64,000 nt of DNA. Origin: Thermosynechococcaceae cyanobacterium Okahandja. GTDB taxonomy: Bacteria > Cyanobacteriota > Cyanobacteriia > Thermosynechococcales > Thermosynechococcaceae. The stretch is taken from positions 1,612,001-1,676,000 of the forward strand of contig CP136945.1 in the NCBI GenBank assembly GCA_041530395.1, read 5' to 3'. The translations under genes were made by a program, and so were the position numbers. The notes below the pieces were generated by a model. It made no database searches, had not been told where the DNA came from, and saw only the letters and a program-made list of their open reading frames with translations. Below are positions 1-64,000 of this stretch, one piece after another. Every line of letters starts with the position of its first letter. Position 1 is the stretch's first letter.

Positions 1-532
1 GGATGTCGGCTATGGCATCCACCTCCTGCAGGTACATCGTCAACCGCTCCAGCCCGTAGGTAATTTCAATGGAAACGGGGCGGCAATCGAGGCCACCGCA
101 CTGCTGGAAGTAGGTAAACTGAGTTACTTCCATGCCATCGAGCCAAACTTCCCAGCCCACGCCCCACGCCCCCACGGCGGCATCTTCCCAGTTATCTTCA
201 ACAAAGCGAATATCGTGCTCTTCCGGGCGAATGCCCAGCGCCCGTAGCGAATCGAGGTAGATGTCTTGGATGGTGTCGGGGGAGGGCTTAATCAGAACTT
301 GGTACTGGTAGTAGTACTGATAGCGGTTAGGATTTTGGCCATAGCGACCATCGCCCGGGCGCCGACAGGGTTCAACGTACGCCACAGACCACGGCTCTGG
401 CCCCAGCGCCCGCAAAAAAGTATGGGGGCTTTTGGTACCCGCCCCCTTTTCCACATCGTAGGGCTGGACAATCAGGCAGCCCTGCTCTGCCCAGAATTGG
501 TGCAGGGTGGCAATAACATCCTGAAAGTACAT
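1..532 (-). CDS. glyQ: Glycyl-tRNA synthetase alpha subunit (3' part outside window)
   Basis: Cytoplasmic enzyme that charges tRNA-Gly with glycine as part of the alpha2/beta2 bacterial GlyRS. About 177 residues are visible of a family length near 290-300, so the C-terminus is cut by the window edge. The protein starts [14 protein letters not shown] and contains the characteristic stretches [27 protein letters not shown] and the [16 protein letters not shown] region, which belong to the catalytic domain of the alpha chain. The ATG at 532-530 matches the usual start of the family. It lies 4 nt downstream of the cysH stop, so the two are probably co-transcribed although functionally unrelated. 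Confidence 0.97.
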
Positions 533-536
533 GGCC

Positions 537-1247
537 TTAAATGTGGATGCCGCACTCTGTTTTGCCCATCCCCCGCCAGCGCCCGGCACGCTCGTCTTCC
601 CCTTCACCGACGGGGGTGGTCAAGGGTTCGTCGCCAATGCTGGCATAGCCGCGATCATGAAGCGGGTTGTAGATCATGTGATGCTCAGCAACGTAAGCCC
701 AAGTTTGCTTGCGGGTCCAGGCTGCTAGGGGGTTAATTTTGAGGCGACCTTCTTTATCTCGCTCCACGTAGGGCATATCGGCACGGGTAACGGCTTGATC
801 CCGCCGCCGACCGGTAATCCAAGCCACGGTATTGAGTTCAGCTAGACCCCGCTGTAGGGGTTCAATTTTGGTTAGGTAGTGGAACTGCTCGACATTGGTT
901 TCCCAGAGGCGATCGCCATAGCGCTCAGCAAAGGCGGCACGACTGTCAACATCGGGGATTTTGTAGGTACGCAGGTCAAGCTGGTAGGTCTCTTTGGCTT
1001 TTTGGACAAACTCAAGGGTTTCGGCAAAGTGATGCAGCGTATCCAAAAAGAGCACGGGCACGGGTGGGTTGGGTTGCAGATCGCGGTAGAGCAGATCCGT
1101 GATCATGACATCATCAACGTTAAAGGCACTGGTTTGCACCAAGCCCTGAGGGATGGCCGCCACCGCCCATGCCAAAATATCACGGGGGTGTGCCCCCTCA
1201 AACTGTTGGTTCAGGGCATCGAGATCAAACGTTGTGGAGGTGGCCAT
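537..1247 (-). CDS. cysH: Phosphoadenylyl-sulfate (PAPS) reductase
   Basis: Reduces PAPS to sulfite with thioredoxin as electron donor, in assimilatory sulfate reduction. The 236-residue protein has the PAPS-binding start of the family ([16 protein letters not shown]), the [13 protein letters not shown] segment, the TGRRRDQ region and the C-terminal ECGIH motif that carries the catalytic cysteine. The paired cysteines that hold the [4Fe-4S] cluster in APS reductases are absent: the only cysteine is the one near the C-terminus. This favours PAPS over APS as the substrate. It lies immediately upstream of glyQ. The start at 1247 ([14 protein letters not shown]) fits the family. Confidence 0.95.
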
Positions 1248-1727
1248 CGGTATGGGGTGGTTTGTAATCAGCGATCCCTAGCTTACCAAAATTAGGGGAG
1301 TTCTTGAACAAAATCCGCCGCACTCTCCAACCTCGCGTTAGCAGTTTGGAGTCAAGGCGAGGCAATGAGGAGATTCACCCCGTGACAATGCTGCATCGCG
1401 GCAAGTGGAGAAGGTGAGCGACGAAGTGCCAACACATTTGTGGTACTCTTACGCTATCTTGAGCGGTACGGCAAAGGGCGGAACAGAGATTCCGAATAAC
1501 CCAGAGGCACGACCGCTCAATGAAAGGTGAGCCAAACCTGTCAGTCCTCTGAGTCGGTTGATACCCGTCAGGCGAAAAAATAACCAAAAGCCCCATCGCG
1601 GAAACGACGTGGGGGAGCAGTCCAGCAAACGTTCTGGCTGTTCGGCGAGAATGCCGCCTGTCGCAAGGGCTAGTGCCTTGTCACCAAGACACCACCACTT
1701 CGCGTCAGCGAGTGGTTGGAGCATTCA
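1248..1727. other. Gene-free, hairpin-rich block next to and running into the plsC 3' end
   Basis: About 420 bases lie between cysH and plsC, and the same kind of sequence appears to continue into the last codons of plsC. Short open frames exist on both strands but none resembles a protein family. Inverted repeats read directly from the sequence are: 1331-1362 (CCTCGC with GCGAGG), 1591-1614 (CCCCA with TGGGG), 1643-1656 (CGGC with GCCG), 1678-1689 (CTTG with CAAG) and 1694-1716 (ACCACT-CGC with GCG-AGTGGT, loop GTCA, one bulge). Such clustering suggests a structured RNA or the end of a decayed mobile element. I found no transposase, group II intron domain V or clear target-site duplication, so identity is open. 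Confidence 0.35.
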
Positions 1728-2377
1728 TGCTGTTGCAGCGCCGTAAATAAGTCTGCCGTGAGCCGTTGTGCCCCGATCTTGGGTGGGTCAAGGGCATACT
1801 TTTGCGTGCTTAGGGGGGAACCGATTACCACCTTGGCGTGGCTGCCCCAGCGCGGGTAGGGCTGACTATAGCTGAGGAGGATGGGCACAATGTTGACGGC
1901 AGTGCCCCGCTGTGCTGCTTGTAACGCTAGGCGAGCCAGACCGGGTTTAAGGGGGTGGATCTGGCCATCTCGGAAGATATTGCCCTCAGGGAAGACCACA
2001 AGAGCCTGTTGCTGTTGCAGAAGCTCAACGCCCGTACGCAGGGCACTCACCGTTGGCGCTTGGGTATTCACAGCAAAGCCACCGCATTGACCAATGACCC
2101 AGCCCTGGAACCCCAGCATTTCATCATGGGAAACCATAAAGTACAAATTCCGCCCGGTCACCCGCCATCCGGCCACGTAGGGCACAATGAGGGCATCCCA
2201 GCGGGAACGGTGGGTGGGTGCCAGAATCACCGGTCCCGATCTGGGGAGGTGCTGTTGTCCTTGCACCTCAATGGTACGAAAGTAGCGTCTTAGAACGATG
2301 TCCCCGGCGAGGCGGTACATCAGCGGGGTCAACACGGGCGAAATGTAAGGCCGAGGAGGACGGGACACGCTAACCAT
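1670..2377 (-). CDS. plsC: 1-acyl-sn-glycerol-3-phosphate acyltransferase, possibly with an altered C-terminus
   Basis: Membrane-associated enzyme that adds the second acyl chain to lysophosphatidate in phospholipid and galactolipid synthesis. The acyltransferase motif HRSRWD (HX4D) is present, followed by FPEGNIFRDGQIHPLKPG, which carries the glycerol-phosphate-binding EG motif, and IVPILLSYSQPYPRWG. The frame opens upstream to a TTG at 2443, but the ATG at 2377 (MVSVSRPPRPYISP) is the more usual start. The last 18 or so residues (ECSNHSLTRSGGVLVTRH) do not look like the family and are encoded by the hairpin-rich block, so the native end may have been replaced. The catalytic core is intact. 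Confidence 0.85.
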   Translation of the reverse strand: MVSVSRPPRPYISPVLTPLMYRLAGDIVLRRYFRTIEVQGQQHLPRSGPVILAPTHRSRWDALIVPYVAGWRVTGRNLYFMVSHDEMLGFQGWVIGQCGGFAVNTQAPTVSALRTGVELLQQQQALVVFPEGNIFRDGQIHPLKPGLARLALQAAQRGTAVNIVPILLSYSQPYPRWGSHAKVVIGSPLSTQKYALDPPKIGAQRLTADLFTALQQHECSNHSLTRSGGVLVTRH

Positions 2378-2521
2378 TGACACAGCACAGGAGTGAACAG
2401 AGCTAACCAAGACGAACTGCGGCGGTACAGTTCCTAAACACAAGAAGAACTTAAGGTGGGCGATGGCTAATCTTGACTATTAGCCTAGGGCGATCGCGCC
2501 GGTAAGGCCAGCCGCCACTTA

Positions 2522-2553
2522 CCAGTTCCCAAATTGGCCAGTTCGCAAATTGG
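2522..2553. repeat. Two-copy 16-bp tandem repeat
   Basis: CCAGTTCCCAAATTGG at 2522-2537 is followed directly by CCAGTTCGCAAATTGG at 2538-2553, differing at one base. Each copy contains the palindrome CCAAATTGG or its variant CAAATTGG. It lies between the plsC start and the stop of the DUF2808 gene. No function is evident. Confidence 0.7.
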
Positions 2554-2570
2554 CCGCGGCACAACTGGGG

Positions 2571-3137
2571 TTAGTTATTGGCAATACTCAGCACCCATGT
2601 ACCGATGTACCGCATCAGGGGAATATCTCCGGGAGAGCCAATGCGGGCATTGAAGTAGAACATGCCGCCATTGTTGGGGTTACGCACATTATTGAGCACA
2701 ACTTGCACAGTTGTCCCGGCAGGGATGACTTCCGCTGGCACAATGTCAATCACCCGATTATCCCGATCGAGTGACACTTCGGCTAGCTCAATGCGCTGGC
2801 CTGGATCGCGGCGAAACTGGAAAAAGCTATTGCTGCGGTTACCGCCAATTCTGACTTCAATACCGTTGGCATCAATAATGCCGTTGTAGTAATCGGGGTA
2901 GGTAATGTTGATGCGATTAATGGCCACCTTTTGCTGCCCGAGGCGCAGCCAGTAGCGATCGCCCATGAATCCGGGGGTACCGTTTTCAAGGTGGTACTGC
3001 AATTGCTGCCGCCCGCTAGGCCCTTCTCCCCACGTAAAGGTAAACCCTTGATTCACTTGGGCATGAACAAGCGCTGGTGCGGCAAGCGCGGAACTTAACA
3101 GCAGAACTGCCGGAAGGAAACGCCGCATAGTAACCAT
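2571..3137 (-). CDS. DUF2808 protein, secreted or periplasmic
   Basis: Function unknown. The 188-residue protein starts with a clear signal peptide (MRRFLPAVLLLSSALAAPALVHA, cleaved near residue 26), so it is exported to the periplasm or outer layer. The remainder is a beta-rich domain with the features of the cyanobacterial DUF2808 family, including YRIN-like strands, the INRINITYPDYYNG region and the VVLNNVRNPNNGGMFYFNAR region, ending in a short hydrophobic strand (RYIGTWVLSI). The ATG at 3137 has the Shine-Dalgarno sequence GAGG a few bases upstream, so I prefer it to the ATG three codons inside. It is a single gene with its own promoter region (3138-3346). Confidence 0.85.
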   Translation of the reverse strand: MVTMRRFLPAVLLLSSALAAPALVHAQVNQGFTFTWGEGPSGRQQLQYHLENGTPGFMGDRYWLRLGQQKVAINRINITYPDYYNGIIDANGIEVRIGGNRSNSFFQFRRDPGQRIELAEVSLDRDNRVIDIVPAEVIPAGTTVQVVLNNVRNPNNGGMFYFNARIGSPGDIPLMRYIGTWVLSIANN

Positions 3138-3346
3138 AAAACATCCTCAAGGAGCTACAACGCACCACAGATACTCCAAACTATAGACGGGGAGGATTCC
3201 CTAAACGTTCCCCCAAGGAGTTGTGCTGCCGTGGCAATGGGCCAAGGCCATCCGTACTGCTCTGTGATCCTTTGTATCCTAGCGACAAATCATCACAGTT
3301 GATAAAGAAAAATTAATTTTTTAGCAAACGTTTTCAGCCGCAGCCC

Positions 3347-3628
3347 CTAGGAGCTTGCCGACTGCACCAACTGGGCAAAAAAGCCGCCGCGACTGCTGAC
3401 GGTGGCAGGCGCATCCTTGTCGGCTATTTGCACCGCCACAATATCCGTGGTTAAGACGGTGAGTTTCTTGCCCACTTGGCGATCGCAGGTGAGTTCTACA
3501 ACCGTCGGGGTACCGCTGGCCATCGCCTGGCAAATGGTTTGATAGACCGCTTCGGCGGCGGCTGCCTCTTTGCGCTCAACGCTCACGGGCATCGGCACAT
3601 GACGCAGAATTAAGTCAATGGTGTACAT
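3347..3628 (-). CDS. UPF0367 family protein
   Basis: Small conserved cyanobacterial protein of unknown function, 93 residues. The start MYTIDLILRHVPMPVSVERK and the segment ELTCDRQVGKKLTVLTTDIVAV match my memory of the UPF0367 family, which is found in nearly all cyanobacteria and some plastids. No signal peptide, membrane segment or cysteine-based metal site is present apart from isolated cysteines. It stands alone between the HAD phosphatase gene and the DUF2808 gene on the same strand. Confidence 0.82.
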   Translation of the reverse strand: MYTIDLILRHVPMPVSVERKEAAAAEAVYQTICQAMASGTPTVVELTCDRQVGKKLTVLTTDIVAVQIADKDAPATVSSRGGFFAQLVQSASS

Positions 3629-3691
3629 GGCAATGAACGTGTATTTAGAACTAATGCTTAAGTTTTACTTGAGAATGCCGCGGCTGTTAAA

Positions 3692-4483
3692 TTATCGCCT
3701 AAACGAGACCGGTGCTGCCGTCCACTGGCGATGGAGCGATCGCAGCAGGGGAACATCCACGTAGGTGGTCCAGCCCACCTCCCCCTGTAGTACCTGAAAG
3801 GGATAGTCGGGTTCCCCTAGGCAGTCGAGGACAAGGGCAGCGGCGCGAAAATCGTGATCCTTGGTGTAGTCGGTAATGGTAATAATGGTGGCCAATTGGC
3901 TTGCTGTGGCCGCTTGAATGCCATTGCCCGAATCCTCAAAGGCCAGACACTCTTGGGGCGAGAGGCGCATGTGCTCAAGGGTATAAAAATAAATATCCGG
4001 TGCCGGTTTTTTAGCGGGCACCATATCCCCCGCCGCAATCAGTTCAAACCACTCTACCCCATCGGGAGCAAGGGCATTTTGCAGCAGGGCGGTGACGTTG
4101 GCCGGGGTGGTGGTAGTGGCGATCGCCAAGCGCAGCCCCGCCCTCTGTGCTTCCGTTAACAGGCGTTTTACCCCCGGCCGCAGGGGAATGGCACCTTGGG
4201 CAAGGAGTTCGGTGTAATAGCGGGTCTTAGCCTTGTGGAGGTCGGCAATCAGCGCCTCGAGGTTTTGGGGGCGGCGCCAATCGGGACGAAAGCGATCGAG
4301 GTAGTAGTGCATTCGCTCCTTGCCGCCAGCGACCGCCAGCAGTTGACCGTAGAGGGGCACATCCCACTCCCAGTCAAGCCCTGCCGCCGCAAAGGCTTGG
4401 TTAAAAGCAAGGCGGTGACCATCCCGCTCGGTATCCGCTAGAGTACCATCCACGTCAAAAATTAAGGCTTTCAGGTCGGCCAT
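3692..4483 (-). CDS. cbbY: HAD-superfamily phosphatase, CbbY-like
   Basis: Soluble sugar-phosphate phosphatase of the HAD superfamily. In CbbY relatives the substrate is xylulose-1,5-bisphosphate, an inhibitor of Rubisco. Motif I is FDVDGTLADTE near the N-terminus, with both aspartates, motif II is the Thr in IATTTTPANV, motif III is the Lys in VPAKKPAPDIY and motif IV is FEDSGNGIQAA. The helical cap lies between residues about 20 and 90 and includes AVAGGKERMHYYLDRF, which is typical of CbbY. At 263 residues it has the expected length. The gene ends 64 nt from the UPF0367 start and begins 10 nt after the stop of the upstream membrane-protein gene, so these may form one unit. Confidence 0.85.
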   Translation of the reverse strand: MADLKALIFDVDGTLADTERDGHRLAFNQAFAAAGLDWEWDVPLYGQLLAVAGGKERMHYYLDRFRPDWRRPQNLEALIADLHKAKTRYYTELLAQGAIPLRPGVKRLLTEAQRAGLRLAIATTTTPANVTALLQNALAPDGVEWFELIAAGDMVPAKKPAPDIYFYTLEHMRLSPQECLAFEDSGNGIQAATASQLATIITITDYTKDHDFRAAALVLDCLGEPDYPFQVLQGEVGWTTYVDVPLLRSLHRQWTAAPVSFRR

Positions 4484-4492
4484 AGTCCCCTA

Positions 4493-5188
4493 CTAGAGAA
4501 ACGACTGCAACTTAATCAGCCGCGCCCGCACCGCTTGGAAGTTCCCCACAGGTTCGCGGAAGTGCCATGTTTCCTCAGAGCCTAAGCCATGAACCTGCAC
4601 CGACACTTGCCCCACCCGTTGTCCACTTTTATCAAATAGCTCAAAATCTGCTTGGACAAGGCGAAACCGATCCTCGCTGTAGTTTTTGAAGACCCCCACC
4701 AAAAAGGGCGCTCCTCCCTCGATATGCCACTTGTAGTCCACTAAGCTAACGGCTTGGCCCGAGGCCATCGAACCAATTAACGGCTGCATACGCTGCTGCT
4801 GCTGCCATTGTCCCATGTGATAGCTAAAAATCACCAGTAAGCTGACGGTTCCCGCCGCGATCGCCACTATCCACGGCGCAGAAGAGGCATAAACAGGGGC
4901 AGCCGTTGCCGTTGCGGGTCGCAGATCAATGACCTCCTCCCAGTCTGACTTTGGCGACCCTTGAATTCGGCCAATAATTTTAATCCGGTCAATGCCCTCA
5001 AGGTGGAACTGCCCCAACCGAGATTTGAGCAAATCCACCAAGGCCGCATAGTGGGCGATCGTCCCGGGGGGCTTGTTCAAGATAATATTCAGTTGGTTGC
5101 GAAACTGGTTGACCTGAACGGTAACCGCATGCTCCGACAATGCATCTTGCAGTGTTTCACGAATGTGCTCAACTTGGAGTAGTCCCAT
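4493..5188 (-). CDS. Single-pass membrane protein with an N-terminal cytosolic domain and a C-terminal beta domain
   Basis: I do not recognise a named family. Residues 1-85 form a mixed alpha/beta domain (HIRETLQDALSEHAVTVQVNQFRNQ and LEGIDRIKIIGR), of a type that recurs in cyanobacterial membrane proteins. An alanine-rich linker and one transmembrane helix (PWIVAIAAGTVSLLVIFSYHM) follow. The C-terminal part (VDYKWHIEGGAPFLVGVFKNYS, VQADFELFDKSGQRVGQ) resembles FxLYD-type immunoglobulin-like domains that sit outside the membrane. The open frame extends to a GTG at 5248, but the ATG at 5188 (MGLLQVEHIRETL) is better placed relative to the conserved domain. Confidence 0.7.
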   Translation of the reverse strand: MGLLQVEHIRETLQDALSEHAVTVQVNQFRNQLNIILNKPPGTIAHYAALVDLLKSRLGQFHLEGIDRIKIIGRIQGSPKSDWEEVIDLRPATATAAPVYASSAPWIVAIAAGTVSLLVIFSYHMGQWQQQQRMQPLIGSMASGQAVSLVDYKWHIEGGAPFLVGVFKNYSEDRFRLVQADFELFDKSGQRVGQVSVQVHGLGSEETWHFREPVGNFQAVRARLIKLQSFL

Positions 5189-5426
5189 GCCCACAACCCC
5201 TACTGTTTGCCCGTGGATGCCTGCTGAGGTATATGTGCCAGTGTACACAAACCTAGCCCAAGGCTGAATTCGTAAATTTACGGTAATTTATGATTGCCTC
5301 GATGCTAACGACTGAGCCGTGATCTCCCGTCATTGCCCCCCGCTGGTGGTTTGGCGGCCTGTATAAGTTCCTATAATAGGTTTATCCGCTAGAACTCTCC
5401 CTTTGCAACAACGGTTATTTTGGGTT

Positions 5427-8400
5427 ATGCCTGCCGCTCCTGTGCCAACCAATGAAAACGAACGGCAACATGCCCTTGAGAACTACCATATTCTTGACAC
5501 GCCGCCTGAGCCGGTCTTTGATGACATCGTGAATCTGGTGGCCACCATTTGCGAAACGCCCATTGCCCTGATTAGCCTCGTTGATCGCAACCGCCAATGG
5601 TTTAAGGCCAAAGTGGGGATTGATGCCTGTGAAACCCCTCGGGACGTTGCTTTCTGCGCCCATGTCATTTTGCAACCCGAACTGATGATTGTGCCCGATG
5701 CCCGGGAGGATCCGCGCTTTGCCGATAACCCATTGGTGACAGGGCCACCCCACATCCGCTTCTATGCGGGAATGCCCTTGGTAACCCCCCAAGGCTATGG
5801 TATTGGAACCCTCTGCGTCGTTGATTACGAACCCCGTGAACTGACCCAGTTACAGGCTCAGACGTTGCGCACGCTGGCGCGGCAAGTGATTAGCGAGTTG
5901 GAAGTGCGCTATCACCTCGAGGTGGCGCAAGAGCGGCTTGCCCGTATTCAAGAGTTAAGTGGGTTGCAGGCGGCGATTTTTAACAGCACTAACCATGCCA
6001 TTATTGCCACCGATACCCAAGGCATCATTAGCTTAGTGAATCGCACCGCCGAGGAGTGGCTCGGGTACAGTGCCAGCGAATTGGTGGGCAAAGCCACCCC
6101 AGAGCGCTTTCACGATCCGCAGGAAATTGAACACTACGCAGCGCTGCTGAGCCAACAGCTAGGGGAGCCGATTGCTGCTGGCTTTGAGGTGGTGGTGGCG
6201 CGGGCGCGGCGCGGCCTTAGCGATGAACGGGAATGGACCTACGTGCGTCGGGATGGGTCTCGGTTTCCGGTGCTGCTGTCAGTCACCCCCATTCGCGATC
6301 GCCACGAGGCACTGATTGGGTTTTTGGGGATTGCCATTGACATCACCGCCAAGAAACAGATTGAGGCGGAGTTGCGGCTGCGGGAGCGGGCGATTGTGGC
6401 CAGTACCAATGGCATTGTCATTACCGATTATCGCCAACCGGATAACCCGATTATTTACGTCAATCCTGCCTTTGAGCGGATGACGGGGTACCGTGCCCTT
6501 GAGGTGATTGGCAAAAACTGTCGCTTTTTGCAGGGGGGCGATCGCCATCAACCGGGGGCTGAAGCCATTCGCAATGCCATTGCCAAGGGGCAGTCCTGTC
6601 GAGTTATTTTGCGCAACTACCGCAAAAATGGCAAACCCTTTTGGAATGAACTGGCCATTTCCCCCATTTTTAACGAGGTCGGGGAAATTACCCACTACAT
6701 TGGCATTCAAAGTGATGTGACCGAGCGGCAGCGGGCGCAGCTTTTTTTACAGCAGCAGATGAAACGCACCCTGCTACTGAACCGCATTACCGAGGAAATT
6801 CGCCAGCAAATCGAGCGGGATCACATTTGTCAGACGGCGGTGCAGCAGGTGGGTCTTACCCTTAGCGTCAGCCGCTGTTTGCTGTTTGTCTATCAAGAGA
6901 GCGCCCCTTCCCCCATCGAGTTGGTGGCCGAATACTGTGCCGCGGGTATTCCTTCGGTGTCCTCGGTGGGGAGTGAGCTCAACCGTGTGGAATTCCTGAA
7001 GTCCGCGCTGCAATCGGATCAGTTACTCAGCTTTGAAGATGTGGCCAAGGATCCGCGCCTAGCCCCCATTCACGACTATTGTCAGCGCCTAGGGGTGAAG
7101 TCGGCGCTGCTGATTCGTACCTCCTACCGCAATCAGCCCAACGGCCTACTGATCTTGCACCAGTGCGATCGCCACCGCCAGTGGACGGAGGCCATTAAGA
7201 ACTTACTGAGTAGTGTGGCGGCGCAGGTGGGCATTGGCCTTGCCCAAGTGCAGTTCCTAGAGCAGGAAACCCGCCAGCGGCAGCAATTGCAGCAGCAAAT
7301 GCAGCGGACGCTCCTGCTGAATCAAATCACCGAGCAAATTCGCCAGAGTTTAGATACCGAAACCGTTTTCAATACAACCGTGAGCCAAATTGGCCAAGCC
7401 TTTGGCGTTAGCCGCTGCCTGATTCATCGCTACGACGCAGGGCCACCGCCGCAAATCCCCAATGTGGCCGAGTATTTGCAGCCGGGCTATCCCTCTATGG
7501 CTGGGGTGAACGTGCCGGTGGTGGGCAACCCCCACGCCGAAGTGGTGCTGGCCGCCGATAGCGCCATTGTCTCGAATGATGTCAGCCAAGATCCCCTCTT
7601 GGTGGAGGCAACGCTCCTGTGGCAGCAGTTTCAAATTAAATCAATGCTGGCCGTACGTACCTCCTATAAAGGGGTTCCCAACGGTATCATTGGCTTGCAC
7701 CAGTGCGATCGCCAGCGCACATGGACCAGCGAAGAAATTGAACTCCTTGAAGCCGTGGCCGCCCAAGTGGGGATTGCCATTGCCCAAGCGGATCTGCTGC
7801 GGCACGAACAGCAGCAGCGGCAATTACTGGCCAGTCAAAACCAAGAACTAGAGCAGGCGCGCCTACAGGCAGAGTTAGCCAACCGTGCCAAAAGCGACTT
7901 CCTAGCCACCATGAGTCACGAAATCCGCACTCCCATGAATGCGGTTCTGGGCTTTACCAACCTACTGCTGGATACCCCCCTCAACGAGCAGCAGCGGGAC
8001 TTTCTGCAAACTATCCACCAAGCGGGGGAAGCCCTGCTAACCATCATCAACGACATTCTGGACTTTTCCAAAATTGAGTCGGGCAAGCTTGTTCTCGAGC
8101 AGCAGCCCTTTGATGTGCGCGAGTGCATTGAGGATGTCCTCAGCCTGCTGGCCAGCAAAGCCGAGGAAAAACAACTCGAGTTGCTCTATACCTGTGCCCC
8201 CAACACCCCCGCCCAAGTGTGCGGCGATGTCACCCGGCTGCGGCAAATTCTCGTCAACCTTGTAGGCAATGCCTTGAAATTTACCCACCAAGGGGAGGTG
8301 GTGGTGCACCTGCGCAGCTACACCCAAGACAACCAGCATTTTCTCGAATTTCAGGTGAAGGATACCGGCATTGGCATTCCCAGCGATCGCCTTGATCGCC

Positions 8401-9461
8401 TCTTTAAGCCCTTTAGCCAAGTGGATGCCTCCACCACCCGCGAGTACGGCGGCACCGGTCTAGGGTTGGTCATTAGTCAGCGCCTGTGCCAACTCATGGG
8501 GGGGCAAATGTCAGTCCACAGTGAGGTGGGCAAGGGCACTACCTTTTGCTTTAGCATTCTGGCAGAGGCAGTCCAGCCCTTTGTGCCTCCTCCGACCGAA
8601 CCCTGCTTGCAGGGCTGCCGCGCGTTGGTGGTGGACGACAATGAAGCTAGCCGTGACAGTCTTTGTGCCCTCTTGCGGAACTGGGGCATGGAACCGGTGG
8701 CCTACGGCGATCCCCAGTGGGTCCTAGAAGCGCCTCCCCAATGGCAGGTGGCACTGGTGGATTTGAATATGCCCAGCATGAGTGGCCTAGAGTTGGCCAA
8801 ACAACTGCCCAAGGGAGAGCGCCCCGTCATTCTCCTGACCCCCACCCGCTGGCTAGAGACCTCCAGCTATCGCGACGACATTAGCGCCTACGTTGCCAAG
8901 CCCATCCGCCCCAGTGTTCTGCGGCAAACCCTAGTGAAGGTACTCGGCTCCGATACCCGACAGCCCACCGCCGCCAGCAAAACCACCATTGACCCCACCT
9001 TGGCAGCCCGCTTCCCCCTGCGCATCCTCTTGGCCGAAGATAATGCCGTCAACCAAAAAGTTGCCCTGCACATTCTCAAGCGGATGGGGTATCGCGCCGA
9101 CGTGGCCGCCAACGGCATCGAAGTTCTTGAAGCCCTGCAACAGCGTCCCTACGACGTGATCCTGATGGATGTGCAAATGCCGAAAATGGATGGCCTAGAA
9201 ACCACTGAAAAAATCTGTAGCCAATGGCTCCCCAGTCAGCGCCCTTGGATTATTGCCATGACCGCCAATGCCCTCGCGGGCGATCGCGAACGCTGCTTTC
9301 AGGCAGGGATGGACGACTACATCAGCAAGCCCATTAAAATTGAAGCCCTTGCCGAGGCTCTCAACCGCTGTCGTTGTCTCAGCCCCAAATCCACATATCC
9401 CCAATTTTGCGACCATTTGGGGGATGAGGCCGAAACATGGCCCCCGGCCCCCATGAGTTAG
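5427..9461 (+). CDS. LOV-domain hybrid sensor histidine kinase (GAF-PAS-LOV-GAF-GAF-HisKA-HATPase-REC-REC)
   Basis: Large soluble hybrid kinase of 1344 residues with no membrane segment. Domains in order: GAF about 20-165, PAS about 185-315, LOV-type PAS about 325-440, GAF about 450-615, GAF about 630-795, HisKA with the phospho-accepting His831 in SHEIRTPMN, HATPase about 930-1050 (NALKF, DTGIGI, GGTGLGL), a first receiver with Asp1112 and a second receiver with Asp1248. The LOV domain has the flavin-binding signature GKNCRFLQ, with Cys365 in the adduct position, and the later [13 protein letters not shown] and [10 protein letters not shown], which hold the flavin-contacting Asn and Gln residues. 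This points to blue-light sensing. The two inner GAF domains have an LHQCDR motif without a bilin cysteine. A TTG at 5403 is an alternative start. Confidence 0.92.
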
Positions 9462-10333
9462 AGATACTTCGCCAACAGCAACTGTAGCTTTTCCTTAGTG
9501 GCGGCAGGCACCTTGTCAAGGGGCGTTAAGATGGCATTCTTGAGGGCACGATGGGCTTTTGACGCGGGGGGATTTGCCGCCAGCCGTTGCACCGTCTCAC
9601 AAATAATAGCCTGGGCATTTTTAACATTGCGGTGCAGATTATTAATAATCATTTCCACCGTCACCGAGTCGTGCTCTGGGTGCCAGCAATCGTAGTCCGT
9701 CACCAAAGCGAGGGTGGCATAGGCAATTTCCGCCTCCCGTGCCAGCTTCGCCTCCGGCAGGTTGGTCATGCCGATCACCGTACCTCCCCAAGAGCGATAA
9801 AGATTCGACTCCGCCAACGTTGAAAAGGCAGGGCCTTCCATACACACATAGGTTCCCTGCGGGTGCAGCGTCACCTCCGGTAAGTTCAAATCGCGAATGA
9901 CCGCGGCGAGCACCGCCGCCAGTGCGGGACAAATGGGTTCCGCAAAGCCAATATGAGCGACAATTCCCTCACCAAAAAATGTGGACACACGATTGCGGGT
10001 ACGGTCAATAAACTGATCGGGCACCACCATATCAAGGGGCTTCACCTCCTCTTGGAGAGAGCCAACGGCTGAGGCCGAGAGCAAGTACTCCACCCCAAGG
10101 GACTTAAAGCCATAGATATTGGCGCGAAAGGGAATTTCAGTGGGCAACAGGTGGTGATCTCGACCATGGCGCGCAAGGAAGGCCACCGGCACATCCCCAA
10201 TTTGGCCACAAATATAGGCATCCGACGGATCGCCAAACGGGGTACTGAGGCGCACCTCCGCCACGTTCGTGAGTGCCTCCATCTTGTACAGGCCACTGCC
10301 GCCAATAATGCCAATTTTGGGAGAAGGGGACAT
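9458..10333 (-). CDS. mtnP: S-methyl-5'-thioadenosine phosphorylase
   Basis: Cleaves methylthioadenosine with phosphate to adenine and methylthioribose-1-phosphate, the first step of the methionine salvage pathway that handles the by-product of polyamine synthesis. The 291-residue protein has the phosphate-binding start GIIGGSGLY, the [10 protein letters not shown] motif, [38 protein letters not shown] and the substrate-defining [16 protein letters not shown] with TDYDCWH near the C-terminus, all typical of MTA phosphorylase rather than purine nucleoside phosphorylase. It converges with the LOV kinase gene and their stop codons overlap by 4 nt. Confidence 0.94.
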
Positions 10334-10392
10334 GGATGTTCCTTAAACCGTAACGGGCATTAGCTTAGCACGCCGTGTCGGCTGCTGCATCG

Positions 10393-12018
10393 CTAAAGAC
10401 CAAGGTCTGATTTTGCCGCTTGGGCAGCTTCTAATAGGCGGGGGGTGGCTAGTTCTTGCCAAGCGGTATCGGCGATTTCAGCATAGAAGGTGTCATCGTA
10501 GCTGCGGGTTTGAATCACCACGGGCATGGGCACCGCATGACCCAACACCAGCGCCTGTTGCTTAGAGTCGAGCTTGGCTAGGACAGAGCGCAGTTGGTGT
10601 GACCCCGCTACACCGGTGAAAATGGCTTCAATGTCCTTTTCGTCGTTCAGTAGCGCTGTAATGCGGGTGCCAATCTGGGACATGATTTCGCTGTCAATGC
10701 CGGAGGGGCGTTGATCCACCACCAGCAGCGTCACAAAGTACTTGCGCATTTCGCGGGCAATGGTGCCGAAAATGGTTTGCTTCACGGTGGCCGGGTCTAA
10801 AAAGCGATGGGCTTCTTCGATGGTGATGACGAGGGGATGGGGGCGATCGCCCGGGTTTTTGGTTTGTAAGAAGACCTCTGACTGTTGGACATAAGCGTGG
10901 TGAATCCGCCGCGCAATGATGTTAGTGGCCAACATATAGGAGAGCATATTGGCTTGGGAGCCAAACTCAATCACCACGTGCTGTCCGGCGGCAAGGGTGG
11001 CCAGTATTTGGTCAATATAGTTCTGGGCACTGATGTTGCGCAGGTATTTAAGTTGTTCGAGCCGGGTGAGCTTGCGCTGCAGCGCCATAATCGAGGCTTT
11101 ACTGCCCATCTTCGTTTCGCAAAAGGTTTGAATGTCTTGGTTGGTCATCGTCAGCAGGTGGCTAATCCAGCGGCTGCCAAATTCGTTGCGCAGGATAATG
11201 GCATTTTCAAGGCTGGCATCTGAAAGATTAAGTTCTGACTGCACAAGGGCGAGGTCTTCCACCTCAATTTGGTCAAAGCCAATGTATAGTTCTTGGGCAT
11301 CCCGCACCCCGCGCCGCCGGGTGGACTCGGGGTCTAGGGTGTAAATCTTGACACTGTGGGGAAACAGTTGCCGCAGTCCCTTGACGGTGCTGAGTTGTTT
11401 GCCTTCGCGGGTGGCTTCCCAGCCGTACTCGGAGTGCATATCAAAAATCAGGTTGACCGCTGCCCGCTTGCGGATAATGCCGGCCAACAGCAGCCGCGTT
11501 AAAAAGGATTTCCCCGTGCCCGACTTGCCAAAAATGCCGTTGCTGCGCTCGACAAGGCGATCTAAATCTAAACAAATGGGCACCGGCATCTCGAGGGGGT
11601 AGCCAATCGTAAAGTTGCGCCGCTGCGGATCCGCTTCCCAGCCAAAGACCACCCGAAAATCCTGATCCGTGGCCTCATAGACCGGGCTAAAGTGGCTTGG
11701 AATGGTTTTTACCGGCAGGAGGTCGCTGCTCGCCTCGCTAATCATCAGCATGGGTGCCAAACTGAGGGTGGCAAACGTGCCCGTGCCCGCCAAAACATCC
11801 TGCAAAAAGGTGTCCTCTGGCGGATTCAGGAGAATGCGTGGGTTGGCAGTGTCGAGAACCACATCCGTCAGTAGGCAAAAAAAACAATTGTGGCGACCCT
11901 GCACCACTAAAAATTGCCCCACCCGCAAGTCTTCGACGGCGACCTCACCGCTGAGGCGAACCGCTAGCCCTTGGCTGAGAGAACCTTGAACAACAATACC
12001 CAGTTGCTTGCGTGTCAT
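10393..12018 (-). CDS. HerA-like ATPase (DUF87 type)
   Basis: Hexameric P-loop ATPase related to the archaeal DNA translocase HerA. The 541-residue protein has an N-terminal beta-barrel region (about 1-90), a Walker A motif GKSGTGKS at 164-171, and a Walker B-like PLVITIEEAHRF near residue 400 followed by an arginine-rich region (MRKYFVTLLVVDQRPSGIDSEI) typical of the DUF87 core. In bacteria such proteins often act with a NurA-like nuclease, but no nuclease gene is adjacent here. The gene is divergent from rbcR and shares with it a 226-nt intergenic region. Confidence 0.85.
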   Translation of the reverse strand: MTRKQLGIVVQGSLSQGLAVRLSGEVAVEDLRVGQFLVVQGRHNCFFCLLTDVVLDTANPRILLNPPEDTFLQDVLAGTGTFATLSLAPMLMISEASSDLLPVKTIPSHFSPVYEATDQDFRVVFGWEADPQRRNFTIGYPLEMPVPICLDLDRLVERSNGIFGKSGTGKSFLTRLLLAGIIRKRAAVNLIFDMHSEYGWEATREGKQLSTVKGLRQLFPHSVKIYTLDPESTRRRGVRDAQELYIGFDQIEVEDLALVQSELNLSDASLENAIILRNEFGSRWISHLLTMTNQDIQTFCETKMGSKASIMALQRKLTRLEQLKYLRNISAQNYIDQILATLAAGQHVVIEFGSQANMLSYMLATNIIARRIHHAYVQQSEVFLQTKNPGDRPHPLVITIEEAHRFLDPATVKQTIFGTIAREMRKYFVTLLVVDQRPSGIDSEIMSQIGTRITALLNDEKDIEAIFTGVAGSHQLRSVLAKLDSKQQALVLGHAVPMPVVIQTRSYDDTFYAEIADTAWQELATPRLLEAAQAAKSDLGL

Positions 12019-12183
12019 ACCAATGTTGAAACTGTGCTCCCAATCGCAAAATGTTGCAAAGTATTACAAAATGTAACTGTGGTATTCAGGGGAGTTGCCC
12101 CCTCGAATCCTTGATAGGATAGCTGTTTAGGGACTTGAAGGCCAGATTTGTCAGCAGTTGCCCCCTTGACACGTACCAATTGG

Positions 12184-12196
12184 TCAGGATTCCTGA
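12184..12196. promoter_or_regulatory. LysR-type operator candidate upstream of rbcR
   Basis: TCAGGATTCCTGA is a 6-1-6 inverted repeat that fits the LysR-family box T-N11-A. It lies 48 nt before the rbcR ATG in the region between the divergent rbcR and HerA-like genes. Autoregulation by a LysR protein from such a site is common. That RbcR binds here is inference. Confidence 0.45.
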
Positions 12197-12244
12197 TAAG
12201 TTCAAAGAAGTGCCACCTACTGGCTTCTTTATGGCTTAACGCCC

Positions 12245-13285
12245 ATGTCGGACCTGCCGTTTTCCCTCGATCAATTACGGATTCTCAAGGCGATCGCCCT
12301 CGAAGGCAGCTTTAAGCGTGCAGCCGATAGCCTTTACGTTTCGCAGCCTGCCGTTAGTTTACAGGTACAGAACCTCGAGCGCCAACTAGATGTGCCCCTG
12401 TTTGATCGGGGTGGGCGGCGCGCCCAATTGACCGAGGCAGGCCAGTTGTTGCTGTCCTACGGCGATCAAATCCTGTCCTTGTGTCAAGAAGCCTGTCGCG
12501 CCATTGAAGATCTCCAGAACCTGCAAGGGGGCACCCTCATTATTGGTGCAAGCCAAACCACCGGCACGTATCTCATGCCGCGGATGATTGGCCTATTCCG
12601 CAGTAAGTATCCTGAGGTGGCGGTGCAACTCCATGTTCACTCTACCCGCCGCACCTGTTGGAGCTTAGTCAACGGTCAGATTGACTTGGCCATTATTGGC
12701 GGTGAAGTGCCCTCGGAACTGAGCGAACAAATTACCGTCACCCCCTACGCTGAGGATGAACTGGCCTTGGTGTTGCCCGTCGAGCATCCCCTTGCCGATA
12801 CGGAGCCGCTCTCGAAAGAAGATCTCTACAAGCTGAATTTTATTACCCTTGATGCCCAATCCACGATTCGCAAAGTGATTGACCAGGTGCTACAGCGGGC
12901 CAATATTGATCCGCGTCGCCTGAAAGTAGAAATGGAACTCAACTCCATTGAAGCCATTAAAAACGCGGTGCAGTCGGGCTTGGGGGCGGCCTTTGTCTCG
13001 GTGTCTGCCATTGATAAGGAACTGCAACTGGGCAGTTTACGGCGGGTCAAAATTGAGAATGTGGTGGTAAAGCGGCATCTTTCTCTGATTACCAACCCCA
13101 ACCGTTACCGCTCACGGGCAGCCGAAGTCTTCTGTCGCGAAATTCTCACCCAATTTGCCACCTTTAACCTCAACAGCGAGCTAGAAACGCTCAAAAGTCC
13201 GCTTTCCGATAGTGGTAAGCCCCTCAAGGAACTGTTGGCGATTGCCCCCAATGAGGTCAGCGACACCTCAGAACCACTGCCCTAG
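12245..13285 (+). CDS. rbcR: LysR-family transcriptional regulator of CO2 fixation genes
   Basis: DNA-binding activator or repressor of the CbbR/RbcR (Ycf30) group, which controls Rubisco and inorganic-carbon genes in cyanobacteria and plastids in response to metabolites. Residues about 5-65 form the winged helix-turn-helix ([18 protein letters not shown], followed by [15 protein letters not shown]). Residues about 95-300 form the effector domain with the family segments [34 protein letters not shown]-like and [21 protein letters not shown]. The 346-residue length is slightly above the family core because of a C-terminal tail. The ATG at 12245 starts right before the conserved [11 protein letters not shown]. 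CbbR and NdhR paralogues are similar, so the exact symbol is a best guess. Confidence 0.83.
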
Positions 13286-13376
13286 GGATTGTTGCAGTAT
13301 TCTCATACCGTTGCCAAACCAGCGTCATCCTGCTCCGCCACGATGAATAGTGAGCCGTCTTGGTAGCGTTTCTACC

Positions 13377-13967
13377 ATGGCCTCAACGGCTTCAAATTTG
13401 GTACACACTATCACCTCCAATCTGGAGCGTACTCTCATGCGCAAACTGGATCAACCCTCAGCAATCACGACTGAATCACCCATTAACGAGCAGCGATTTT
13501 ACCGTTTCCTAGGGATAATTGACACCTTAACCCATTGGCTGGGGATGAGTGAGGCGCAAATTATTCACCTTGACTTCTTGGCATCCCTGCCGGAACATAC
13601 ATTTGGCCACGATCTTGCCGCCTTTTATCAGCGCGAAAAGCTCACCCCCTTCACCACAGGACCGCGCCGGAAGCAGTTGCACGATGCCACCCATGTGCTC
13701 ACCGGCTATGGCACCGACCTTGTGGGAGAAGCAGAATTGCAAGCCTTTTTGTTGGGAATTAGCTTTACCCCCCTCAATGCCCTGCTCAAGCGGCAAACGG
13801 TACGGCGCATTCGTCAGCTTGACCTGTTGTCGGCAGCGGCCTTAGAGGAACGCCTGAATGCCGCCTATCAGCGGGGTCAACGGAGCCGCTTTGATCCGAA
13901 TACATGGCCGGTGGAGCGTCAGTGGTACTTGCCCGCACCCCAAGTACGCCGCATTTACGGCTTGTAA
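13377..13967 (+). CDS. Coq4-family protein
   Basis: Homologue of Coq4, a mitochondrial protein needed for ubiquinone assembly. The metal-binding signature HDxxH-x11-E is present as [17 protein letters not shown]. The surrounding segments ([35 protein letters not shown]) fit the family. Cyanobacteria make plastoquinone rather than ubiquinone, so the substrate here is unknown. The frame opens at a GTG at 13350. The ATG at 13377 and a further ATG at 13437 are possible starts, and I chose the first ATG. No operon partner is evident: rbcR ends 91 nt upstream and tRNA-Asp lies on the other strand. Confidence 0.8.
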
Positions 13968-13977
13968 TTCATGCAAA

Positions 13978-14051
13978 CGGGACTGACGGGGCTCGAACCC
14001 GCAACTTCCGCCGTGACAGGGCGGTGCTCTAACCGATTGAACTACAGTCCC
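13978..14051 (-). tRNA. tRNA-Asp (anticodon GTC)
   Basis: The reverse strand folds as a 74-nt cloverleaf. The acceptor stem is GGGACTG with CAGTCCC and discriminator G. The D arm contains AATCGGTTAGAG, the anticodon arm is CCGCC-CTGTCAC-GGCGG with anticodon GTC, and the T arm is GCGGG-TTCGAGC-CCCGT. CCA is not encoded. It lies between the convergent Coq4-family and folC genes. Confidence 0.96.
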
Positions 14052-14071
14052 ATTTTTGGGCGATCTTTAAC

Positions 14072-15409
14072 CTAGCAAGAACATCCCTGTACTGTCAATA
14101 CGTCTGGGGGCTGGGAACCGAGAACTGCCGCAATTAAATAGAGGGATCCACACACCACTGAGTGGGGGGGAAGATCGGTTAATGCCTCTGGCAGGCTGCT
14201 ATAGCCACGGCACTCCCCTAAGCCCGGGCAGCATTGGTGTGCCAGCCGCCCTAAGGTCTCGAGGTCGCCACTTGGGTGCTCAGGAACCGTCACCAGCCGG
14301 AGGCGATCGCCCGGTCGCAGGAGTTGCTCAAGGATACCGCGATGGTCTTTGTTGGCCAGCATCCCCACCACCCAGGTTACCGCCGACCAGCCCAACTGAT
14401 CCACATACTGGCGTAAGTAGGCCGCCGCCGGTGCATTGTGGGCACCGTCAATTAATAGGGGCTGCCCCTGCCACGATAGCCACTGGAGTCGTCCCGGCCA
14501 GCGGGTTTGCGCCATGCCTGTTTGTATGGCCTCCAAGGGAATCTGCCACCCCTGTTTCAAAAGTTCCTGTACCGTGGCGATCGCGAGGGAGGAGTTCACC
14601 AGTTGCACCTCACCTGCTAAGGGCAGCGGATACTCTATGCCGCGCCAGATGGCCCACCCCGAGCGGGCTGACCACTGGGCAGGTTCTGGCCATAGGGCTG
14701 GACACTGCAAGGCCTGCAACCGTGACTGAATGACCGCCTTCGCCTCTGGGGGGACAGGGCCAATCACCGCCGGTCGTTGCGGCTTGAGGATACCCGCCTT
14801 TTCACCGGCGATCGCCGCCAACGTGTTCCCTAAGCGCTGCCAATGATCCCAACCAATGGAGGTAATCACACTCACCAACGGTGGTGGGCACACATTTGTG
14901 GCATCGAGCCGCCCCCCCAAGCCCACTTCGATCACCGCAATCTCTACCCCCTGCTCGGCAAAGTACAGCCATGCCGCCGCCGTCACCAGTTCAAACTGGC
15001 TGGGTTGGTAGTGCAGTTGGGGCAGCACCGCCTCAAGCCGCCGAATCAGCGCCAGAAAGTCTGCCACGGCAATCGGCGTGCCGTCCACACAAATGCGCTC
15101 ACACCAACTGAGCAAATGGGGCGAAGTGTAGCGCCCCGTGCGATAGCCTGCCGCCCGCAGCATACTGTCGAGGTAGGCACAGACCGACCCCTTGCCATTG
15201 GTGCCCGCCACATGGATAAAGGGGATATGCCGCTGAGGTGCCCCCAGCGCCGTGAGCAGTTCTTGAATCGGTTCTAAGCCCAAGCGCACACCAAAGCGAC
15301 CATAGGCCGCCAAGGCAAGTGTAATTGGATCGGTTGCGGCTGTTCGCTGCACTGAACGTGGTATGCCCCCAACAGGTGTTAGCGGGGTTCGCGGCGGCCG
15401 TTGCGCCAT
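14072..15409 (-). CDS. folC: Bifunctional dihydrofolate synthase / folylpolyglutamate synthase
   Basis: ATP-dependent ligase that joins glutamate to dihydropteroate and then extends the polyglutamate tail of folates. The 445-residue protein has the Mur-ligase-type P-loop HVAGTNGKGSVCAYL, the GRYTSPHLLSWCERI motif, EVGLGGRLDATN, SIGWDHWQRLGNTLAAIAGEKAGI and the C-terminal domain with DGAHNAPAA. The start at 15409 overlaps the end of the MORN-repeat gene by 31 nt in another frame. A start further in is possible because the first 28 residues (Pro/Thr-rich) lie outside the conserved domain. Confidence 0.93.
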   Translation of the reverse strand: MAQRPPRTPLTPVGGIPRSVQRTAATDPITLALAAYGRFGVRLGLEPIQELLTALGAPQRHIPFIHVAGTNGKGSVCAYLDSMLRAAGYRTGRYTSPHLLSWCERICVDGTPIAVADFLALIRRLEAVLPQLHYQPSQFELVTAAAWLYFAEQGVEIAVIEVGLGGRLDATNVCPPPLVSVITSIGWDHWQRLGNTLAAIAGEKAGILKPQRPAVIGPVPPEAKAVIQSRLQALQCPALWPEPAQWSARSGWAIWRGIEYPLPLAGEVQLVNSSLAIATVQELLKQGWQIPLEAIQTGMAQTRWPGRLQWLSWQGQPLLIDGAHNAPAAAYLRQYVDQLGWSAVTWVVGMLANKDHRGILEQLLRPGDRLRLVTVPEHPSGDLETLGRLAHQCCPGLGECRGYSSLPEALTDLPPHSVVCGSLYLIAAVLGSQPPDVLTVQGCSC

Positions 15410-16017
15410 GTGGCAATCAGCCGAGAGCCATCGGGCAGCGTAAACACTCCCTGCCCATCAAACAGGCCATTGCGAAAATTTCCCGCATAGCTGGTGCCAT
15501 CGCCAAAGGATAGCACTCCCATTCCATGGTACTGCCCCGCTTCAAATTTACCTTCGTAGCGGGTGCCATCGGCAAACGTGAGAATGCCATCCCCATGAAA
15601 CTGACCATTTTGAAAGTTGCCCTCGTAACGCTGCCCATTGGCCAACGCTAACACTCCCTGACCGTTAAAGACCCCATCAACAAACCCGCCCTCGTAACGG
15701 CCGCCATCGGCGTAGGTGAGCACCCCTTGGCCGTGGTAGCGTCCATTGCGAAACTCTCCCTCATAGCGGTTGCCGTTGGCCATCGAGAGAATGCCCTGAC
15801 CGTTAAACCGACCATTCAGAAGTTCCCCTTGGTAAGTGCTGCCATCGGGCAATGTCATGGTGACATCCCCGGTCACACGCCGACCTTCATAAACCGCAAT
15901 TTGGGCCATTGCTGGAGGCATATTCACCCCTGCTAGCCCCACAAGGCAGAGAACAAAGCTCGCGATCGCCCGGCGGCGGACGAGGGCACGGCTAAGGTAA
16001 CGCGGATCACTCAGCAC
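15379..16017 (-). CDS. Exported MORN-repeat protein
   Basis: After an N-terminal signal peptide (hydrophobic core ASFVLCLVGLAGV, cleavage after PPAMAQ), the protein consists of six near-perfect 23-residue MORN repeats of the type YEGxFxNGxxHGQGxLxxADGxR, preceded by one degenerate repeat. MORN repeats form an extended beta-hairpin solenoid. In bacteria they are often surface or periplasmic and their ligands are rarely known. The frame opens at a TTG at 16074, but that would leave a signal peptide about 57 residues long. The GTG at 16017 has GGAG about 8 bases upstream and gives a normal signal peptide. The gene overlaps folC and may be translated with it. Confidence 0.82.
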   Translation of the reverse strand: MLSDPRYLSRALVRRRAIASFVLCLVGLAGVNMPPAMAQIAVYEGRRVTGDVTMTLPDGSTYQGELLNGRFNGQGILSMANGNRYEGEFRNGRYHGQGVLTYADGGRYEGGFVDGVFNGQGVLALANGQRYEGNFQNGQFHGDGILTFADGTRYEGKFEAGQYHGMGVLSFGDGTSYAGNFRNGLFDGQGVFTLPDGSRLIATWRNGRREPR

Positions 16018-16109
16018 TGGATACTCCAACCAATTGCAAGCAACTGCAACTTTCCTAACTGGCACATGCAACAACCTATGCAGAATTTGGGCAGGGATTC
16101 CAGCATTTT

Positions 16110-16123
16110 GTAATCACTGATAC
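16110..16123. promoter_or_regulatory. NtcA-binding site (GTA-N8-TAC)
   Basis: GTAATCACTGATAC matches the NtcA consensus GTA-N8-TAC exactly. It lies 136 nt upstream of the ammonium transporter ATG and about 92 nt upstream of the divergent MORN gene start. NtcA is the global nitrogen regulator of cyanobacteria and amt genes are classical targets. The spacing to the TATAAT at 16169-16174 is 45 nt rather than the canonical 22-23, so a class I arrangement, another start site or an effect on the MORN gene is possible. Confidence 0.7.
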
Positions 16124-16168
16124 ATTTAGCCAACGTGGCCTTCCGAGATGATCTACTCATGTATTGCC

Positions 16169-16174
16169 TATAAT
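16169..16174 (+). promoter_or_regulatory. -10 element of the amt promoter
   Basis: A perfect TATAAT lies 85 nt upstream of the amt ATG, with no good -35 hexamer in front. A missing -35 is usual for activator-dependent cyanobacterial promoters. Transcription would begin near 16181. Confidence 0.5.
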
Positions 16175-16258
16175 GTGCTGATTTGCGGCTCAACCCTTGG
16201 CTTTAAGCGTTGAGGTTCGCGGGGGCATCTGTACACTACGCAACTGGAAATTCCGACT

Positions 16259-17773
16259 ATGAAGCTGCGCTCTGTGTCCCGCCGTTGGTTGCGGTTTAAC
16301 CATCCGCTGAATGGGTTACTCTACTTACCGTTGCGCCGCACCCTTTGGGGTCTGGCGGTCGCAATTGGCGTGCTCTCGGTAACGGCTGCTCTAGGTCAAG
16401 ACACTGCGGCCACCCCGGATGTTCCCGAGGCGGTAACGGTGGCGCTCAATACCCTTTGGGTGATTTTTGCTGGGGTGTTGGTGTTTTTTATGAATGCGGG
16501 CTTTGGCATGTTGGAGACGGGCTTTTGCCGTGCCAAAAATGCCGTGAACCTGCTCTCAAAAAACCTGATTGTTTTTGCGCTCTCGAGTATTTCCTTTTGG
16601 GCGATCGGGTTTGCCCTCATGTTTGGGGATGGGAATGGTGTGATGGGCTGGAGCGGCTTCTTTTTGCTAGGCCCCGATAACAGTCCGGCGACAGAGGAGG
16701 CCTACAGTGGTGTTTACAGTGCCCTGAGTTGGGCGGCGGTGCCCCTGTACGCCAAGTTCTTTTTCCAACTGGTGTTTGCCGGTACGGCAGCAACCATTGT
16801 CTCGGGGGCGGTGGCGGAGCGGATTAAGTTCTACGCCTTCTTTGTCTTTAGCCTGTTGTTGGTGGGCATTTCCTACCCCATTACCGGCCACTGGATTTGG
16901 GGCGGCGGTTGGCTCTATAAGTTGGGCATGTGGGACTTTGCCGGTTCCACCGTGGTTCACTCGGTGGGGGGCTGGGCGGCGTTGATGGGGGCGGCGCTGC
17001 TCGGGCCGCGCTTGGGGCGCTACATGGAGGATGGGTCGGTAGCAGCAATCCCGGGTCATAATTTTGCCATTGCTACCCTTGGCTGTTTGATTTTATGGTT
17101 GGGGTGGTTTGGCTTTAACCCCGGCTCGACGATGACCGCCGATCCGATGGCGATCGCCCACATCACGATAACCACCAACATGGCTGCCGCTTTTGGGGGG
17201 GTCACGGCAACCATTGTCTCCACTCTCTACTTTGGCAAGCCAGACCTTTCCATGATTATTAATGGCATTCTGGCGGGTTTGGTGGCCATTACGGCTCCCT
17301 GTGCCTTTGTCACCCTTGAGAGCGCCATCCTCATTGGGATTATTGCGGGCATTATTATTGTCTTTTCGGTGGTCGTCATTGACCGCCTCAAAATTGATGA
17401 TCCGGTGGGTGCCATTTCGGTGCATTTAGTCAATGGTATTTGGGGCACCTTAGCAGTGGGGCTGTTTGCCGCTGGCCCGGGTGACCTGTACGAAGAGGGG
17501 CCCCTCAAAGGGTTACTCTGGAGTGGCGATGTCACCCAATTCTGGCATCAGTTGGTGGGGGTGCTGGCCGTGGGGGGCTTTACGGTGGCCTTTAGCACCG
17601 CTGTCTGGTTGATATTAAAGGTAACGATGGGCATTCGTGTCTCCCCGGAGGAAGAAATCGAAGGGCTGGATATTGGCGAACACGGCATGGAAGCCTACGC
17701 CGGGTTCTTGTTCCGTGAGGAGGTGAAGGGCTTTGTGGATCTGCTGAAGCGGATGTCGGGCAGTGGTCGCTAG
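16259..17773 (+). CDS. amt1: Ammonium transporter
   Basis: Trimeric inner-membrane channel for ammonium uptake. The 504-residue protein starts with a basic segment and a signal-like helix ([16 protein letters not shown]), then has the eleven-helix Amt core: [60 protein letters not shown], the central [17 protein letters not shown] signature with its conserved Asp and His, and [11 protein letters not shown]. The C-terminal cytosolic tail ([13 protein letters not shown]) contains the conserved region that couples the subunits and contacts PII proteins. The upstream NtcA box fits nitrogen control. The stop codon overlaps the GTG frame of the following permease. Confidence 0.95.
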
Positions 17774-17783
17774 GGTGCGCCAT

Positions 17784-18578
17784 ATGGGGTTGTCACTGGT
17801 ATTGGGGCTGGGGGCACTGCTGTTGCTCAGTCCCCTACTGGTGGTGGTGTGTACTTCCGGCTGGCCTGTAGGTACCCTCCCCAACCAATTGCTGCCCCCC
17901 GAAGGCTGGACGTGGCAGAGTTACCAGATCGCTTGGCAGCAGGGGGACTTTCTGCGTGCGTTTGCTAACTCCACCTTGGTGGCGATCGCCGTCACCGCCC
18001 TACAGCTATTCACCTCTGCTTTGGCGGGCTACGCCTTGGCTCGGTTGCGCTTTCGCGGCCAGCAGATTGTTTTGCTGCTCATGCTGGCCACTCTGGTTAT
18101 TCCCTTTCAATTGCTGGTGATCCCGATCTTCTTAATCCTAAAAGCGGGCCACCTAATTAATACCTATGGCGCATTAATTTTACCCACGGCGGCCAACGGC
18201 TTTGGCGTTTTTTTGATGCGGCAGTTCTTTTTAACGCTGCCTGTTGCACTTGAGGAGGCCGCCTTCCTAGACGGCGCTAGCCGCTGGCAACTGCTGTGGC
18301 ATATTTTGCTCCCCCTGAGTCGGCCTGCGTTGGTAACGTTATTTATCTTTACCTTTATTGGCGAGTGGAACGACCTCTTTAAGCCATTGGTGTTTACCAC
18401 CAAGCCAGAACTGATCACCGTGCAGCTTTCCTTGGCCAACTTCCAAGAACAGTTCACCAATGACTGGCCCTTAATGATGGCGGCGGCGGTAATTGCTACA
18501 GTGCCCGTTGTGGTGATGTTTGCCCTTGGCCAACGTCAACTGATTCGCGGCATTGCCACCACAGGTCTCAAAAACTAG
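17784..18578 (+). CDS. Carbohydrate ABC transporter permease, MalG type (orphan)
   Basis: Inner-membrane permease subunit of the binding-protein-dependent sugar uptake family. It has six predicted helices and the EAA loop EEAAFLDGASRWQLLWHILLP, which docks onto the ATPase. The MalG-like features are FANSTLVAIAVTALQLFTSALAGYALARL and FLMRQFF. The frame opens at a GTG at 17763 inside amt, but the ATG at 17784, 10 nt after the amt stop, gives a normal N-terminal helix. No binding protein, MalF-type partner or ATPase gene is in the window, so the complex must be completed elsewhere. The tight coupling to amt is unexpected. Confidence 0.87.
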   Translation: MGLSLVLGLGALLLLSPLLVVVCTSGWPVGTLPNQLLPPEGWTWQSYQIAWQQGDFLRAFANSTLVAIAVTALQLFTSALAGYALARLRFRGQQIVLLLMLATLVIPFQLLVIPIFLILKAGHLINTYGALILPTAANGFGVFLMRQFFLTLPVALEEAAFLDGASRWQLLWHILLPLSRPALVTLFIFTFIGEWNDLFKPLVFTTKPELITVQLSLANFQEQFTNDWPLMMAAAVIATVPVVVMFALGQRQLIRGIATTGLKN

Positions 18579-18584
18579 GGTGCC

Positions 18585-18600
18585 GTTCGGGAAACCGTAC
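18585..18600 (+). promoter_or_regulatory. K-box upstream of groESL
   Basis: GTTCGGGAAACCGTAC fits the published cyanobacterial K-box GTTCGG-NNAN-CCNNAC at every fixed base. The K-box has been linked to light- and heat-dependent groESL expression independent of HrcA. It lies 40 nt upstream of the CIRCE element and directly after the preceding permease gene. Confidence 0.75.
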
Positions 18601-18639
18601 TGTAGCCCATGTTGCGATCGCCAACACCCTCTCGCTAAA

Positions 18640-18666
18640 TTAGCACTCAGAGGTTGAGAGTGCTAA
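18640..18666. promoter_or_regulatory. CIRCE operator (HrcA site)
   Basis: TTAGCACTC, nine bases, then GAGTGCTAA is a perfect match to the CIRCE inverted repeat bound by the heat-shock repressor HrcA. It lies 115 nt upstream of the groES ATG. HrcA itself is not encoded in the window. Confidence 0.97.
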
Positions 18667-18780
18667 CACGAAGTCTCAACCCCTTGAGTACTGCGCGATC
18701 GCTCCTTGCAAAAGGACTGAACCGTGCAGTCTTTCTGTGAACGTTATCCTTAACCCTTACGATTGGGAGATCAGTACGCT

Positions 18781-19092
18781 ATGGCAGCCGTATCTCTAAG
18801 TGTTTCAACGGTCAAGCCCTTGGGCGATCGTATTTTTGTGAAAGTGGCCGAAAGTGAAGAACGCACGGCAGGCGGCATTTTGCTGCCGGACAACGCCCGT
18901 GAAAAGCCACAAGTGGGTGAAGTCACCGCCGTGGGCCCGGGCAAACTCAGTGAAGATGGCAAACGCCAGCCCATGGATGTAAAAGTCGGCGACAAAGTGC
19001 TGTACTCCAAATATGCCGGCACTGAAGTCAAGCTAGCCGGTGAAGACTACGTCCTGCTCTCGGAAAAAGACATTCTGGCCGTGGTGGCCTAA
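18781..19092 (+). CDS. groES: Co-chaperonin GroES
   Basis: Heptameric lid of the GroEL chaperonin in the cytoplasm. The 103-residue protein has the family sequence [20 protein letters not shown] with the mobile loop [34 protein letters not shown] and the [14 protein letters not shown] end. The frame opens at 18763 but the ATG at 18781 is the conserved start. It is followed 54 nt later by groL, which carries its own Shine-Dalgarno-like GAGGT. Expression is predicted to be controlled by CIRCE and the K-box. Confidence 0.97.
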
Positions 19093-19137
19093 TCACACGT
19101 TTGGCAACATCTCATCACTGTTGAACAATTGAGGTAG

Positions 19138-20784
<1,647 letters not shown>

Positions 20785-20847
20785 TACTAGTTAGTGAGCC
20801 AAAACCCTAGTATCTGCCCACGTATAGGGCACTAAAGGCTTAAGAAC

Positions 20848-20877
20848 AGCGGGGAGGTGATCTCTCCGCTTTTTTTG
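20848..20877 (+). terminator. Rho-independent terminator of groESL
   Basis: AGCGGGGAG, loop GTGAT, CTCTCCGCT forms a stem of about nine base pairs with one mismatch, followed by a run of T residues. It lies 64 nt after the groL stop. Confidence 0.9.
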
Positions 20878-20971
20878 TGGCCAAAGTGGCAAAAATGGCT
20901 TGTGGGGGCTGTTGTGGTGCGGTAGAGCTACTTGGACGTAAATTTTTGTGTCCTAATGCCTCAACATTGGT

Positions 20972-20990
20972 GCAGCAATGCTGCTATAAT
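20972..20990 (+). promoter_or_regulatory. Promoter with a palindromic operator abutting the -10 box
   Basis: The perfect palindrome GCAGCA-A-TGCTGC (20972-20984) ends directly at a TATAAT box (20985-20990), placing it in the spacer between -10 and -35. A regulator bound there would block RNA polymerase. There is no clear -35 hexamer. Transcription would begin near 20997 and run towards chemosensory operon 1, whose first ATG is about 570 nt away. Confidence 0.5.
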
Positions 20991-20999
20991 TACTCTGTC

Positions 21000-21140
21000 G
21001 ATTAGCGTACAAAAAGCCGCTAAAACTAACGCCAAAAATTAGGACAGACGCTAAAACATTACCCGTAGGGAGAGTGCTTTCGGGCACTGGCAAACCGAGT
21101 CCGAAGGCAGTTATTTGCTAGTTTGTTAAATGCGTCAACT
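21000..21140 (+). ncRNA. Structured leader or small RNA candidate
   Basis: Downstream of the promoter lies sequence with local structure: GCTTTCGG (21076-21083) can pair with CCGAAGGC (21101-21108), enclosing a 17-nt loop, and a competing hairpin AGTGC-TTTCGG-GCACT occupies 21074-21089. The 9-mer CGCTAAAAC occurs twice (near 21014 and 21049). It does not fit a riboswitch class that I can recall. It could be a long 5' leader of operon 1 or an independent small RNA. The whole interval from 20878 to 21564 holds no gene of recognisable family. Confidence 0.3.
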
Positions 21141-21152
21141 CTAGGAGCACGG

Positions 21153-21224
21153 ATGGCCGTGAGGCTATTCGTACGTTCTTTCTATTTAAGAAACCTTGTC
21201 TTGTTAATTATTTTTGCTAATTGA
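21153..21224 (+). CDS. Possible 23-residue small ORF
   Basis: ATG with AGGAG five bases upstream opens a short frame of 23 codons ending TGA. The peptide has basic residues first and a hydrophobic end (NLVLLIIFAN), like a tiny membrane peptide or a leader peptide. It sits in the leader of chemosensory operon 1. Only the Shine-Dalgarno site and composition support it. Confidence 0.25.
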   Translation: MAVRLFVRSFYLRNLVLLIIFAN

Positions 21225-21564
21225 TAAGTGTACTTTGGCTAACACTAAAATCAGCAAATCGTTATCTAGAATACACTTTGTCTTCAGGGCAAGATTTTAG
21301 AATAAAGAATGCAATGGCGCGATACAAATCCGACAGCCACTGTACTTGAAAACTCAATCAAAGGGGGATGATCTCTTGAATTGGCGATCTTTACGACATT
21401 TCCGCGGCGATAGAAATTGCTATTCAGAGCTTCCTGTCGCTCTTCTGTAGAAATTACCCGTGTTTCCCTTCCTGTAAAGCGCCTCAGCCTAGCTCAAAAT
21501 TCAAAATTTAGTGATTGCTGATGAAGTTACCCCTGCCATTTTGTCCAAGGATGTTAACAGTACT

Positions 21565-22719
21565 ATGACCATGACCTCTATGCAGTCGCCAGCCCTGACA
21601 TCACAGCAGACATCCGATGTAAATAAGGCTCTTGTGTTTCCGGCACGGGTCATCCAGCGGGTCATGGGCGATCGCCTGTCAGGTCGGTTGACATTTACAG
21701 ACCCGAACGATGACTCCATTGGCTGGAGCCTTTACGTTGGCAGTGGCCAGCTTCACTACGCCACCAGTACGATAGGGCATCAACAGCGGTTTGACTACCT
21801 CTGCCAGCGCTATTGTCCCCAGTTGGCTGGCACCCTCGCCGAGGGGGAAACCGAGTATCAGTACCTCTGTCGCCTGTGGCAGTCGGGGCAGATCACCCTG
21901 CCGCAGTTGCGTAAGCTGCTGTTCCTGTTTAGTCAGGAGGCGCTGCTGCATATCTTTGCCATGCCCCAAACCTCCCTGTCGGTGGAGCGTGCCTTGGGAC
22001 TTGAGCACCTTGTGTTGTGTGTGCCCCTCAAGCAAACCCTGAGCCAGTTGCGTGATGGCATTAGTCAGGCCGTGCAGGCTCGCGCCTATCTAAATTCGCC
22101 CCTGCAGCGTTTGGGGCTAGCCTATCCCGAAAGACTCCAAGCGAGTCTATGGCAACAGGATTACGCCCGTGACATGGTGGCAGCCTTACCCCAACTGTTG
22201 GCATCAACCCCGGTGCTCTACGAGGTGGCCACCCAGTTGCGCCTCGAGGCGATCGCCACCGCCCAACTGCTTCGCCCTGCCCTGAGCAACGGTGCCATTG
22301 TCCAGTATCCCTACGCTGCCCCCGAAAGCGACACTCGCCCCGTTGTAGCTTGTATTGACGACAGTCGCACCATCCAGCGGAACGTGCGCCTGATTTTAGA
22401 AACCTCCGGTTATCGCGTACTGGAGGTCATGCAACCCACCCGTGCCCTCAGCGCCCTAGCGGATACCAAACCCGACTTGGTGCTGATGGATATTTCGATG
22501 CCGGACATGGATGGCTATGAACTCTGCCGTCAGTTGCGCCAAACCGATACCCTCAAAGATGTGCCGGTGGTGATGCTCACCGGTCGGGATGGCTTAGTGG
22601 ATCGCATTCGGGCGCGGATGGTGGGTGCCACAGATTATTTAACAAAACCCTTTACACCGCAAGAGTTATTATCATTAGCACAGCGATTTGCTCATGCTGC
22701 CGTTGTGGAGACAAACTAA
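21565..22719 (+). CDS. PatA-type response regulator, first gene of chemosensory operon 1
   Basis: Output or scaffold protein of a type IV pilus/phototaxis-like pathway (PixG/PilG/PatA group). Residues about 15-245 form the N-terminal PatA-type domain (FPARVIQRVMGDRLSGRLTF, WSLYVGSGQLHYATS). Residues about 270-384 form a receiver with the acidic pair CIDDS, the phospho-acceptor in LVLMDISMPDMDG and the Lys in DYLTKPF. There is no DNA-binding domain. The frame opens at a GTG at 21511; the ATG at 21565 (MTMTSMQSP) is preferred. The next gene starts inside this stop codon (TAATG). Confidence 0.85.
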   Translation: MTMTSMQSPALTSQQTSDVNKALVFPARVIQRVMGDRLSGRLTFTDPNDDSIGWSLYVGSGQLHYATSTIGHQQRFDYLCQRYCPQLAGTLAEGETEYQYLCRLWQSGQITLPQLRKLLFLFSQEALLHIFAMPQTSLSVERALGLEHLVLCVPLKQTLSQLRDGISQAVQARAYLNSPLQRLGLAYPERLQASLWQQDYARDMVAALPQLLASTPVLYEVATQLRLEAIATAQLLRPALSNGAIVQYPYAAPESDTRPVVACIDDSRTIQRNVRLILETSGYRVLEVMQPTRALSALADTKPDLVLMDISMPDMDGYELCRQLRQTDTLKDVPVVMLTGRDGLVDRIRARMVGATDYLTKPFTPQELLSLAQRFAHAAVVETN

Positions 22720-23093
22720 TGAAGCGGGTGCTAGTGGTTGAAGATTCGCGAGCGGATCAGACCATGATTGTTTCAATTCTGGAAAAATTAGGCCACGAAA
22801 CCCACCTTGCCGAAACGGCTGAAAAAGCTCTAGAATGGCTCGCCAACCACCAACCGCCGGATTTGATCATGCTCGATATTGTCATGCCGGGCGCTAACGG
22901 CCTAGAGCTATGCCGTGAAGTGCGTTCTCAGCCGAACTTAAAGCATGTGCCCATTATCTTCTGCTCTTCTAAAGATCAAGACTTTGATCGCTTTTGGGCG
23001 CTGCGTCAAGGGGGAAATGCCTACATCACCAAGCCCTTTGAGCCAGAAGATTTAATCCAAGCCGTTGATGAGTACCTCAATCCCAGCGAGTAA
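22719..23093 (+). CDS. CheY-like response regulator, operon 1
   Basis: Stand-alone receiver domain of 124 residues. The acidic pocket VVEDSRADQT, the phospho-acceptor Asp in LIMLDIVMPGANG, the Ser in FCSSKDQDFDRFW and the Lys in AYITKPF are intact. The FCSSKDQ-FDRFW segment is typical of the PixH/PilH subgroup found between PatA-type and CheW genes in cyanobacteria. Its ATG overlaps the preceding stop and the cheW gene begins 4 nt after its own stop, so the operon is tightly coupled. Confidence 0.92.
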   Translation: MKRVLVVEDSRADQTMIVSILEKLGHETHLAETAEKALEWLANHQPPDLIMLDIVMPGANGLELCREVRSQPNLKHVPIIFCSSKDQDFDRFWALRQGGNAYITKPFEPEDLIQAVDEYLNPSE

Positions 23094-23096
23094 GCC

Positions 23097-23603
23097 ATGG
23101 CCAGTGTTCCCTTGGGAGCGAGTGAATACTTTCATGTGGAGCTACTCCAAGGGGTGAATGTGGCGATTCCCTTGGATCATACTGCCGAGGTCTTAAGTCT
23201 GCGGGGGCAGGACATTTGCCTGATTCCGGGAGTATCCCCCGCACTGCTGGGCATTAGTAACCAGCGGGGTCGCCTCTTGTGGATGTTAGATTTATTACAT
23301 ATCTTGGGATTAGTGCTGCCCCCTCACGGCAGGACAAACGAACGCTTGACGGCCTTGGTGGTGAAAGAGGTTACACCGGAGCAGCCGCGCCAATTCGCCT
23401 GTATTGTCCATCAGTTGCGCGGCATTATTAGCGTTTTGCCAGAGCAGGTGCAGCCGGTTCCTACTCGTTTACAGCGGGAGGTGCGCCAATACTTAAGTGG
23501 ATTTATGCAACTGGAGCGGCAACCCATCTTACTCCTAAACATTGATGCAATTTTTCAGGCCGTGGCTCGTTCACCCGTATCCTCCTCTGCCCTAAGCCTA
23601 TGA
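23097..23603 (+). CDS. CheW-like coupling protein, operon 1
   Basis: Scaffold that links the chemoreceptor to CheA. The 168-residue protein has the CheW SH3-like beta barrel: [22 protein letters not shown], the conserved [23 protein letters not shown] with its Asn-Gln-Arg-Gly turn, and a second barrel half with [17 protein letters not shown]. It overlaps the following receptor gene by 4 nt (ATGA), which indicates translational coupling. Confidence 0.9.
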
Positions 23604-25165
23604 CCTCCCTTGCCAACAATTCCCCCACCACCCGTCCCTTGAGCGATCGCTACTTCAACGCCATCCTGACGCAGGATATTCCGACACTGCGGCAGCTCCT
23701 CAGCGAAGACCCGACGGATTACCTAGTGCAGCTAACCTTAGCCACTGCCCTAGAGCAGCAGGGAGACATGGCCGCTGCCACGGATCTTTACACGGCGATC
23801 GCCCAAGGGGACCAAGGGATTTTTGGCCAAAGTGCGCGCAATGCCCTTGCCCTATTGCAGGAGGCACCGCCCCCTGTCCCCCCTCCCTTGCCCCCGCGAC
23901 CGGCGGCTCCCATCAGTCCCACGGTGCTGAATTTTGGTCGCGGCCAAACGAAACAATTGCGGCAGGGGTTACATGAACTGGCCACCGCCTTGGTTGAGCT
24001 CACCCAACAGCAGTGGCATACCCCCTTGCCGCCGGTGAGCGATCCCCAGTTGGTGGCGATCGCCGAGGGCATTGCCACCCTAGTGAAGCAATTGCAGCAG
24101 CAACAGCAGCAAATTAGCGATCTGGAAGCCCAGCGCCACGCCGAGAGCCAGCGCCAGCGGGACGAGCGCATGAAAATGCAGGAAGCGGTCATTAACCTGC
24201 TGTTGGATATTGAAGGGGCGCAGCGGGGTGATTTAACCGTCCGTGCCAAAGTTGATGAAGGGGAAATGGGGTCGATTGCCGACGCCTTTAACGCCACCGT
24301 GCGCAGTCTGCGCCAAATTGTTGTCCAAGTGCAGGCTGCCGCCAACCAAGTACAGGTCGCTGCCCAAACCAGTCAGGAGGCCATTGCCGGTCTTGTGGAG
24401 GGAGCCACCCACCAAGCAGAAGATATTCAGCGCACAGTGCAGGCGGTAGAAGTCATGGCCGCGTCGGTGCAGGATGTGGCGGTAGCGGCTCAGGAGGCTG
24501 CCAAGATTGCGGCTGAGGGGTTAGCAGCGGCTGAGCTAGGGGATGCCACGATGGATACCACCGTGGAGAGCATGGAAAATATTCGTCTTAGCGTTGCCGA
24601 TACGGCCAAAAAAATGAAACGCTTGGCGGAGTCCTCTCAAGAAATTTCCAAAATTATTAACATCATCTCGGGCATTTCCGAAAAAACCAACCTCTTGGCC
24701 TTTAACGCCTCCATTGAAGCAGCCCGCGCTGGCGAGCATGGTCAGGGCTTCCGAGTGGTGGCCGATGAAGTGCGGCGCTTGGCGGAGCGGGTCACTGACT
24801 CCACCCGCGATATTGAGCAGCTAATTACAGGTATTCAGCAGGAAACCGCCGAAGTGCTCCAAGAGATGGAGGGCAGCACCGCCCAGGTGGTCAAGGGCAC
24901 CCAGTTGGTGAGCCAAACCAAAACCACCCTTCAGGGGCTAGCACGCCTGAACCAGCAAATTGATGCCCGCCTGCAAGCCATCTCAGAGCGCACCGTCTCC
25001 CAGACCGCCACTGCTGCGGAAGTGACCCAGATTATGCAGGCCGTGGCGCAGATGGCTCAGACAACTGCTTCAGCCTCTGCGGCGGTGGTTGCTGCCATGG
25101 AAAGCTTAGGGACAGTGGCCGCCGAACTCCAGTCATCCGTATCGCGGTTCCGTGTTGAAACTTAA
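23600..25165 (+). CDS. Cytosolic methyl-accepting chemoreceptor, operon 1
   Basis: Chemoreceptor of 521 residues without any transmembrane segment. Residues 1-90 resemble tetratricopeptide helices ([28 protein letters not shown]), followed by a proline-rich linker, a glutamine-rich coiled coil (about 155-190), a HAMP-like module ([23 protein letters not shown]) and the signalling hairpin with its tip [21 protein letters not shown]. Unlike the phototaxis receptor PixJ it has no GAF domain, so it is not itself a bilin photoreceptor. It ends in SRFRVET, a tail shared with the receptor of operon 2. Stimulus unknown. Confidence 0.9.
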
Positions 25166-25183
25166 GGCCTGTGAAGGTGGGCT

Positions 25184-27805
25184 ATGACCCTAAATGCTGC
25201 CGAATTGGATGCCATTACCCAAGAAGCCCGCAACTGCTTTCTTTACGAGGATGCGCCGGAATACCTCCTGTGCCTTGAGCAGTGGGCAGAGCAGGTGGTT
25301 GCGAATCCGCAGCGCCCCTACACCCCTGCAGACTATAACGTCTTGATGCGGGCGGCGCACTCCCTCAAAGGGGGCGCAGGCATTGCCCAATTGGCGGAGC
25401 TACAGGAGCTAACCCACTGCCTAGAGGACGTGCTAGAAGCCCTCAAGGACAATCAGATTAGCGATCGCGCCCGTGCCCACCAATTGCTCGTGCAGGGTAT
25501 TGAGCAAACCCATGAGCTACTAGAAGCAGCCAAACAGCAACGATCCGTCCCCCTAACGCCGCAACGGCAAAGCCTATTGGCAGAACTCGGGACGTTGTTG
25601 GGTTCCGTTCCTGCCGCTAGCCCCACACCGCCCCCTAGTAACTTACACACAGCCCTCAGCCGCGACCTTGAAGCTTGCTTGCAGGGGTTAGAGGCCAGCA
25701 CCACAGATGCCGAGCGCGAGAGCGCCTTAATAGCCCTTTTGGCCTTGGCGGAAACCTTGGGCGATCGCCATCAGGTGTCGTGGCTGAAGCAACTGGCCAC
25801 AGAATTACCCCCCTTAGTGGCCGAGATGCCTCTAGCAGAACTAGTGCCCGCAGTTGTGGCTGAATTCCGCCAACTGCAGCAGGCCGAGCTGGCCAAAGTG
25901 GCACCGGCTGAGCCACCCCCCCCTGCCCCCCCCTCAGCGCCAGCGGCGGAAGAGGTTTACTTGCGCATTCCCGTGAGTAAGTTGGATCGCTTGGGCAACA
26001 CCGTCAGTGAACTGCTCATTGGTCAGGAGCGACTCACCCTTTACCAGCAGCAATTTTCCCGCACCAACCGCGAATTAAAGTACCGCATTGAACAGTTCCG
26101 TCCTATTCGCGATCAGGTGCAAACCCTCTACGATCGCCTTGCTACCCCTCTTGCGGGGCGGGGGATGGCCTTTAACAGTCCAACCACCGACGACTTCGAT
26201 GCCCTCCAGTTTGACCGCTACACCGACCTACACACCACCCTACAAGAGTTTCAGGAACTGTTGGCGCGCATTCAGGAAACGGGGGCAGATATCGACCTAC
26301 TCAACCGCGATCTCCAAGAGGCGCTAGATTTGGGTCGCCAACACCTCAACAGTCTCTACAGTGAACTCACCGACTCGCGCCTTGTCCCCTTTCGCCAGTT
26401 AGCGGAAAAATTTATTACCGCGGTGCAAACCCTCGGCGATCGCCACCAAAAGCCGGTGCAACTGGTGATTGAAGGGGGTGACACCCTCGTGGATCAGGTC
26501 ATCCTGCAGCAACTTAAAGCCCCCTTAACCCACTTGGTCCGCAATGCCTTTGACCATGGCCTTGAACCCGCCAAAGAGCGGCAGGCCAAGGGTAAACCCA
26601 GCACTGGCACCATCTACCTACGGGCTGCGTTGCGGGGCAATGCGGTCGAAATTCAGGTGGCCGACGACGGTCGCGGGGTTGATTTGCAGCGAGTACGGCA
26701 AAAAGCGGTGGAGCAGAACCTCTGCCCCCTTGAAAAAATGCCGGAACTGACTCGGGAGCAAGTTTTAGAATTTCTCTTTTTACCGGGCTTTTCCACCGCC
26801 AAACAGGTGAGCGATCTCTCGGGACGCGGCGTGGGTCTAGATGTTGTCCGCGAGCAAGTAGAACGCTGCCGCGGTCGGATTAAGCTGACCACCGAACCCC
26901 AGCGGGGCACTACCTTTACCCTCAGCCTGCCCTTAACCCTGAGCATTTTGCCCATGGTGCTGTGCCAAGTCGGCGACCTCACCTTGGCGATCCCCGATTT
27001 GAGTATTCGGGAAGTGATTGCCCTGAAAGAGTACACCGATATTCGTCAGCCCAGTGCCACCATTACTTGGCAAGACCAGACGATTCCCCTCTATCCCCTG
27101 CAGCATCTCTTACCCTACCAGCGGCCGATTGCCGCACCGACCCAACCCCTAGGGGTGGGAGTGGTGGTGGATGTGGCGGGTCAACCCATGGCCTTGGCGG
27201 TCAACTACCTGATTGCCGAGCGGGAACTGGTGGTGAAACCCTTTGATCACACTGTGCCGGTGCCCCCCTACATGATGGGCTGTACCGTTTTAGGGAGTGG
27301 CGAAGTGGTGCCCGTCCTTGCCCCCGATAACCTAACCCTCCCACTGACCCCAACGTCTGAAGCCCCTGCTGTGCCGAGCCAACCCACAACGCGGCCCACC
27401 AACCCGCAAGTGATGATTGTGGATGACTCCATTGCTGTGCGGCGGTTGCTGGAGCGGGTTCTGCGCCAAGCCGGCTATGACGTGGTTCAGTGCCGCGATG
27501 GGAAAGAAGCCCTCGATACCCTACTGGGGCAGGGCCAACAGGTCGCGTTGGTCATTACCGATGTGGAAATGCCCCGCCTAGATGGCTATGGCTTGCTAGA
27601 GGCAATTCGCACGGCGGCCTCTTTGCAGCACCTACCAGTCACCATGCTCACCTCCCGTGGGGGCGATCGCCATCGCCAAAAAGCCTTTCAGTTAGGGGCT
27701 AATGGTTATATTATCAAACCTTTCCAACCCCAAGCGATGCTGGCAACCGTAGCTCAACTCCTCAACCAAACCGCATCCCCGCGACCAAATTCTGGTAAAG
27801 CTTAA
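25184..27805 (+). CDS. cheA: CheA-type hybrid histidine kinase, operon 1
   Basis: Kinase of the pathway, 873 residues. Domains: Hpt with phospho-accepting His59 in RAAHSLKGGAG, a second helical segment about 150-240, dimerisation region about 270-420, CheA ATPase about 420-580 (HLVRNAFDHGLEP, VADDGRGVD, SGRGVGLDVV), CheW-like regulatory domain about 590-720, and a C-terminal receiver with the Asp in LVITDVEMPRLDG. No CheY-binding P2 domain is seen. A CheA fused to a receiver is typical of the Pix/Pil group. The ATG is 18 nt after the receptor stop and has GAAGGTGG upstream. No cheR or cheB gene is linked. Confidence 0.94.
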   Translation: MTLNAAELDAITQEARNCFLYEDAPEYLLCLEQWAEQVVANPQRPYTPADYNVLMRAAHSLKGGAGIAQLAELQELTHCLEDVLEALKDNQISDRARAHQLLVQGIEQTHELLEAAKQQRSVPLTPQRQSLLAELGTLLGSVPAASPTPPPSNLHTALSRDLEACLQGLEASTTDAERESALIALLALAETLGDRHQVSWLKQLATELPPLVAEMPLAELVPAVVAEFRQLQQAELAKVAPAEPPPPAPPSAPAAEEVYLRIPVSKLDRLGNTVSELLIGQERLTLYQQQFSRTNRELKYRIEQFRPIRDQVQTLYDRLATPLAGRGMAFNSPTTDDFDALQFDRYTDLHTTLQEFQELLARIQETGADIDLLNRDLQEALDLGRQHLNSLYSELTDSRLVPFRQLAEKFITAVQTLGDRHQKPVQLVIEGGDTLVDQVILQQLKAPLTHLVRNAFDHGLEPAKERQAKGKPSTGTIYLRAALRGNAVEIQVADDGRGVDLQRVRQKAVEQNLCPLEKMPELTREQVLEFLFLPGFSTAKQVSDLSGRGVGLDVVREQVERCRGRIKLTTEPQRGTTFTLSLPLTLSILPMVLCQVGDLTLAIPDLSIREVIALKEYTDIRQPSATITWQDQTIPLYPLQHLLPYQRPIAAPTQPLGVGVVVDVAGQPMALAVNYLIAERELVVKPFDHTVPVPPYMMGCTVLGSGEVVPVLAPDNLTLPLTPTSEAPAVPSQPTTRPTNPQVMIVDDSIAVRRLLERVLRQAGYDVVQCRDGKEALDTLLGQGQQVALVITDVEMPRLDGYGLLEAIRTAASLQHLPVTMLTSRGGDRHRQKAFQLGANGYIIKPFQPQAMLATVAQLLNQTASPRPNSGKA

Positions 27806-28090
27806 CCTAAAAATAACCCTTCAATAAATTCTTCCTAGATGGGGATCAGCATAATAGATAAAGTTTGAAATTTTCGTTTGCAATTTTGGTAGTTCTAAAA
27901 AGCAAGGACTTGAGTGCCCTAAGGAATAGGAGGAAAGGGGTTTCTCCGCTGGCCAAAATTATCCTAGGTGCCTATGAGTTCCTTGATTTTTGGCTACTAC
28001 CAAGCATTTAATAGCAGAGCATTTGCTCGTTGTTCAGTCTGCGCCGTTGCCGTTAACAGCCAAACTGTAGAGTTGGGGGAAATTTACCGT

Positions 28091-29245
28091 ATGAGCGAAA
28101 TCATTTCTGAACAGTTGTCATCGGTCTCAACCCTAGGGGAGCTCCCCTATTTTGCCTGTCATATTTCCCCGGATACACCCTCCGAAAGCGTTGCTCAGCA
28201 GTTTGAAGAGCACCCCGAACTCCCGGGGGTCATTGTGGTGGAGGGTGACTCCTTGCTGGGGATGGTCTCAAAAGTCAAGTTTTTTGAGCGCATGAGTAAA
28301 CAGTTTGGCCGTGAGCTTTACTTGCCCCGCCCGATTAAATTACTACCAGAAATTGAAAAGCCCAAGGTGCCGCCGCTACTCCTTTCGGGACGCACGCCCA
28401 TTGAGGAGGGGGTTAGGCAAGCCCTCAGCCGTCCGGCTAATTTTGTCTATGAACCCATAGTTGTGCGCAAAGCGCGGCAGCTTTGCCTTGTGGATATGCG
28501 GGTTGCCCTACTGGCTCAAACACAAATTCTCACCAAGAGAACGATTTTTATTGAGCAGCAGCACGTCCACACCCAGCAACTGCTCCAAAGCTTGCAGGCA
28601 GAACAAGAACGCAATAAAATCTACGCCCAACGCCTTGAGGAAGAACTGAATCGCATCCAGCAGATGAATGAGCGGCTCGAAACCCAAGAGCGGGAATCGC
28701 GGCAACAGGCGGAGCGGATTGCCTCCCTCAACGAGCGTTTTGTCTCCATTAGCCATCTGCTCTCGCAGCGGGGTCAAACAACCTTTGAGCAAACCTTTGC
28801 CGGGGTCAGCCAAATCGGCAAGTACACCGCCGCCATTTACAAGGTGAGTGAGCGTCTCAACAGTGATCTGGCAACGGTGGATTTGGCCACCCATCAAATT
28901 GGTGAAATTACGCGGCAAGTGCGACACTTGGCCGTCCAAGCCAGCCTCATTGCAAACCGCCACGGCGAGGCAATGTCAGGCTTTGACTTCATTAGCGATG
29001 CCATCAATAAATTGGCGAATCAGGTGGCCTTGGCCAATCATCAAGTGGCTGAAATTGCCAGTCAATTTCGCACGAACATCCGTGAAGTGGTGCAGTTAAC
29101 CAGTTCGGGTGAAGACATTGCCCGCTCGCTGTTGAGCCAAATTGAGGAGACCCAAAAGGCCATCCAAGAGCTAGAAGCTTTAGCGACGACCGGGGAAGAG
29201 TTCCTGCCGGACTCTGATGATTCCTATGAACTATCTGTTGCTTAG
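28091..29245 (+). CDS. CBS-like domain protein with a degenerate chemoreceptor hairpin
   Basis: I do not recognise a named gene. Residues about 15-160 form a CBS-pair-like module (ACHISPDTPSESVAQQF, PGVIVVEGDSLLGMVSK, FFERMSKQFGRELYLPRPI) of a kind found at the N-terminus of bacterial signalling proteins. A long coiled coil follows (about 170-250), then a helical region that looks like a chemoreceptor signalling domain (IGEITRQVRHLAVQASLIA, ISDAINKLANQVALANHQV) but has lost the canonical Glu-rich interaction tip. No membrane segment. The frame opens at 27968, but the ATG at 28091 has GGGGG upstream. It follows operon 1 by 285 nt and converges with gpsA, overlapping by 4 nt. Confidence 0.75.
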   Translation: MSEIISEQLSSVSTLGELPYFACHISPDTPSESVAQQFEEHPELPGVIVVEGDSLLGMVSKVKFFERMSKQFGRELYLPRPIKLLPEIEKPKVPPLLLSGRTPIEEGVRQALSRPANFVYEPIVVRKARQLCLVDMRVALLAQTQILTKRTIFIEQQHVHTQQLLQSLQAEQERNKIYAQRLEEELNRIQQMNERLETQERESRQQAERIASLNERFVSISHLLSQRGQTTFEQTFAGVSQIGKYTAAIYKVSERLNSDLATVDLATHQIGEITRQVRHLAVQASLIANRHGEAMSGFDFISDAINKLANQVALANHQVAEIASQFRTNIREVVQLTSSGEDIARSLLSQIEETQKAIQELEALATTGEEFLPDSDDSYELSVA

Positions 29246-30189
29246 GGGAGTGGAGCATTCGTCATTGGATGGGTTTCCGGCTTGAAGGGGCGCTCCAAGA
29301 GATGGCCAAGAGCCGCTTGCGGGGTGAGTTGCCCCTGTAGCACTGCGGCCACCATTGCCGTAATCGGAATTTCAAGACCGTGCTGCTGGGCGTAGCGATA
29401 CAGCACCAGCGCCGTGTTCACACCCTCAGCGGTGCCATGGGTGAGCTCTAGGGCTTGGGGTAGGGATTTGCCTTGGCCGAGGTGCCACCCCACCTGATAG
29501 TTGCGACTCAGAGGACTGGTGCAGGTGGCCAACAGATCCCCTAACCCGGATAACCCATAAAACGTACTGACTTCACCACCCCAGTGGCTACCCACCCGAA
29601 CCATTTCGACTAAACCGCGGGTAATGAGGGCGGAGCGAGCATTAATCCCTAAGCCTAAGCTATCGTTAACGCCACAGGCAATGGCAATGACATTTTTGAA
29701 AATGCCCCCCATTTCAACACCGCGCCGGTCTTCGTTACTGTACAGACGAAAGGTGGCACTTCCTAAGGCCTCTTGCACCCGCTGGGTGGCGATCGCCTCT
29801 CCCCCAACAACGGCGGCGGCAGGCAGTCCCTGCTGGAGTTCTGCCGCTAGGTTAGGCCCTGATAACACCACTAAGGGGTGCTGCGGACAGTAACATTGCC
29901 AAATATCTGCCGCGGTGGAGAAGGTGTCTGCTTCTAGCCCTTTGGTAGCACTGACAAGGGTAAGGTTTGGACTGAGTTGCAGCCTAGCGATCGCTTGGGC
30001 TACGTCCCGAACCGCCTTAATGGGCAGTGCCGATACCACCAGTTGGATATTCTCAAACCAATCCTGATTCAGTGGGCCTTGAGAGCGCCCCCACAGCCGC
30101 ACAGCACAGCCCTGCTTTCGGAACAAATAGGACAGGGTTTGCCCCCAATGACCTACGCCAAGAATGAGCACTGTGGGGGGGGGCGGCAT
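29242..30189 (-). CDS. gpsA: NAD(P)-dependent glycerol-3-phosphate dehydrogenase
   Basis: Makes sn-glycerol-3-phosphate from dihydroxyacetone phosphate for phospholipid synthesis. The 315-residue protein has the Rossmann start VLILGVGHWGQTLSYLF, VSATKGLE, VLSGPNLAAE, the catalytic region FKNVIAIACGVNDSLGLGINARSALITRGL with its conserved Lys, and GLSGLGDLLATCTSPLSRNYQVG. Length and motifs are normal. Confidence 0.94.
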   Translation of the reverse strand: MPPPPTVLILGVGHWGQTLSYLFRKQGCAVRLWGRSQGPLNQDWFENIQLVVSALPIKAVRDVAQAIARLQLSPNLTLVSATKGLEADTFSTAADIWQCYCPQHPLVVLSGPNLAAELQQGLPAAAVVGGEAIATQRVQEALGSATFRLYSNEDRRGVEMGGIFKNVIAIACGVNDSLGLGINARSALITRGLVEMVRVGSHWGGEVSTFYGLSGLGDLLATCTSPLSRNYQVGWHLGQGKSLPQALELTHGTAEGVNTALVLYRYAQQHGLEIPITAMVAAVLQGQLTPQAALGHLLERPFKPETHPMTNAPLP

Positions 30190-30207
30190 GAGGCGAGCTT
30201 TACTCCT

Positions 30208-30549
30208 CTAGGGAGTGACGGTCGAGTTTTGGAACTGCTGCTGCTGGCGTTGGCGAAAGGCTTCCGCCTCGGCGCTCAGATTTTCCATTTGATCGGCAGC
30301 CAATTCGTTGAAGTCGCGACCATCGAGCAGTTGCAGGCGATTCATTAAGCCCGGCACCGAAAAGTTAGAGTTTTGACTGGGGTTGAGGATAGAGTTTAGG
30401 TCGCCACCGTTAGCATCATTTTGCTGCCAACCTTCCATGGGGTTATTGGTGGGCCTAATTTGCGCCATCGCTAAGCTGCCTACGCTGAGGCTGAATAGGG
30501 CAAGCGTACCACTGGCAAAGAGGCGAAGCATCATAGGAGGTTTCCTCAC
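30208..30549 (-). CDS. Small exported protein of unknown function
   Basis: 113 residues. A signal peptide (MMLRLFASGTLALFSLSVGSLAMAQ) indicates export; the mature part is about 80 residues, polar, Asn- and Gln-rich, with LMNRLQLLDGRDFNELAADQ and a helical EAEAFRQRQQQQF segment. I do not recognise a family. The gene lies 18 nt upstream of gpsA on the same strand, so the two may be co-transcribed. Confidence 0.65.
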   Translation of the reverse strand: MRKPPMMLRLFASGTLALFSLSVGSLAMAQIRPTNNPMEGWQQNDANGGDLNSILNPSQNSNFSVPGLMNRLQLLDGRDFNELAADQMENLSAEAEAFRQRQQQQFQNSTVTP

Positions 30550-30656
30550 AATCCACTAATGAGGGGACGACGAGCCGGGTGCTCAGGTGCCGGAATGCCG
30601 CCAAAGGCTGTGGCGGACGGGAGTATTGAATGCTGAAATTATACCAAGTTCTTTGC

Positions 30657-31538
30657 CTAGGGGTTACAAAAATAGCACTGACTGGGGTCGGCCAGCGGCT
30701 CTGCTACGGGCAGGGTGAGGGTATGGGAGCAACGCTGACAGCGGTAACGGGTGGCTTTGGCCAAACCGGTAGGGGCACCACACAGGGCGCAGGGACGGCC
30801 AGGCAGTGTTTCTGCGGCCACAAAGCCGGGCAGACCACACTGGGGACACCCCTGTTGCATGGCCTTGACCAGTTCGGCGGTGGCGGCAGCAATGACCCCC
30901 ATGCGGCTGGGGTTCATGTGGGCACGCATGTCGGTTTCAAGGTGCACCCGACCGTCGGGGCTATGGGGAAGCAACGCCGCGATCGCTGCCTCTAACTCGC
31001 TGACGGTGGTCATGCCCTTAAAAATTGGCGCATCGGGCACCGGCTCGGCACTGACCATGGCAATCAGGCCATGGCTAGGAAAGCCCACGTTCTCCGCAAA
31101 GGCAAGGGCCTCGGACAGGTTGCTGACCCTAGCATGGCTAAAGTTCGTCTCAAGGGAAATGACCTCCCCCCGCAGTTGCAGGTTGTGGCGGCGATCGACG
31201 AGCAGTACCAGTTCACGGTTGCTGGGCAGCATCGGGCATTGGGGATGGGGGCCAAAACTCCCTTCACTGGCGATCGCTAAGTCAGCCTCCGTTTCAGCCA
31301 ACACCCACGCGGCCTTGGCGGCAGCAGCCTCCTCTTGGGTGCCACAGCGGCGGCGATCGCGACTAAAGGTGCCAAACTGATCCGTATCCAGTCCCGTGGC
31401 CACCTCAACGGTGATCCCCAGAGCCGCCAAGGCCGGGGCAATTACCTGCTCCTTGCGGTGCTTCGTGGCCAGAATGGCGGTTCGTCCCTGAAAGTAGGGG
31501 GTTGTATCCCTAAACGTCACCACCCAAGTACGCCTCAA
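30657..31538 (-). CDS. DUF6671-type protein with a C-terminal zinc ribbon
   Basis: Function unknown. The N-terminal two thirds contain YFQGRTAILATKHRKEQVIAPAL, ASEGSFGPHPQCPMLPSNRELVLL-type segments and HLETDMRAHMNPSRM, which I associate with DUF6671. The last 65 residues carry four pairs of cysteines spaced as CxxC (CPQC, CALC, CQRC, CYFC), predicting two zinc ribbons. The gene overlaps the LivG-type ATPase gene upstream by 29 nt, so translation is probably coupled. A GTG five codons inside is an alternative start. Confidence 0.7.
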   Translation of the reverse strand: MRRTWVVTFRDTTPYFQGRTAILATKHRKEQVIAPALAALGITVEVATGLDTDQFGTFSRDRRRCGTQEEAAAAKAAWVLAETEADLAIASEGSFGPHPQCPMLPSNRELVLLVDRRHNLQLRGEVISLETNFSHARVSNLSEALAFAENVGFPSHGLIAMVSAEPVPDAPIFKGMTTVSELEAAIAALLPHSPDGRVHLETDMRAHMNPSRMGVIAAATAELVKAMQQGCPQCGLPGFVAAETLPGRPCALCGAPTGLAKATRYRCQRCSHTLTLPVAEPLADPSQCYFCNP

Positions 31539-32283
31539 TCACCTTGGGATCATTTTTAACCGTTAGGGGGTCACCCAGAGCAATGAGTTGGCCAAAATCC
31601 AAGACAGCAATGCGATCGCAGAGGTTCATGACCAGGGGCACATGGTGCTCAATTAAAATAATTGTTAAGGCAAATGCCTCGTGCAGCCGCCGAATTAACT
31701 CGCACAGCCCCTGCTTCTCCGCCGGATTCATCCCGGCGGCGGGTTCATCGAGCAACAGTAACGAGGGTTGCAAGGCCAAAGCACGGGCAATTTCCAGTCG
31801 CCGCTGCTCCCCGTAGGATAAGTGACCCGCCAACTCGTGACGGCGATCGTACAGATCAAGCCAGTACAACAGTTCCCGCGCTCGATCTCCTAAACGCTGC
31901 TGCTGTTGCCGCACCAAGGGGGTATGCAGTAGATGCGCCCAAAACTGCGACACCTCATGGCGGTGCTGGCCAAGACGCACATTTTGCCACACGGTCATTT
32001 CCTTAAATAGGCGAATATTCTGAAACGTGCGGCCAATCCCAAGAGCAGCAATCTGGTGCGGTTTTGCTTGGCTCAGGCGCTGCTGACGGAAATAAATTTC
32101 GCCACTGCTTAGGGGAATGAGCCCCGTGAGTAGGTTAAACAGGGTGGTTTTACCTGCGCCATTGGGGCCAATAATGCCAAAAATTTCCCCTTCCTCCACC
32201 CTTAAGGACACCCGATCCACCGCCTTCAGGCCGCCAAAGCTGCGACTTACCCCGTCAAGGGCTAGGAATGCGGCCTCCCTCAT
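31510..32283 (-). CDS. ABC transporter ATPase, LivG type
   Basis: ATP-binding subunit of the branched-chain/neutral amino-acid uptake family (LivG, NatA, UrtD). The 257-residue protein has Walker [10 protein letters not shown], the Q-loop [17 protein letters not shown] typical of LivG, the signature [15 protein letters not shown], Walker [17 protein letters not shown] and the family-specific C-terminal EAYLGGDV. No LivF, permease or binding-protein gene is adjacent. The ATPase must therefore work with subunits encoded elsewhere, as is common for the Nat and Urt systems of cyanobacteria. It overlaps both flanking genes. Confidence 0.9.
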
Positions 32284-33341
32284 GGCTGCGGCGGTGTTTT
32301 TTCAAAGGCTTGGTAAGCAAGGCGTGACACCTGACGAATCAGCTCACTTCCTTGGGGATCATTGTAGGGGCGTTTCACCATCATGGCGGCAACGTAGCGT
32401 TGGCCGTTGGGCATATCCACCATGCCCGCATCTCCCACGACAGTGCCAATATCACCAGTTTTGTGGGCAATGGTCGCACCTTGGCCGATCCCCGCAGGTA
32501 GGAGGGTGTTGGTGACGGTGCGGCGCATAATATCAAGGAGGCGATCGCGACTGCGGACAGATACCAACTCCCCTTGACCAATTTTAAGCATCAGGGTGGC
32601 CAAATCCCGTGGGCTAGTGGTGTTCGTGCCCTGCATATCCGGCAGCAGGTTCCGGATAACCGTATCTTCTAAGCCCCACTCCTGAAACTGCTGATTCAAG
32701 ACCGCTGCACCTCCTAGGCGATCGATCAGCATATTGGTGGCAGTGTTGTCGCTAATGGTAATCATCAGATCCGCCACTTCCAAGGCCGCATATTGGGAGT
32801 TAGGTTTTTGGTATTGCAGCGTGCCAGCCTCCGGTGCAATTAAATCGGGTCGCATGGTGAGGCGCTCATTCAGGGAAACACGGCCTTCGTCCACCGCCTT
32901 AAAAAAAGCCACCAGAATTGGAATTTTTATTGTTGAGGCCGCCGGAAAAACATCGTCACCGGCCACGTTCAGAGCCGCACCAGAGTCAAGGTTAAAAAAG
33001 TACAGCCCCGCCGTTAGTTTGGGCTGGCGGGTCACCAACTGTTGGATTTTTTGCTGCAACTCCGCCAAGGGGCGCTCCGGCGGCAGGTCGGGGGGAGGAG
33101 CCTCAGGGGCGATCGCTTGGGTAGCCGCCGTCTCTAGGGATAGCTCCCGCGGTTGCAGCACCGAGAGAATTGTCCCAACAATAGCCGCCAGTGCCACCAC
33201 ACTAACGCCAAAGCGAAGACTAATTAAAAAAAGGTTGGGGCGCGGTGGTGCAGTCTGGGCTAGGGATGGTAAGGCAGAAGCGGAGCGGGATAGTGAAGAG
33301 ACGCTAGACTGTTGAACCATCGATCGATACCGTGCAACCAT
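32280..33341 (-). CDS. Class A beta-lactamase-fold serine hydrolase, probably without the general base
   Basis: Membrane-anchored protein with one helix near residues 40-60 ([21 protein letters not shown]) and a periplasmic penicillin-recognising domain. The active-site motifs are S-x-x-K (STIK in [11 protein letters not shown]), SDN ([10 protein letters not shown]) and KTG (AHKTGDIG). Aligning back from the TTSP segment puts Thr at the position of the class A deacylating Glu166 while the following Asn170 is kept (TVIRN). If so, it may bind or cleave peptidoglycan-like substrates rather than destroy drugs. The ATG at 33341 ([11 protein letters not shown]) is chosen; the longer frame would overlap trmJ. 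Confidence 0.82.
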
Positions 33342-33345
33342 GCCA

Positions 33346-34110
33346 CTACTGTAAAGGGGAAGGGTCTGATGTTGGGCCGTGGTCGATCGCCCATTCCAAT
33401 TGCCGTACCATCCCCCGCAGCAGAGCAACCTCTGCCTCCGTTGGGTAAGCGCGGCCAAGGAGCGATCGCACCTTTTCCATGCGACTCGCTGCCGTGTGGG
33501 GATATAAAAAACCAACCCGCAGCAATAACTGCTCGAGGTGGTCATAGAACCCCTGCAACCGCTCAAACGTGACGGCAGACCCCTGCTCAGATGTTCCCGT
33601 CGGGTTGCTGGCAGCGCACCACAATTCATAGCAACATACGCCCACAGCCTGAGCCAGATTCAAAGATGGGTAGGGAGCCGCGGTGGGAATCCGAATCAAC
33701 CCCTGGGCAAGCGCTAACTCCTGATTGGTTAAGCCGCGATCTTCCCGCCCAAAGATAAGAGCCGCCGTGCCCGTCCCCAACAGTTGCGGTAGCCCCTGCC
33801 GTGGGGGCCAGCAGGGGAGGGCTAAATCGGCAACATCCCGACCCACGGTGGCAAACACCCGCTGACAATCTGCCAAAGCCGCCGCGAGGCACTCGCTAAT
33901 TGTGGCCTGCTCGAGGATGTCTTTGCCATGAACCGCCCAGCGATAAGCCAGTTCACTGTGGGGGCAGCAGCGGGGATTCACAATCCATAACTGCTCTAGC
34001 CCCATATTTTTCATGGCTCGGGCCACACTGCCGATATTAATTTCACCGCTCGGCTCAACCAGAACAATGCGTACCTGCCGAATGGCTGAGGGAATAGGCG
34101 TAGGAGACAA
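33346..34110 (-). CDS. trmJ: tRNA/rRNA 2'-O-methyltransferase, TrmJ type
   Basis: SAM-dependent methyltransferase of the SPOUT class that modifies the ribose at position 32 of tRNAs in TrmJ proteins. The N-terminus VRIVLVEPSGEINIGSVARAMKNMG and the knot motifs ALIFGREDRGLTNQELALA and IPTAAPYPSLNLAQAVGVCCYEL are characteristic. The C-terminal 70 residues form the helical extension seen in TrmJ. At 254 residues the length is normal. It starts a tight minus-strand series with the beta-lactamase-fold gene (4 nt away), the LivG-type ATPase and the DUF6671 gene. Confidence 0.88.
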   Translation of the reverse strand: MSPTPIPSAIRQVRIVLVEPSGEINIGSVARAMKNMGLEQLWIVNPRCCPHSELAYRWAVHGKDILEQATISECLAAALADCQRVFATVGRDVADLALPCWPPRQGLPQLLGTGTAALIFGREDRGLTNQELALAQGLIRIPTAAPYPSLNLAQAVGVCCYELWCAASNPTGTSEQGSAVTFERLQGFYDHLEQLLLRVGFLYPHTAASRMEKVRSLLGRAYPTEAEVALLRGMVRQLEWAIDHGPTSDPSPLQ

Positions 34111-34383
34111 AATAAAAAATTTATTAATATTTCCTAAATGATTTTAGAGGATTTTTCCCCAATCCCTCAAGGGCTGACACAACAAGCGGTTTAGGCACTG
34201 TATCTAAACGTTAAGACCTGTAGCGATTATCAACAATCCCTCAGAATGATCGTTACAATTAGGGGTAATTTTTGGTGTTTGCCCGCTGCTCCCTCAGCAA
34301 GGGGAATTTGCGTCAGGGCAGCCTATAGTTCCCTCGTAGTTACGGATGGACGGTTTAGCTTTTGGTAACGAGGAGTTAATGTT

Positions 34384-34548
34384 ATGCTGCGTTTCATGAG
34401 TCTTCACTGGTCTAAACTCAGCGTGTTAGGCATCCTTTACTGCGCTTTAGCCGCTGGTCTAGGATACCTTACGAACATGCAACTGGATGCTATGCAAGAT
34501 CAAGTCAATGCCTTGCAACTAACCCACAGCCTGAACGAATTCAGGTAA
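34384..34548 (+). CDS. 54-residue single-pass membrane peptide
   Basis: A short frame with a clear Shine-Dalgarno site (GAGGAG, 9 nt before ATG). It begins MLRFMSLHWSKLS, has one hydrophobic helix (VLGILYCALAAGLGYLT) and a polar, helical C-terminus (MQLDAMQDQVNALQLTHSL). This layout is shared with small subunits of photosynthetic and NDH-1 complexes, but I cannot match it to a named one. It stands alone, with 273 nt of upstream intergenic sequence and a weak hairpin at 34562-34581 after the stop. Confidence 0.65.
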   Translation: MLRFMSLHWSKLSVLGILYCALAAGLGYLTNMQLDAMQDQVNALQLTHSLNEFR

Positions 34549-34659
34549 CTGGCCCCTCAAACTCAAGCGGTGAGCCTTGAGGCAAGTTTATCAGCAATTT
34601 TGCGAGCAACTTTGTTGCATCAATTTTGTTAATTGCATTAAATAATGTCAAGGCTGCTT

Positions 34660-35667
34660 TCAAGAGGCTTTAGCTTCAAGGGTTAAATCCTCAGTTAAGC
34701 CAATTTCGCGCTTGAGCAGTTCCACGGACTGCGGATCAATGTAGCTTTCGCAGCAGATCAAGCGGGGCACACGGATGAGCTCATGCCGTGCGGCGGCAAT
34801 GGCCTCCTTCACCCGATCGCCACTGGCGCGATCGCTAATAATAGTGTGGGCACGGTGCACAAGGGCATTGAGTTTGTAGGTATCGTTCACCTGTGCGGTG
34901 ACCAGCAGTAACTCCTCACCCCGCAGGCTGTGAATCATCACCTCCGCCACCCCAAGGGTACCGGAACTGAGGCTGACTAAACCGAGGCAGGATCCCTTCG
35001 GCAACTGCCGCACCACCTCCAACTCCCGCTGATAGCTGTAGATGTCAATGAAAAAGACACGCACATCCTTATCGCGGGTAATGGCTTCCGTCATGCTGGC
35101 AAAATAGCGCACGGTGACAAGGGTGGCGCTACTGTCGGGTTGCAGTACGGTATCCAGTTCCTCTAGGAACACCAGTTCTACGGGAATTGGCAGCAACTGT
35201 TGCAACTCCTGCACAATTAACTCTCCGGCCCCTTGGTCATGCCGTGGTACCGTCACCATGACCCGCACCCCTGCTTTCTGGCGGGCATCAATTTCCGCTA
35301 AAAATAATTCGCGAATTTGGCCCAAGGAATAGCCCATACCCAAAAGGGTGTCCATACTTTCTTGGACAATGCGGTGCACGGGCACCACCGCGGGTCGCCG
35401 CTGGCGGGGACGGGTTTCTTCTTGGCCAAGGGCACGCACATAAATGCCAGACCCCACTTGGGGCACCACCAACCCTGCTGCTTCAAGGCGTTCATAGACC
35501 TTGCTAATGGTGTTGCGGTGTAAGCCGGTTTGCATGGCCAATTGCCGGGTACTGGGCAGACGATACCCAGGCGGAAACTGGCGGGCAGCGATCGCGAAGC
35601 TAATTTGATTAAAAAGCTGGGTCGAGGCAGGAATTTCGCTATCGGGTTGGATGTGGAACTGAATCAT
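34660..35667 (-). CDS. plmA: GntR-family transcriptional regulator PlmA
   Basis: DNA-binding regulator conserved across cyanobacteria; PlmA of Anabaena and Synechocystis has been tied to plasmid maintenance, photosystem ratio and PII-PipX signalling. Residues 1-80 are the winged helix (STQLFNQISFAIAARQFPPGYRLPSTRQ split by the recognition helix region TGLHRNTISKVYERLEAAGLV, then GSGIYV). The remaining 250 residues form the PlmA-specific effector domain, which is not an aminotransferase domain. The ATG at 35667 (MIQFHIQPDSEIPAS) is the conserved start, seven codons inside the longest frame. Transcribed towards an empty stretch, so probably monocistronic. Confidence 0.82.
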   Translation of the reverse strand: MIQFHIQPDSEIPASTQLFNQISFAIAARQFPPGYRLPSTRQLAMQTGLHRNTISKVYERLEAAGLVVPQVGSGIYVRALGQEETRPRQRRPAVVPVHRIVQESMDTLLGMGYSLGQIRELFLAEIDARQKAGVRVMVTVPRHDQGAGELIVQELQQLLPIPVELVFLEELDTVLQPDSSATLVTVRYFASMTEAITRDKDVRVFFIDIYSYQRELEVVRQLPKGSCLGLVSLSSGTLGVAEVMIHSLRGEELLLVTAQVNDTYKLNALVHRAHTIISDRASGDRVKEAIAAARHELIRVPRLICCESYIDPQSVELLKREIGLTEDLTLEAKAS

Positions 35668-35852
35668 GGTCTCCCTTCCGCCGCTCAAGAACTGTCCTAG
35701 GGTGATACGCCCAGCCGCTGGAGGCTATGCCAGATGCAAAACCCACCCCTAATCGCTGCATAAACTGTCACAATTGATAAGTAATTTTACCGCACGTTCT
35801 GCAAGTTACCATTGAACACAGGCTATGGCCAGCCTCAACTCCCCTAGAAAAC

Positions 35853-35879
35853 AAAAAAAGAGGCCATCGCTGACCCCTC
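35853..35879 (-). terminator. Rho-independent terminator of the Hlip gene
   Basis: On the minus strand GAGGGGTC, loop AGCGAT, GGCCTC forms an imperfect stem followed by seven T residues. It lies about 40 nt after the Hlip stop codon. Confidence 0.65.
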
Positions 35880-35919
35880 AAGACACTTTGACCGCTGAAA
35901 ATTGGGAGAGAGTTAAGGC

Positions 35920-36090
35920 CTAGAGCAGACCCCAGAAGTGAAGCACGCCTTCTTTGGTGATCAATTCTGTAAGAAGAGCCGCCACAAAGCCAATCATGGC
36001 AAGGCGACCGTTCCAGATTTCTGCTTGGGGGGTAAACCCAAACACCCATGCATTGCGATCATCTGACTTGATGGTTTTGGTATCTTCCAT
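35920..36090 (-). CDS. hli: High-light-inducible protein (Hlip/Scp)
   Basis: One-helix chlorophyll-binding protein of 56 residues that protects photosystem assembly intermediates under stress. It has the chlorophyll a/b-binding motif AEIWNGRLAMIGFVAALLTE, including the conserved Glu, Asn and Arg ligands, and ends EGVLHFWGLL. The reading frame MEDTKTIKSDDRNAWVFGFT is read on the minus strand from the ATG at 36090. It has its own terminator and a possible RpaB-type half site upstream. Confidence 0.93.
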   Translation of the reverse strand: MEDTKTIKSDDRNAWVFGFTPQAEIWNGRLAMIGFVAALLTELITKEGVLHFWGLL

Positions 36091-36122
36091 GGTTTTGACT
36101 CCTGATCGAACCCTGTAGCCTT

Positions 36123-36140
36123 AATGTAACAATTCTTTAC
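36123..36140 (-). promoter_or_regulatory. HLR1-like (RpaB) site upstream of the Hlip gene
   Basis: On the minus strand GTTACATT is an exact HLR1 half site ((G/T)TTACA(T/A)(T/A)). Ten bases upstream of it GTAAAGAA matches the other half at only five of eight positions. HLR1 direct repeats control high-light genes through RpaB. It lies 33 nt before the Hlip ATG. The weak second half makes this tentative. Confidence 0.35.
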
Positions 36141-36201
36141 TAATTGTGCAACATCTCTTAATAAATTTTTCTCTATTGCTGCCCCAGAGTAGTCCCCCGG
36201 C

Positions 36202-37749
36202 TCAGTCAATCACCGCCGCCGTTTTCACGGTCTCCAGCTTGGCAAGGATCTGGGGCTTGTAGTTTTCAAACTCGTTTTTGAGGAGGTTGCGGCTAATAGC
36301 GGCAGAGGCGGAGGAAGGCAGGTTTTTGCTGGTTTGCACCCAGTCCCGCAGCAGTTGTCGTTGGAACGTGGCAATGGTGAAGGTGCGCACATTGATGCAG
36401 TGGAGCGGATCCTCTAGGGAGAAAAAGAGCAGCGGATAGTACCCTGTTTCCGACAGTAGCAGGCATAGTTCTTGGTTGCGGGGGAGTTTCATATCCAGAT
36501 AGCAGGGGAGCCAGCGGGGGCCTTGCTGCGGGTCGTAGATGGCGGTAATCCACAAAATCATCGGATGGGGGCTGGTGGTAAACAGAAACTGGTTGTAGCG
36601 AATGTTGAGCATCCGTCGGTCAATTTCAGCCCGCGGCAGCATGACCCACAGCCCTGCCGCTGATTCCCGCTGGGCGTACAGCGGCGCCGGAAAAACAATT
36701 TCTGCAATGGGCTTATCGCTGGGCCATGTACTTTGCCAACAGGCCTCTTCAACGGTGGCAAGGGCAACCGGCAACTCCTCGGGGGCGCTGGGCTGGGAGG
36801 TTTTGGCGGTTGTTGGCTCAATGCCGGGCTGGGTGATGCGGCTAATGCCCAGTTGTTCTTCGAGACTACTGATAGTCTGGATAATGTCGGCGGTGGTTTG
36901 GGGACGGTCTGCGGGCGATTTGGCCATGCAGGCCATGATCAACTCTTCGAGGGCGGGGGGCAGGTGCAGTCCTGGGCTGGCTACACTGAAGGGGGTTGGT
37001 TTTTGAAAGTGGTGGGCTTTGAACCAACTGCCAATGGAGTGGGTGTCGGCTTGGATGGGCATTTTGCCGGTCAGCAGTTCGTACATGGTAATGCCGAGGC
37101 TGTAGATGTCGGAGCGGTGATCCAATTCCCGCCCTTCGATTTGTTCGGGCGAGCAGTAGGCAAGGGTGCCCATAAAGGAGGAGGTCTGCCCCTGCTCAGA
37201 AATATCCCCCAGAAACTTGGCAATACCGAAGTCCAACACCTTGGCCAGTTCCCCCATGGTGCCATCGTTGATCACCAGTACGTTACTGGGCTTGATGTCG
37301 CGGTGAATAATGGGGCATTTTTGGCCTTCGATGATGACCCCTTCGTGGGCAACCTGTAGGCCAAGGCAGATGTGGCGGGCAATCCGCAGAAAGCGGGCAA
37401 GGGGCAGCGGTTCCTCAAGTAATAGATCGCTGAGGTTATCGCCTTCTAGGAATTCCATGACGTAGAAGGGCACCTCTTCGTTATTCATGCCGTAGTCTAG
37501 GACGCGCACAACGTGCATGGTCTTTTGGCCGAGCAGGGCACCGGCTCTCGCCTCTTGGGCAAAGCGGGTTTTCATGCGGTCGTTGAGGAGGGTTTGGGCT
37601 AAAAATTTGACGGCAACGGGTACCCCCCCCAGAAGGACATCTTCGGCACGGTACACCCGTCCCATCGAGCCTTTGCCAATGAGTTCGGTGAGGCGGTACC
37701 GATTCATGAGGGTTTGGCCAATATAGTTGTCGCGGTACTGCTCTGACAT
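36202..37749 (-). CDS. Serine/threonine protein kinase
   Basis: Hanks-type kinase, 515 residues, soluble. Residues about 17-290 form the catalytic domain: glycine loop LIGKGSMGRVYRAE, the ATP-anchoring Lys in VAVKFL, the catalytic loop HRDIKPSN, the metal-binding LDFGIAKF, and the activation segment ending SPEQ. After a Pro/Thr-rich linker the C-terminal 180 residues (from about 330) form a domain that I do not recognise (VIWITAIYDPQQGPRWLPCYLD-like, LLLSETGYYPLLFFSLEDP). No transmembrane or PASTA segment. It has no operon partner on its strand within 100 nt except the 172-residue gene upstream. Confidence 0.9.
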   Translation of the reverse strand: MSEQYRDNYIGQTLMNRYRLTELIGKGSMGRVYRAEDVLLGGVPVAVKFLAQTLLNDRMKTRFAQEARAGALLGQKTMHVVRVLDYGMNNEEVPFYVMEFLEGDNLSDLLLEEPLPLARFLRIARHICLGLQVAHEGVIIEGQKCPIIHRDIKPSNVLVINDGTMGELAKVLDFGIAKFLGDISEQGQTSSFMGTLAYCSPEQIEGRELDHRSDIYSLGITMYELLTGKMPIQADTHSIGSWFKAHHFQKPTPFSVASPGLHLPPALEELIMACMAKSPADRPQTTADIIQTISSLEEQLGISRITQPGIEPTTAKTSQPSAPEELPVALATVEEACWQSTWPSDKPIAEIVFPAPLYAQRESAAGLWVMLPRAEIDRRMLNIRYNQFLFTTSPHPMILWITAIYDPQQGPRWLPCYLDMKLPRNQELCLLLSETGYYPLLFFSLEDPLHCINVRTFTIATFQRQLLRDWVQTSKNLPSSASAAISRNLLKNEFENYKPQILAKLETVKTAAVID

Positions 37750-37825
37750 AGCGTGCCTCGGTGATGGTGCCCTACTCTGGTTGTACTTGATTGGGGGGGG
37801 CGATCGCCAACTGGGCTGACGTGGG

Positions 37826-38344
37826 TTAGGTCACTGGCACGGCCAACCACGACATCAGGGTGGAACTGGTAATTTGGACTTCGGTATTCAGGTCGGGGAT
37901 GGGAATAAAGACCACGCCACCGCTACAGGACATCTCGCCGGTGGCCCGCCATGCCCCTGCGGTGTAAACCAATACCTGATCCACCGCTTGCCGCCGCCAA
38001 CTGCGCCACATATCACTGGCGGCACAATCGTATAACTGCAAGCCAGCGGGAATTTCAACCGCTCTAAAGGCCACCAGTTGGGATTTGTTTTCGGCTAAGT
38101 CCGGAAAAAACGAGGCGGCAATTAAGGCTTGGCGTAAGGGTTCCCATGCCTCACTGTAGCGCTTGACGATAATTTGCAGACCGCCTTCTTGCTGCTTGGC
38201 CGTAGCCATCACGCCCGCTTTGTTGTCCACCAGTTGCAGGGTACCAAAGGCAGACTCCACCCGATAGTTCGCATTCGATACAAGGCTGGTGGCTCCCTTG
38301 AGGGCATCGGCAATAAAGGCCGCAAAAAGTTCTGCATCATCCAT
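37826..38344 (-). CDS. Hypothetical protein
   Basis: 172 residues, no recognised family. It is soluble, with neither signal peptide nor membrane helix. Mixed alpha/beta composition with a central SEAWEPLRQALIAASFFPDL helix, then PAGLQLYDCAASDMWRSWRRQAVDQVLVY and a final strand-rich segment. It lies 76 nt upstream of the Ser/Thr kinase gene on the same strand, so it may be its partner or substrate, which is inference from position only. Confidence 0.55.
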   Translation of the reverse strand: MDDAELFAAFIADALKGATSLVSNANYRVESAFGTLQLVDNKAGVMATAKQQEGGLQIIVKRYSEAWEPLRQALIAASFFPDLAENKSQLVAFRAVEIPAGLQLYDCAASDMWRSWRRQAVDQVLVYTAGAWRATGEMSCSGGVVFIPIPDLNTEVQITSSTLMSWLAVPVT

Positions 38345-38520
38345 GGGGCTGTCCCTTACACCTCTAGCATTGAACAGATGCCTATCTAGTGATTAGTTTA
38401 CCTACTTTATCGGGTACGACACCGCTACAGCGGTCTTTAGGTGTGGGGAGCCGGTATTTTATTGTTTGCAAATTAAAATCTGGTGAGAAATTTCTTTTCT
38501 GAGGCGATCGCAAACCTCCG

Positions 38521-38526
38521 TATAAT
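38521..38526 (+). promoter_or_regulatory. -10 element of the psbO promoter
   Basis: TATAAT lies 103 nt before the psbO ATG, just after a HIP1 site at 38504-38511. No convincing -35 hexamer is seen at the expected distance. The interval 38345-38629 has no gene. Confidence 0.5.
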
Positions 38527-38629
38527 CATGGATTGAAAGGGAGTCGTAACACTGCCTTCACTGGACTCTTAACCGGGGGTATCTCCCAACTCTGACTGCT
38601 TTGAGATGCTTTGACTTCTGAGGTTAACC

Positions 38630-39448
38630 ATGAAATATCGCGTTTTAATGGCGACTCTACTGGCGGTATGCCTAGGAATACTGTCCTGGAGTACGCCGGC
38701 CATGGCTGCAAAACAGACTTTAACCTACGATGATATTGTCGGTACAGGCTTGGCCAACAAGTGTCCGACGCTGGACGACAGCGCCCGCGGTTCTTATCCC
38801 ATTGATCCTTCACAATCCTATCGGATCGCGCAATTGTGTCTGCAGCCCACCACCTTTTTGGTGAAAGAGGAGCCGAAAAATAAGCGGCAGGAAGCCGAGT
38901 TTGTGCCGACCAAGCTGGTGACCCGTGAAACCACGAGCCTCGATCAAATTCAAGGGGAACTGAAGGTCAACAGTGATGGTAGCCTCACGTTTGTGGAAGA
39001 GGATGGGATTGACTTCCAGCCCATTACGGTGCAGATGCCTGGGGGCGAGCGAATTCCGCTGCTGTTTACGGTGAAAAACCTTGTGGCGACAACTCAGCCG
39101 AATATCACCTCCATCAATACGTCAACGGATTTTAGCGGCGAGTTTAACGTGCCCTCTTACCGCACGGCCAACTTCCTTGACCCCAAGGGGCGTGGGTTAG
39201 CCTCAGGCTATGATTCGGCGGTGGCAATTCCGCAGGCTAAGGAGGAGGAGTTGGCGCGAGCCAATGTGAAACGCTTCTCCCTTACCAAGGGTGAACTTTC
39301 CCTGAATGTGGCTAAGGTGGATGGCCGCACGGGGGAAATTGCCGGTACCTTTGAGAGTGAGCAACTCTCGGATGATGATATGGGTGCCCACGAACCGCAC
39401 GAGGTAAAAATTCAAGGGGTCTTTTACGCTCGTATTGAACCCGCCTAG
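38630..39448 (+). CDS. psbO: Photosystem II manganese-stabilising protein PsbO
   Basis: Lumenal extrinsic subunit of photosystem II that stabilises the Mn4CaO5 cluster. The 272-residue precursor has a signal peptide ending TPAMA, and the mature chain starts AKQTLTYDDIVGTGLANKCP. The disulphide cysteines lie in NKCPTLDD and QLCLQPT. The family segments VPTKLVTRETTSLDQIQGEL, EEDGIDFQPITVQMPGGERI-type and FLDPKGRGLASGYDSAVA are present, and it ends VKIQGVFYARIEPA. The sequence is very close to the Thermosynechococcus elongatus protein as I remember it. Confidence 0.98.
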   Translation: MKYRVLMATLLAVCLGILSWSTPAMAAKQTLTYDDIVGTGLANKCPTLDDSARGSYPIDPSQSYRIAQLCLQPTTFLVKEEPKNKRQEAEFVPTKLVTRETTSLDQIQGELKVNSDGSLTFVEEDGIDFQPITVQMPGGERIPLLFTVKNLVATTQPNITSINTSTDFSGEFNVPSYRTANFLDPKGRGLASGYDSAVAIPQAKEEELARANVKRFSLTKGELSLNVAKVDGRTGEIAGTFESEQLSDDDMGAHEPHEVKIQGVFYARIEPA

Positions 39449-39459
39449 GATAACGGTTG

Positions 39460-41064
39460 ATGGCGGCTCTTTTAGAACTTCAGGATCTACGGGTCGCCTA
39501 CCCGGCAATAGGAACATCATCTGCTGCAAGCTTTGTGGTGGATGGTGTTTCTTTTAGGCTGGCGGCGGGCGAGCGACTCGGGTTGGTGGGGGAGTCGGGC
39601 TGTGGGAAGTCCACCTTGGGTAAGGCGATTTTGCACCTGTTACCTAAAGGGTCGTTGGTGGAGGGGGAGATCCTGCTGGCGGGGCAGTCCTTGAGCCGTT
39701 TAGGCCCTAGGGAGCTACGGCGGTTACGGGGGGAGCAGGTGGGGTTGGTGTTTCAGGATCCCATGACGCGCCTCAACCCGCTGATGAGTGTCTATGACCA
39801 CTGTGATGAACTGCTGCGCAGTCATTGGCCTCAGATGAGGGGGCGATCGCGCCGGCAGCGGATTGTTGAAACCCTAGAGACCGTAAAGATTCCGGCGAGT
39901 CGCCTGTACCAGTACCCCCATGAGTTTAGTGGTGGGATGCGGCAGCGGGTGGCGATCGCCTTGGCGTTACTATTGGATCCGCAACTGATTATTGCCGATG
40001 AACCAACCACGGCGCTGGATGTGACGGTGGCAGCGGACATTCTTGACGAGCTAAGCCGCCTGTGCCAAGAGCGCCAAATGGGTTTGCTGCTCATTTCCCA
40101 CGATCTGGCCATGATGGGGCGCTACTGCGATCGCCTAGCTGTCATGTACCAAGGTCGCATTGTGGAAATGGCTCAGGCCACCGACGTATTATCCGCTCCG
40201 CAGCATTCCTACACCCAATCTCTGCTGCAAGCGGCACAGCCCCACCCCTTAACGACCCCTGACCCCTTAAGGGAGGCGGCACCAGCTTTAGTAGAAGTAC
40301 AGCACCTACAACGCCACTACCGCCTAGGGGGGTGGCTCCAGCCTAAAACAATCATTCCGGCGGTTGATGGTGTGGATCTGTGTTTGCGCCGCGGCGAAAC
40401 CTTGGGTTTGGTGGGGGAGTCCGGCTGTGGCAAAAGTACCCTGTCGCGGTTGATTTTGCAGTTAATTCCGGCCACAGCGGGGGAAGTGGTCTTTTTGGGG
40501 CAAGCCCTTAGTCAGCTTTCCCCCCAAGATCTACGAGCAGCGCGTCGCAATTTTCAAATGGTGTTTCAAGACCCCCATGCGTGCCTAAATCCCAAAATGA
40601 CGGTGGGGGAAAACCTGCTGGAGCCACTCCTCATTCACCGTCTGTTTGAGGGGGCCGCCGCCGAGCAGCGGGTCCTCGAGATGTTAACCCAAGTCGAACT
40701 TACCCCCAGCCGCGACTATTATCACCGCTACCCCTATGCCCTTTCCGGCGGTCAGCGGCAACGGGTGGCGATCGCCCGCGCCCTGATTACCCAGCCCCAG
40801 TTTGTGGTGTGTGATGAGCCGGTGAGTATGCTGGATGCCCATATTCAGCGTCAAATTTTAACCCTCATGCAGCAACTGAAAGTACGCCTGCAACTTACCT
40901 ATCTATTTATTACCCATGACCTAGGGGTCGCGCGGGATTTTTGCGATCGCATTGCCGTCATGCACGCCGGTAAAATTGTTGAACTCGCTCCCACAGCCAC
41001 CCTATTTGCCCAGCCCCAACACCCCTACACCCAAAAATTGCTGGCCGCTGTCCCAACCCTCTGA
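39460..41064 (+). CDS. Double ATPase of a peptide/nickel-type ABC transporter (DppD-DppF fusion)
   Basis: Peripheral ATPase that powers import of oligopeptides or related solutes. Two complete ABC modules in one chain of 535 residues: the first has Walker A GESGCGKST, signature FSGGMRQRVAIAL and Walker B LIIADEPTTALD; the second, from about residue 275, has GESGCGKST, LSGGQRQRVAIARAL and FVVCDEPVSMLD. Each module ends in the family-specific peptide-type tail (PQHSYTQSLLQA and PQHPYTQKLLAA). Permeases and the binding protein are not nearby. The ATG lies 11 nt after psbO, but no functional link is expected. Confidence 0.92.
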   Translation: MAALLELQDLRVAYPAIGTSSAASFVVDGVSFRLAAGERLGLVGESGCGKSTLGKAILHLLPKGSLVEGEILLAGQSLSRLGPRELRRLRGEQVGLVFQDPMTRLNPLMSVYDHCDELLRSHWPQMRGRSRRQRIVETLETVKIPASRLYQYPHEFSGGMRQRVAIALALLLDPQLIIADEPTTALDVTVAADILDELSRLCQERQMGLLLISHDLAMMGRYCDRLAVMYQGRIVEMAQATDVLSAPQHSYTQSLLQAAQPHPLTTPDPLREAAPALVEVQHLQRHYRLGGWLQPKTIIPAVDGVDLCLRRGETLGLVGESGCGKSTLSRLILQLIPATAGEVVFLGQALSQLSPQDLRAARRNFQMVFQDPHACLNPKMTVGENLLEPLLIHRLFEGAAAEQRVLEMLTQVELTPSRDYYHRYPYALSGGQRQRVAIARALITQPQFVVCDEPVSMLDAHIQRQILTLMQQLKVRLQLTYLFITHDLGVARDFCDRIAVMHAGKIVELAPTATLFAQPQHPYTQKLLAAVPTL

Positions 41065-41076
41065 AGCCCAAGAGGA

Positions 41077-43287
41077 TCAGCTATACAGGGTAAACAGAGA
41101 GCGAAAATCCAGCAGTCGACCTACCATGGCCCAGAAGGCATCTAGTCCGTGGGGAGCCTTGGGTTTGTGCCACCAAGTTAACCCACCGTAAAGTAACTGG
41201 ATCAGGCGGCGACTGGCCTCATCCTCCACCTCTAAAAACCGCAAGTAGAGGCAGCTTCGTTCGTCTTCTTGCCGCATCCGCACAATCGCGGCCTTCACAC
41301 TAAAGTCCTGCTCTAAAAACGTCAGCGTGCCCACGGTGTCTTGGGCTGAGATCTGCCGTCCTGCCGTGAGTAATAAAGCCGCCCCCGTTTCTGAGACATC
41401 ACGGGTATAGCCCCAAAAGGTTTGCCGCCCCAGTTGTAGCCGACACACCGTACAGATGGGAAAGCGATCGCTCTGGCGACGGGTCGGCTGATCAATGGCC
41501 GCCAGCACCCCAATCAGCGCAATAAAGGCGTTGTAAATGGTCCAGGCCAGCATCACCTCGAGGCCCGCCCGCTCGTACTCCATCGGCGGCCACACGCCAA
41601 ACCAGTAACCACCGTAGCGGATAAAAATCCCCAAGGCAGAGGCTAGAACCAGCAGCAACAGCGGCCATGTAAAGGTTAAATTCAGAGACTTACGATTGGA
41701 GAGCGTGCCCTTGTTGGTGACCAAGCTGCCAATTTTGCCAAAGGGGTTCCGCAGAATTTTAATGAGTTGCACCATGGCGGGAAAGGCAAACATGGCCTCA
41801 TAGACTTCCCCCCACAGGGAGAAGTAACGCCCTTCGGTGGCCCAGCTAAAGGTGGCGAGGGTTAACAGCGTATAGGGAAGCGCAAAGTAAAAGTATTCCC
41901 AAACGCCAGCAACCGTCAGGGAGATGCCCGTCATCAAACTCAGAAAAGGCCCCACCAAAAAGCAGGCGCGGATAAAGGGGTTAATGTTGTGCAGCAGCAG
42001 CGAGAGGTGGCAACTCCGCTGAAACCATGAGAGTTTTGACCAAATGGGCAAATCATCCCCACAGAAGTAAATCTGCATGTTGCCTTGCAGCCAGCGCAGC
42101 CGCTGCTCGAGGTGATCGCGGAAGTTGCGGGGAGACTCCCCCATGCTGAGAATTTCGTTCAAATAAATGAGGCGGTATCCGGCAATCTGCATCTTGGTGC
42201 CGGTTTGGAAATCCTCCACAACACAGCGGGTATAGTAGCCGCCCACCGCTTCTAGATCTCGCCGCCGCACCACGTAGGAGGTGCCACAGCAGATGATGGC
42301 GTTGCCAAAGTCGCGCCCGGGCTGAATAAAACCAAAAAAGTATTCCATATCCCCAGGCATCATGAACTCGATGCCAAGGTTTTGGGCGTGGTAATCTGGG
42401 TTAAAAAAGTGCTGCGGCGTTTGCACCATGGCAATGTTGTCGTTTTGAAAAAAGCCCACCGTGCGGCGCAAGAAATTCTGAAACGGCAGGAAATCGGCAT
42501 CAAAGACGGTAATCAGTTCGCCCCTTGTCTGCTGTAGGGCATGGTTGAGGTTGCCCGCTTTGCGGTGTTCGTTGGTGGGGCGGGTGATGTACTTCACCCC
42601 GAGGCGATCGCACAGTTCCGCCACTTCGGGACGACGGCCATCATCGAGAACGTAAATGGTTTTATTGCTGTAGTCCATCGACTGACAGGCAACAATGGTG
42701 CGTCGCAAGATGTAGGGCGGTTCGTTATAGGTGGGAATAAAGACATCAACACTGGGGCAGTACTGCCGCGATTGCACCGCCTCCTGATACTGATTGGCTT
42801 CTTGGCTGCGCTGGCGATCAGTGAGCCATGCGGTTTGGTAAAAGTAGAGCAGATAGGTGATAAAGTACAGTACCTCTAACCCGTAAAAGCTGATGCTGGC
42901 AACGGCGCTCAGCCAATGGGCGGTGTTGAGGGTCACAAGGCCCCGCCACAACAGGTAGCGAACGCCAAAGAGCACGACAACAAAGCGCACCACCAAACGG
43001 GTGATGTTATTGCTGGGAATGATATTGAGGGCGATCGCCACCAAGGCGGCCAGTACCAGTGGCCACCATTGACTGAGATCATCTCTGGGCAATTGCAGCA
43101 GGGGCGGCAGTGGGCGCAACTCATCGGGATTGACCAGATCAATCGGGAAGAGGGTGGGCCGCCAGACCGTTGCCAACAGCACCACCAGCAGGGTTAGCAG
43201 GCTCAATACAAAAAAGCCCCACACCCACGGGGAAACGAGTTGGGGGGGCGCAGCCGGTTTCGACGGCGGTTCGCGAGTCATGCTCAA
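41077..43287 (-). CDS. bcsA: Cellulose synthase catalytic subunit with PilZ domain
   Basis: Inner-membrane glycosyltransferase that polymerises UDP-glucose into cellulose and extrudes it. The 736-residue protein has N-terminal helices, the GT2 domain (VDVFIPTYNEPPYILRRTIV, the second Asp in VLDDGRR, the DAD motif in VFDADFLPF, TED-like VVEDFQTG and the QxxRW motif QRLRW), further helices, and a C-terminal PilZ domain with the c-di-GMP-binding RxxxR (RQSDR) and DxSxxG (DVSETG) motifs. In thermophilic Thermosynechococcus a related gene (tll0007) drives cold-induced cell aggregation. No bcsB or bcsC gene is linked. Confidence 0.92.
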   Translation of the reverse strand: MSMTREPPSKPAAPPQLVSPWVWGFFVLSLLTLLVVLLATVWRPTLFPIDLVNPDELRPLPPLLQLPRDDLSQWWPLVLAALVAIALNIIPSNNITRLVVRFVVVLFGVRYLLWRGLVTLNTAHWLSAVASISFYGLEVLYFITYLLYFYQTAWLTDRQRSQEANQYQEAVQSRQYCPSVDVFIPTYNEPPYILRRTIVACQSMDYSNKTIYVLDDGRRPEVAELCDRLGVKYITRPTNEHRKAGNLNHALQQTRGELITVFDADFLPFQNFLRRTVGFFQNDNIAMVQTPQHFFNPDYHAQNLGIEFMMPGDMEYFFGFIQPGRDFGNAIICCGTSYVVRRRDLEAVGGYYTRCVVEDFQTGTKMQIAGYRLIYLNEILSMGESPRNFRDHLEQRLRWLQGNMQIYFCGDDLPIWSKLSWFQRSCHLSLLLHNINPFIRACFLVGPFLSLMTGISLTVAGVWEYFYFALPYTLLTLATFSWATEGRYFSLWGEVYEAMFAFPAMVQLIKILRNPFGKIGSLVTNKGTLSNRKSLNLTFTWPLLLLVLASALGIFIRYGGYWFGVWPPMEYERAGLEVMLAWTIYNAFIALIGVLAAIDQPTRRQSDRFPICTVCRLQLGRQTFWGYTRDVSETGAALLLTAGRQISAQDTVGTLTFLEQDFSVKAAIVRMRQEDERSCLYLRFLEVEDEASRRLIQLLYGGLTWWHKPKAPHGLDAFWAMVGRLLDFRSLFTLYS

Positions 43288-43301
43288 TCCTGGGAATGAA
43301 C

Positions 43302-44381
43302 CTAGGCCACCGTCGGCATGTGTAAGCGGGCAAAAATCATCCGACCAGCGGAGGTTTGTAGGGCACTGGTGACCACCACCGACAATTGATCGCCAATGTG
43401 GTCAACCCCTTCTTCCACCACCACCATCGTGCCGTCTTCGAGGTAGCCAATCCCCTGAGCGGGTTCTTTCCCTTCCTTGAGGATCTTGAGTTCGAGGGTG
43501 TCCCCCGGCAAATAGATGGGACGCAGGGCCTGGGCCAGTTCGTTAACGTTAAATACATCCACCTTTTGGAAGCGCGCCACCTTGTTCAGGTTAAAGTCAT
43601 TGGTGACGAGGGTGCCATGGATTTCTTGGCACAGCCGTACAAGCTTGGCATCTACTGTGGTTAAGTCGGGGTAATCTGCCGAGTGAATCACGATGCGATC
43701 GCCCAAATGGGCTTGAAGGCGATTGAGGACATCGAGGCCCCGGCGACCGCGACTGCGTTTTTGATCGTTGGCAGCATCGGCAATGAGTTGCAGTTCTTGG
43801 AGCACAAATTGGGGCACAATAATTTGCCCTTCTAAGACCCCGAGGTTCAGCAGCGCCTCAATACGGCCATCAATAATGCAACTGGTATCTAAAACCTTGG
43901 CACGGGCAGGTTTGAGCATTCCCTCCGCCAAGAGGCTACTTTCTACGGAGTTGGGGTTAATCAGCCGCAGCAGGGCGCGACCATGGCTATCGGCCAGCGT
44001 GGTCCCCGAGTAGGCAAAGACAACACTGGTGAGCACCGCCACTAAGGGCTTAATAAAGGAAAAATCCTTGGGAATCGGCAACAGAAAGATAGGCGCAAGC
44101 ATCAGGTTGGCCAAGAGCAACCCCACCACTAACCCCACTGCCCGTGAGAGTAGGGTTTCAGCAGGCAGTTGCCGAATGCTGCGCTCTAACCGATGGTAAA
44201 GGGTTTGCAACAGCAGGCCAAGGGCGATACCCACTAACCCACCAAACCCCGCCGTGACCCACTGCAAGCCGCGGACGTTTGCCACTTGATCAAGAACCGC
44301 CGCTGGCAGTAAGTCAACGCTATTAAAGCCAACGGCAATCCCCATCACTAAGATAATGAGGAGTAAAACTGTATCGAGCAT
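43302..44381 (-). CDS. Membrane-anchored PIN-TRAM domain protein
   Basis: The 359-residue protein resembles YacL of Bacillus. Four hydrophobic helices occupy residues 1-135, a PIN nuclease-fold domain follows (VLDTSCIIDGRIEALL, IIVPQFVLQELQLIADA, TVDAKLVRLCQEIHGTLVTNDFNL, carrying the acidic catalytic residues), then a TRAM RNA-binding domain (from about 290: LKILKEGKEPAQGIGYLEDGTMVVVEEG). The role is probably RNA cleavage or sensing at the membrane. It lies 14 nt upstream of the cellulose synthase gene on the same strand and may share its transcript. Confidence 0.9.
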   Translation of the reverse strand: MLDTVLLLIILVMGIAVGFNSVDLLPAAVLDQVANVRGLQWVTAGFGGLVGIALGLLLQTLYHRLERSIRQLPAETLLSRAVGLVVGLLLANLMLAPIFLLPIPKDFSFIKPLVAVLTSVVFAYSGTTLADSHGRALLRLINPNSVESSLLAEGMLKPARAKVLDTSCIIDGRIEALLNLGVLEGQIIVPQFVLQELQLIADAANDQKRSRGRRGLDVLNRLQAHLGDRIVIHSADYPDLTTVDAKLVRLCQEIHGTLVTNDFNLNKVARFQKVDVFNVNELAQALRPIYLPGDTLELKILKEGKEPAQGIGYLEDGTMVVVEEGVDHIGDQLSVVVTSALQTSAGRMIFARLHMPTVA

Positions 44382-44428
44382 TGGTTTGCTCCTGCGGTGC
44401 TGGATGTTCCGTAAGCCGTTATTTTGGA

Positions 44429-45388
44429 TTATACTTCTTTCCCTTTAGAGACGGTGGTCGCGGCGGCATCTGCCTCTAGCTGCCGACTAATGCGGGTACC
44501 TGCCCGCAGGCCAGCCGCCTCTGCCTGTGGCCCAAGGGTTACCCGCGCCACGATGCCCCCCAAGGTAGCCCAGAGGGTTTCCCCCACAAAGGAGCGACTG
44601 GTTTTTAACCACCACTCTAAAAGCAGATCCACAGAGGGGGGGCTAGGCGGGGTAGGTTCAGCCATCTGCCGGGCAAGGTCTTCCCCCACTTGGGAGCCAA
44701 TCATGCTGCCCACCACTCGACCCACGGTTTCGCCCACCGGCCCCATCACCACCTGACCCGCCAGTCCGCCAGCAATTTCGCCAGCGGCCTCACCAATTTT
44801 ATCGCCGGAACGCACTTCTAGGGCTTGGGTGACCTGCTGCGGCACCTGCTCAAGGGAGGTAAACTGCAATTGACTAATCTGTTCTGTGGCACTCATCCCT
44901 AGGCGCGCCCCAATCACGCCGCCAACAAATGTGCCCACTTGCACCCCCATGACGGCTCCGGCAGGCCCCATAAATAAGCCACCCGCTGTGGCTCCGACCA
45001 TGCCCCCCAGCACATCGCCAACGTAGCCCCCCACCACAAAGCCCCCCATGGCAGTGGCCTTATGCCCCACCTCTTCCGGCTCGAGGGCAAAGGCGCGGGT
45101 CAGGTTTTGCAGCCCCTTGTTGCCTTGGCCGATAATTTGGACATCCCCCCACAGTTGAAGGGCCGCCAACAGTTGTAAAGGGGTGATCTGCTCCAGGCGG
45201 TATTCAATGGTGATGGAGGCAGCCAAGGGATTGCAGCGCACCCCCGTCACCCCCTCTAAGGTGTGTAGGTAGGCCACTAAGGAGTTGCGAAAGCCCTGAT
45301 CGGTTTTTAGCTCTTGAAGGCGCAGGCGGAGGCGATCGCCCGTGAGGTGCATCACTTCGGCAATCGGGGCAGTGTCAGCGGCAGCCAT
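44429..45388 (-). CDS. Glycine-zipper protein with an HMA-like N-terminal domain
   Basis: 319 residues; no named family recognised. Residues about 10-85 (HLTGDRLRLRLQEL, LHTLEGVTGVRCNPLAASITIEY) look like a ferredoxin-fold HMA-type domain without the metal-binding CxxC. Two glycine-rich hydrophobic stretches follow (about 115-165 and 200-245: GGFVVGGYVGDVLGGMVGATAGG, split by polar segments), forming glycine zippers typical of membrane-inserting proteins. It lies 48 nt upstream of the PIN-TRAM gene on the same strand. Function unknown, probably membrane-associated. Confidence 0.6.
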   Translation of the reverse strand: MAAADTAPIAEVMHLTGDRLRLRLQELKTDQGFRNSLVAYLHTLEGVTGVRCNPLAASITIEYRLEQITPLQLLAALQLWGDVQIIGQGNKGLQNLTRAFALEPEEVGHKATAMGGFVVGGYVGDVLGGMVGATAGGLFMGPAGAVMGVQVGTFVGGVIGARLGMSATEQISQLQFTSLEQVPQQVTQALEVRSGDKIGEAAGEIAGGLAGQVVMGPVGETVGRVVGSMIGSQVGEDLARQMAEPTPPSPPSVDLLLEWWLKTSRSFVGETLWATLGGIVARVTLGPQAEAAGLRAGTRISRQLEADAAATTVSKGKEV

Positions 45389-45487
45389 TAGAATTCCTTA
45401 CAGCAGGCTCTACCGTTGTTCTAGCATGTAAAGGGGTGGGGAATTCTGTCAAAATGTAAAGATGACGGTGTTGAGGTTAGACGCACC

Positions 45488-46510
45488 ATGTCGGTCACGG
45501 TCAAGGTTGAGCATCTCAAAAAGTCCTACGGTGCAGTGACAGCGGTTGAGGATGTGTCCTTTACCGTTACGGCGGCAGAAATTTTTGGCCTACTGGGTCC
45601 CAACGGCTCCGGTAAAACCACGACCCTGCGCTGTTTGTGTACCCTCTCACAGCCAGATGCCGGTGTGCTGGAGGTCTGTGGCCTGTCGGTGAGCCATCAG
45701 CCCCACTTAGTTCGCCAAAAACTAGGGTATGTGGCACAGGAGGTGGCACTCGATAAAATTCTCACCGGTCAGGAGTTTTTAGAGTTACAGGCGGCGCTGT
45801 ACCATATTCCCCGCTCGCTGATTCCCCAGCGGATTGAGGCGGTACTGGATCGCCTTGACCTGCGGCAGTGGCGCGATCGCAAGTGTGGCACCTACTCGGG
45901 GGGCATTCGCAAGCGTTTTGATCTGGCGGCAGGTTTATTGCACCAACCCCAAGTTTTGGTTTTAGATGAACCGACGGTCGGCCTCGATATTGAAAGTCGC
46001 CAAGTGATTTGGGAGGTGCTGCGGGATCTGAAGGCGCAGGGGCTGACCATTATCCTCACGAGCCATTACCTAGAGGAAGTCGATCTTCTGAGCGATCGCC
46101 TAGCCATTCTTGATAAGGGGCGCGTCATTGCTAGCGGCACGCCAGCGGAACTAAAGGCCAACATCGGGGGCGATCGCATTACGGTGCGGGTGCGGGAATT
46201 TACCCCCTACAGCGAAGCCCAAGCGGCGCAAGACCGACTCACCCAACTGGCCTGCGTCAAATCGGTACTCATTAATCGCAACCAAGGCAACTCCCTCAAT
46301 TTGGTGGTCACCAATGCAGAGCTGGCTCTGAGGGACATTCAGACGGCATTTGCCGAAGCTGGGCTCTCCCTGTTTAGCTTGGCGCAGTCTCGCCCCAGTT
46401 TAGATGATGTGTATCTGGCGGCAACGGGGCAAACACTCCTCGATGCAGATTTGGCGGCCACTGCCCAGCGGGACAGCAAACAACTGAAGAAGGAGGCGAT
46501 GCAGCGCTAG
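45488..46510 (+). CDS. ABC exporter ATPase, DrrA/CcmA type
   Basis: ATP-binding subunit of an ABC-2 type exporter, 340 residues. Walker A GPNGSGKTT, signature YSGGIRKRFDLAAGL, Walker B VLVLDEPTVGLDIES and the switch His in LTSHYLEEVD are present, followed by the DrrA-type C-terminal domain (about 235-315). No ABC-2 permease gene is adjacent on this strand; the gene converges with a minus-strand gene, sharing stop codons at 46507-46510. Substrate unknown. Confidence 0.88.
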   Translation: MSVTVKVEHLKKSYGAVTAVEDVSFTVTAAEIFGLLGPNGSGKTTTLRCLCTLSQPDAGVLEVCGLSVSHQPHLVRQKLGYVAQEVALDKILTGQEFLELQAALYHIPRSLIPQRIEAVLDRLDLRQWRDRKCGTYSGGIRKRFDLAAGLLHQPQVLVLDEPTVGLDIESRQVIWEVLRDLKAQGLTIILTSHYLEEVDLLSDRLAILDKGRVIASGTPAELKANIGGDRITVRVREFTPYSEAQAAQDRLTQLACVKSVLINRNQGNSLNLVVTNAELALRDIQTAFAEAGLSLFSLAQSRPSLDDVYLAATGQTLLDADLAATAQRDSKQLKKEAMQR

Positions 46511-46821
46511 TGATGGCTATCCCAGCCACCGTTGGCCAGTTCATCGTCGTAGTCATCGTAATCCTCTTCACCATCAAAGGCATCGAGTTCCTCAAGGACG
46601 GGATTGAGCAGAACCGCCATTTCCGCCTCGTGATGGGTCAGCCATTGCCCTTGGGTGCGCAGCCAGCGGGGCGCATTTAGATAGCGGGCAAAGTACCAAG
46701 GCGGTGCGGTTGGCTGGGTAATTTCTGCTTGGACGCGCACGCTTTCGCCGGGATAGTAGGCATCCTCGGGTTCAATGTCGAGCCAAACTTTTTGGCCAAT
46801 AATCTCTTGGGGAAGCATCAT
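46507..46821 (-). CDS. Hypothetical acidic protein, 104 residues
   Basis: No named family. The start MMLPQEIIGQKVWLDIEPED is followed by a small beta-domain (YPGESVRVQAEITQPTAPPWY) and an acidic C-terminal tail (EELDAFDGEEDYDDYDDELA). The longest open frame begins at 46962 inside ruvA; the adjacent ATG codons at 46821 and 46818 are the plausible starts. It lies downstream of ruvA on the same strand. Confidence 0.6.
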   Translation of the reverse strand: MMLPQEIIGQKVWLDIEPEDAYYPGESVRVQAEITQPTAPPWYFARYLNAPRWLRTQGQWLTHHEAEMAVLLNPVLEELDAFDGEEDYDDYDDELANGGWDSHH

Positions 46822-46919
46822 AATGGGTGATTCCTTGAGGAACCTCGCGTTACCTTTATTGTATAAGTTGTGTCTATGTTGTAGCGAATCTCCGGCAGGT
46901 TCGCCACCCCTGTGGTCGG

Positions 46920-47546
46920 TTATGGTTGCTGGCTCAGCCAGGCAATCGCCTCCCGTAACCATGCTTCGGGATCGTTACTCTGGGCGAGGGTGGGGGTTTG
47001 ACCAACCGCAGCCAGCGCCGCTGCAATTTCGCGATCGCTATAGCCCAAGGCGAATAGGGTTAATTCCAACTCTTCCCGCAGCGTGGCGTTCGGTACTCCG
47101 GCAGCCGGTACGTTCGTGTCCTGTCGCCATGCCGCTAGGGAGGCTTTTAGTTCAAGGGCGATCCGTTCTGCCGTTTTTTGACCCACCCCGGGGGTGCGAC
47201 TCAGCCGCCGTGTGTTGCCACTAACAATGGCTTGAACCAACTCCGGCAGGGGGAGTGTATCCAGCAGCGCCAGTGCCAGTTGCGGCCCCACCCCATTCAC
47301 CCGAATTAAGCGTAAGAACAAATCCCGCTCTGCGGCACTGCCAAAACCGTAGAGGGTCATCTGATCATCGCGTAAAACAAGATGGGTAAAAATTTGCACC
47401 ACCTCGGCACTGGGGGGATAAGCCTTGAGCAGGGCAGTGGTCACACTGAGGCGATAGCCAATCCCGTGAACGTCGAGGACTAAAAAGGATCGGTTAGGCG
47501 CATCCCGCTGCTGGGCAACAACGCATCCTCTCAGGTAGTCAAACAC
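46920..47546 (-). CDS. ruvA: Holliday junction branch migration protein RuvA
   Basis: Binds four-way DNA junctions as a tetramer and loads the RuvB motor. Starts [13 protein letters not shown] (GTG start at 47546, matching the conserved M-x-YLRG), with the OB-fold domain about 1-65, tandem helix-hairpin-helix motifs ([18 protein letters not shown] and [20 protein letters not shown]) and the C-terminal RuvB-binding domain (from about 155, [17 protein letters not shown]). A TTG at 47579 is an alternative start. Only 35 nt separate it from the helicase gene, so it is probably the last but one gene of the chemosensory operon 2 transcript. ruvB and ruvC are not here. Confidence 0.94.
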
Positions 47547-47581
47547 GCAACCGTACCACCGAATGACTCCGTTGCTCAACC

Positions 47582-50257
47582 CTAAGAGCCAGCAGTTGCT
47601 GTTTCTAGCTCCACCCCTTCTAGGAGATCGTTGACCGGGAAGCGATCTAGGAGGTGGCGTGCCTGCTGGGCACTTTGGCGCAGTTGGGGGCTGGTGTGGG
47701 GAGCATGGGGAATCTGGGAGAGAAAGTCGAGGGTGCGCCGCAACAAACGCACAATATCGCCCGCATCAAGGTTGGTTTGGGCACAGAGTTCGTTCCAAGG
47801 GGTTCCCAAGGCCCAGTGCTCGACCAAGCCAATTAGGTCCCATTCGTACCAGAGGGGAAAGATAATCTGCCGTCGCCGCTGAATTTGAAAGAGCCGGCGG
47901 CGGGTTGGGCTAAGGGCGGCCAAGCACTCCTCGACTTCGCTGGCAATGGGATAGTTGCACCAACTGTCAGACCGCGGTGTTTCGGTGACAAGGGCGGCAA
48001 CCGCTGCTGCCAACAGGTGGGGGGGCAGGTTATCTAGCTCGCCGGAGGCAAGGGCAAGGGCTAACCAGAGTTCGTTTTCGCCCCGTAAGGCCGCGGCCAT
48101 TTCCCCAAGGGGGGTGGGGGTCAAGTCGTTGAGGCCGCCAAAGTCTTGCAGGGCACCCACCAGTGACAGGAACTGATCCCAGTGGCGCTGGGCTTGCAGG
48201 GTCAGTTTTTGCCGGCGATCGCCCAATTCTGTCAGCAGCCGCTCTTCCCGACGCACGAGCCGCAAAAGATTATTGACATTTTGGGGGAAGCTGGCCTGCA
48301 GTTGACTCAGTTTAGCTTGCAGGTCGGCAATTTTGGCCTGTTGGGCCGCCACTTGCGGAGCAGGTAGCACCGGCGGCAGGTCTGGGATTTGCTCTAGCCA
48401 CTGTTGGGGCTGGGGAACGGGACAGGTTGCGCCAAGGCGCAGTTTGAACCCCTCGGGTAAGGGCGGTAGCGCTGAGACCGCGGGGCGATCCGGATAGACC
48501 CCCAGAATGTGCTCAGCGGCAACCACGTGCAGGCGGCCATCGCTGCCTAGGCAAACCCAGTGGGGGAACTGACCGGCTCCCTGCACTTGATGGCACAGTA
48601 CGGCGGCTAGGGGAGGCTGCTCGGCCACGGTGGGTTTTAGGTGGATCCAAGTGCCCAGCGGCGCGGCCATGATCAGGGGCAGGAGTTCGTGGGTGCGTTC
48701 CTGGGCCGCCTGCTGCTGCAAAATTTTTAGGAGGCGTTGGTCTTGCTGTAGCCGTTCCCGCAGTTTTTGATAGGTGGCCAGTTGGCGGCGGTCTATGGCG
48801 GCAAGCCGTTGCTGGACGCTGTTAAGCTCTGTTTCTAGGGCAGCGATCGCTTGGCGTTGGGGGGTCAGGTGCAGGGTGGCAAGGTACTGGCCAAAACTGC
48901 GCTCCACCAGTTCCCGTGCCTCGGTAAGGGTGTGGCGCTGGAGCAGGTTCAAGACCATGCCATAGCTGGGGGTAAACTGGCTAATCAGGGGATCGGGGGC
49001 AGCGGTCGCCAAAAAGGCCGCTTCGTTGGCCCCTTCAAAGGGGGTTTGTAGCGTCACGACATGGCCAATGGTATCCATCCCCCGTCGTCCGGCACGGCCA
49101 GCCATCTGTAAAAATTCAGAGGCCGTTAGCAGGCGGTGGCCGCTATCGGTGCGCTTCGAAAGGGTGGAAATAACGGTGGTCCGGGCGGGCATATTGATCC
49201 CCGCCGCCAAGGTTTCCGTTGCAAACACCAGTTTAATCAGCCCCTCCTGAAAGAGAGTTTCGACAAAGGTTTTGACGACGGGCAGTACCCCCGCATGGTG
49301 GGCGGCAATTCCCTGATACAGGGGGGCAATCATTTCGGGCGCAACAATCTCTTGGTGCTGGGCTAAAAAATTATCGACCCGGGCGGCGAGGGTAGCCTTC
49401 TCGGCCTCTGTGAGCAGACGCAGTCCCTGAGCCTCCTGTACGGCTTGATCGCAGCCGCGGCGACTAAAAATAAAGTAAATGGCGGGCAGCATATCCCGCT
49501 GTTGCAGTTGACCCACCACGTAGCGAATGCTGAGAAACTCCCGCTTTCCCCCCCGCCGCCGCATCTCGCCGGTGCCGTGCAGCTTGGGGTTGAGGCGTTT
49601 GCGCTGGCCATCGAGGAGCGGGACTAACCCTTTGCCACTGCAAAAGTAAAAGTGTAGGGGAATGGGTCGCCAGTCGGAATAGATGAGTTCGGCATCCCCA
49701 TGGACGGCTTTAATCCAGTCGGTGAGTTGTTCGCCGTTGGCAATGGTGGCCGAAAGCGCCACTAACTGAATTTCTGGCGGGCAGTAGATGATCGATTCCT
49801 CCCACACGGTGCCCCGCTGGCGATCGTTCATGTAATGGCACTCGTCAAGCACCACGACCTCAACCCCCGCAAGGGAGGTGCCCACTTCACCAATGGAGGT
49901 GCCGTAGAGCATGTTGCGGAAAATTTCCGTGGTCATCACTAAAATAGGCGCATCCCGATTAATGGAGACATCGCCGGTGAGTAGCCCCACCTGCTCCGGG
50001 CCAAACTGCTGCTGAAAGTCCCGCAGCTTTTGGTTAGATAGCGCCTTGAGGGGAGTGGTGTAAAACACCCGCTGCTGGCGGCTGAGGGCGCGATGAATAG
50101 CGTACTCGCCAATCAGGGTTTTCCCCGAGCCAGTGGGGGCGCACACCACCACCGATCGCCCCGCCTCTAGGGCAGTGATGGCCGCCTCCTGAAAGGCATC
50201 CAAGGAAAACGGCAGTTGAGCCAGAAAGTCTGCTAGGGCTGGCGATCGCTCGCTCAT
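47582..50257 (-). CDS. Ski2/Mtr4-like DEAD/H-box helicase
   Basis: Superfamily 2 RNA helicase of 891 residues, related to Ski2 and to the chloroplast helicase ISE2. Motifs: Walker A APTGSGKT, Ia [15 protein letters not shown]-type box [11 protein letters not shown] ([10 protein letters not shown]), and helicase C-domain motifs [19 protein letters not shown] and [11 protein letters not shown] long insertion with coiled-coil segments (about 460-640) precedes the C-terminal DSHCT-type domain. It probably acts in RNA turnover or processing. Its ATG overlaps the stop of the preceding CheA gene by 4 nt, which implies translational coupling. Confidence 0.9.
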
Positions 50258-53200
50258 GGGGTTGGGGTAGGCTCCTGCACAAGAACTTCACCCTGTAGTA
50301 ACCGTGCCGCTGCATCCAGTAACTGCTCTTCGAGGTAGGGCTTGGTGAAATAGCCCTTGGCTCCCAGTTGTGCCGCCATCTTGCGGTGGCGATCGGCCCC
50401 ACGGGAGGTGAGCATGGCAATGGGCAGTTGGCTCAGCTTCGGATCCTTTTGAATGCGGGAGAGTAACTCGAGACCGTCCATACGCGGCATCTCAATGTCA
50501 CAGAAGACCAGATCGCAGGGTAGCCCCGAGCGCAGTTTCTCCCATGCATCCTGACCGTCACGCGCTTGCTCCACCCGATAGCCAGCACGGGTAAAGGTCA
50601 TCGAGAGCAGTTCCCGTACGGTAATCGAGTCGTCAATAATCAGCACCAACGGTTCTGTTGCCACTTCAGCAGGCTCAGCAACCCCAATCGTGGGATCGTG
50701 GCCAAAGGAACTCCGCCACTCCCGATCCATGCGATCTAGGGAGAGGTTTACAATTTCAAGCACGTCGGCGATCGCCATGGCGCGGCCATCCCCCTGAACC
50801 GTGACCCCAGCAATGCCCACCGGTTTGGGTACAGGCCCAGTCAACTGCTTAATCACAATTTCCTGCTCACCAATCACCTGATCGACTTGCACCGCCACCA
50901 GATCATCGCCACTGCGCAGTACCACCACCGAGACCATGCCATCGTCCTGGCTGCTGCCGCCATAGACATTACTGCGGCTAATGTTGCGACTGTAGATGAG
51001 CAGATCGCTCAATTTGCGCAGCGGCAGTTGGCGATCCTGCCAAGGTAGCAACTGCTTGCCATCCTCTAGGGTATGAATCCGCTCTTGGGGCAAATCCAGC
51101 ATATCCTCGACACCATCAATGGGGAAGGCAATGCGGCAGTGATTATCAATGCAGCAGAGAGCCTTCGTAATGCTGAGGGTCAGGGGCAAGCGAATAGTAA
51201 ACGTGGTTCCTTTGCCCACCGTCGAATCAATGTTAATGGTGCCGCGAATATCCTCAAGGTTTTTGCGCACCACATCCATGCCGACACCCCGTCCCGCGAG
51301 GGCATCCGCCTGATCTTTCGTGCTAAAACCGGATTGGAATAGGAAGGCGTACACCTCTTGCCGCGAGAGATTCGGGGCATCCGCAGGATTGAGCAACCCC
51401 TTTTCAATGGCTTTCTGCTTCACCCGCTCGGGGTCAATACCGCCGCCATCGTCACTGACGGCAATAATGGCTTGGCTACCTTGGTAAAAGGCCCGGACAC
51501 GAATCAGACCTTTTTCGGGTTTCCCCAATTGCTGGCGTACCTCTGCCGGCTCAATGCCGTGATAGACGGCGTTATTGATGAGGTGGGTCATCGGGTCAAA
51601 GAGCTTTTCGAGAATGCCCTTATCAATTAGGGTATCTTCCCCTTCTACCCGTAGATCCACCTGCTTCCCAATGGTGCTGGCCACCCGTCGCGCTGCCCCA
51701 GGCAAGCGGGAAGACATTTCGCGGAAGGGCACCATTCGTGAGCGGCTCAGCCCTTCTTGGACTTGGGTGGTCACTTGGCGAAATTGCCGCGCCACCTGCT
51801 CCACTTCATCCACTACGTACTGGATGTCGTCTGCGGCCTCCCGCACCCGTACAATCCGCTCAATCACCTCCTGCGACAGGGTGTGGAAGCCGGTGAACCG
51901 ATCCATTTCGAGGGCATCGAACTCCACCCCGGTGGCGTGAGCACGCGCCTCTTGGGTTTGATTCGCGCCGGAGCGTACCGCCGAGATGCCTAGCAGAGAA
52001 CTCTCGAGGAGCGATCGCTCGTAGAGATCCTGCATCTGTTGGCTGACATCCCCCAATTGCTGTACCTGATAGAGCAGGTTATCTAAAAATTGGCGCAGGC
52101 GCTCTTGGCTATCCTCAAGGCTGTTGCGATTAACCACCAACTCCCCAACCAAGTTACTTAAACTGTCGAGGTGGCGTACCGGCACCCGCATGGTTTGCTC
52201 CACTAGGGCGGCGGATTTGGCCGCTTCCCGCCGTCGCGGTGCACTGGTCTTGGCGGCAGCGCCAATAATGCTTTCTAGCTCCTGAAAACCACTATCGGTG
52301 CCGGGGCTGGTGGGGCTAGGCGCAGCTACGGGTGCGCTAGGCGTTCCTAACAACTGCTCTAGATCATCAAAATCAGCCGCAGATGCCGCCGCTGGCGGTG
52401 CAGGGGTCTCCTCTTCCTCTTGATTGAGCAATTGCTCCAAATCGTCAAATACAGGGGCGGCAGGGGCATCCTCCACTTGGAGAAGCTGATCGAGTTCCGC
52501 AAGGGCAGCCCCATCCGCTGCTGGCACACTCTCATCAATGAGGGCATCCAACTCCTCTAGGACAGTACTGGTGTGCTCGGCAGTGCTATCCGGCGGACTA
52601 CTGCTCTCGCTGACGGGTGCTGCTGGCTCTGCCCACAGATCCGTAACCTCTTCCCCTGCCGGTGCGACTGATTCTGCCCACAGGTCTGCAACCTCTTCCA
52701 CAGGCGGCGCGCTGACAAATTCAGCCAACGCATCTGCCGCCGTATTTTCCACCACGAGGTTATCCAAGGCATCGGTGAGTTCGGGGGCATCCCCTAAAAA
52801 AGCCGCCACATCCGAAAAGGCATCCGCAGAAAGGGATTCAGCGTCAGGCACACTCAAATCCGCAAGCGCGCCGTCAATAGGTGGCTCTGCCGCGGTGGCT
52901 GTGACCTCTGGGATAAGATCGGCGCCGGGCTGGAGGGTGGATGGACTCGCCTCAGTGAATTCCCCGAGGAACGCGGCAATATCAACCTCCTCGCTGGCGG
53001 TGTCTGGCTCCTCCCCTAGGAGTAGATCGTTAATATCCTCTTCAGTGGTGATGTCGCTTGGCTCTTCCGAGAGCAGGCTATCAATATCTGTCAGTAGCTC
53101 ATCAAGGCCAATGTCTGGTGTGCTGGCCTCTGTCGCACTGCTGCTGACCGTCAAGAAGTCGGAGATGTCTTCATCAATGAAGTCGCTGCTCTCAAGACTG

Positions 53201-54288
53201 ACCAGTTGCTCATCCAGCACTTGGTCGGTCCATTCTGCCGCTAAGTCGCCAGCAAGACTAAAGATATCGCTAAGCTCTTCCAAATCGGTTTGGCTATCTT
53301 CCCCAAACACGGTGACCCCATCCCCTTCGAGGCTAGGCTCCTCAACTACCTCTTCAAGCGCGTCGGCGGGAACGGGGGTGACGGCGTCCACCGGTGGCGC
53401 TGCCTCCACTCGGGCCGGTTCTTCAATGGGGGGAACCTCTACGGGTGCGGGTTCGCTGACAACTGGCGGGGGTGGCTGTAGCGCAAGCAGGTTCTCACTG
53501 GCGGTAATGGTATGGCCTTGGCCACTGAGCACCAGATCCCGTGCCGCCATAATTTCCTTGATCACGACCGGAGCAAGGGCGGTCAGGGGTTGGTTTTCGT
53601 TACTCACCACCTGCTGGGCGATCGCCAACAGGTCAACCCACTGGGGTAGGGCAAAGGTTTCCCCTAGTTGGCCTAGGTTGGAGCATTCTGCCATCAGTTC
53701 TTGGCGCACCGCCGCCGAATCGGGCTGCTTAAAGAGTTGTAGCATTGCCCGTAGGCGCTCCGGCACATCGGTCTGAAACACAAATGTATAGCTCGGATCA
53801 ACCGGCGGGGGCGGGGCAACCGTGGAGGGGCGAGCCACCACAGGTTCTGGTGCTGGCGTTGTGCTGCCTTGGGTTAACGCATTGAGGTGCTCCTGCAGTT
53901 GATGAAACACCGGGTCAACCTTGGCAAGGGTGGCCGCCGCAATCTCCTCCGTCAGCCCAAACGGGCCTTGCAGTTCATCGAGCAGTTCCCGCAGAGCATC
54001 AAACCCCTGCAAAAACAGATTCTCTAAGGTGCTATCGACGGTGATGGGATGCTCCCGTAGAACCTTAAAGTAGTCTTCGAGTTTGTGGGCCGTGTGCTGA
54101 ATGCTGTGCAACCCCAGCATGGCCGCTCCCCCCTTAACCGAGTGAGCCGCGCGAAACATCTCACTCATGGCTTCGGGGTCGTTGACCACCTGCTGCAAAT
54201 TCATCAAACTCTCTTCAATGGTGGTCAGGTGCTCCTGCGCCTCTTCAATGAAGTAGCCGAGAATGCGCTTTTGTTGATCGCTTTGCAT
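50254..54288 (-). CDS. cheA: CheA-type hybrid histidine kinase, operon 2
   Basis: 1344 residues. Hpt domain with His49 in FRAAHSVKGGAA, a second helical domain about 165-260, then a long acidic, Ala/Pro-rich linker (about 270-680) carrying repeats of the motif DDLEQLL. The catalytic part has a dimerisation region about 690-860, CheA ATPase about 860-1030 (HLINNAVYHGIEP, VSDDGGGID, AGRGVGMDVV), a CheW-like domain about 1030-1160 and a receiver with its Asp in LVFCDIEMPRMDG near residue 1263. PilL-type proteins of pilus pathways have this layout. The ATG is 17 nt after the receptor stop; the stop overlaps the helicase start. Confidence 0.94.
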   Translation of the reverse strand: MQSDQQKRILGYFIEEAQEHLTTIEESLMNLQQVVNDPEAMSEMFRAAHSVKGGAAMLGLHSIQHTAHKLEDYFKVLREHPITVDSTLENLFLQGFDALRELLDELQGPFGLTEEIAAATLAKVDPVFHQLQEHLNALTQGSTTPAPEPVVARPSTVAPPPPVDPSYTFVFQTDVPERLRAMLQLFKQPDSAAVRQELMAECSNLGQLGETFALPQWVDLLAIAQQVVSNENQPLTALAPVVIKEIMAARDLVLSGQGHTITASENLLALQPPPPVVSEPAPVEVPPIEEPARVEAAPPVDAVTPVPADALEEVVEEPSLEGDGVTVFGEDSQTDLEELSDIFSLAGDLAAEWTDQVLDEQLVSLESSDFIDEDISDFLTVSSSATEASTPDIGLDELLTDIDSLLSEEPSDITTEEDINDLLLGEEPDTASEEVDIAAFLGEFTEASPSTLQPGADLIPEVTATAAEPPIDGALADLSVPDAESLSADAFSDVAAFLGDAPELTDALDNLVVENTAADALAEFVSAPPVEEVADLWAESVAPAGEEVTDLWAEPAAPVSESSSPPDSTAEHTSTVLEELDALIDESVPAADGAALAELDQLLQVEDAPAAPVFDDLEQLLNQEEEETPAPPAAASAADFDDLEQLLGTPSAPVAAPSPTSPGTDSGFQELESIIGAAAKTSAPRRREAAKSAALVEQTMRVPVRHLDSLSNLVGELVVNRNSLEDSQERLRQFLDNLLYQVQQLGDVSQQMQDLYERSLLESSLLGISAVRSGANQTQEARAHATGVEFDALEMDRFTGFHTLSQEVIERIVRVREAADDIQYVVDEVEQVARQFRQVTTQVQEGLSRSRMVPFREMSSRLPGAARRVASTIGKQVDLRVEGEDTLIDKGILEKLFDPMTHLINNAVYHGIEPAEVRQQLGKPEKGLIRVRAFYQGSQAIIAVSDDGGGIDPERVKQKAIEKGLLNPADAPNLSRQEVYAFLFQSGFSTKDQADALAGRGVGMDVVRKNLEDIRGTINIDSTVGKGTTFTIRLPLTLSITKALCCIDNHCRIAFPIDGVEDMLDLPQERIHTLEDGKQLLPWQDRQLPLRKLSDLLIYSRNISRSNVYGGSSQDDGMVSVVVLRSGDDLVAVQVDQVIGEQEIVIKQLTGPVPKPVGIAGVTVQGDGRAMAIADVLEIVNLSLDRMDREWRSSFGHDPTIGVAEPAEVATEPLVLIIDDSITVRELLSMTFTRAGYRVEQARDGQDAWEKLRSGLPCDLVFCDIEMPRMDGLELLSRIQKDPKLSQLPIAMLTSRGADRHRKMAAQLGAKGYFTKPYLEEQLLDAAARLLQGEVLVQEPTPTP

Positions 54289-54305
54289 AGCCCCTCCCGG
54301 ATTGC

Positions 54306-57300
54306 TTAGGCTTGGTCTTCAGTACTTTCAACGCGGAACCGTTCCACCGATGTCTGCAGGTTGCGAGCCACACTCACTAGCCCTTGCAACGAATCAGACA
54401 CCCGCTGTGCCTCTTGCGAGGTGGCTTGAGCCGTTAGCTCAATAGACTGCATCACCTGCGCCATCGCACGGGCAGACTCCGTTTGCTCAACCGTTGAATT
54501 GGTAATCGAGCGCACCAGCGCATCAATTTGGGAGGACACCTGAATGATGTCTTCAAGGGAGTGCTTCGCCTGCTCTGCCCGTTTCGTCCCCTCAATCACC
54601 TGTTGCGTCCCTTCTTCCATGGCCGTCATCACCGCGCCGGTTTCACTTTGAATTTGCAGCACAATCTGCTCAATTTCTTTGGAGGCCTTCGCAGCACGGT
54701 CTGCCAGTTGGCGTACCTCATCTGCCACCACCGCAAATCCCCGACCCGATTCACCCGCCCGAGCCGCCTCAATACTGGCGTTGAGGGCTAGGAGGTTGGT
54801 ACGGTTGGCAATGGAGGAAATCACACCGACAATTTTGGCAATTTCTTGGGAGGACTCCGCCAGCCGTTTTACTTTGCGGGTTGTTTCGGCCACCGTTTCG
54901 CGAATTTGAAGGATACCGGCCACAGTGCGCTCCACCGCCTCACCGCCCCGCAGTGCTGTTTCAGAGGCATTACGCGCCACCGCATTGGCTTCTTGGGCAC
55001 TTTCGGCCACCCGCTGAATGGCGTTGGTCATCATTTGCACCGAGTTAAGGGTGACCGCTAACTCCTCCGCCTGCCGTAAGGCATCCGCAGAGAGGCTACG
55101 GGCAAAGGTTTCGTTTTCGGCAGCACCGCGGCTCACCTGCTGTGCCGCAACTTTTACCTGTTGGACAATGGTGCGGAGATTGTGAATGGTGAGGTTAAAG
55201 GAATCCGCCACGGCACCGAGCACGTCGGCAGTGACTTCCGCTTGTACGGTTAGGTCACCGCGAGCGGCGCCTTCCACATCGTCTAGGAGTCGGATCACCT
55301 GCCGCTGCAGATCATCCCGCTGCCGTTCGTTCTCTTCCGCTTTTTTCTGAGCGTCGGAGGTGATCTGCTGGATTGTATCGGTCATTTGGTTAAAGCTTTG
55401 CGCCAGCAGGCCTAGCTCGTCGTTACTGGTGACCGGTACCCGTGCGGTCATATCCCCAGCAATCACGGCATTACACTGAGCCTGTAGGTCGGTGCAGAAG
55501 CGCTTCACACGACTAATGCTCCGCTGGCCAAGGGCATAGGCGGCTAAGCCAGCGGTCAAGCCAGCGGCAGTTCCGCCGACAACGGGAACGGGGGTGGGGG
55601 CACTAAACCCGAGACCCACTGCCCCGGCAGCTAGGGCTGACAATACGCCAGTGGTGACGGCAGAGGTCAGGTTTTGCTGACTAAAGGATCCGGCAGCGGT
55701 TGCTGGGGAAGGGGGTGTTGGTGTCACCGTTGGGGTTGGGGAGGACACAGGTCGCGGTGGTGTCACGGGGCGGCTTGCGGCAGCGGCAGGCTGCTGGGCA
55801 AAGGTGGAGAGTTCTTGGGCACTATCCTGAGCACTGCTGGCGCTACTGGTTGCGGCTGGATCCAAATCAAGGCTGAACTCCGCCAAGTCCGCGAGGCTAT
55901 CTTGGCTGAGGTCAAATTCGTCGGGTAAAACCGCAAAGGTTTCGGTGCCAAGATCCGTTTGGGCTTCGCTACTGCTAGAGCCAAAATCCGGGTGCAGTTG
56001 CGGGTTGGCGATCGTCATTTCTTCGTCAAAGTCAACAGGCGCGGGTGCTGGCTCTTCCGCGCTAAAGTCCTCTAGCTCAAAGCTGCCGAAGTCAAAGTTG
56101 GCAATTTCTTCTAGGGACGCTGCGGCCTCGGTCTCAACGTTTGTAAACGTATTTGGATCAAAGCTGCTCTGCTGCGAGAGGGCGATCGTTTCATCCCCGG
56201 TGGCCTCCATTTCTGGGGAGAAGGGGGGCACACTGGTCATGGCAATGGTTTCATCCTCGCCAAAGTCTGGGGGTGAGGCAGGTTGTGCGGCTGGCGCATC
56301 CATGGAGGGGACAACGGTCGGATCCGGCGTTGGGAACTGCGACATGGCAATGGTCTGCTCTTCATCGTCAAAGAGGCCGGGATCAAAGTTATCGGGCGCT
56401 AGCGGCTCAGCCACCAAATCGCCCAGATCGCTGAGGTCAGGGTTAGTAAAGCTCTCAAAAAGACCTTCTTCATCCGAGCTATCAGGCGTGGCGGCGGCAA
56501 CCTCTGGCAGCAGATCGACCTCCGTTTCGCTGCTCAACAGGTCACTAATGGCGGCAGCAGAGGTTTCTTCCTCGACGGGGGGGGCTTCCGGGAAAAGCGC
56601 CAGTTCTTCTGCCGCTGGGGTGGCATCGGCGTCGTCAACGGCTGCCGGGAATGCTTGGAAGGGATCCTCGAGGGCGGGCGTATCGGCCTCGGCAGCAAAA
56701 TCAAATAGGGCATCGAGTGCCTCGTGATCATCGGTGGGTGCTGCTGGAGCAGGTTCGCTAACCGGAGCCGCCTCAGTGCCAAAGGGGGAGTTGCCCATAA
56801 GCATGGTGACATCGTCGTCATCGACAGCGTCGGTACCGATGGGCTGAACCGATTCGCCGATGGGGATTTCGGGAATATTTTCCTCAAGACCAAATTCATC
56901 TAGGGTCAGGCTGGGCTGTGGCTCTGTTAAGGGGGGTAAGTTGAAGGGATCGTCGGCACTGTCAAGGGTGGCATCTTCGTCAAAGGGATTGAAGGCCGAT
57001 GCCTCGGCACCCATCGCGTACTCACTTTCAATGTCGGAAATGTCTAGGTCGTCGAAGGGACTACTCTCACTAAAATCTCCAAGATCGGTGCCAAAGTTCT
57101 CAAAGCTATCGAGGCTCAGCTCTGGGGAACTGGCGGCGGCTCCCTGAACCATGGTGTGGTCGCCTTGGAGGATGGTATGATCCCCTTGGAGGCTGGTGGC
57201 CGCAGAGTCTTCGTTGTCCCAGTCGTGACCGCCATTGTGGGGAGCAGGCTCAGGCCTAATAAAGTCTTGGATTTTGGCAATACTTTCGTTGGCAAGGGTA

Positions 57301-57533
57301 ATGAGGTCAGGATCAGTGGTGTGGTTGAGCACTTCTTGATACTGAGTGTGTGCCTCATTGTACTGTTGCTGGCAGCAGTAGATGTGCCCCCGCAGCAGTC
57401 GTAAATTGGGATCATCCGGTCGAGTGCCCACCAACGCATCGGTAATTTTTGCGGCTTCGTCGTAGTGTCCTTGAACGTAAGCGGCAACGGCTTTCTGGTA
57501 TTCTTGGGTGTGATGGGTGCTACTGGATGCCAT
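54306..57533 (-). CDS. Chemoreceptor with TPR, long acidic linker and membrane hairpin, operon 2
   Basis: 1075 residues. Residues 10-90 are two TPR-like repeats ([39 protein letters not shown]). A disordered acidic linker spans about 95-620 and contains repeated Thr motifs such as [18 protein letters not shown] and GDETIALSQ. Two hydrophobic stretches at about 625-680 could form a membrane hairpin. HAMP follows ([21 protein letters not shown]), then the signalling domain with tip [21 protein letters not shown]. With its hairpin and no periplasmic domain, it resembles PilJ-type receptors. It ends [13 protein letters not shown], close to the receptor tail of operon 1. Confidence 0.92.
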
Positions 57534-57686
57534 GGGCGTACTCCCAAAATGGACGGTAAAAGAGGGGAACTGGCGGCATAAGTAATACTAGATATTTACA
57601 AAGTATGCGCTAAACTTCGCTAAAGTAACACTGGGGTGTTAATTTTCCTGAACTGACTCCTCGGTGGCGGGTTTTGGGTGGCACAT

Positions 57687-58217
57687 TTACAGACCCCAGC
57701 GGGCACTCCGTAGAATGGCCAGTGGATCAAGGAGTTTAACAATCTGCTGCTGTTCGCCCTCGAGTAACCATTCGCCCCGAATAAAGGGTGCCATGTTGTC
57801 GCTGATATTGGTGGCGGGCTTGATCTGTTCGGTATTCAGCCACTCCATCCCTTTGACCTGATGCACGGCTAAGCCGACGATGAGTTCGTCGTCTTCGATC
57901 GCAATCACCGATAGTTCGGGTCGGTCGGTATTGAGGGGGGTGTCATCTCCGAGGAATTTGCCGGTGTCGGTAACCCAGATCACTTGCCCCCGCAGGTTGA
58001 GGATGCCCAACAACAGGGGGGATGTGTTGGGTACTGGGGTAATCCGGTCGGGACTGACGGCCACGACTTCCCGCACGCCAACGGCGGAGAGCGCTAAGGC
58101 ATCGCCGGAGGCAATGGTAAACAGGATATGCAAATCCCCCTCTGGGGTTTGCAGGGCATCCATGGTGCCGCTTTCTAGGGGGGTATTTTGCGCTAGGAGA
58201 TCCGAGCTACTAAACAT
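57687..58217 (-). CDS. CheW-like coupling protein, operon 2
   Basis: 176 residues with the CheW fold: LHILFTIASGDALALSAVGVREV, the conserved NTSPLLLGILNLRGQVIWVTDTG and the second half with GLAVHQVKGMEWL. The segment after the LRG turn and the end (LLDPLAILRSARWGL) fit the PixI/PilI group. It starts 5 nt after the CheY gene and ends 153 nt before the receptor gene, a larger gap than in operon 1, so an internal regulatory site is possible there. Confidence 0.9.
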   Translation of the reverse strand: MFSSSDLLAQNTPLESGTMDALQTPEGDLHILFTIASGDALALSAVGVREVVAVSPDRITPVPNTSPLLLGILNLRGQVIWVTDTGKFLGDDTPLNTDRPELSVIAIEDDELIVGLAVHQVKGMEWLNTEQIKPATNISDNMAPFIRGEWLLEGEQQQIVKLLDPLAILRSARWGL

Positions 58218-58222
58218 GGTGC

Positions 58223-58588
58223 CTAGCCTCGTAGGAGTTGTTTGATGGTACCAATGAGTTCTTTGGGGTCAAAGGGTTTAGTGATATACGCATCGGCACC
58301 TTGTTTCATGCCCCAGTAGCGATCAAATTCTTCCCCTTTTGAACTACAAATCACGACAGGAATGTTTTGGGTGCGCGGATCTGACTTGATTTGGCGGCAT
58401 ACTTCGTAGCCGTTCATCCGGGGCATGACAATATCTAGAACCACAAGATCGGGGGTGAGGCTCTGCAATTGCTCTATGGCTTCAACCCCATCGCTGGCAA
58501 TGGTTACTTCAAAGCCTGTCTTGGCGAGTAGTTCACTAATCATTTCCCGCTGGGGTGGGCTATCTTCAACAACTAAGACTTTGCTCAT
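58223..58588 (-). CDS. CheY-like response regulator, operon 2
   Basis: Single receiver domain of 121 residues with the acidic pocket VVEDSPPQREM, the Asp in LVVLDIVMPRMNG, ICSSKGEEFDRYW and the Lys in AYITKPFD. It is clearly paralogous to the CheY of operon 1: both share the CSSK-x3-FDR-x-W segment. It follows the PatA-type gene by 102 nt and precedes cheW by 5 nt. Confidence 0.93.
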   Translation of the reverse strand: MSKVLVVEDSPPQREMISELLAKTGFEVTIASDGVEAIEQLQSLTPDLVVLDIVMPRMNGYEVCRQIKSDPRTQNIPVVICSSKGEEFDRYWGMKQGADAYITKPFDPKELIGTIKQLLRG

Positions 58589-58690
58589 AGATTAAATGAA
58601 ATCTGCTGCAAAAGGGTTGCTTATATTCTAGGAAACGATCTCCGCTCACGGTGTGACAAGTTTTTACTTTGAAAAAAATAAATAATTCCC

Positions 58691-59875
58691 TTAAGGGGAG
58701 GGGGTCTCAACTGCTTCTTGTTCTAGCACGTCTGTGAGGGGTTCGGCGGTGCTTGCCTGCAGGGGGGAGGCGACGCCAATGTATTGCTGGGTAATGGTGA
58801 GTAGCTCGTTGGTGGTAAAGGGTTTGCTGAGGTAGTCGGTGGCACCGGCAATTTTGGCGCGTAGCCGTTCCGGTAAGCCGACGAGGCTGGTGAGCATGAT
58901 GATGGGGGTGTAACGAAAGCGGGGGGTGTGGCGCAGTAGGGTGCACAACTCGTAGCCGTCGAGTTCGGGCATGGCAATGTCGCAAAAGATGAGGTCGGGG
59001 TTAAGTTGAAAAATAAGGCTGAGGGCGGTGAGGGGGTGGGCGATCGCGGTGGCTTCGTAGCCGGCCTCTTGGAGGGTGGATTCGACAACTTGACGGACGG
59101 TGGCGGCATCGTCAACGCAGACGACCCGGGGCGATCGCCGCCAGGCTAAGGGTGGGAAGGGACGGCTTTGGTTGTTGTTAGTGCTCTGGGAACTCAATTG
59201 AATATAGCCCTGATGTAGGTAGGGCAGCAGCAGTTTACCGACGGTGACCACATCGCGCCCTAAGCAGCGACTCAGTCGCCGCACACTGAGGTACTCCTGG
59301 ATCAGGGGTTCTAACTGCCGCAACCGCGGCTCGGGTGGGTTCGGCTTGAGGGTGGTGATTTCCAGCGGCTGATCGAGGGAACGTAGGTAGGGATGGAGTT
59401 TTTTCCATTCCCGCAGATGGCTGAGGCTATCGTTGAGCAGCAGGCTAAGGGGTAAGCTATGCCACTGGGGGGTAAGGGGGCTGCTGCTGCAAAACTTAAA
59501 CCAACCGCGATTGACGCTCACAATGTCAAAGAGGCTTTCCCGCAGGATTGATCGCCACAGGGTTTGAATTTGCGCCAAGGTGCAGTGGGATAGCAGCCAC
59601 CACAGGCACTCGTACTCTACCCAACTGGCACCGGAGCGGCTTTCAATTAACTCTTCGGGATTAGGCAGGGGAATGCCCTGGCCGTAGAGAAGATCTTGGA
59701 GCCGTTCTAGACCCTGGCTGTAGCGATCGGCAATATAGACCAGATGACCATGACTGAGGAACAGCAGCCACACTTGATTGCGCTCATCCTCGATGTATAG
59801 CTCGCCGGTGCGTTGCCCTAGGACTAGGGTCTGGCACAGGGTATAGATGTCGGTATCGTTGAGGCGCCCTTCCAT
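58691..59875 (-). CDS. PatA-type response regulator, operon 2
   Basis: 394 residues. The N-terminal PatA/DUF4388-type domain (MEGRLNDTDIYTLCQTLVL, TGELYIEDERNQVWLLFLSHGHLVYIAD) is followed by a helical segment and a receiver from about 255 (VCVDDAATV, FCDIAMPELDG, DYLSKPF) with all key residues intact. It lacks a DNA-binding domain. It is the first pathway gene of operon 2, and corresponds in position and layout to the gene at 21565 in operon 1, though the N-terminal domains differ strongly. Confidence 0.87.
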   Translation of the reverse strand: MEGRLNDTDIYTLCQTLVLGQRTGELYIEDERNQVWLLFLSHGHLVYIADRYSQGLERLQDLLYGQGIPLPNPEELIESRSGASWVEYECLWWLLSHCTLAQIQTLWRSILRESLFDIVSVNRGWFKFCSSSPLTPQWHSLPLSLLLNDSLSHLREWKKLHPYLRSLDQPLEITTLKPNPPEPRLRQLEPLIQEYLSVRRLSRCLGRDVVTVGKLLLPYLHQGYIQLSSQSTNNNQSRPFPPLAWRRSPRVVCVDDAATVRQVVESTLQEAGYEATAIAHPLTALSLIFQLNPDLIFCDIAMPELDGYELCTLLRHTPRFRYTPIIMLTSLVGLPERLRAKIAGATDYLSKPFTTNELLTITQQYIGVASPLQASTAEPLTDVLEQEAVETPSP

Positions 59876-59932
59876 GGTGGTACCGGTGGCGATCGCCCTT
59901 ATTATTGCCCTTATAAGGTAGCAGCGTAACGG

Positions 59933-60559
59933 CTAGCGCTGGGTATAGGAAGAGAGCAACTGTACCAATTGCTTGACGAGCGCTTCTTGGTCGCGGTTAA
60001 TCTGGGGAAAGTCAAAGTCCTCACGAATGTGCACCTCAAACCCCGGTACCACCTCAAGGCGGTTCCACGTTTCCGGCTGGGGCGAATTGGGAGAAGGCAC
60101 CTCCCGACGCACAGCACTGGCACGCACTGGCTCAGAGTAGCGATGCTCGGTGCGATCTTGTACCTGCTGTAAAAAGGCAAGGGCAGGATTAATCGGGGGC
60201 GGATTCAATTGTAGGTGCACCCCTTGCTCGAGGAGGGCGCGTAGCTCTGGCGTACTCATGCGGTAAACCAGCTTATAGATGGCACCCGCTGTGTAGCCTT
60301 CCATCAGGAGGCGGCGCACCACCAGCAGTTGTACCAAATGTCGATACCCATAGCGGCCTTCCCGACCAATGCGGGCAGGGCGATCAATGAGCTTGCAGGA
60401 GGTGTAGTGGCGCACCAAACGCGGGTTCACTTCCTCTAAAACGCGGTTTTTAGAGTCTTCTTGGGGCAGGTGTTGGGGCAGTAGCTCGTTGGCAATTTCT
60501 ACCAACTCATCTAATGACCATTGATCCTGAACGTGGATGTATTCTTGGATTGTTGCCAT
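59933..60559 (-). CDS. MerR-like transcriptional regulator
   Basis: About 208 residues. The winged helix of the MerR type spans about 40-110 (NPRLVRHYTSCKLIDRPARI, GREGRYGYRHLVQLLVVRRLL, GYTAGAIYKLVYRM). The C-terminal part is not a known effector domain; it has no cysteine pair for metal or redox sensing. The ATG at 60559 (MATIQEYIHVQDQW) is preferred over a TTG two codons upstream. It lies 57 nt upstream of the PatA-type gene of operon 2 on the same strand and may control that operon. Confidence 0.75.
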   Translation of the reverse strand: MATIQEYIHVQDQWSLDELVEIANELLPQHLPQEDSKNRVLEEVNPRLVRHYTSCKLIDRPARIGREGRYGYRHLVQLLVVRRLLMEGYTAGAIYKLVYRMSTPELRALLEQGVHLQLNPPPINPALAFLQQVQDRTEHRYSEPVRASAVRREVPSPNSPQPETWNRLEVVPGFEVHIREDFDFPQINRDQEALVKQLVQLLSSYTQR

Positions 60560-60626
60560 AATCAATTGAGTGCAGCCTTTTTTGAGTTTCTAACCCTACT
60601 CCTACCGTTGAAGTAAGAACGGTGTC

Positions 60627-60722
60627 AATTGTCTCTATCTAGCCTCTGGTGGGACACCCTTACCTACTCTGACGGCAGGGAGCGCCTATAGGTTTAGGTA
60701 ATTGAGACAATTTGCTCAGTTT
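60627..60722. repeat. Inverted repeat pair upstream of the MerR-like gene
   Basis: AATTGTCTC at 60627-60635 and its exact complement GAGACAATT at 60714-60722 flank 78 nt. The second arm also contains the small palindrome ATTG-AGA-CAAT. Both lie 68-163 nt upstream of the MerR-like start and are candidates for operator sites. The rest of the gap 60560-60946 has no gene that I can support; a tandem TTGGGTCTAA (two copies) occurs near 60775-60794. Confidence 0.45.
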
Positions 60723-60946
60723 ATCAGTGAACCATGAAGCTATATTATCGCATTTTTTTGATTCTGTATCATCTTGGGTCTAATTGGGTCTAATTTTGTT
60801 TTAGGCGAAAATGCCGTAAAAGCTATGATCCACAGCAGGATAACACACTTGCTCGGGAAAAATATATCACTACTGCAAGAACAAAATCCATCGCCGTACG
60901 ACCAAAAAATTTCGCCTCCCCTAGCGCGTTGACCTATGAACCAGAT

Positions 60947-62278
60947 TCAACTCAGATCAAAAATGTCTTGCAGTGTTGTCATAAAGTCTGGGTAGGAGAC
61001 AGCCGCGGCACTGGCTTGGTGAATGGTACTGGTGCCTTTGGCATTGAGCGCCGCGATCGCCAAACTCATGGCCATGCGGTGGTCGCCGTAGCTCTCTAAC
61101 GTAGTCCCCTGTAGGGGAGCGCCACCCCTAATATCAAGGCCATCGCTCAGTTCGCTGACCGCGGCTCCGAGGTGTTGCAGTTGGGTGGCAATGGCGGTGA
61201 GGCGATCGCTCTCCTTGACCCGCAACTCGGCGGCATCGCGAATCTGGGTTGTACCGGTGGCAAAGGCAGCGGCAACAGCAAGAATGGGAATTTCATCAAT
61301 TAAGCGAGGAATGAGAGCACCGGCAATCGTTGTGCCCCGCAGCGGCGCTGAGCGCACCCGCAGATCTGCAACGGGTTCGCCCGTGGCCATGCGTTGGTTT
61401 TCTAGGGTAATGTCGGCGCCCATCTCCCAGAGAACTTCTAAAATGCCGGTGCGGGTGGGGTTGACCCCCACATTGGTTAACAGTAGCTCTGAGCCGGGGG
61501 TAATGGAGGCGGCCACCAACCAAAAGGCGGCAGAACTAATATCGCCGGGGACAACGACGGTTTGAGCCGTGAGTTGACATGGGCCAGTGACCGCGACGGT
61601 TGCCGTTTCGGGGATGACCGTGACGTTTGCGCCAAAGGCTTGTAGCAGTCGCTCACTGTGATCGCGCGAGCGGTAGGGTTCCTGCACAATCGTTGTGCCT
61701 TCTGTGGTGAGAGCCGCCAACAGAATGGCGGATTTCACTTGGGCGGAGGCCACAGGGGTGGTGTAGGTAATGGGTTTAAGATCCCGCCCTAAGACGGCCA
61801 ATGGCGCACGGCGATGACCATCTCGCCCCCAAATTTGAGCGCCCATCTGGGTGAGGGGGGTAACCACCCGCCCCATCGGCCGCGATCGCAAGGAGGCATC
61901 CCCGGTCAGCGTAAAAAAGCAATCGGGCTGGGCCGCCAGTAGCCCCAACAGCAGCCGCATGGTGGTGCCGGAGTTGCCCGCATTTAGCACATCGAGGGGT
62001 TCCGCGAGGCGATCGCCCCCGCTCCCGACCACCGTGACATGGGTTGAGTTGAGTTCTGAAATCGTTGCCCCCAAAGCCCGAAAACAGGCCGCTGTACTAC
62101 AGGTATCCTCCCCCACCAGCAACCCTTGAATGTGGGTGGTGCCCGTGGCCAGTGCCCCCAGCATTAATGCCCGGTGGGAAATAGACTTGTCCCCGGGAAC
62201 TTGAATCGTCCCTCGCAGGGGCTGACCGTGGGGCTGAATATGCCATGTGTCATCGGCGGTAACTGTAATTGCAGCCAT
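60947..62278 (-). CDS. aroA: 5-enolpyruvylshikimate-3-phosphate synthase
   Basis: Sixth step of the shikimate pathway: joins phosphoenolpyruvate to shikimate-3-phosphate for aromatic amino acid, tocopherol and quinone synthesis. Motifs: [72 protein letters not shown] and [24 protein letters not shown]. The Gly in the LNAGNSGT loop is of the usual type. The frame opens at 62377, but the ATG at 62278 ([18 protein letters not shown]) is the family start. 443 residues, normal length. Confidence 0.96.
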
Positions 62279-62453
62279 TAGCAAAACAAACGTCAACGTG
62301 CGTTTTTGATTGTCCCACGTCTGCTGGGGTTGATCACCCGTTCCGGTTGCGGATGGTGGCGAGGAAGAGCCAAGCATTGGGTTAAATTTCGTTGCAATTC
62401 GTTGGATTCTGTAGCGTGGATCGCATGGACAAATGAAATCTAGAGGCTATGAT

Positions 62454-62476
62454 GAACTCAAATTGCTTCTGAGTTC
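62454..62476 (+). promoter_or_regulatory. Stem-loop directly before the RRM gene start
   Basis: GAACTCA (62454-62460) and TGAGTTC (62470-62476) form a perfect 7-bp stem around a 9-nt loop, ending 5 nt before the ATG. If transcribed, it covers the ribosome-binding region. A TATGAT just upstream (62448-62453) could instead be a -10 box, in which case only part of the stem would be transcribed. Confidence 0.45.
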
Positions 62477-62481
62477 GGGTT

Positions 62482-62727
62482 ATGACACTGTACATCGGCA
62501 ACCTCTCCTATGACGCGACCGAGGAAAATCTGCGCGAAGTGTTTGAAAAGTATGGCGAAATTCGCCGGATTGTGTTGCCGGTGGATCGGGAAACAGGCAA
62601 ACGGCGTGGTTTTGCCTTTGTTGAACTGGTGGATGAAAGTCAAGAAACCGCCGCCATTGAGGATCTCGACGGTGCCACATGGCTAGGGCGCGTCCTTAAA
62701 GTTAATAAGGCCAAACCCAAGCAATAA
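62482..62727 (+). CDS. rbp: RNA-binding protein with one RRM domain
   Basis: 81-residue RRM protein of the cyanobacterial Rbp family, which binds mRNA and often responds to cold or guides thylakoid-related mRNAs. RNP2 is LYIGNL and RNP1 is RRGFAFVEL, each with the aromatic residues that contact RNA. It lacks the glycine-rich tail of the cold-induced Rbp class, so it is closer to RbpD. The stem-loop just before the ATG suggests control of translation. Confidence 0.93.
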   Translation: MTLYIGNLSYDATEENLREVFEKYGEIRRIVLPVDRETGKRRGFAFVELVDESQETAAIEDLDGATWLGRVLKVNKAKPKQ

Positions 62728-62806
62728 ACTATCAGCCGTCGGCCAAATCCACCGGACTAAGGGCATACTGGTAGGGAAGTGCTGTTGATAGTTAGCCGCT
62801 TTTGCT

Positions 62807-63346
62807 ATGCCCCGACGTTCTCCGCCGCCGCGATCGCCCGCGCGACCCCAGCCTAGCCGCGCAACCGAGTCTAAGATCAACTCCCGTACCCTTGCGGTGC
62901 TAGGGGGCGTTTTTATTATTGGCGTTGGTGTTGGCGTCACCTTTAGTAAAACCACCACCCTCAACCCCGATAACGTAGCCTCCACCCAGTTTATTGACCA
63001 AGCCGCCCCCAACCCGGATATTTGCGTCCAGTTTGGTGCCAGCGCCATTGCTGTGGATACCCGCATTTTTGTCACGTTTAATCCGTTTTCGGTGTTTGTC
63101 TCCCAACCGCTGATGCAGCCGGGCTGCGTGATTCGCGCCAACAACGTTGCCCTGCTAGAACAACGTAAACTTATTACGGGCGAGCAGTTACGCACCTGTC
63201 GGCAGCGGCTGAATACCTTCGGCTACGTGGGTAACCTAGAAGGCAACCCGGAGATTAGCTGTGTTTATCAAAGTAATACCGATAAAAATCTCTTTTTGAA
63301 GCTCTCGGGACTCAGCAGTGGCTCAGCAGACACCAACAATTTCTAG
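62807..63346 (+). CDS. DUF3172 membrane protein
   Basis: 179 residues. A proline- and arginine-rich cytosolic start (about 1-25) precedes one membrane helix (TLAVLGGVFIIGVGVGVTF), and the rest is a conserved domain with three cysteines (PDICVQFGASAIAVDTRIFV, QPGCVIRANNVALLEQRKL, GNLEGNPEISCVYQS) that fits my memory of DUF3172, found in cyanobacteria and plants. Function unknown. It precedes the mlaE-type gene by 9 nt, so the two are probably co-transcribed. Confidence 0.82.
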   Translation: MPRRSPPPRSPARPQPSRATESKINSRTLAVLGGVFIIGVGVGVTFSKTTTLNPDNVASTQFIDQAAPNPDICVQFGASAIAVDTRIFVTFNPFSVFVSQPLMQPGCVIRANNVALLEQRKLITGEQLRTCRQRLNTFGYVGNLEGNPEISCVYQSNTDKNLFLKLSGLSSGSADTNNF

Positions 63347-63355
63347 AGGATAGGT

Positions 63356-64000
63356 ATGCGGAAACGTTTCCGCGGGCGGTTTAATCAGGGAACTCAACGC
63401 CTTGGCTCTGCCTTCATGCTGGCGGGGAAAGTCACGTTTCATCTGCTGAAAGGGCGGATTTCCCTGCGCAATTGCATTGATCAAATGGCCTTGGTGGGGC
63501 CGGAGTCGGTGGGCGTGGCGCTCATTACCGCTGCCTTTGTGGGCATGGTGTTTACGATTCAGGTGGCCCGCGAATTTATTACCTTTGGCGCCACCTCAGC
63601 CGTTGGTGGGGTACTGGCGATCGCCCTGACGCGGGAACTCGGGCCGGTGCTCACGGCGGTGGTACTGGCCGGGCGAGTGGGGTCGGCCTTTGCCGCTGAA
63701 ATTGGCACGATGAAGGTCACGGAGCAGATTGATGCCCTGCATATGCTGGGGACCGATCCGGTGGACTACTTGGTGGTACCTCGTTTTATTGCCTGCCTGT
63801 TGATGCTGCCCATTTTGAATATTCTTTCGCTGGTGACCGGCCTGTGGGGGGGCATGATTATTGCCGATTATCTCTACGGTATTCCCCGCAGTATTTACAT
63901 TGAGTCAATTCAAAACTTTCTCCAGACGTGGGACATCTGGAGTTCGCTGATTAAATCCGGCATTTTTGGGGGGGTGGTGGCCATCATTGGCTGCAACTGG
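63356..64000 (+). CDS. mlaE: MlaE-family lipid ABC transporter permease (3' part outside window)
   Basis: Permease of the Mla/Tgd-type system that moves lipids between membranes. The visible 215 residues contain the family regions VGPESVGVALITAAFVGMVFTIQ split by the helices, LTRELGPVLTAVVLAGRVGSAFAAEIGTMKVTEQIDAL and YLVVPRFIACLLMLPIL, which include the conserved AAEIGTMKVTEQIDAL cytosolic loop. The ATG at 63356 follows a weak GGATAG. The partner ATPase and MCE protein are presumably beyond the window. Confidence 0.93.
   Translation, partial: MRKRFRGRFNQGTQRLGSAFMLAGKVTFHLLKGRISLRNCIDQMALVGPESVGVALITAAFVGMVFTIQVAREFITFGATSAVGGVLAIALTRELGPVLTAVVLAGRVGSAFAAEIGTMKVTEQIDALHMLGTDPVDYLVVPRFIACLLMLPILNILSLVTGLWGGMIIADYLYGIPRSIYIESIQNFLQTWDIWSSLIKSGIFGGVVAIIGCNW

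What the first reader, a model, noticed from the sequence alone, without database searches (positions are those of the whole stretch)
6350..6760. LOV blue-light domain inside a nine-domain hybrid histidine kinase
The third sensor module of the kinase at 5427-9461 has GKNCRFLQ with the adduct cysteine (Cys365), the Asn-containing [13 protein letters not shown] and the Gln in [10 protein letters not shown], which are the flavin-binding residues of LOV domains. Blue-light sensing in thermophilic unicellular cyanobacteria is mostly discussed in terms of BLUF proteins and cyanobacteriochromes, so a LOV kinase with three extra GAF domains and two receivers is a good candidate photoreceptor. The partner regulator is not linked. 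The domain call is from motifs I can see; light control of the kinase is inference.
Basis: partly seen in the sequence, partly recalled or inferred. Interest (0 to 1): 0.7.

Follow-up and report, generated by a model that had tools for sequence, protein, structure and literature searches.

The report
Known cyanobacterial LOV blue-light hybrid kinase
A large signalling kinase of a heat-loving cyanobacterium carries what looks like a complete blue-light-sensing LOV domain, but the same gene in a close relative has already been named as a candidate light receptor and deleted, and the mutant still moved towards light.

Summary
The kinase at 5427-9461 (+, 1344 aa) reads GAF-PAS-LOV-GAF-GAF-HisKA-HATPase-REC-REC. 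Residues ~321-435 are a canonical LOV domain by sequence and predicted structure: Cys365 falls on the adduct cysteine, Gln428 on the flavin N5 glutamine. These, an Asn pair and two Arg are invariant in the 13 orthologues aligned. LOV is the most conserved sensor module, with the lowest dN/dS of the sensor modules in five of six species pairs and a tie in the sixth. The three GAFs lack the cysteine that five other GAFs of this genome have, so LOV is the only chromophore site I recognise.

It is not new. One LOV match is found in each of 11 genus genomes. [quoted passage not shown] vulcanus (PMC9090330); all four knockout primers match one genus genome exactly. The mutant kept positive phototaxis; the blue-light switch depends on SesA. 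Output is unknown; the likeliest route is His831 to REC2 Asp1248 to an unlinked HPt. Flavin binding and light control are untested here.

The parts
5427..9461 (+). Hybrid histidine kinase, 1344 aa, GAF-PAS-LOV-GAF-GAF-HisKA-HATPase-REC-REC; orthologue of tll1282
   Evidence: Translation, Pfam, match in 11 of 11 genus genomes, in two pieces in G002, tll1282 knockout primers map to the orthologous locus
5505..5891 (+). GAF 1 (aa 27-155), no bilin cysteine
   Evidence: GAF match in own-genome search; alignment with GAFs of the genome
5973..6344 (+). PAS domain (aa 183-306), not LOV: no adduct cysteine
   Evidence: Pfam; alignment of PAS_9 stretches
6387..6731 (+). LOV domain core (aa 321-435)
6519..6521 (+). 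Codon of Cys365, the predicted flavin C4a adduct cysteine
   Evidence: structural match, ranges of equal length, to residue 426 of phot2 LOV2 (entry 4eer is its C426A mutant)
6708..6710 (+). Codon of Gln428, the predicted flavin N5 glutamine
   Evidence: falls on Q148 of CagFbFP counting back from the range ends
6813..7250 (+). GAF 2 (aa ~463-608), no bilin cysteine; least conserved of the sensor modules
7347..7784 (+). GAF 3 (aa ~641-786), no bilin cysteine
7887..8084 (+). HisKA (aa 821-886) with phospho-acceptor His831
8223..8558 (+). HATPase_c (aa 933-1044)
8616..8951 (+). Receiver 1 (aa ~1064-1175), Asp1112; fast-evolving
9021..9365 (+). Receiver 2 (aa ~1199-1313), Asp1248; strongly conserved, likely phospho-acceptor

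Best explanation
This is the tll1282-type LOV hybrid histidine kinase of Thermosynechococcus. The LOV domain (aa 321-435) binds oxidised flavin (probably FMN) in the dark. Blue light makes a Cys365-C4a thioether, N5 becomes protonated, Gln428 flips, and the change passes along the C-terminal helix through GAF2 and GAF3 into the HisKA dimer. This alters autophosphorylation of His831; the phosphate goes to Asp1248 of receiver 2, then to a separate HPt protein (best candidate: the stand-alone 106-aa HPt elsewhere in the genome) and an unlinked response regulator. Shown here: predicted fold, flavin-pocket residues, their conservation, kinase and receiver motifs, and identity with the published deltaLOV gene. 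Inferred: flavin binding, light control, phosphate route. In T. vulcanus the gene is not needed for positive phototaxis (published).
For: phmmer of the domain against the PDB: best hit 7r5n (PF5-LOV), E 1.8e-44; the five alignments shown have no gap through the cysteine and the glutamine. AlphaFold2 model of aa 312-455, mean pLDDT 85.8 from 4 sequences; all 50 entries listed by VIA-align 2 are LOV domains or LOV-derived, best Z 20.7, rmsd 1.3 over 141 residues. In 4eer model range 16..121 matches 388..493 with 106 aligned, so model residue 54 = Cys365 lies on 426, the cysteine removed in that entry. Asn364, Cys365, Arg366, Gln369, Arg382, Asn397, Asn407, Gln428 and His831 are identical in 13 of 13 orthologues aligned (10 of the genus, one of them only its C-terminal frame; 3 more distant). 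Mean identity of the window protein to 9 intact genus orthologues: LOV 91%, GAF1 82%, GAF3 79%, PAS 75%, GAF2 69%; HisKA 96%, REC2 93%, HATPase 77%, REC1 60%. LOV dN/dS 0.008-0.050 in six pairs. Primers of the deltaLOV construct: 4 of 4 exact at the orthologous locus in G006, two of them inside the kinase about 2 kb apart, as the paper states. Stand-alone HPt in 10 of 11 genus genomes. Precedent: Anabaena CdgK, a hybrid kinase whose REC1 is dispensable and whose REC2 and HPt carry the signal; its PAS2 is reported to bind FMN (PMC9927289, passages).
Against: No flavin spectrum or light-dependent kinase assay for this protein was found: the gene name tll1282 occurs in one held paper, which reports neither in the parts I read. 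In that paper all mutants, deltaLOV included, kept positive phototaxis, and SesA is named for the blue-light switch (the deltaLOV bar of Figure 3B was not seen), so there is no physiological proof of photoreception. In CdgK, deleting the FMN-binding PAS2 left cell size normal, so such a domain need not dominate the output. Naming the stand-alone HPt as partner rests only on the absence of a fused HPt; four other HPt matches exist in the genome, two of them CheA-like proteins of this window, and the HPt was not found in G010.
Confidence: 0.75

Rival explanations
1. The LOV domain binds flavin and may form the adduct, but serves mainly as a redox or flavin-state sensor; the GAF and PAS modules set kinase activity, and light is a minor input.
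For: Two GAFs lie between LOV and HisKA; the FMN-binding PAS2 of Anabaena CdgK is dispensable for cell size; the T. vulcanus deletion kept positive phototaxis.
Against: LOV is by far the most conserved sensor module while GAF2 is the least (dN/dS); the adduct cysteine is kept in the 30 best-scoring loci, own one included, which a purely redox role would not need.
Confidence: 0.17
2. An ordinary PAS domain that looks like LOV but does not work as a photosensor (no flavin or no photochemistry).
For: Only sequence and a predicted model are available.
Against: Full set of pocket residues, match to solved LOV proteins, low dN/dS.
Confidence: 0.04
3. The protein is a dual light sensor, with one or more GAF domains binding a bilin as in cyanobacteriochromes.
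For: GAF2 and GAF3 align well with the genome's cyanobacteriochrome-like GAFs, sharing the H-Q-C stretch near the end.
Against: At the column where L165, L166, L168, L169 and L170 have Cys, GAF1, GAF2 and GAF3 have Asp, Pro and Glu.
Confidence: 0.02

Closest known systems
tll1282 / NIES2134_112750 of Thermosynechococcus (putative LOV photoreceptor; deltaLOV mutant, PMC9090330)
   Same: Orthologue: aligns over its whole length, 78-79% identity to the G006 copy, in whose locus the published primers match exactly; same downstream gene
   Different: Species-level sequence divergence only, as far as seen
CdgK (All2875) of Anabaena PCC 7120
   Same: Cyanobacterial hybrid kinase with a PAS reported to bind FMN, a GAF, HisKA-HATPase and two receivers (PMC9927289)
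   Different: CdgK has a membrane anchor, CHASE, five PAS and a fused HPt and is co-transcribed with its regulator CdgS; the present kinase has no fused HPt by Pfam and no linked regulator. Sequences were not compared.
PpSB1, PpSB2 and PF5 short LOV proteins of Pseudomonas
   Same: Among the closest solved LOV sequences and folds
   Different: Short LOV proteins without kinase; PpSB1 R61 and R66 correspond to Arg373 and Ala378 here (constant offset)
LOV domains of Chloroflexus aggregans Cagg_3753 and Meiothermus ruber Mrub_1259
   Same: LOV domains named as parts of histidine kinases in the PDB, with solved structures; that these hosts are thermophiles is recalled
   Different: Other phyla (recalled); 40-51% identity

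Membership tests
LOV photosensor domain | PAS fold with LOV-type arrangement | tested here: met
   Model pLDDT 85.8; all 50 listed VIA-align entries are LOV or LOV-derived, Z 18.1-20.7; Foldseek best E 1.5e-16
LOV photosensor domain | Adduct cysteine at the N-C-R-F-L-Q position | tested here: met
   On the predicted model Cys365 maps to 426 of 4eer (C426A) and to 53 in 6gg9; the published LOV search pattern of PMC4844311 matches once, aa 346-365
LOV photosensor domain | Flavin-ring Asn pair, phosphate Arg, N5 Gln | tested here: met
   Asn397, Asn407, Arg366, Arg382, Gln428 present and invariant in 13 of 13 orthologues; role of Gln from PMC6798134, roles of Asn and Arg recalled
LOV photosensor domain | Binds flavin, light-driven adduct, dark recovery | not testable with these tools
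   needs purified protein
Hybrid histidine kinase | HisKA with His, N and G boxes in HATPase, receiver with Asp and Lys | tested here: met
   H831, NLVGN, DTGIGI, GGTGLGL, D1112, D1248 and receiver lysines present
Hybrid histidine kinase | HPt acceptor in the same protein or free | tested here: inconclusive
   No fused HPt at E 0.001; a free 106-aa HPt is found in 10 of 11 genus genomes, own included; partnership untested
Cyanobacteriochrome (bilin GAF) | Chromophore cysteine in the GAF | tested here: not met
   absent in all three GAFs, present in 5 of 10 other GAF stretches of the genome that were aligned
tll1282 orthologue | Same locus as the deltaLOV target of PMC9090330 | tested here: met
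   4 of 4 primers exact in L131 around and in the orthologue; single LOV match per genus genome

The most novel reading that the evidence does not exclude
The kinase is the genus's only LOV photoreceptor and drives a blue-light phosphorelay (His831 - Asp1248 - free HPt - unlinked regulator) with an output other than phototaxis, under strong selection in every species of the genus examined and independent of the SesABC cyanobacteriochromes.
Probability: 0.35. Interest if true: 0.4.

Novelty: already known. Interest (0 to 1): 0.2.

Why it matters
Thermosynechococcus is a model for blue-light responses. Its one LOV protein is kept under strong selection, yet the one mutant in the papers I could read kept positive phototaxis, so its job is open and easy to test because the mutant exists. 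The LOV domain of a thermophile could also serve as a stable flavin tag, but fluorescent LOV proteins from other thermophiles are already solved (CagFbFP).

Tried and rejected
Bilin-binding GAF: rejected for lack of the cysteine. Generic PAS: rejected; the neighbouring PAS of the same kinase (L002) and six other PAS_9 stretches (L003-L008), that is 8 of the 27 matches with the LOV itself, show no adduct cysteine; that alignment also held an antisense reading of L001, an artefact of my script, which I ignored. The first motif count with a narrow pattern missed 4 of 30 loci (L111, L112, L115, L118); their alignments show the cysteine with changed neighbours (GRNCRILQ twice, GRNCRFMQ, GSNCRLFQ). 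The weaker matches beyond these 30 loci were not checked for the cysteine. Conserved upstream neighbours: the 251-aa gene and the HAD-like gene gave no match at E 1e-10 in the 19 regions searched; the downstream gene matched in the 10 genus regions and in none of the other 9. A five-term search for thermostable cyanobacterial LOV papers found none; tll1282 occurs in one held paper; Mandalari et al. 2013 is not held, so I know it only as cited. What I saw of papers: PMC9090330, passages, part 1 of section 8 and part 1 of section 16, no figures; PMC4844311, passages and section 9; PMC9927289, PMC6798134, PMC8846402 and PMC5812497, passages. That G006 is T. vestitus BP-1 is a guess from its length of 2,593,857 bases (list; BP-1 length recalled).

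Full report
Where it is. The window lies in a 2.82-Mb genome. One of its same-genus genomes, G009, has on contig C73 (49,409 bases) the LOV locus; the named record of Thermosynechococcus sp. M98_K2018_005 that holds a 78% identical kinase is also a contig of 49,409 bases, so the genus is Thermosynechococcus or what the collection groups with it.

Observation. The ORF at 5427-9461 (+) encodes 1344 aa. Pfam gives three GAF, two PAS, HisKA, HATPase_c and two receiver stretches, so the nine-domain count and the position of LOV as third sensor module are right. NCBIfam lists, among the best 25 of 164 families, matches to the YtvA blue-light family (aa 320-448) and to a blue-light-activated histidine kinase family (aa 327-442), both below their whole-protein cut-offs, as expected for a different architecture.

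LOV rather than generic PAS. phmmer against the PDB gives 7r5n first (E 1.8e-44; PF5-LOV by its title), and the five alignments shown are without gaps through the cysteine and the glutamine. An AlphaFold2 model of aa 312-455 from four sequences has mean pLDDT 85.8. VIA-align 2 lists 50 entries, all LOV or LOV-derived, Z 18.1-20.7; Foldseek agrees. Cys365 is model residue 54. In 4eer (phot2 LOV2 C426A) the ranges 16..121 and 388..493 are equally long with 106 aligned, an offset of 372, which puts Cys365 on 426; in PpSB1-LOV 6gg9 the offset is -1, which gives 53. Gln428 is model residue 117; in the CagFbFP rows one residue is unmatched, and counting back from the end puts Gln428 on Q148, the position varied in many of those entries. 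The tool gives range ends only, so these are deductions from equal lengths. The published LOV search pattern (PMC4844311, section 9) matches the protein once, ending at Cys365.

Conservation. The LOV stretch has one match in each of the 11 genus genomes, own one included, and 46 of 58 genomes in all have a match at E 1e-10, many of the weaker ones perhaps plain PAS. The 30 best-scoring loci, own one included, all keep the cysteine; weaker matches were not checked. The full kinase is found in 11 of 11 genus genomes; in G002 the frame is broken between PAS and LOV. In the 13 orthologues aligned (10 of the genus, with only the C-terminal frame of G002; G012, G019 and G035) the residues N364, C365, R366, Q369, R382, N397, N407, Q428 and H831 are invariant. 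Over the 9 intact genus orthologues LOV averages 91% identity to the window protein against 69-82% for the other sensor modules; HisKA 96%, REC2 93%, HATPase 77%, REC1 60%. In G012, G019 and G035 most of one GAF is missing from the alignment. Nei-Gojobori dN/dS of LOV is 0.008-0.050 in six pairs, lowest of the five sensor modules in five of them; in the pair own-G003 it ties with GAF1 at 0.034, where dS of GAF1 is saturated (2.06). dS is high for other modules in that pair too.

Other chromophores. The kinase's GAFs were aligned with ten other GAF stretches of the genome (12 loci fetched of 22 matches, L172 and L174 being the kinase's own GAF3 and GAF1). L165, L166, L168, L169 and L170 have Cys in one column, followed by Tyr or His in four of them and Leu in L168; GAF1, GAF2 and GAF3 have Asp, Pro and Glu there. 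That this is the bilin cysteine of cyanobacteriochromes is recalled. The genome also has one BLUF match.

Already in print. PMC9090330 made T. [quoted passage not shown] All mutants kept positive phototaxis towards green light. Under green plus blue light the text reports that the sesA mutant failed to switch to negative phototaxis; it does not mention the LOV mutant there, and I did not see the figure. I searched the four gene-specific primer parts of the deltaLOV construct in the window, the 10 genus regions, L135, L136 and L009: in L131 (G006) all four match exactly, at 9418, 6938, 4921 and 2401, and the kinase frame is 3593-7732, so the inner pair removes about 2 kb of it, as stated. By position this takes out about residues 239-902 of the present numbering, that is LOV, both later GAFs and the phospho-acceptor histidine. 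With one LOV match per genome this settles orthology. A search for tll1282 in the library gives only this paper; whether flavin binding was measured in papers not held I cannot say.

Mechanism. LOV chemistry and the glutamine flip are as reviewed in PMC6798134 (passages). For the phosphate route the nearest precedent is Anabaena CdgK, where REC1 is dispensable and the route runs HisKA - REC2 - HPt - CdgS, and PAS2 is reported to bind FMN (PMC9927289, passages). The present kinase shows a matching contrast in conservation, REC2 93% against REC1 60%, and has no HPt of its own; a stand-alone HPt of 106 aa lies at G000:C1:200331-200648 and is found in 10 of 11 genus genomes, not in G010, an assembly of about 220 contigs. 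That it is the partner is inference.

Verdict. Interest is low; what is open is the output.

Noticed in passing
L133 (G002) 4810-8909: The orthologous kinase of one genus genome is split into two frames between PAS and LOV; the LOV-to-REC part stays open (1045 aa). True break or sequencing error is unknown.
   Followed up: partly
window 23600-27805 and 50254-57533: Two chemotaxis-type clusters in the same window, each with an MCP-like protein and a CheA-like protein that ends in a receiver (my reading of the translations; HPt matches).
   Followed up: no
window 9458-10333: The downstream convergent gene (methylthioadenosine phosphorylase-like by my reading, no family search) overlaps the kinase end by four bases and lies next to the kinase in all 10 other genus genomes.
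   Followed up: partly
L125 (G003), receiver 1: In G003 the receiver 1 phospho-acceptor motif reads LLDFSLG, where the other genus orthologues have VIDLNMP, in line with a receiver under weak constraint.
   Followed up: no
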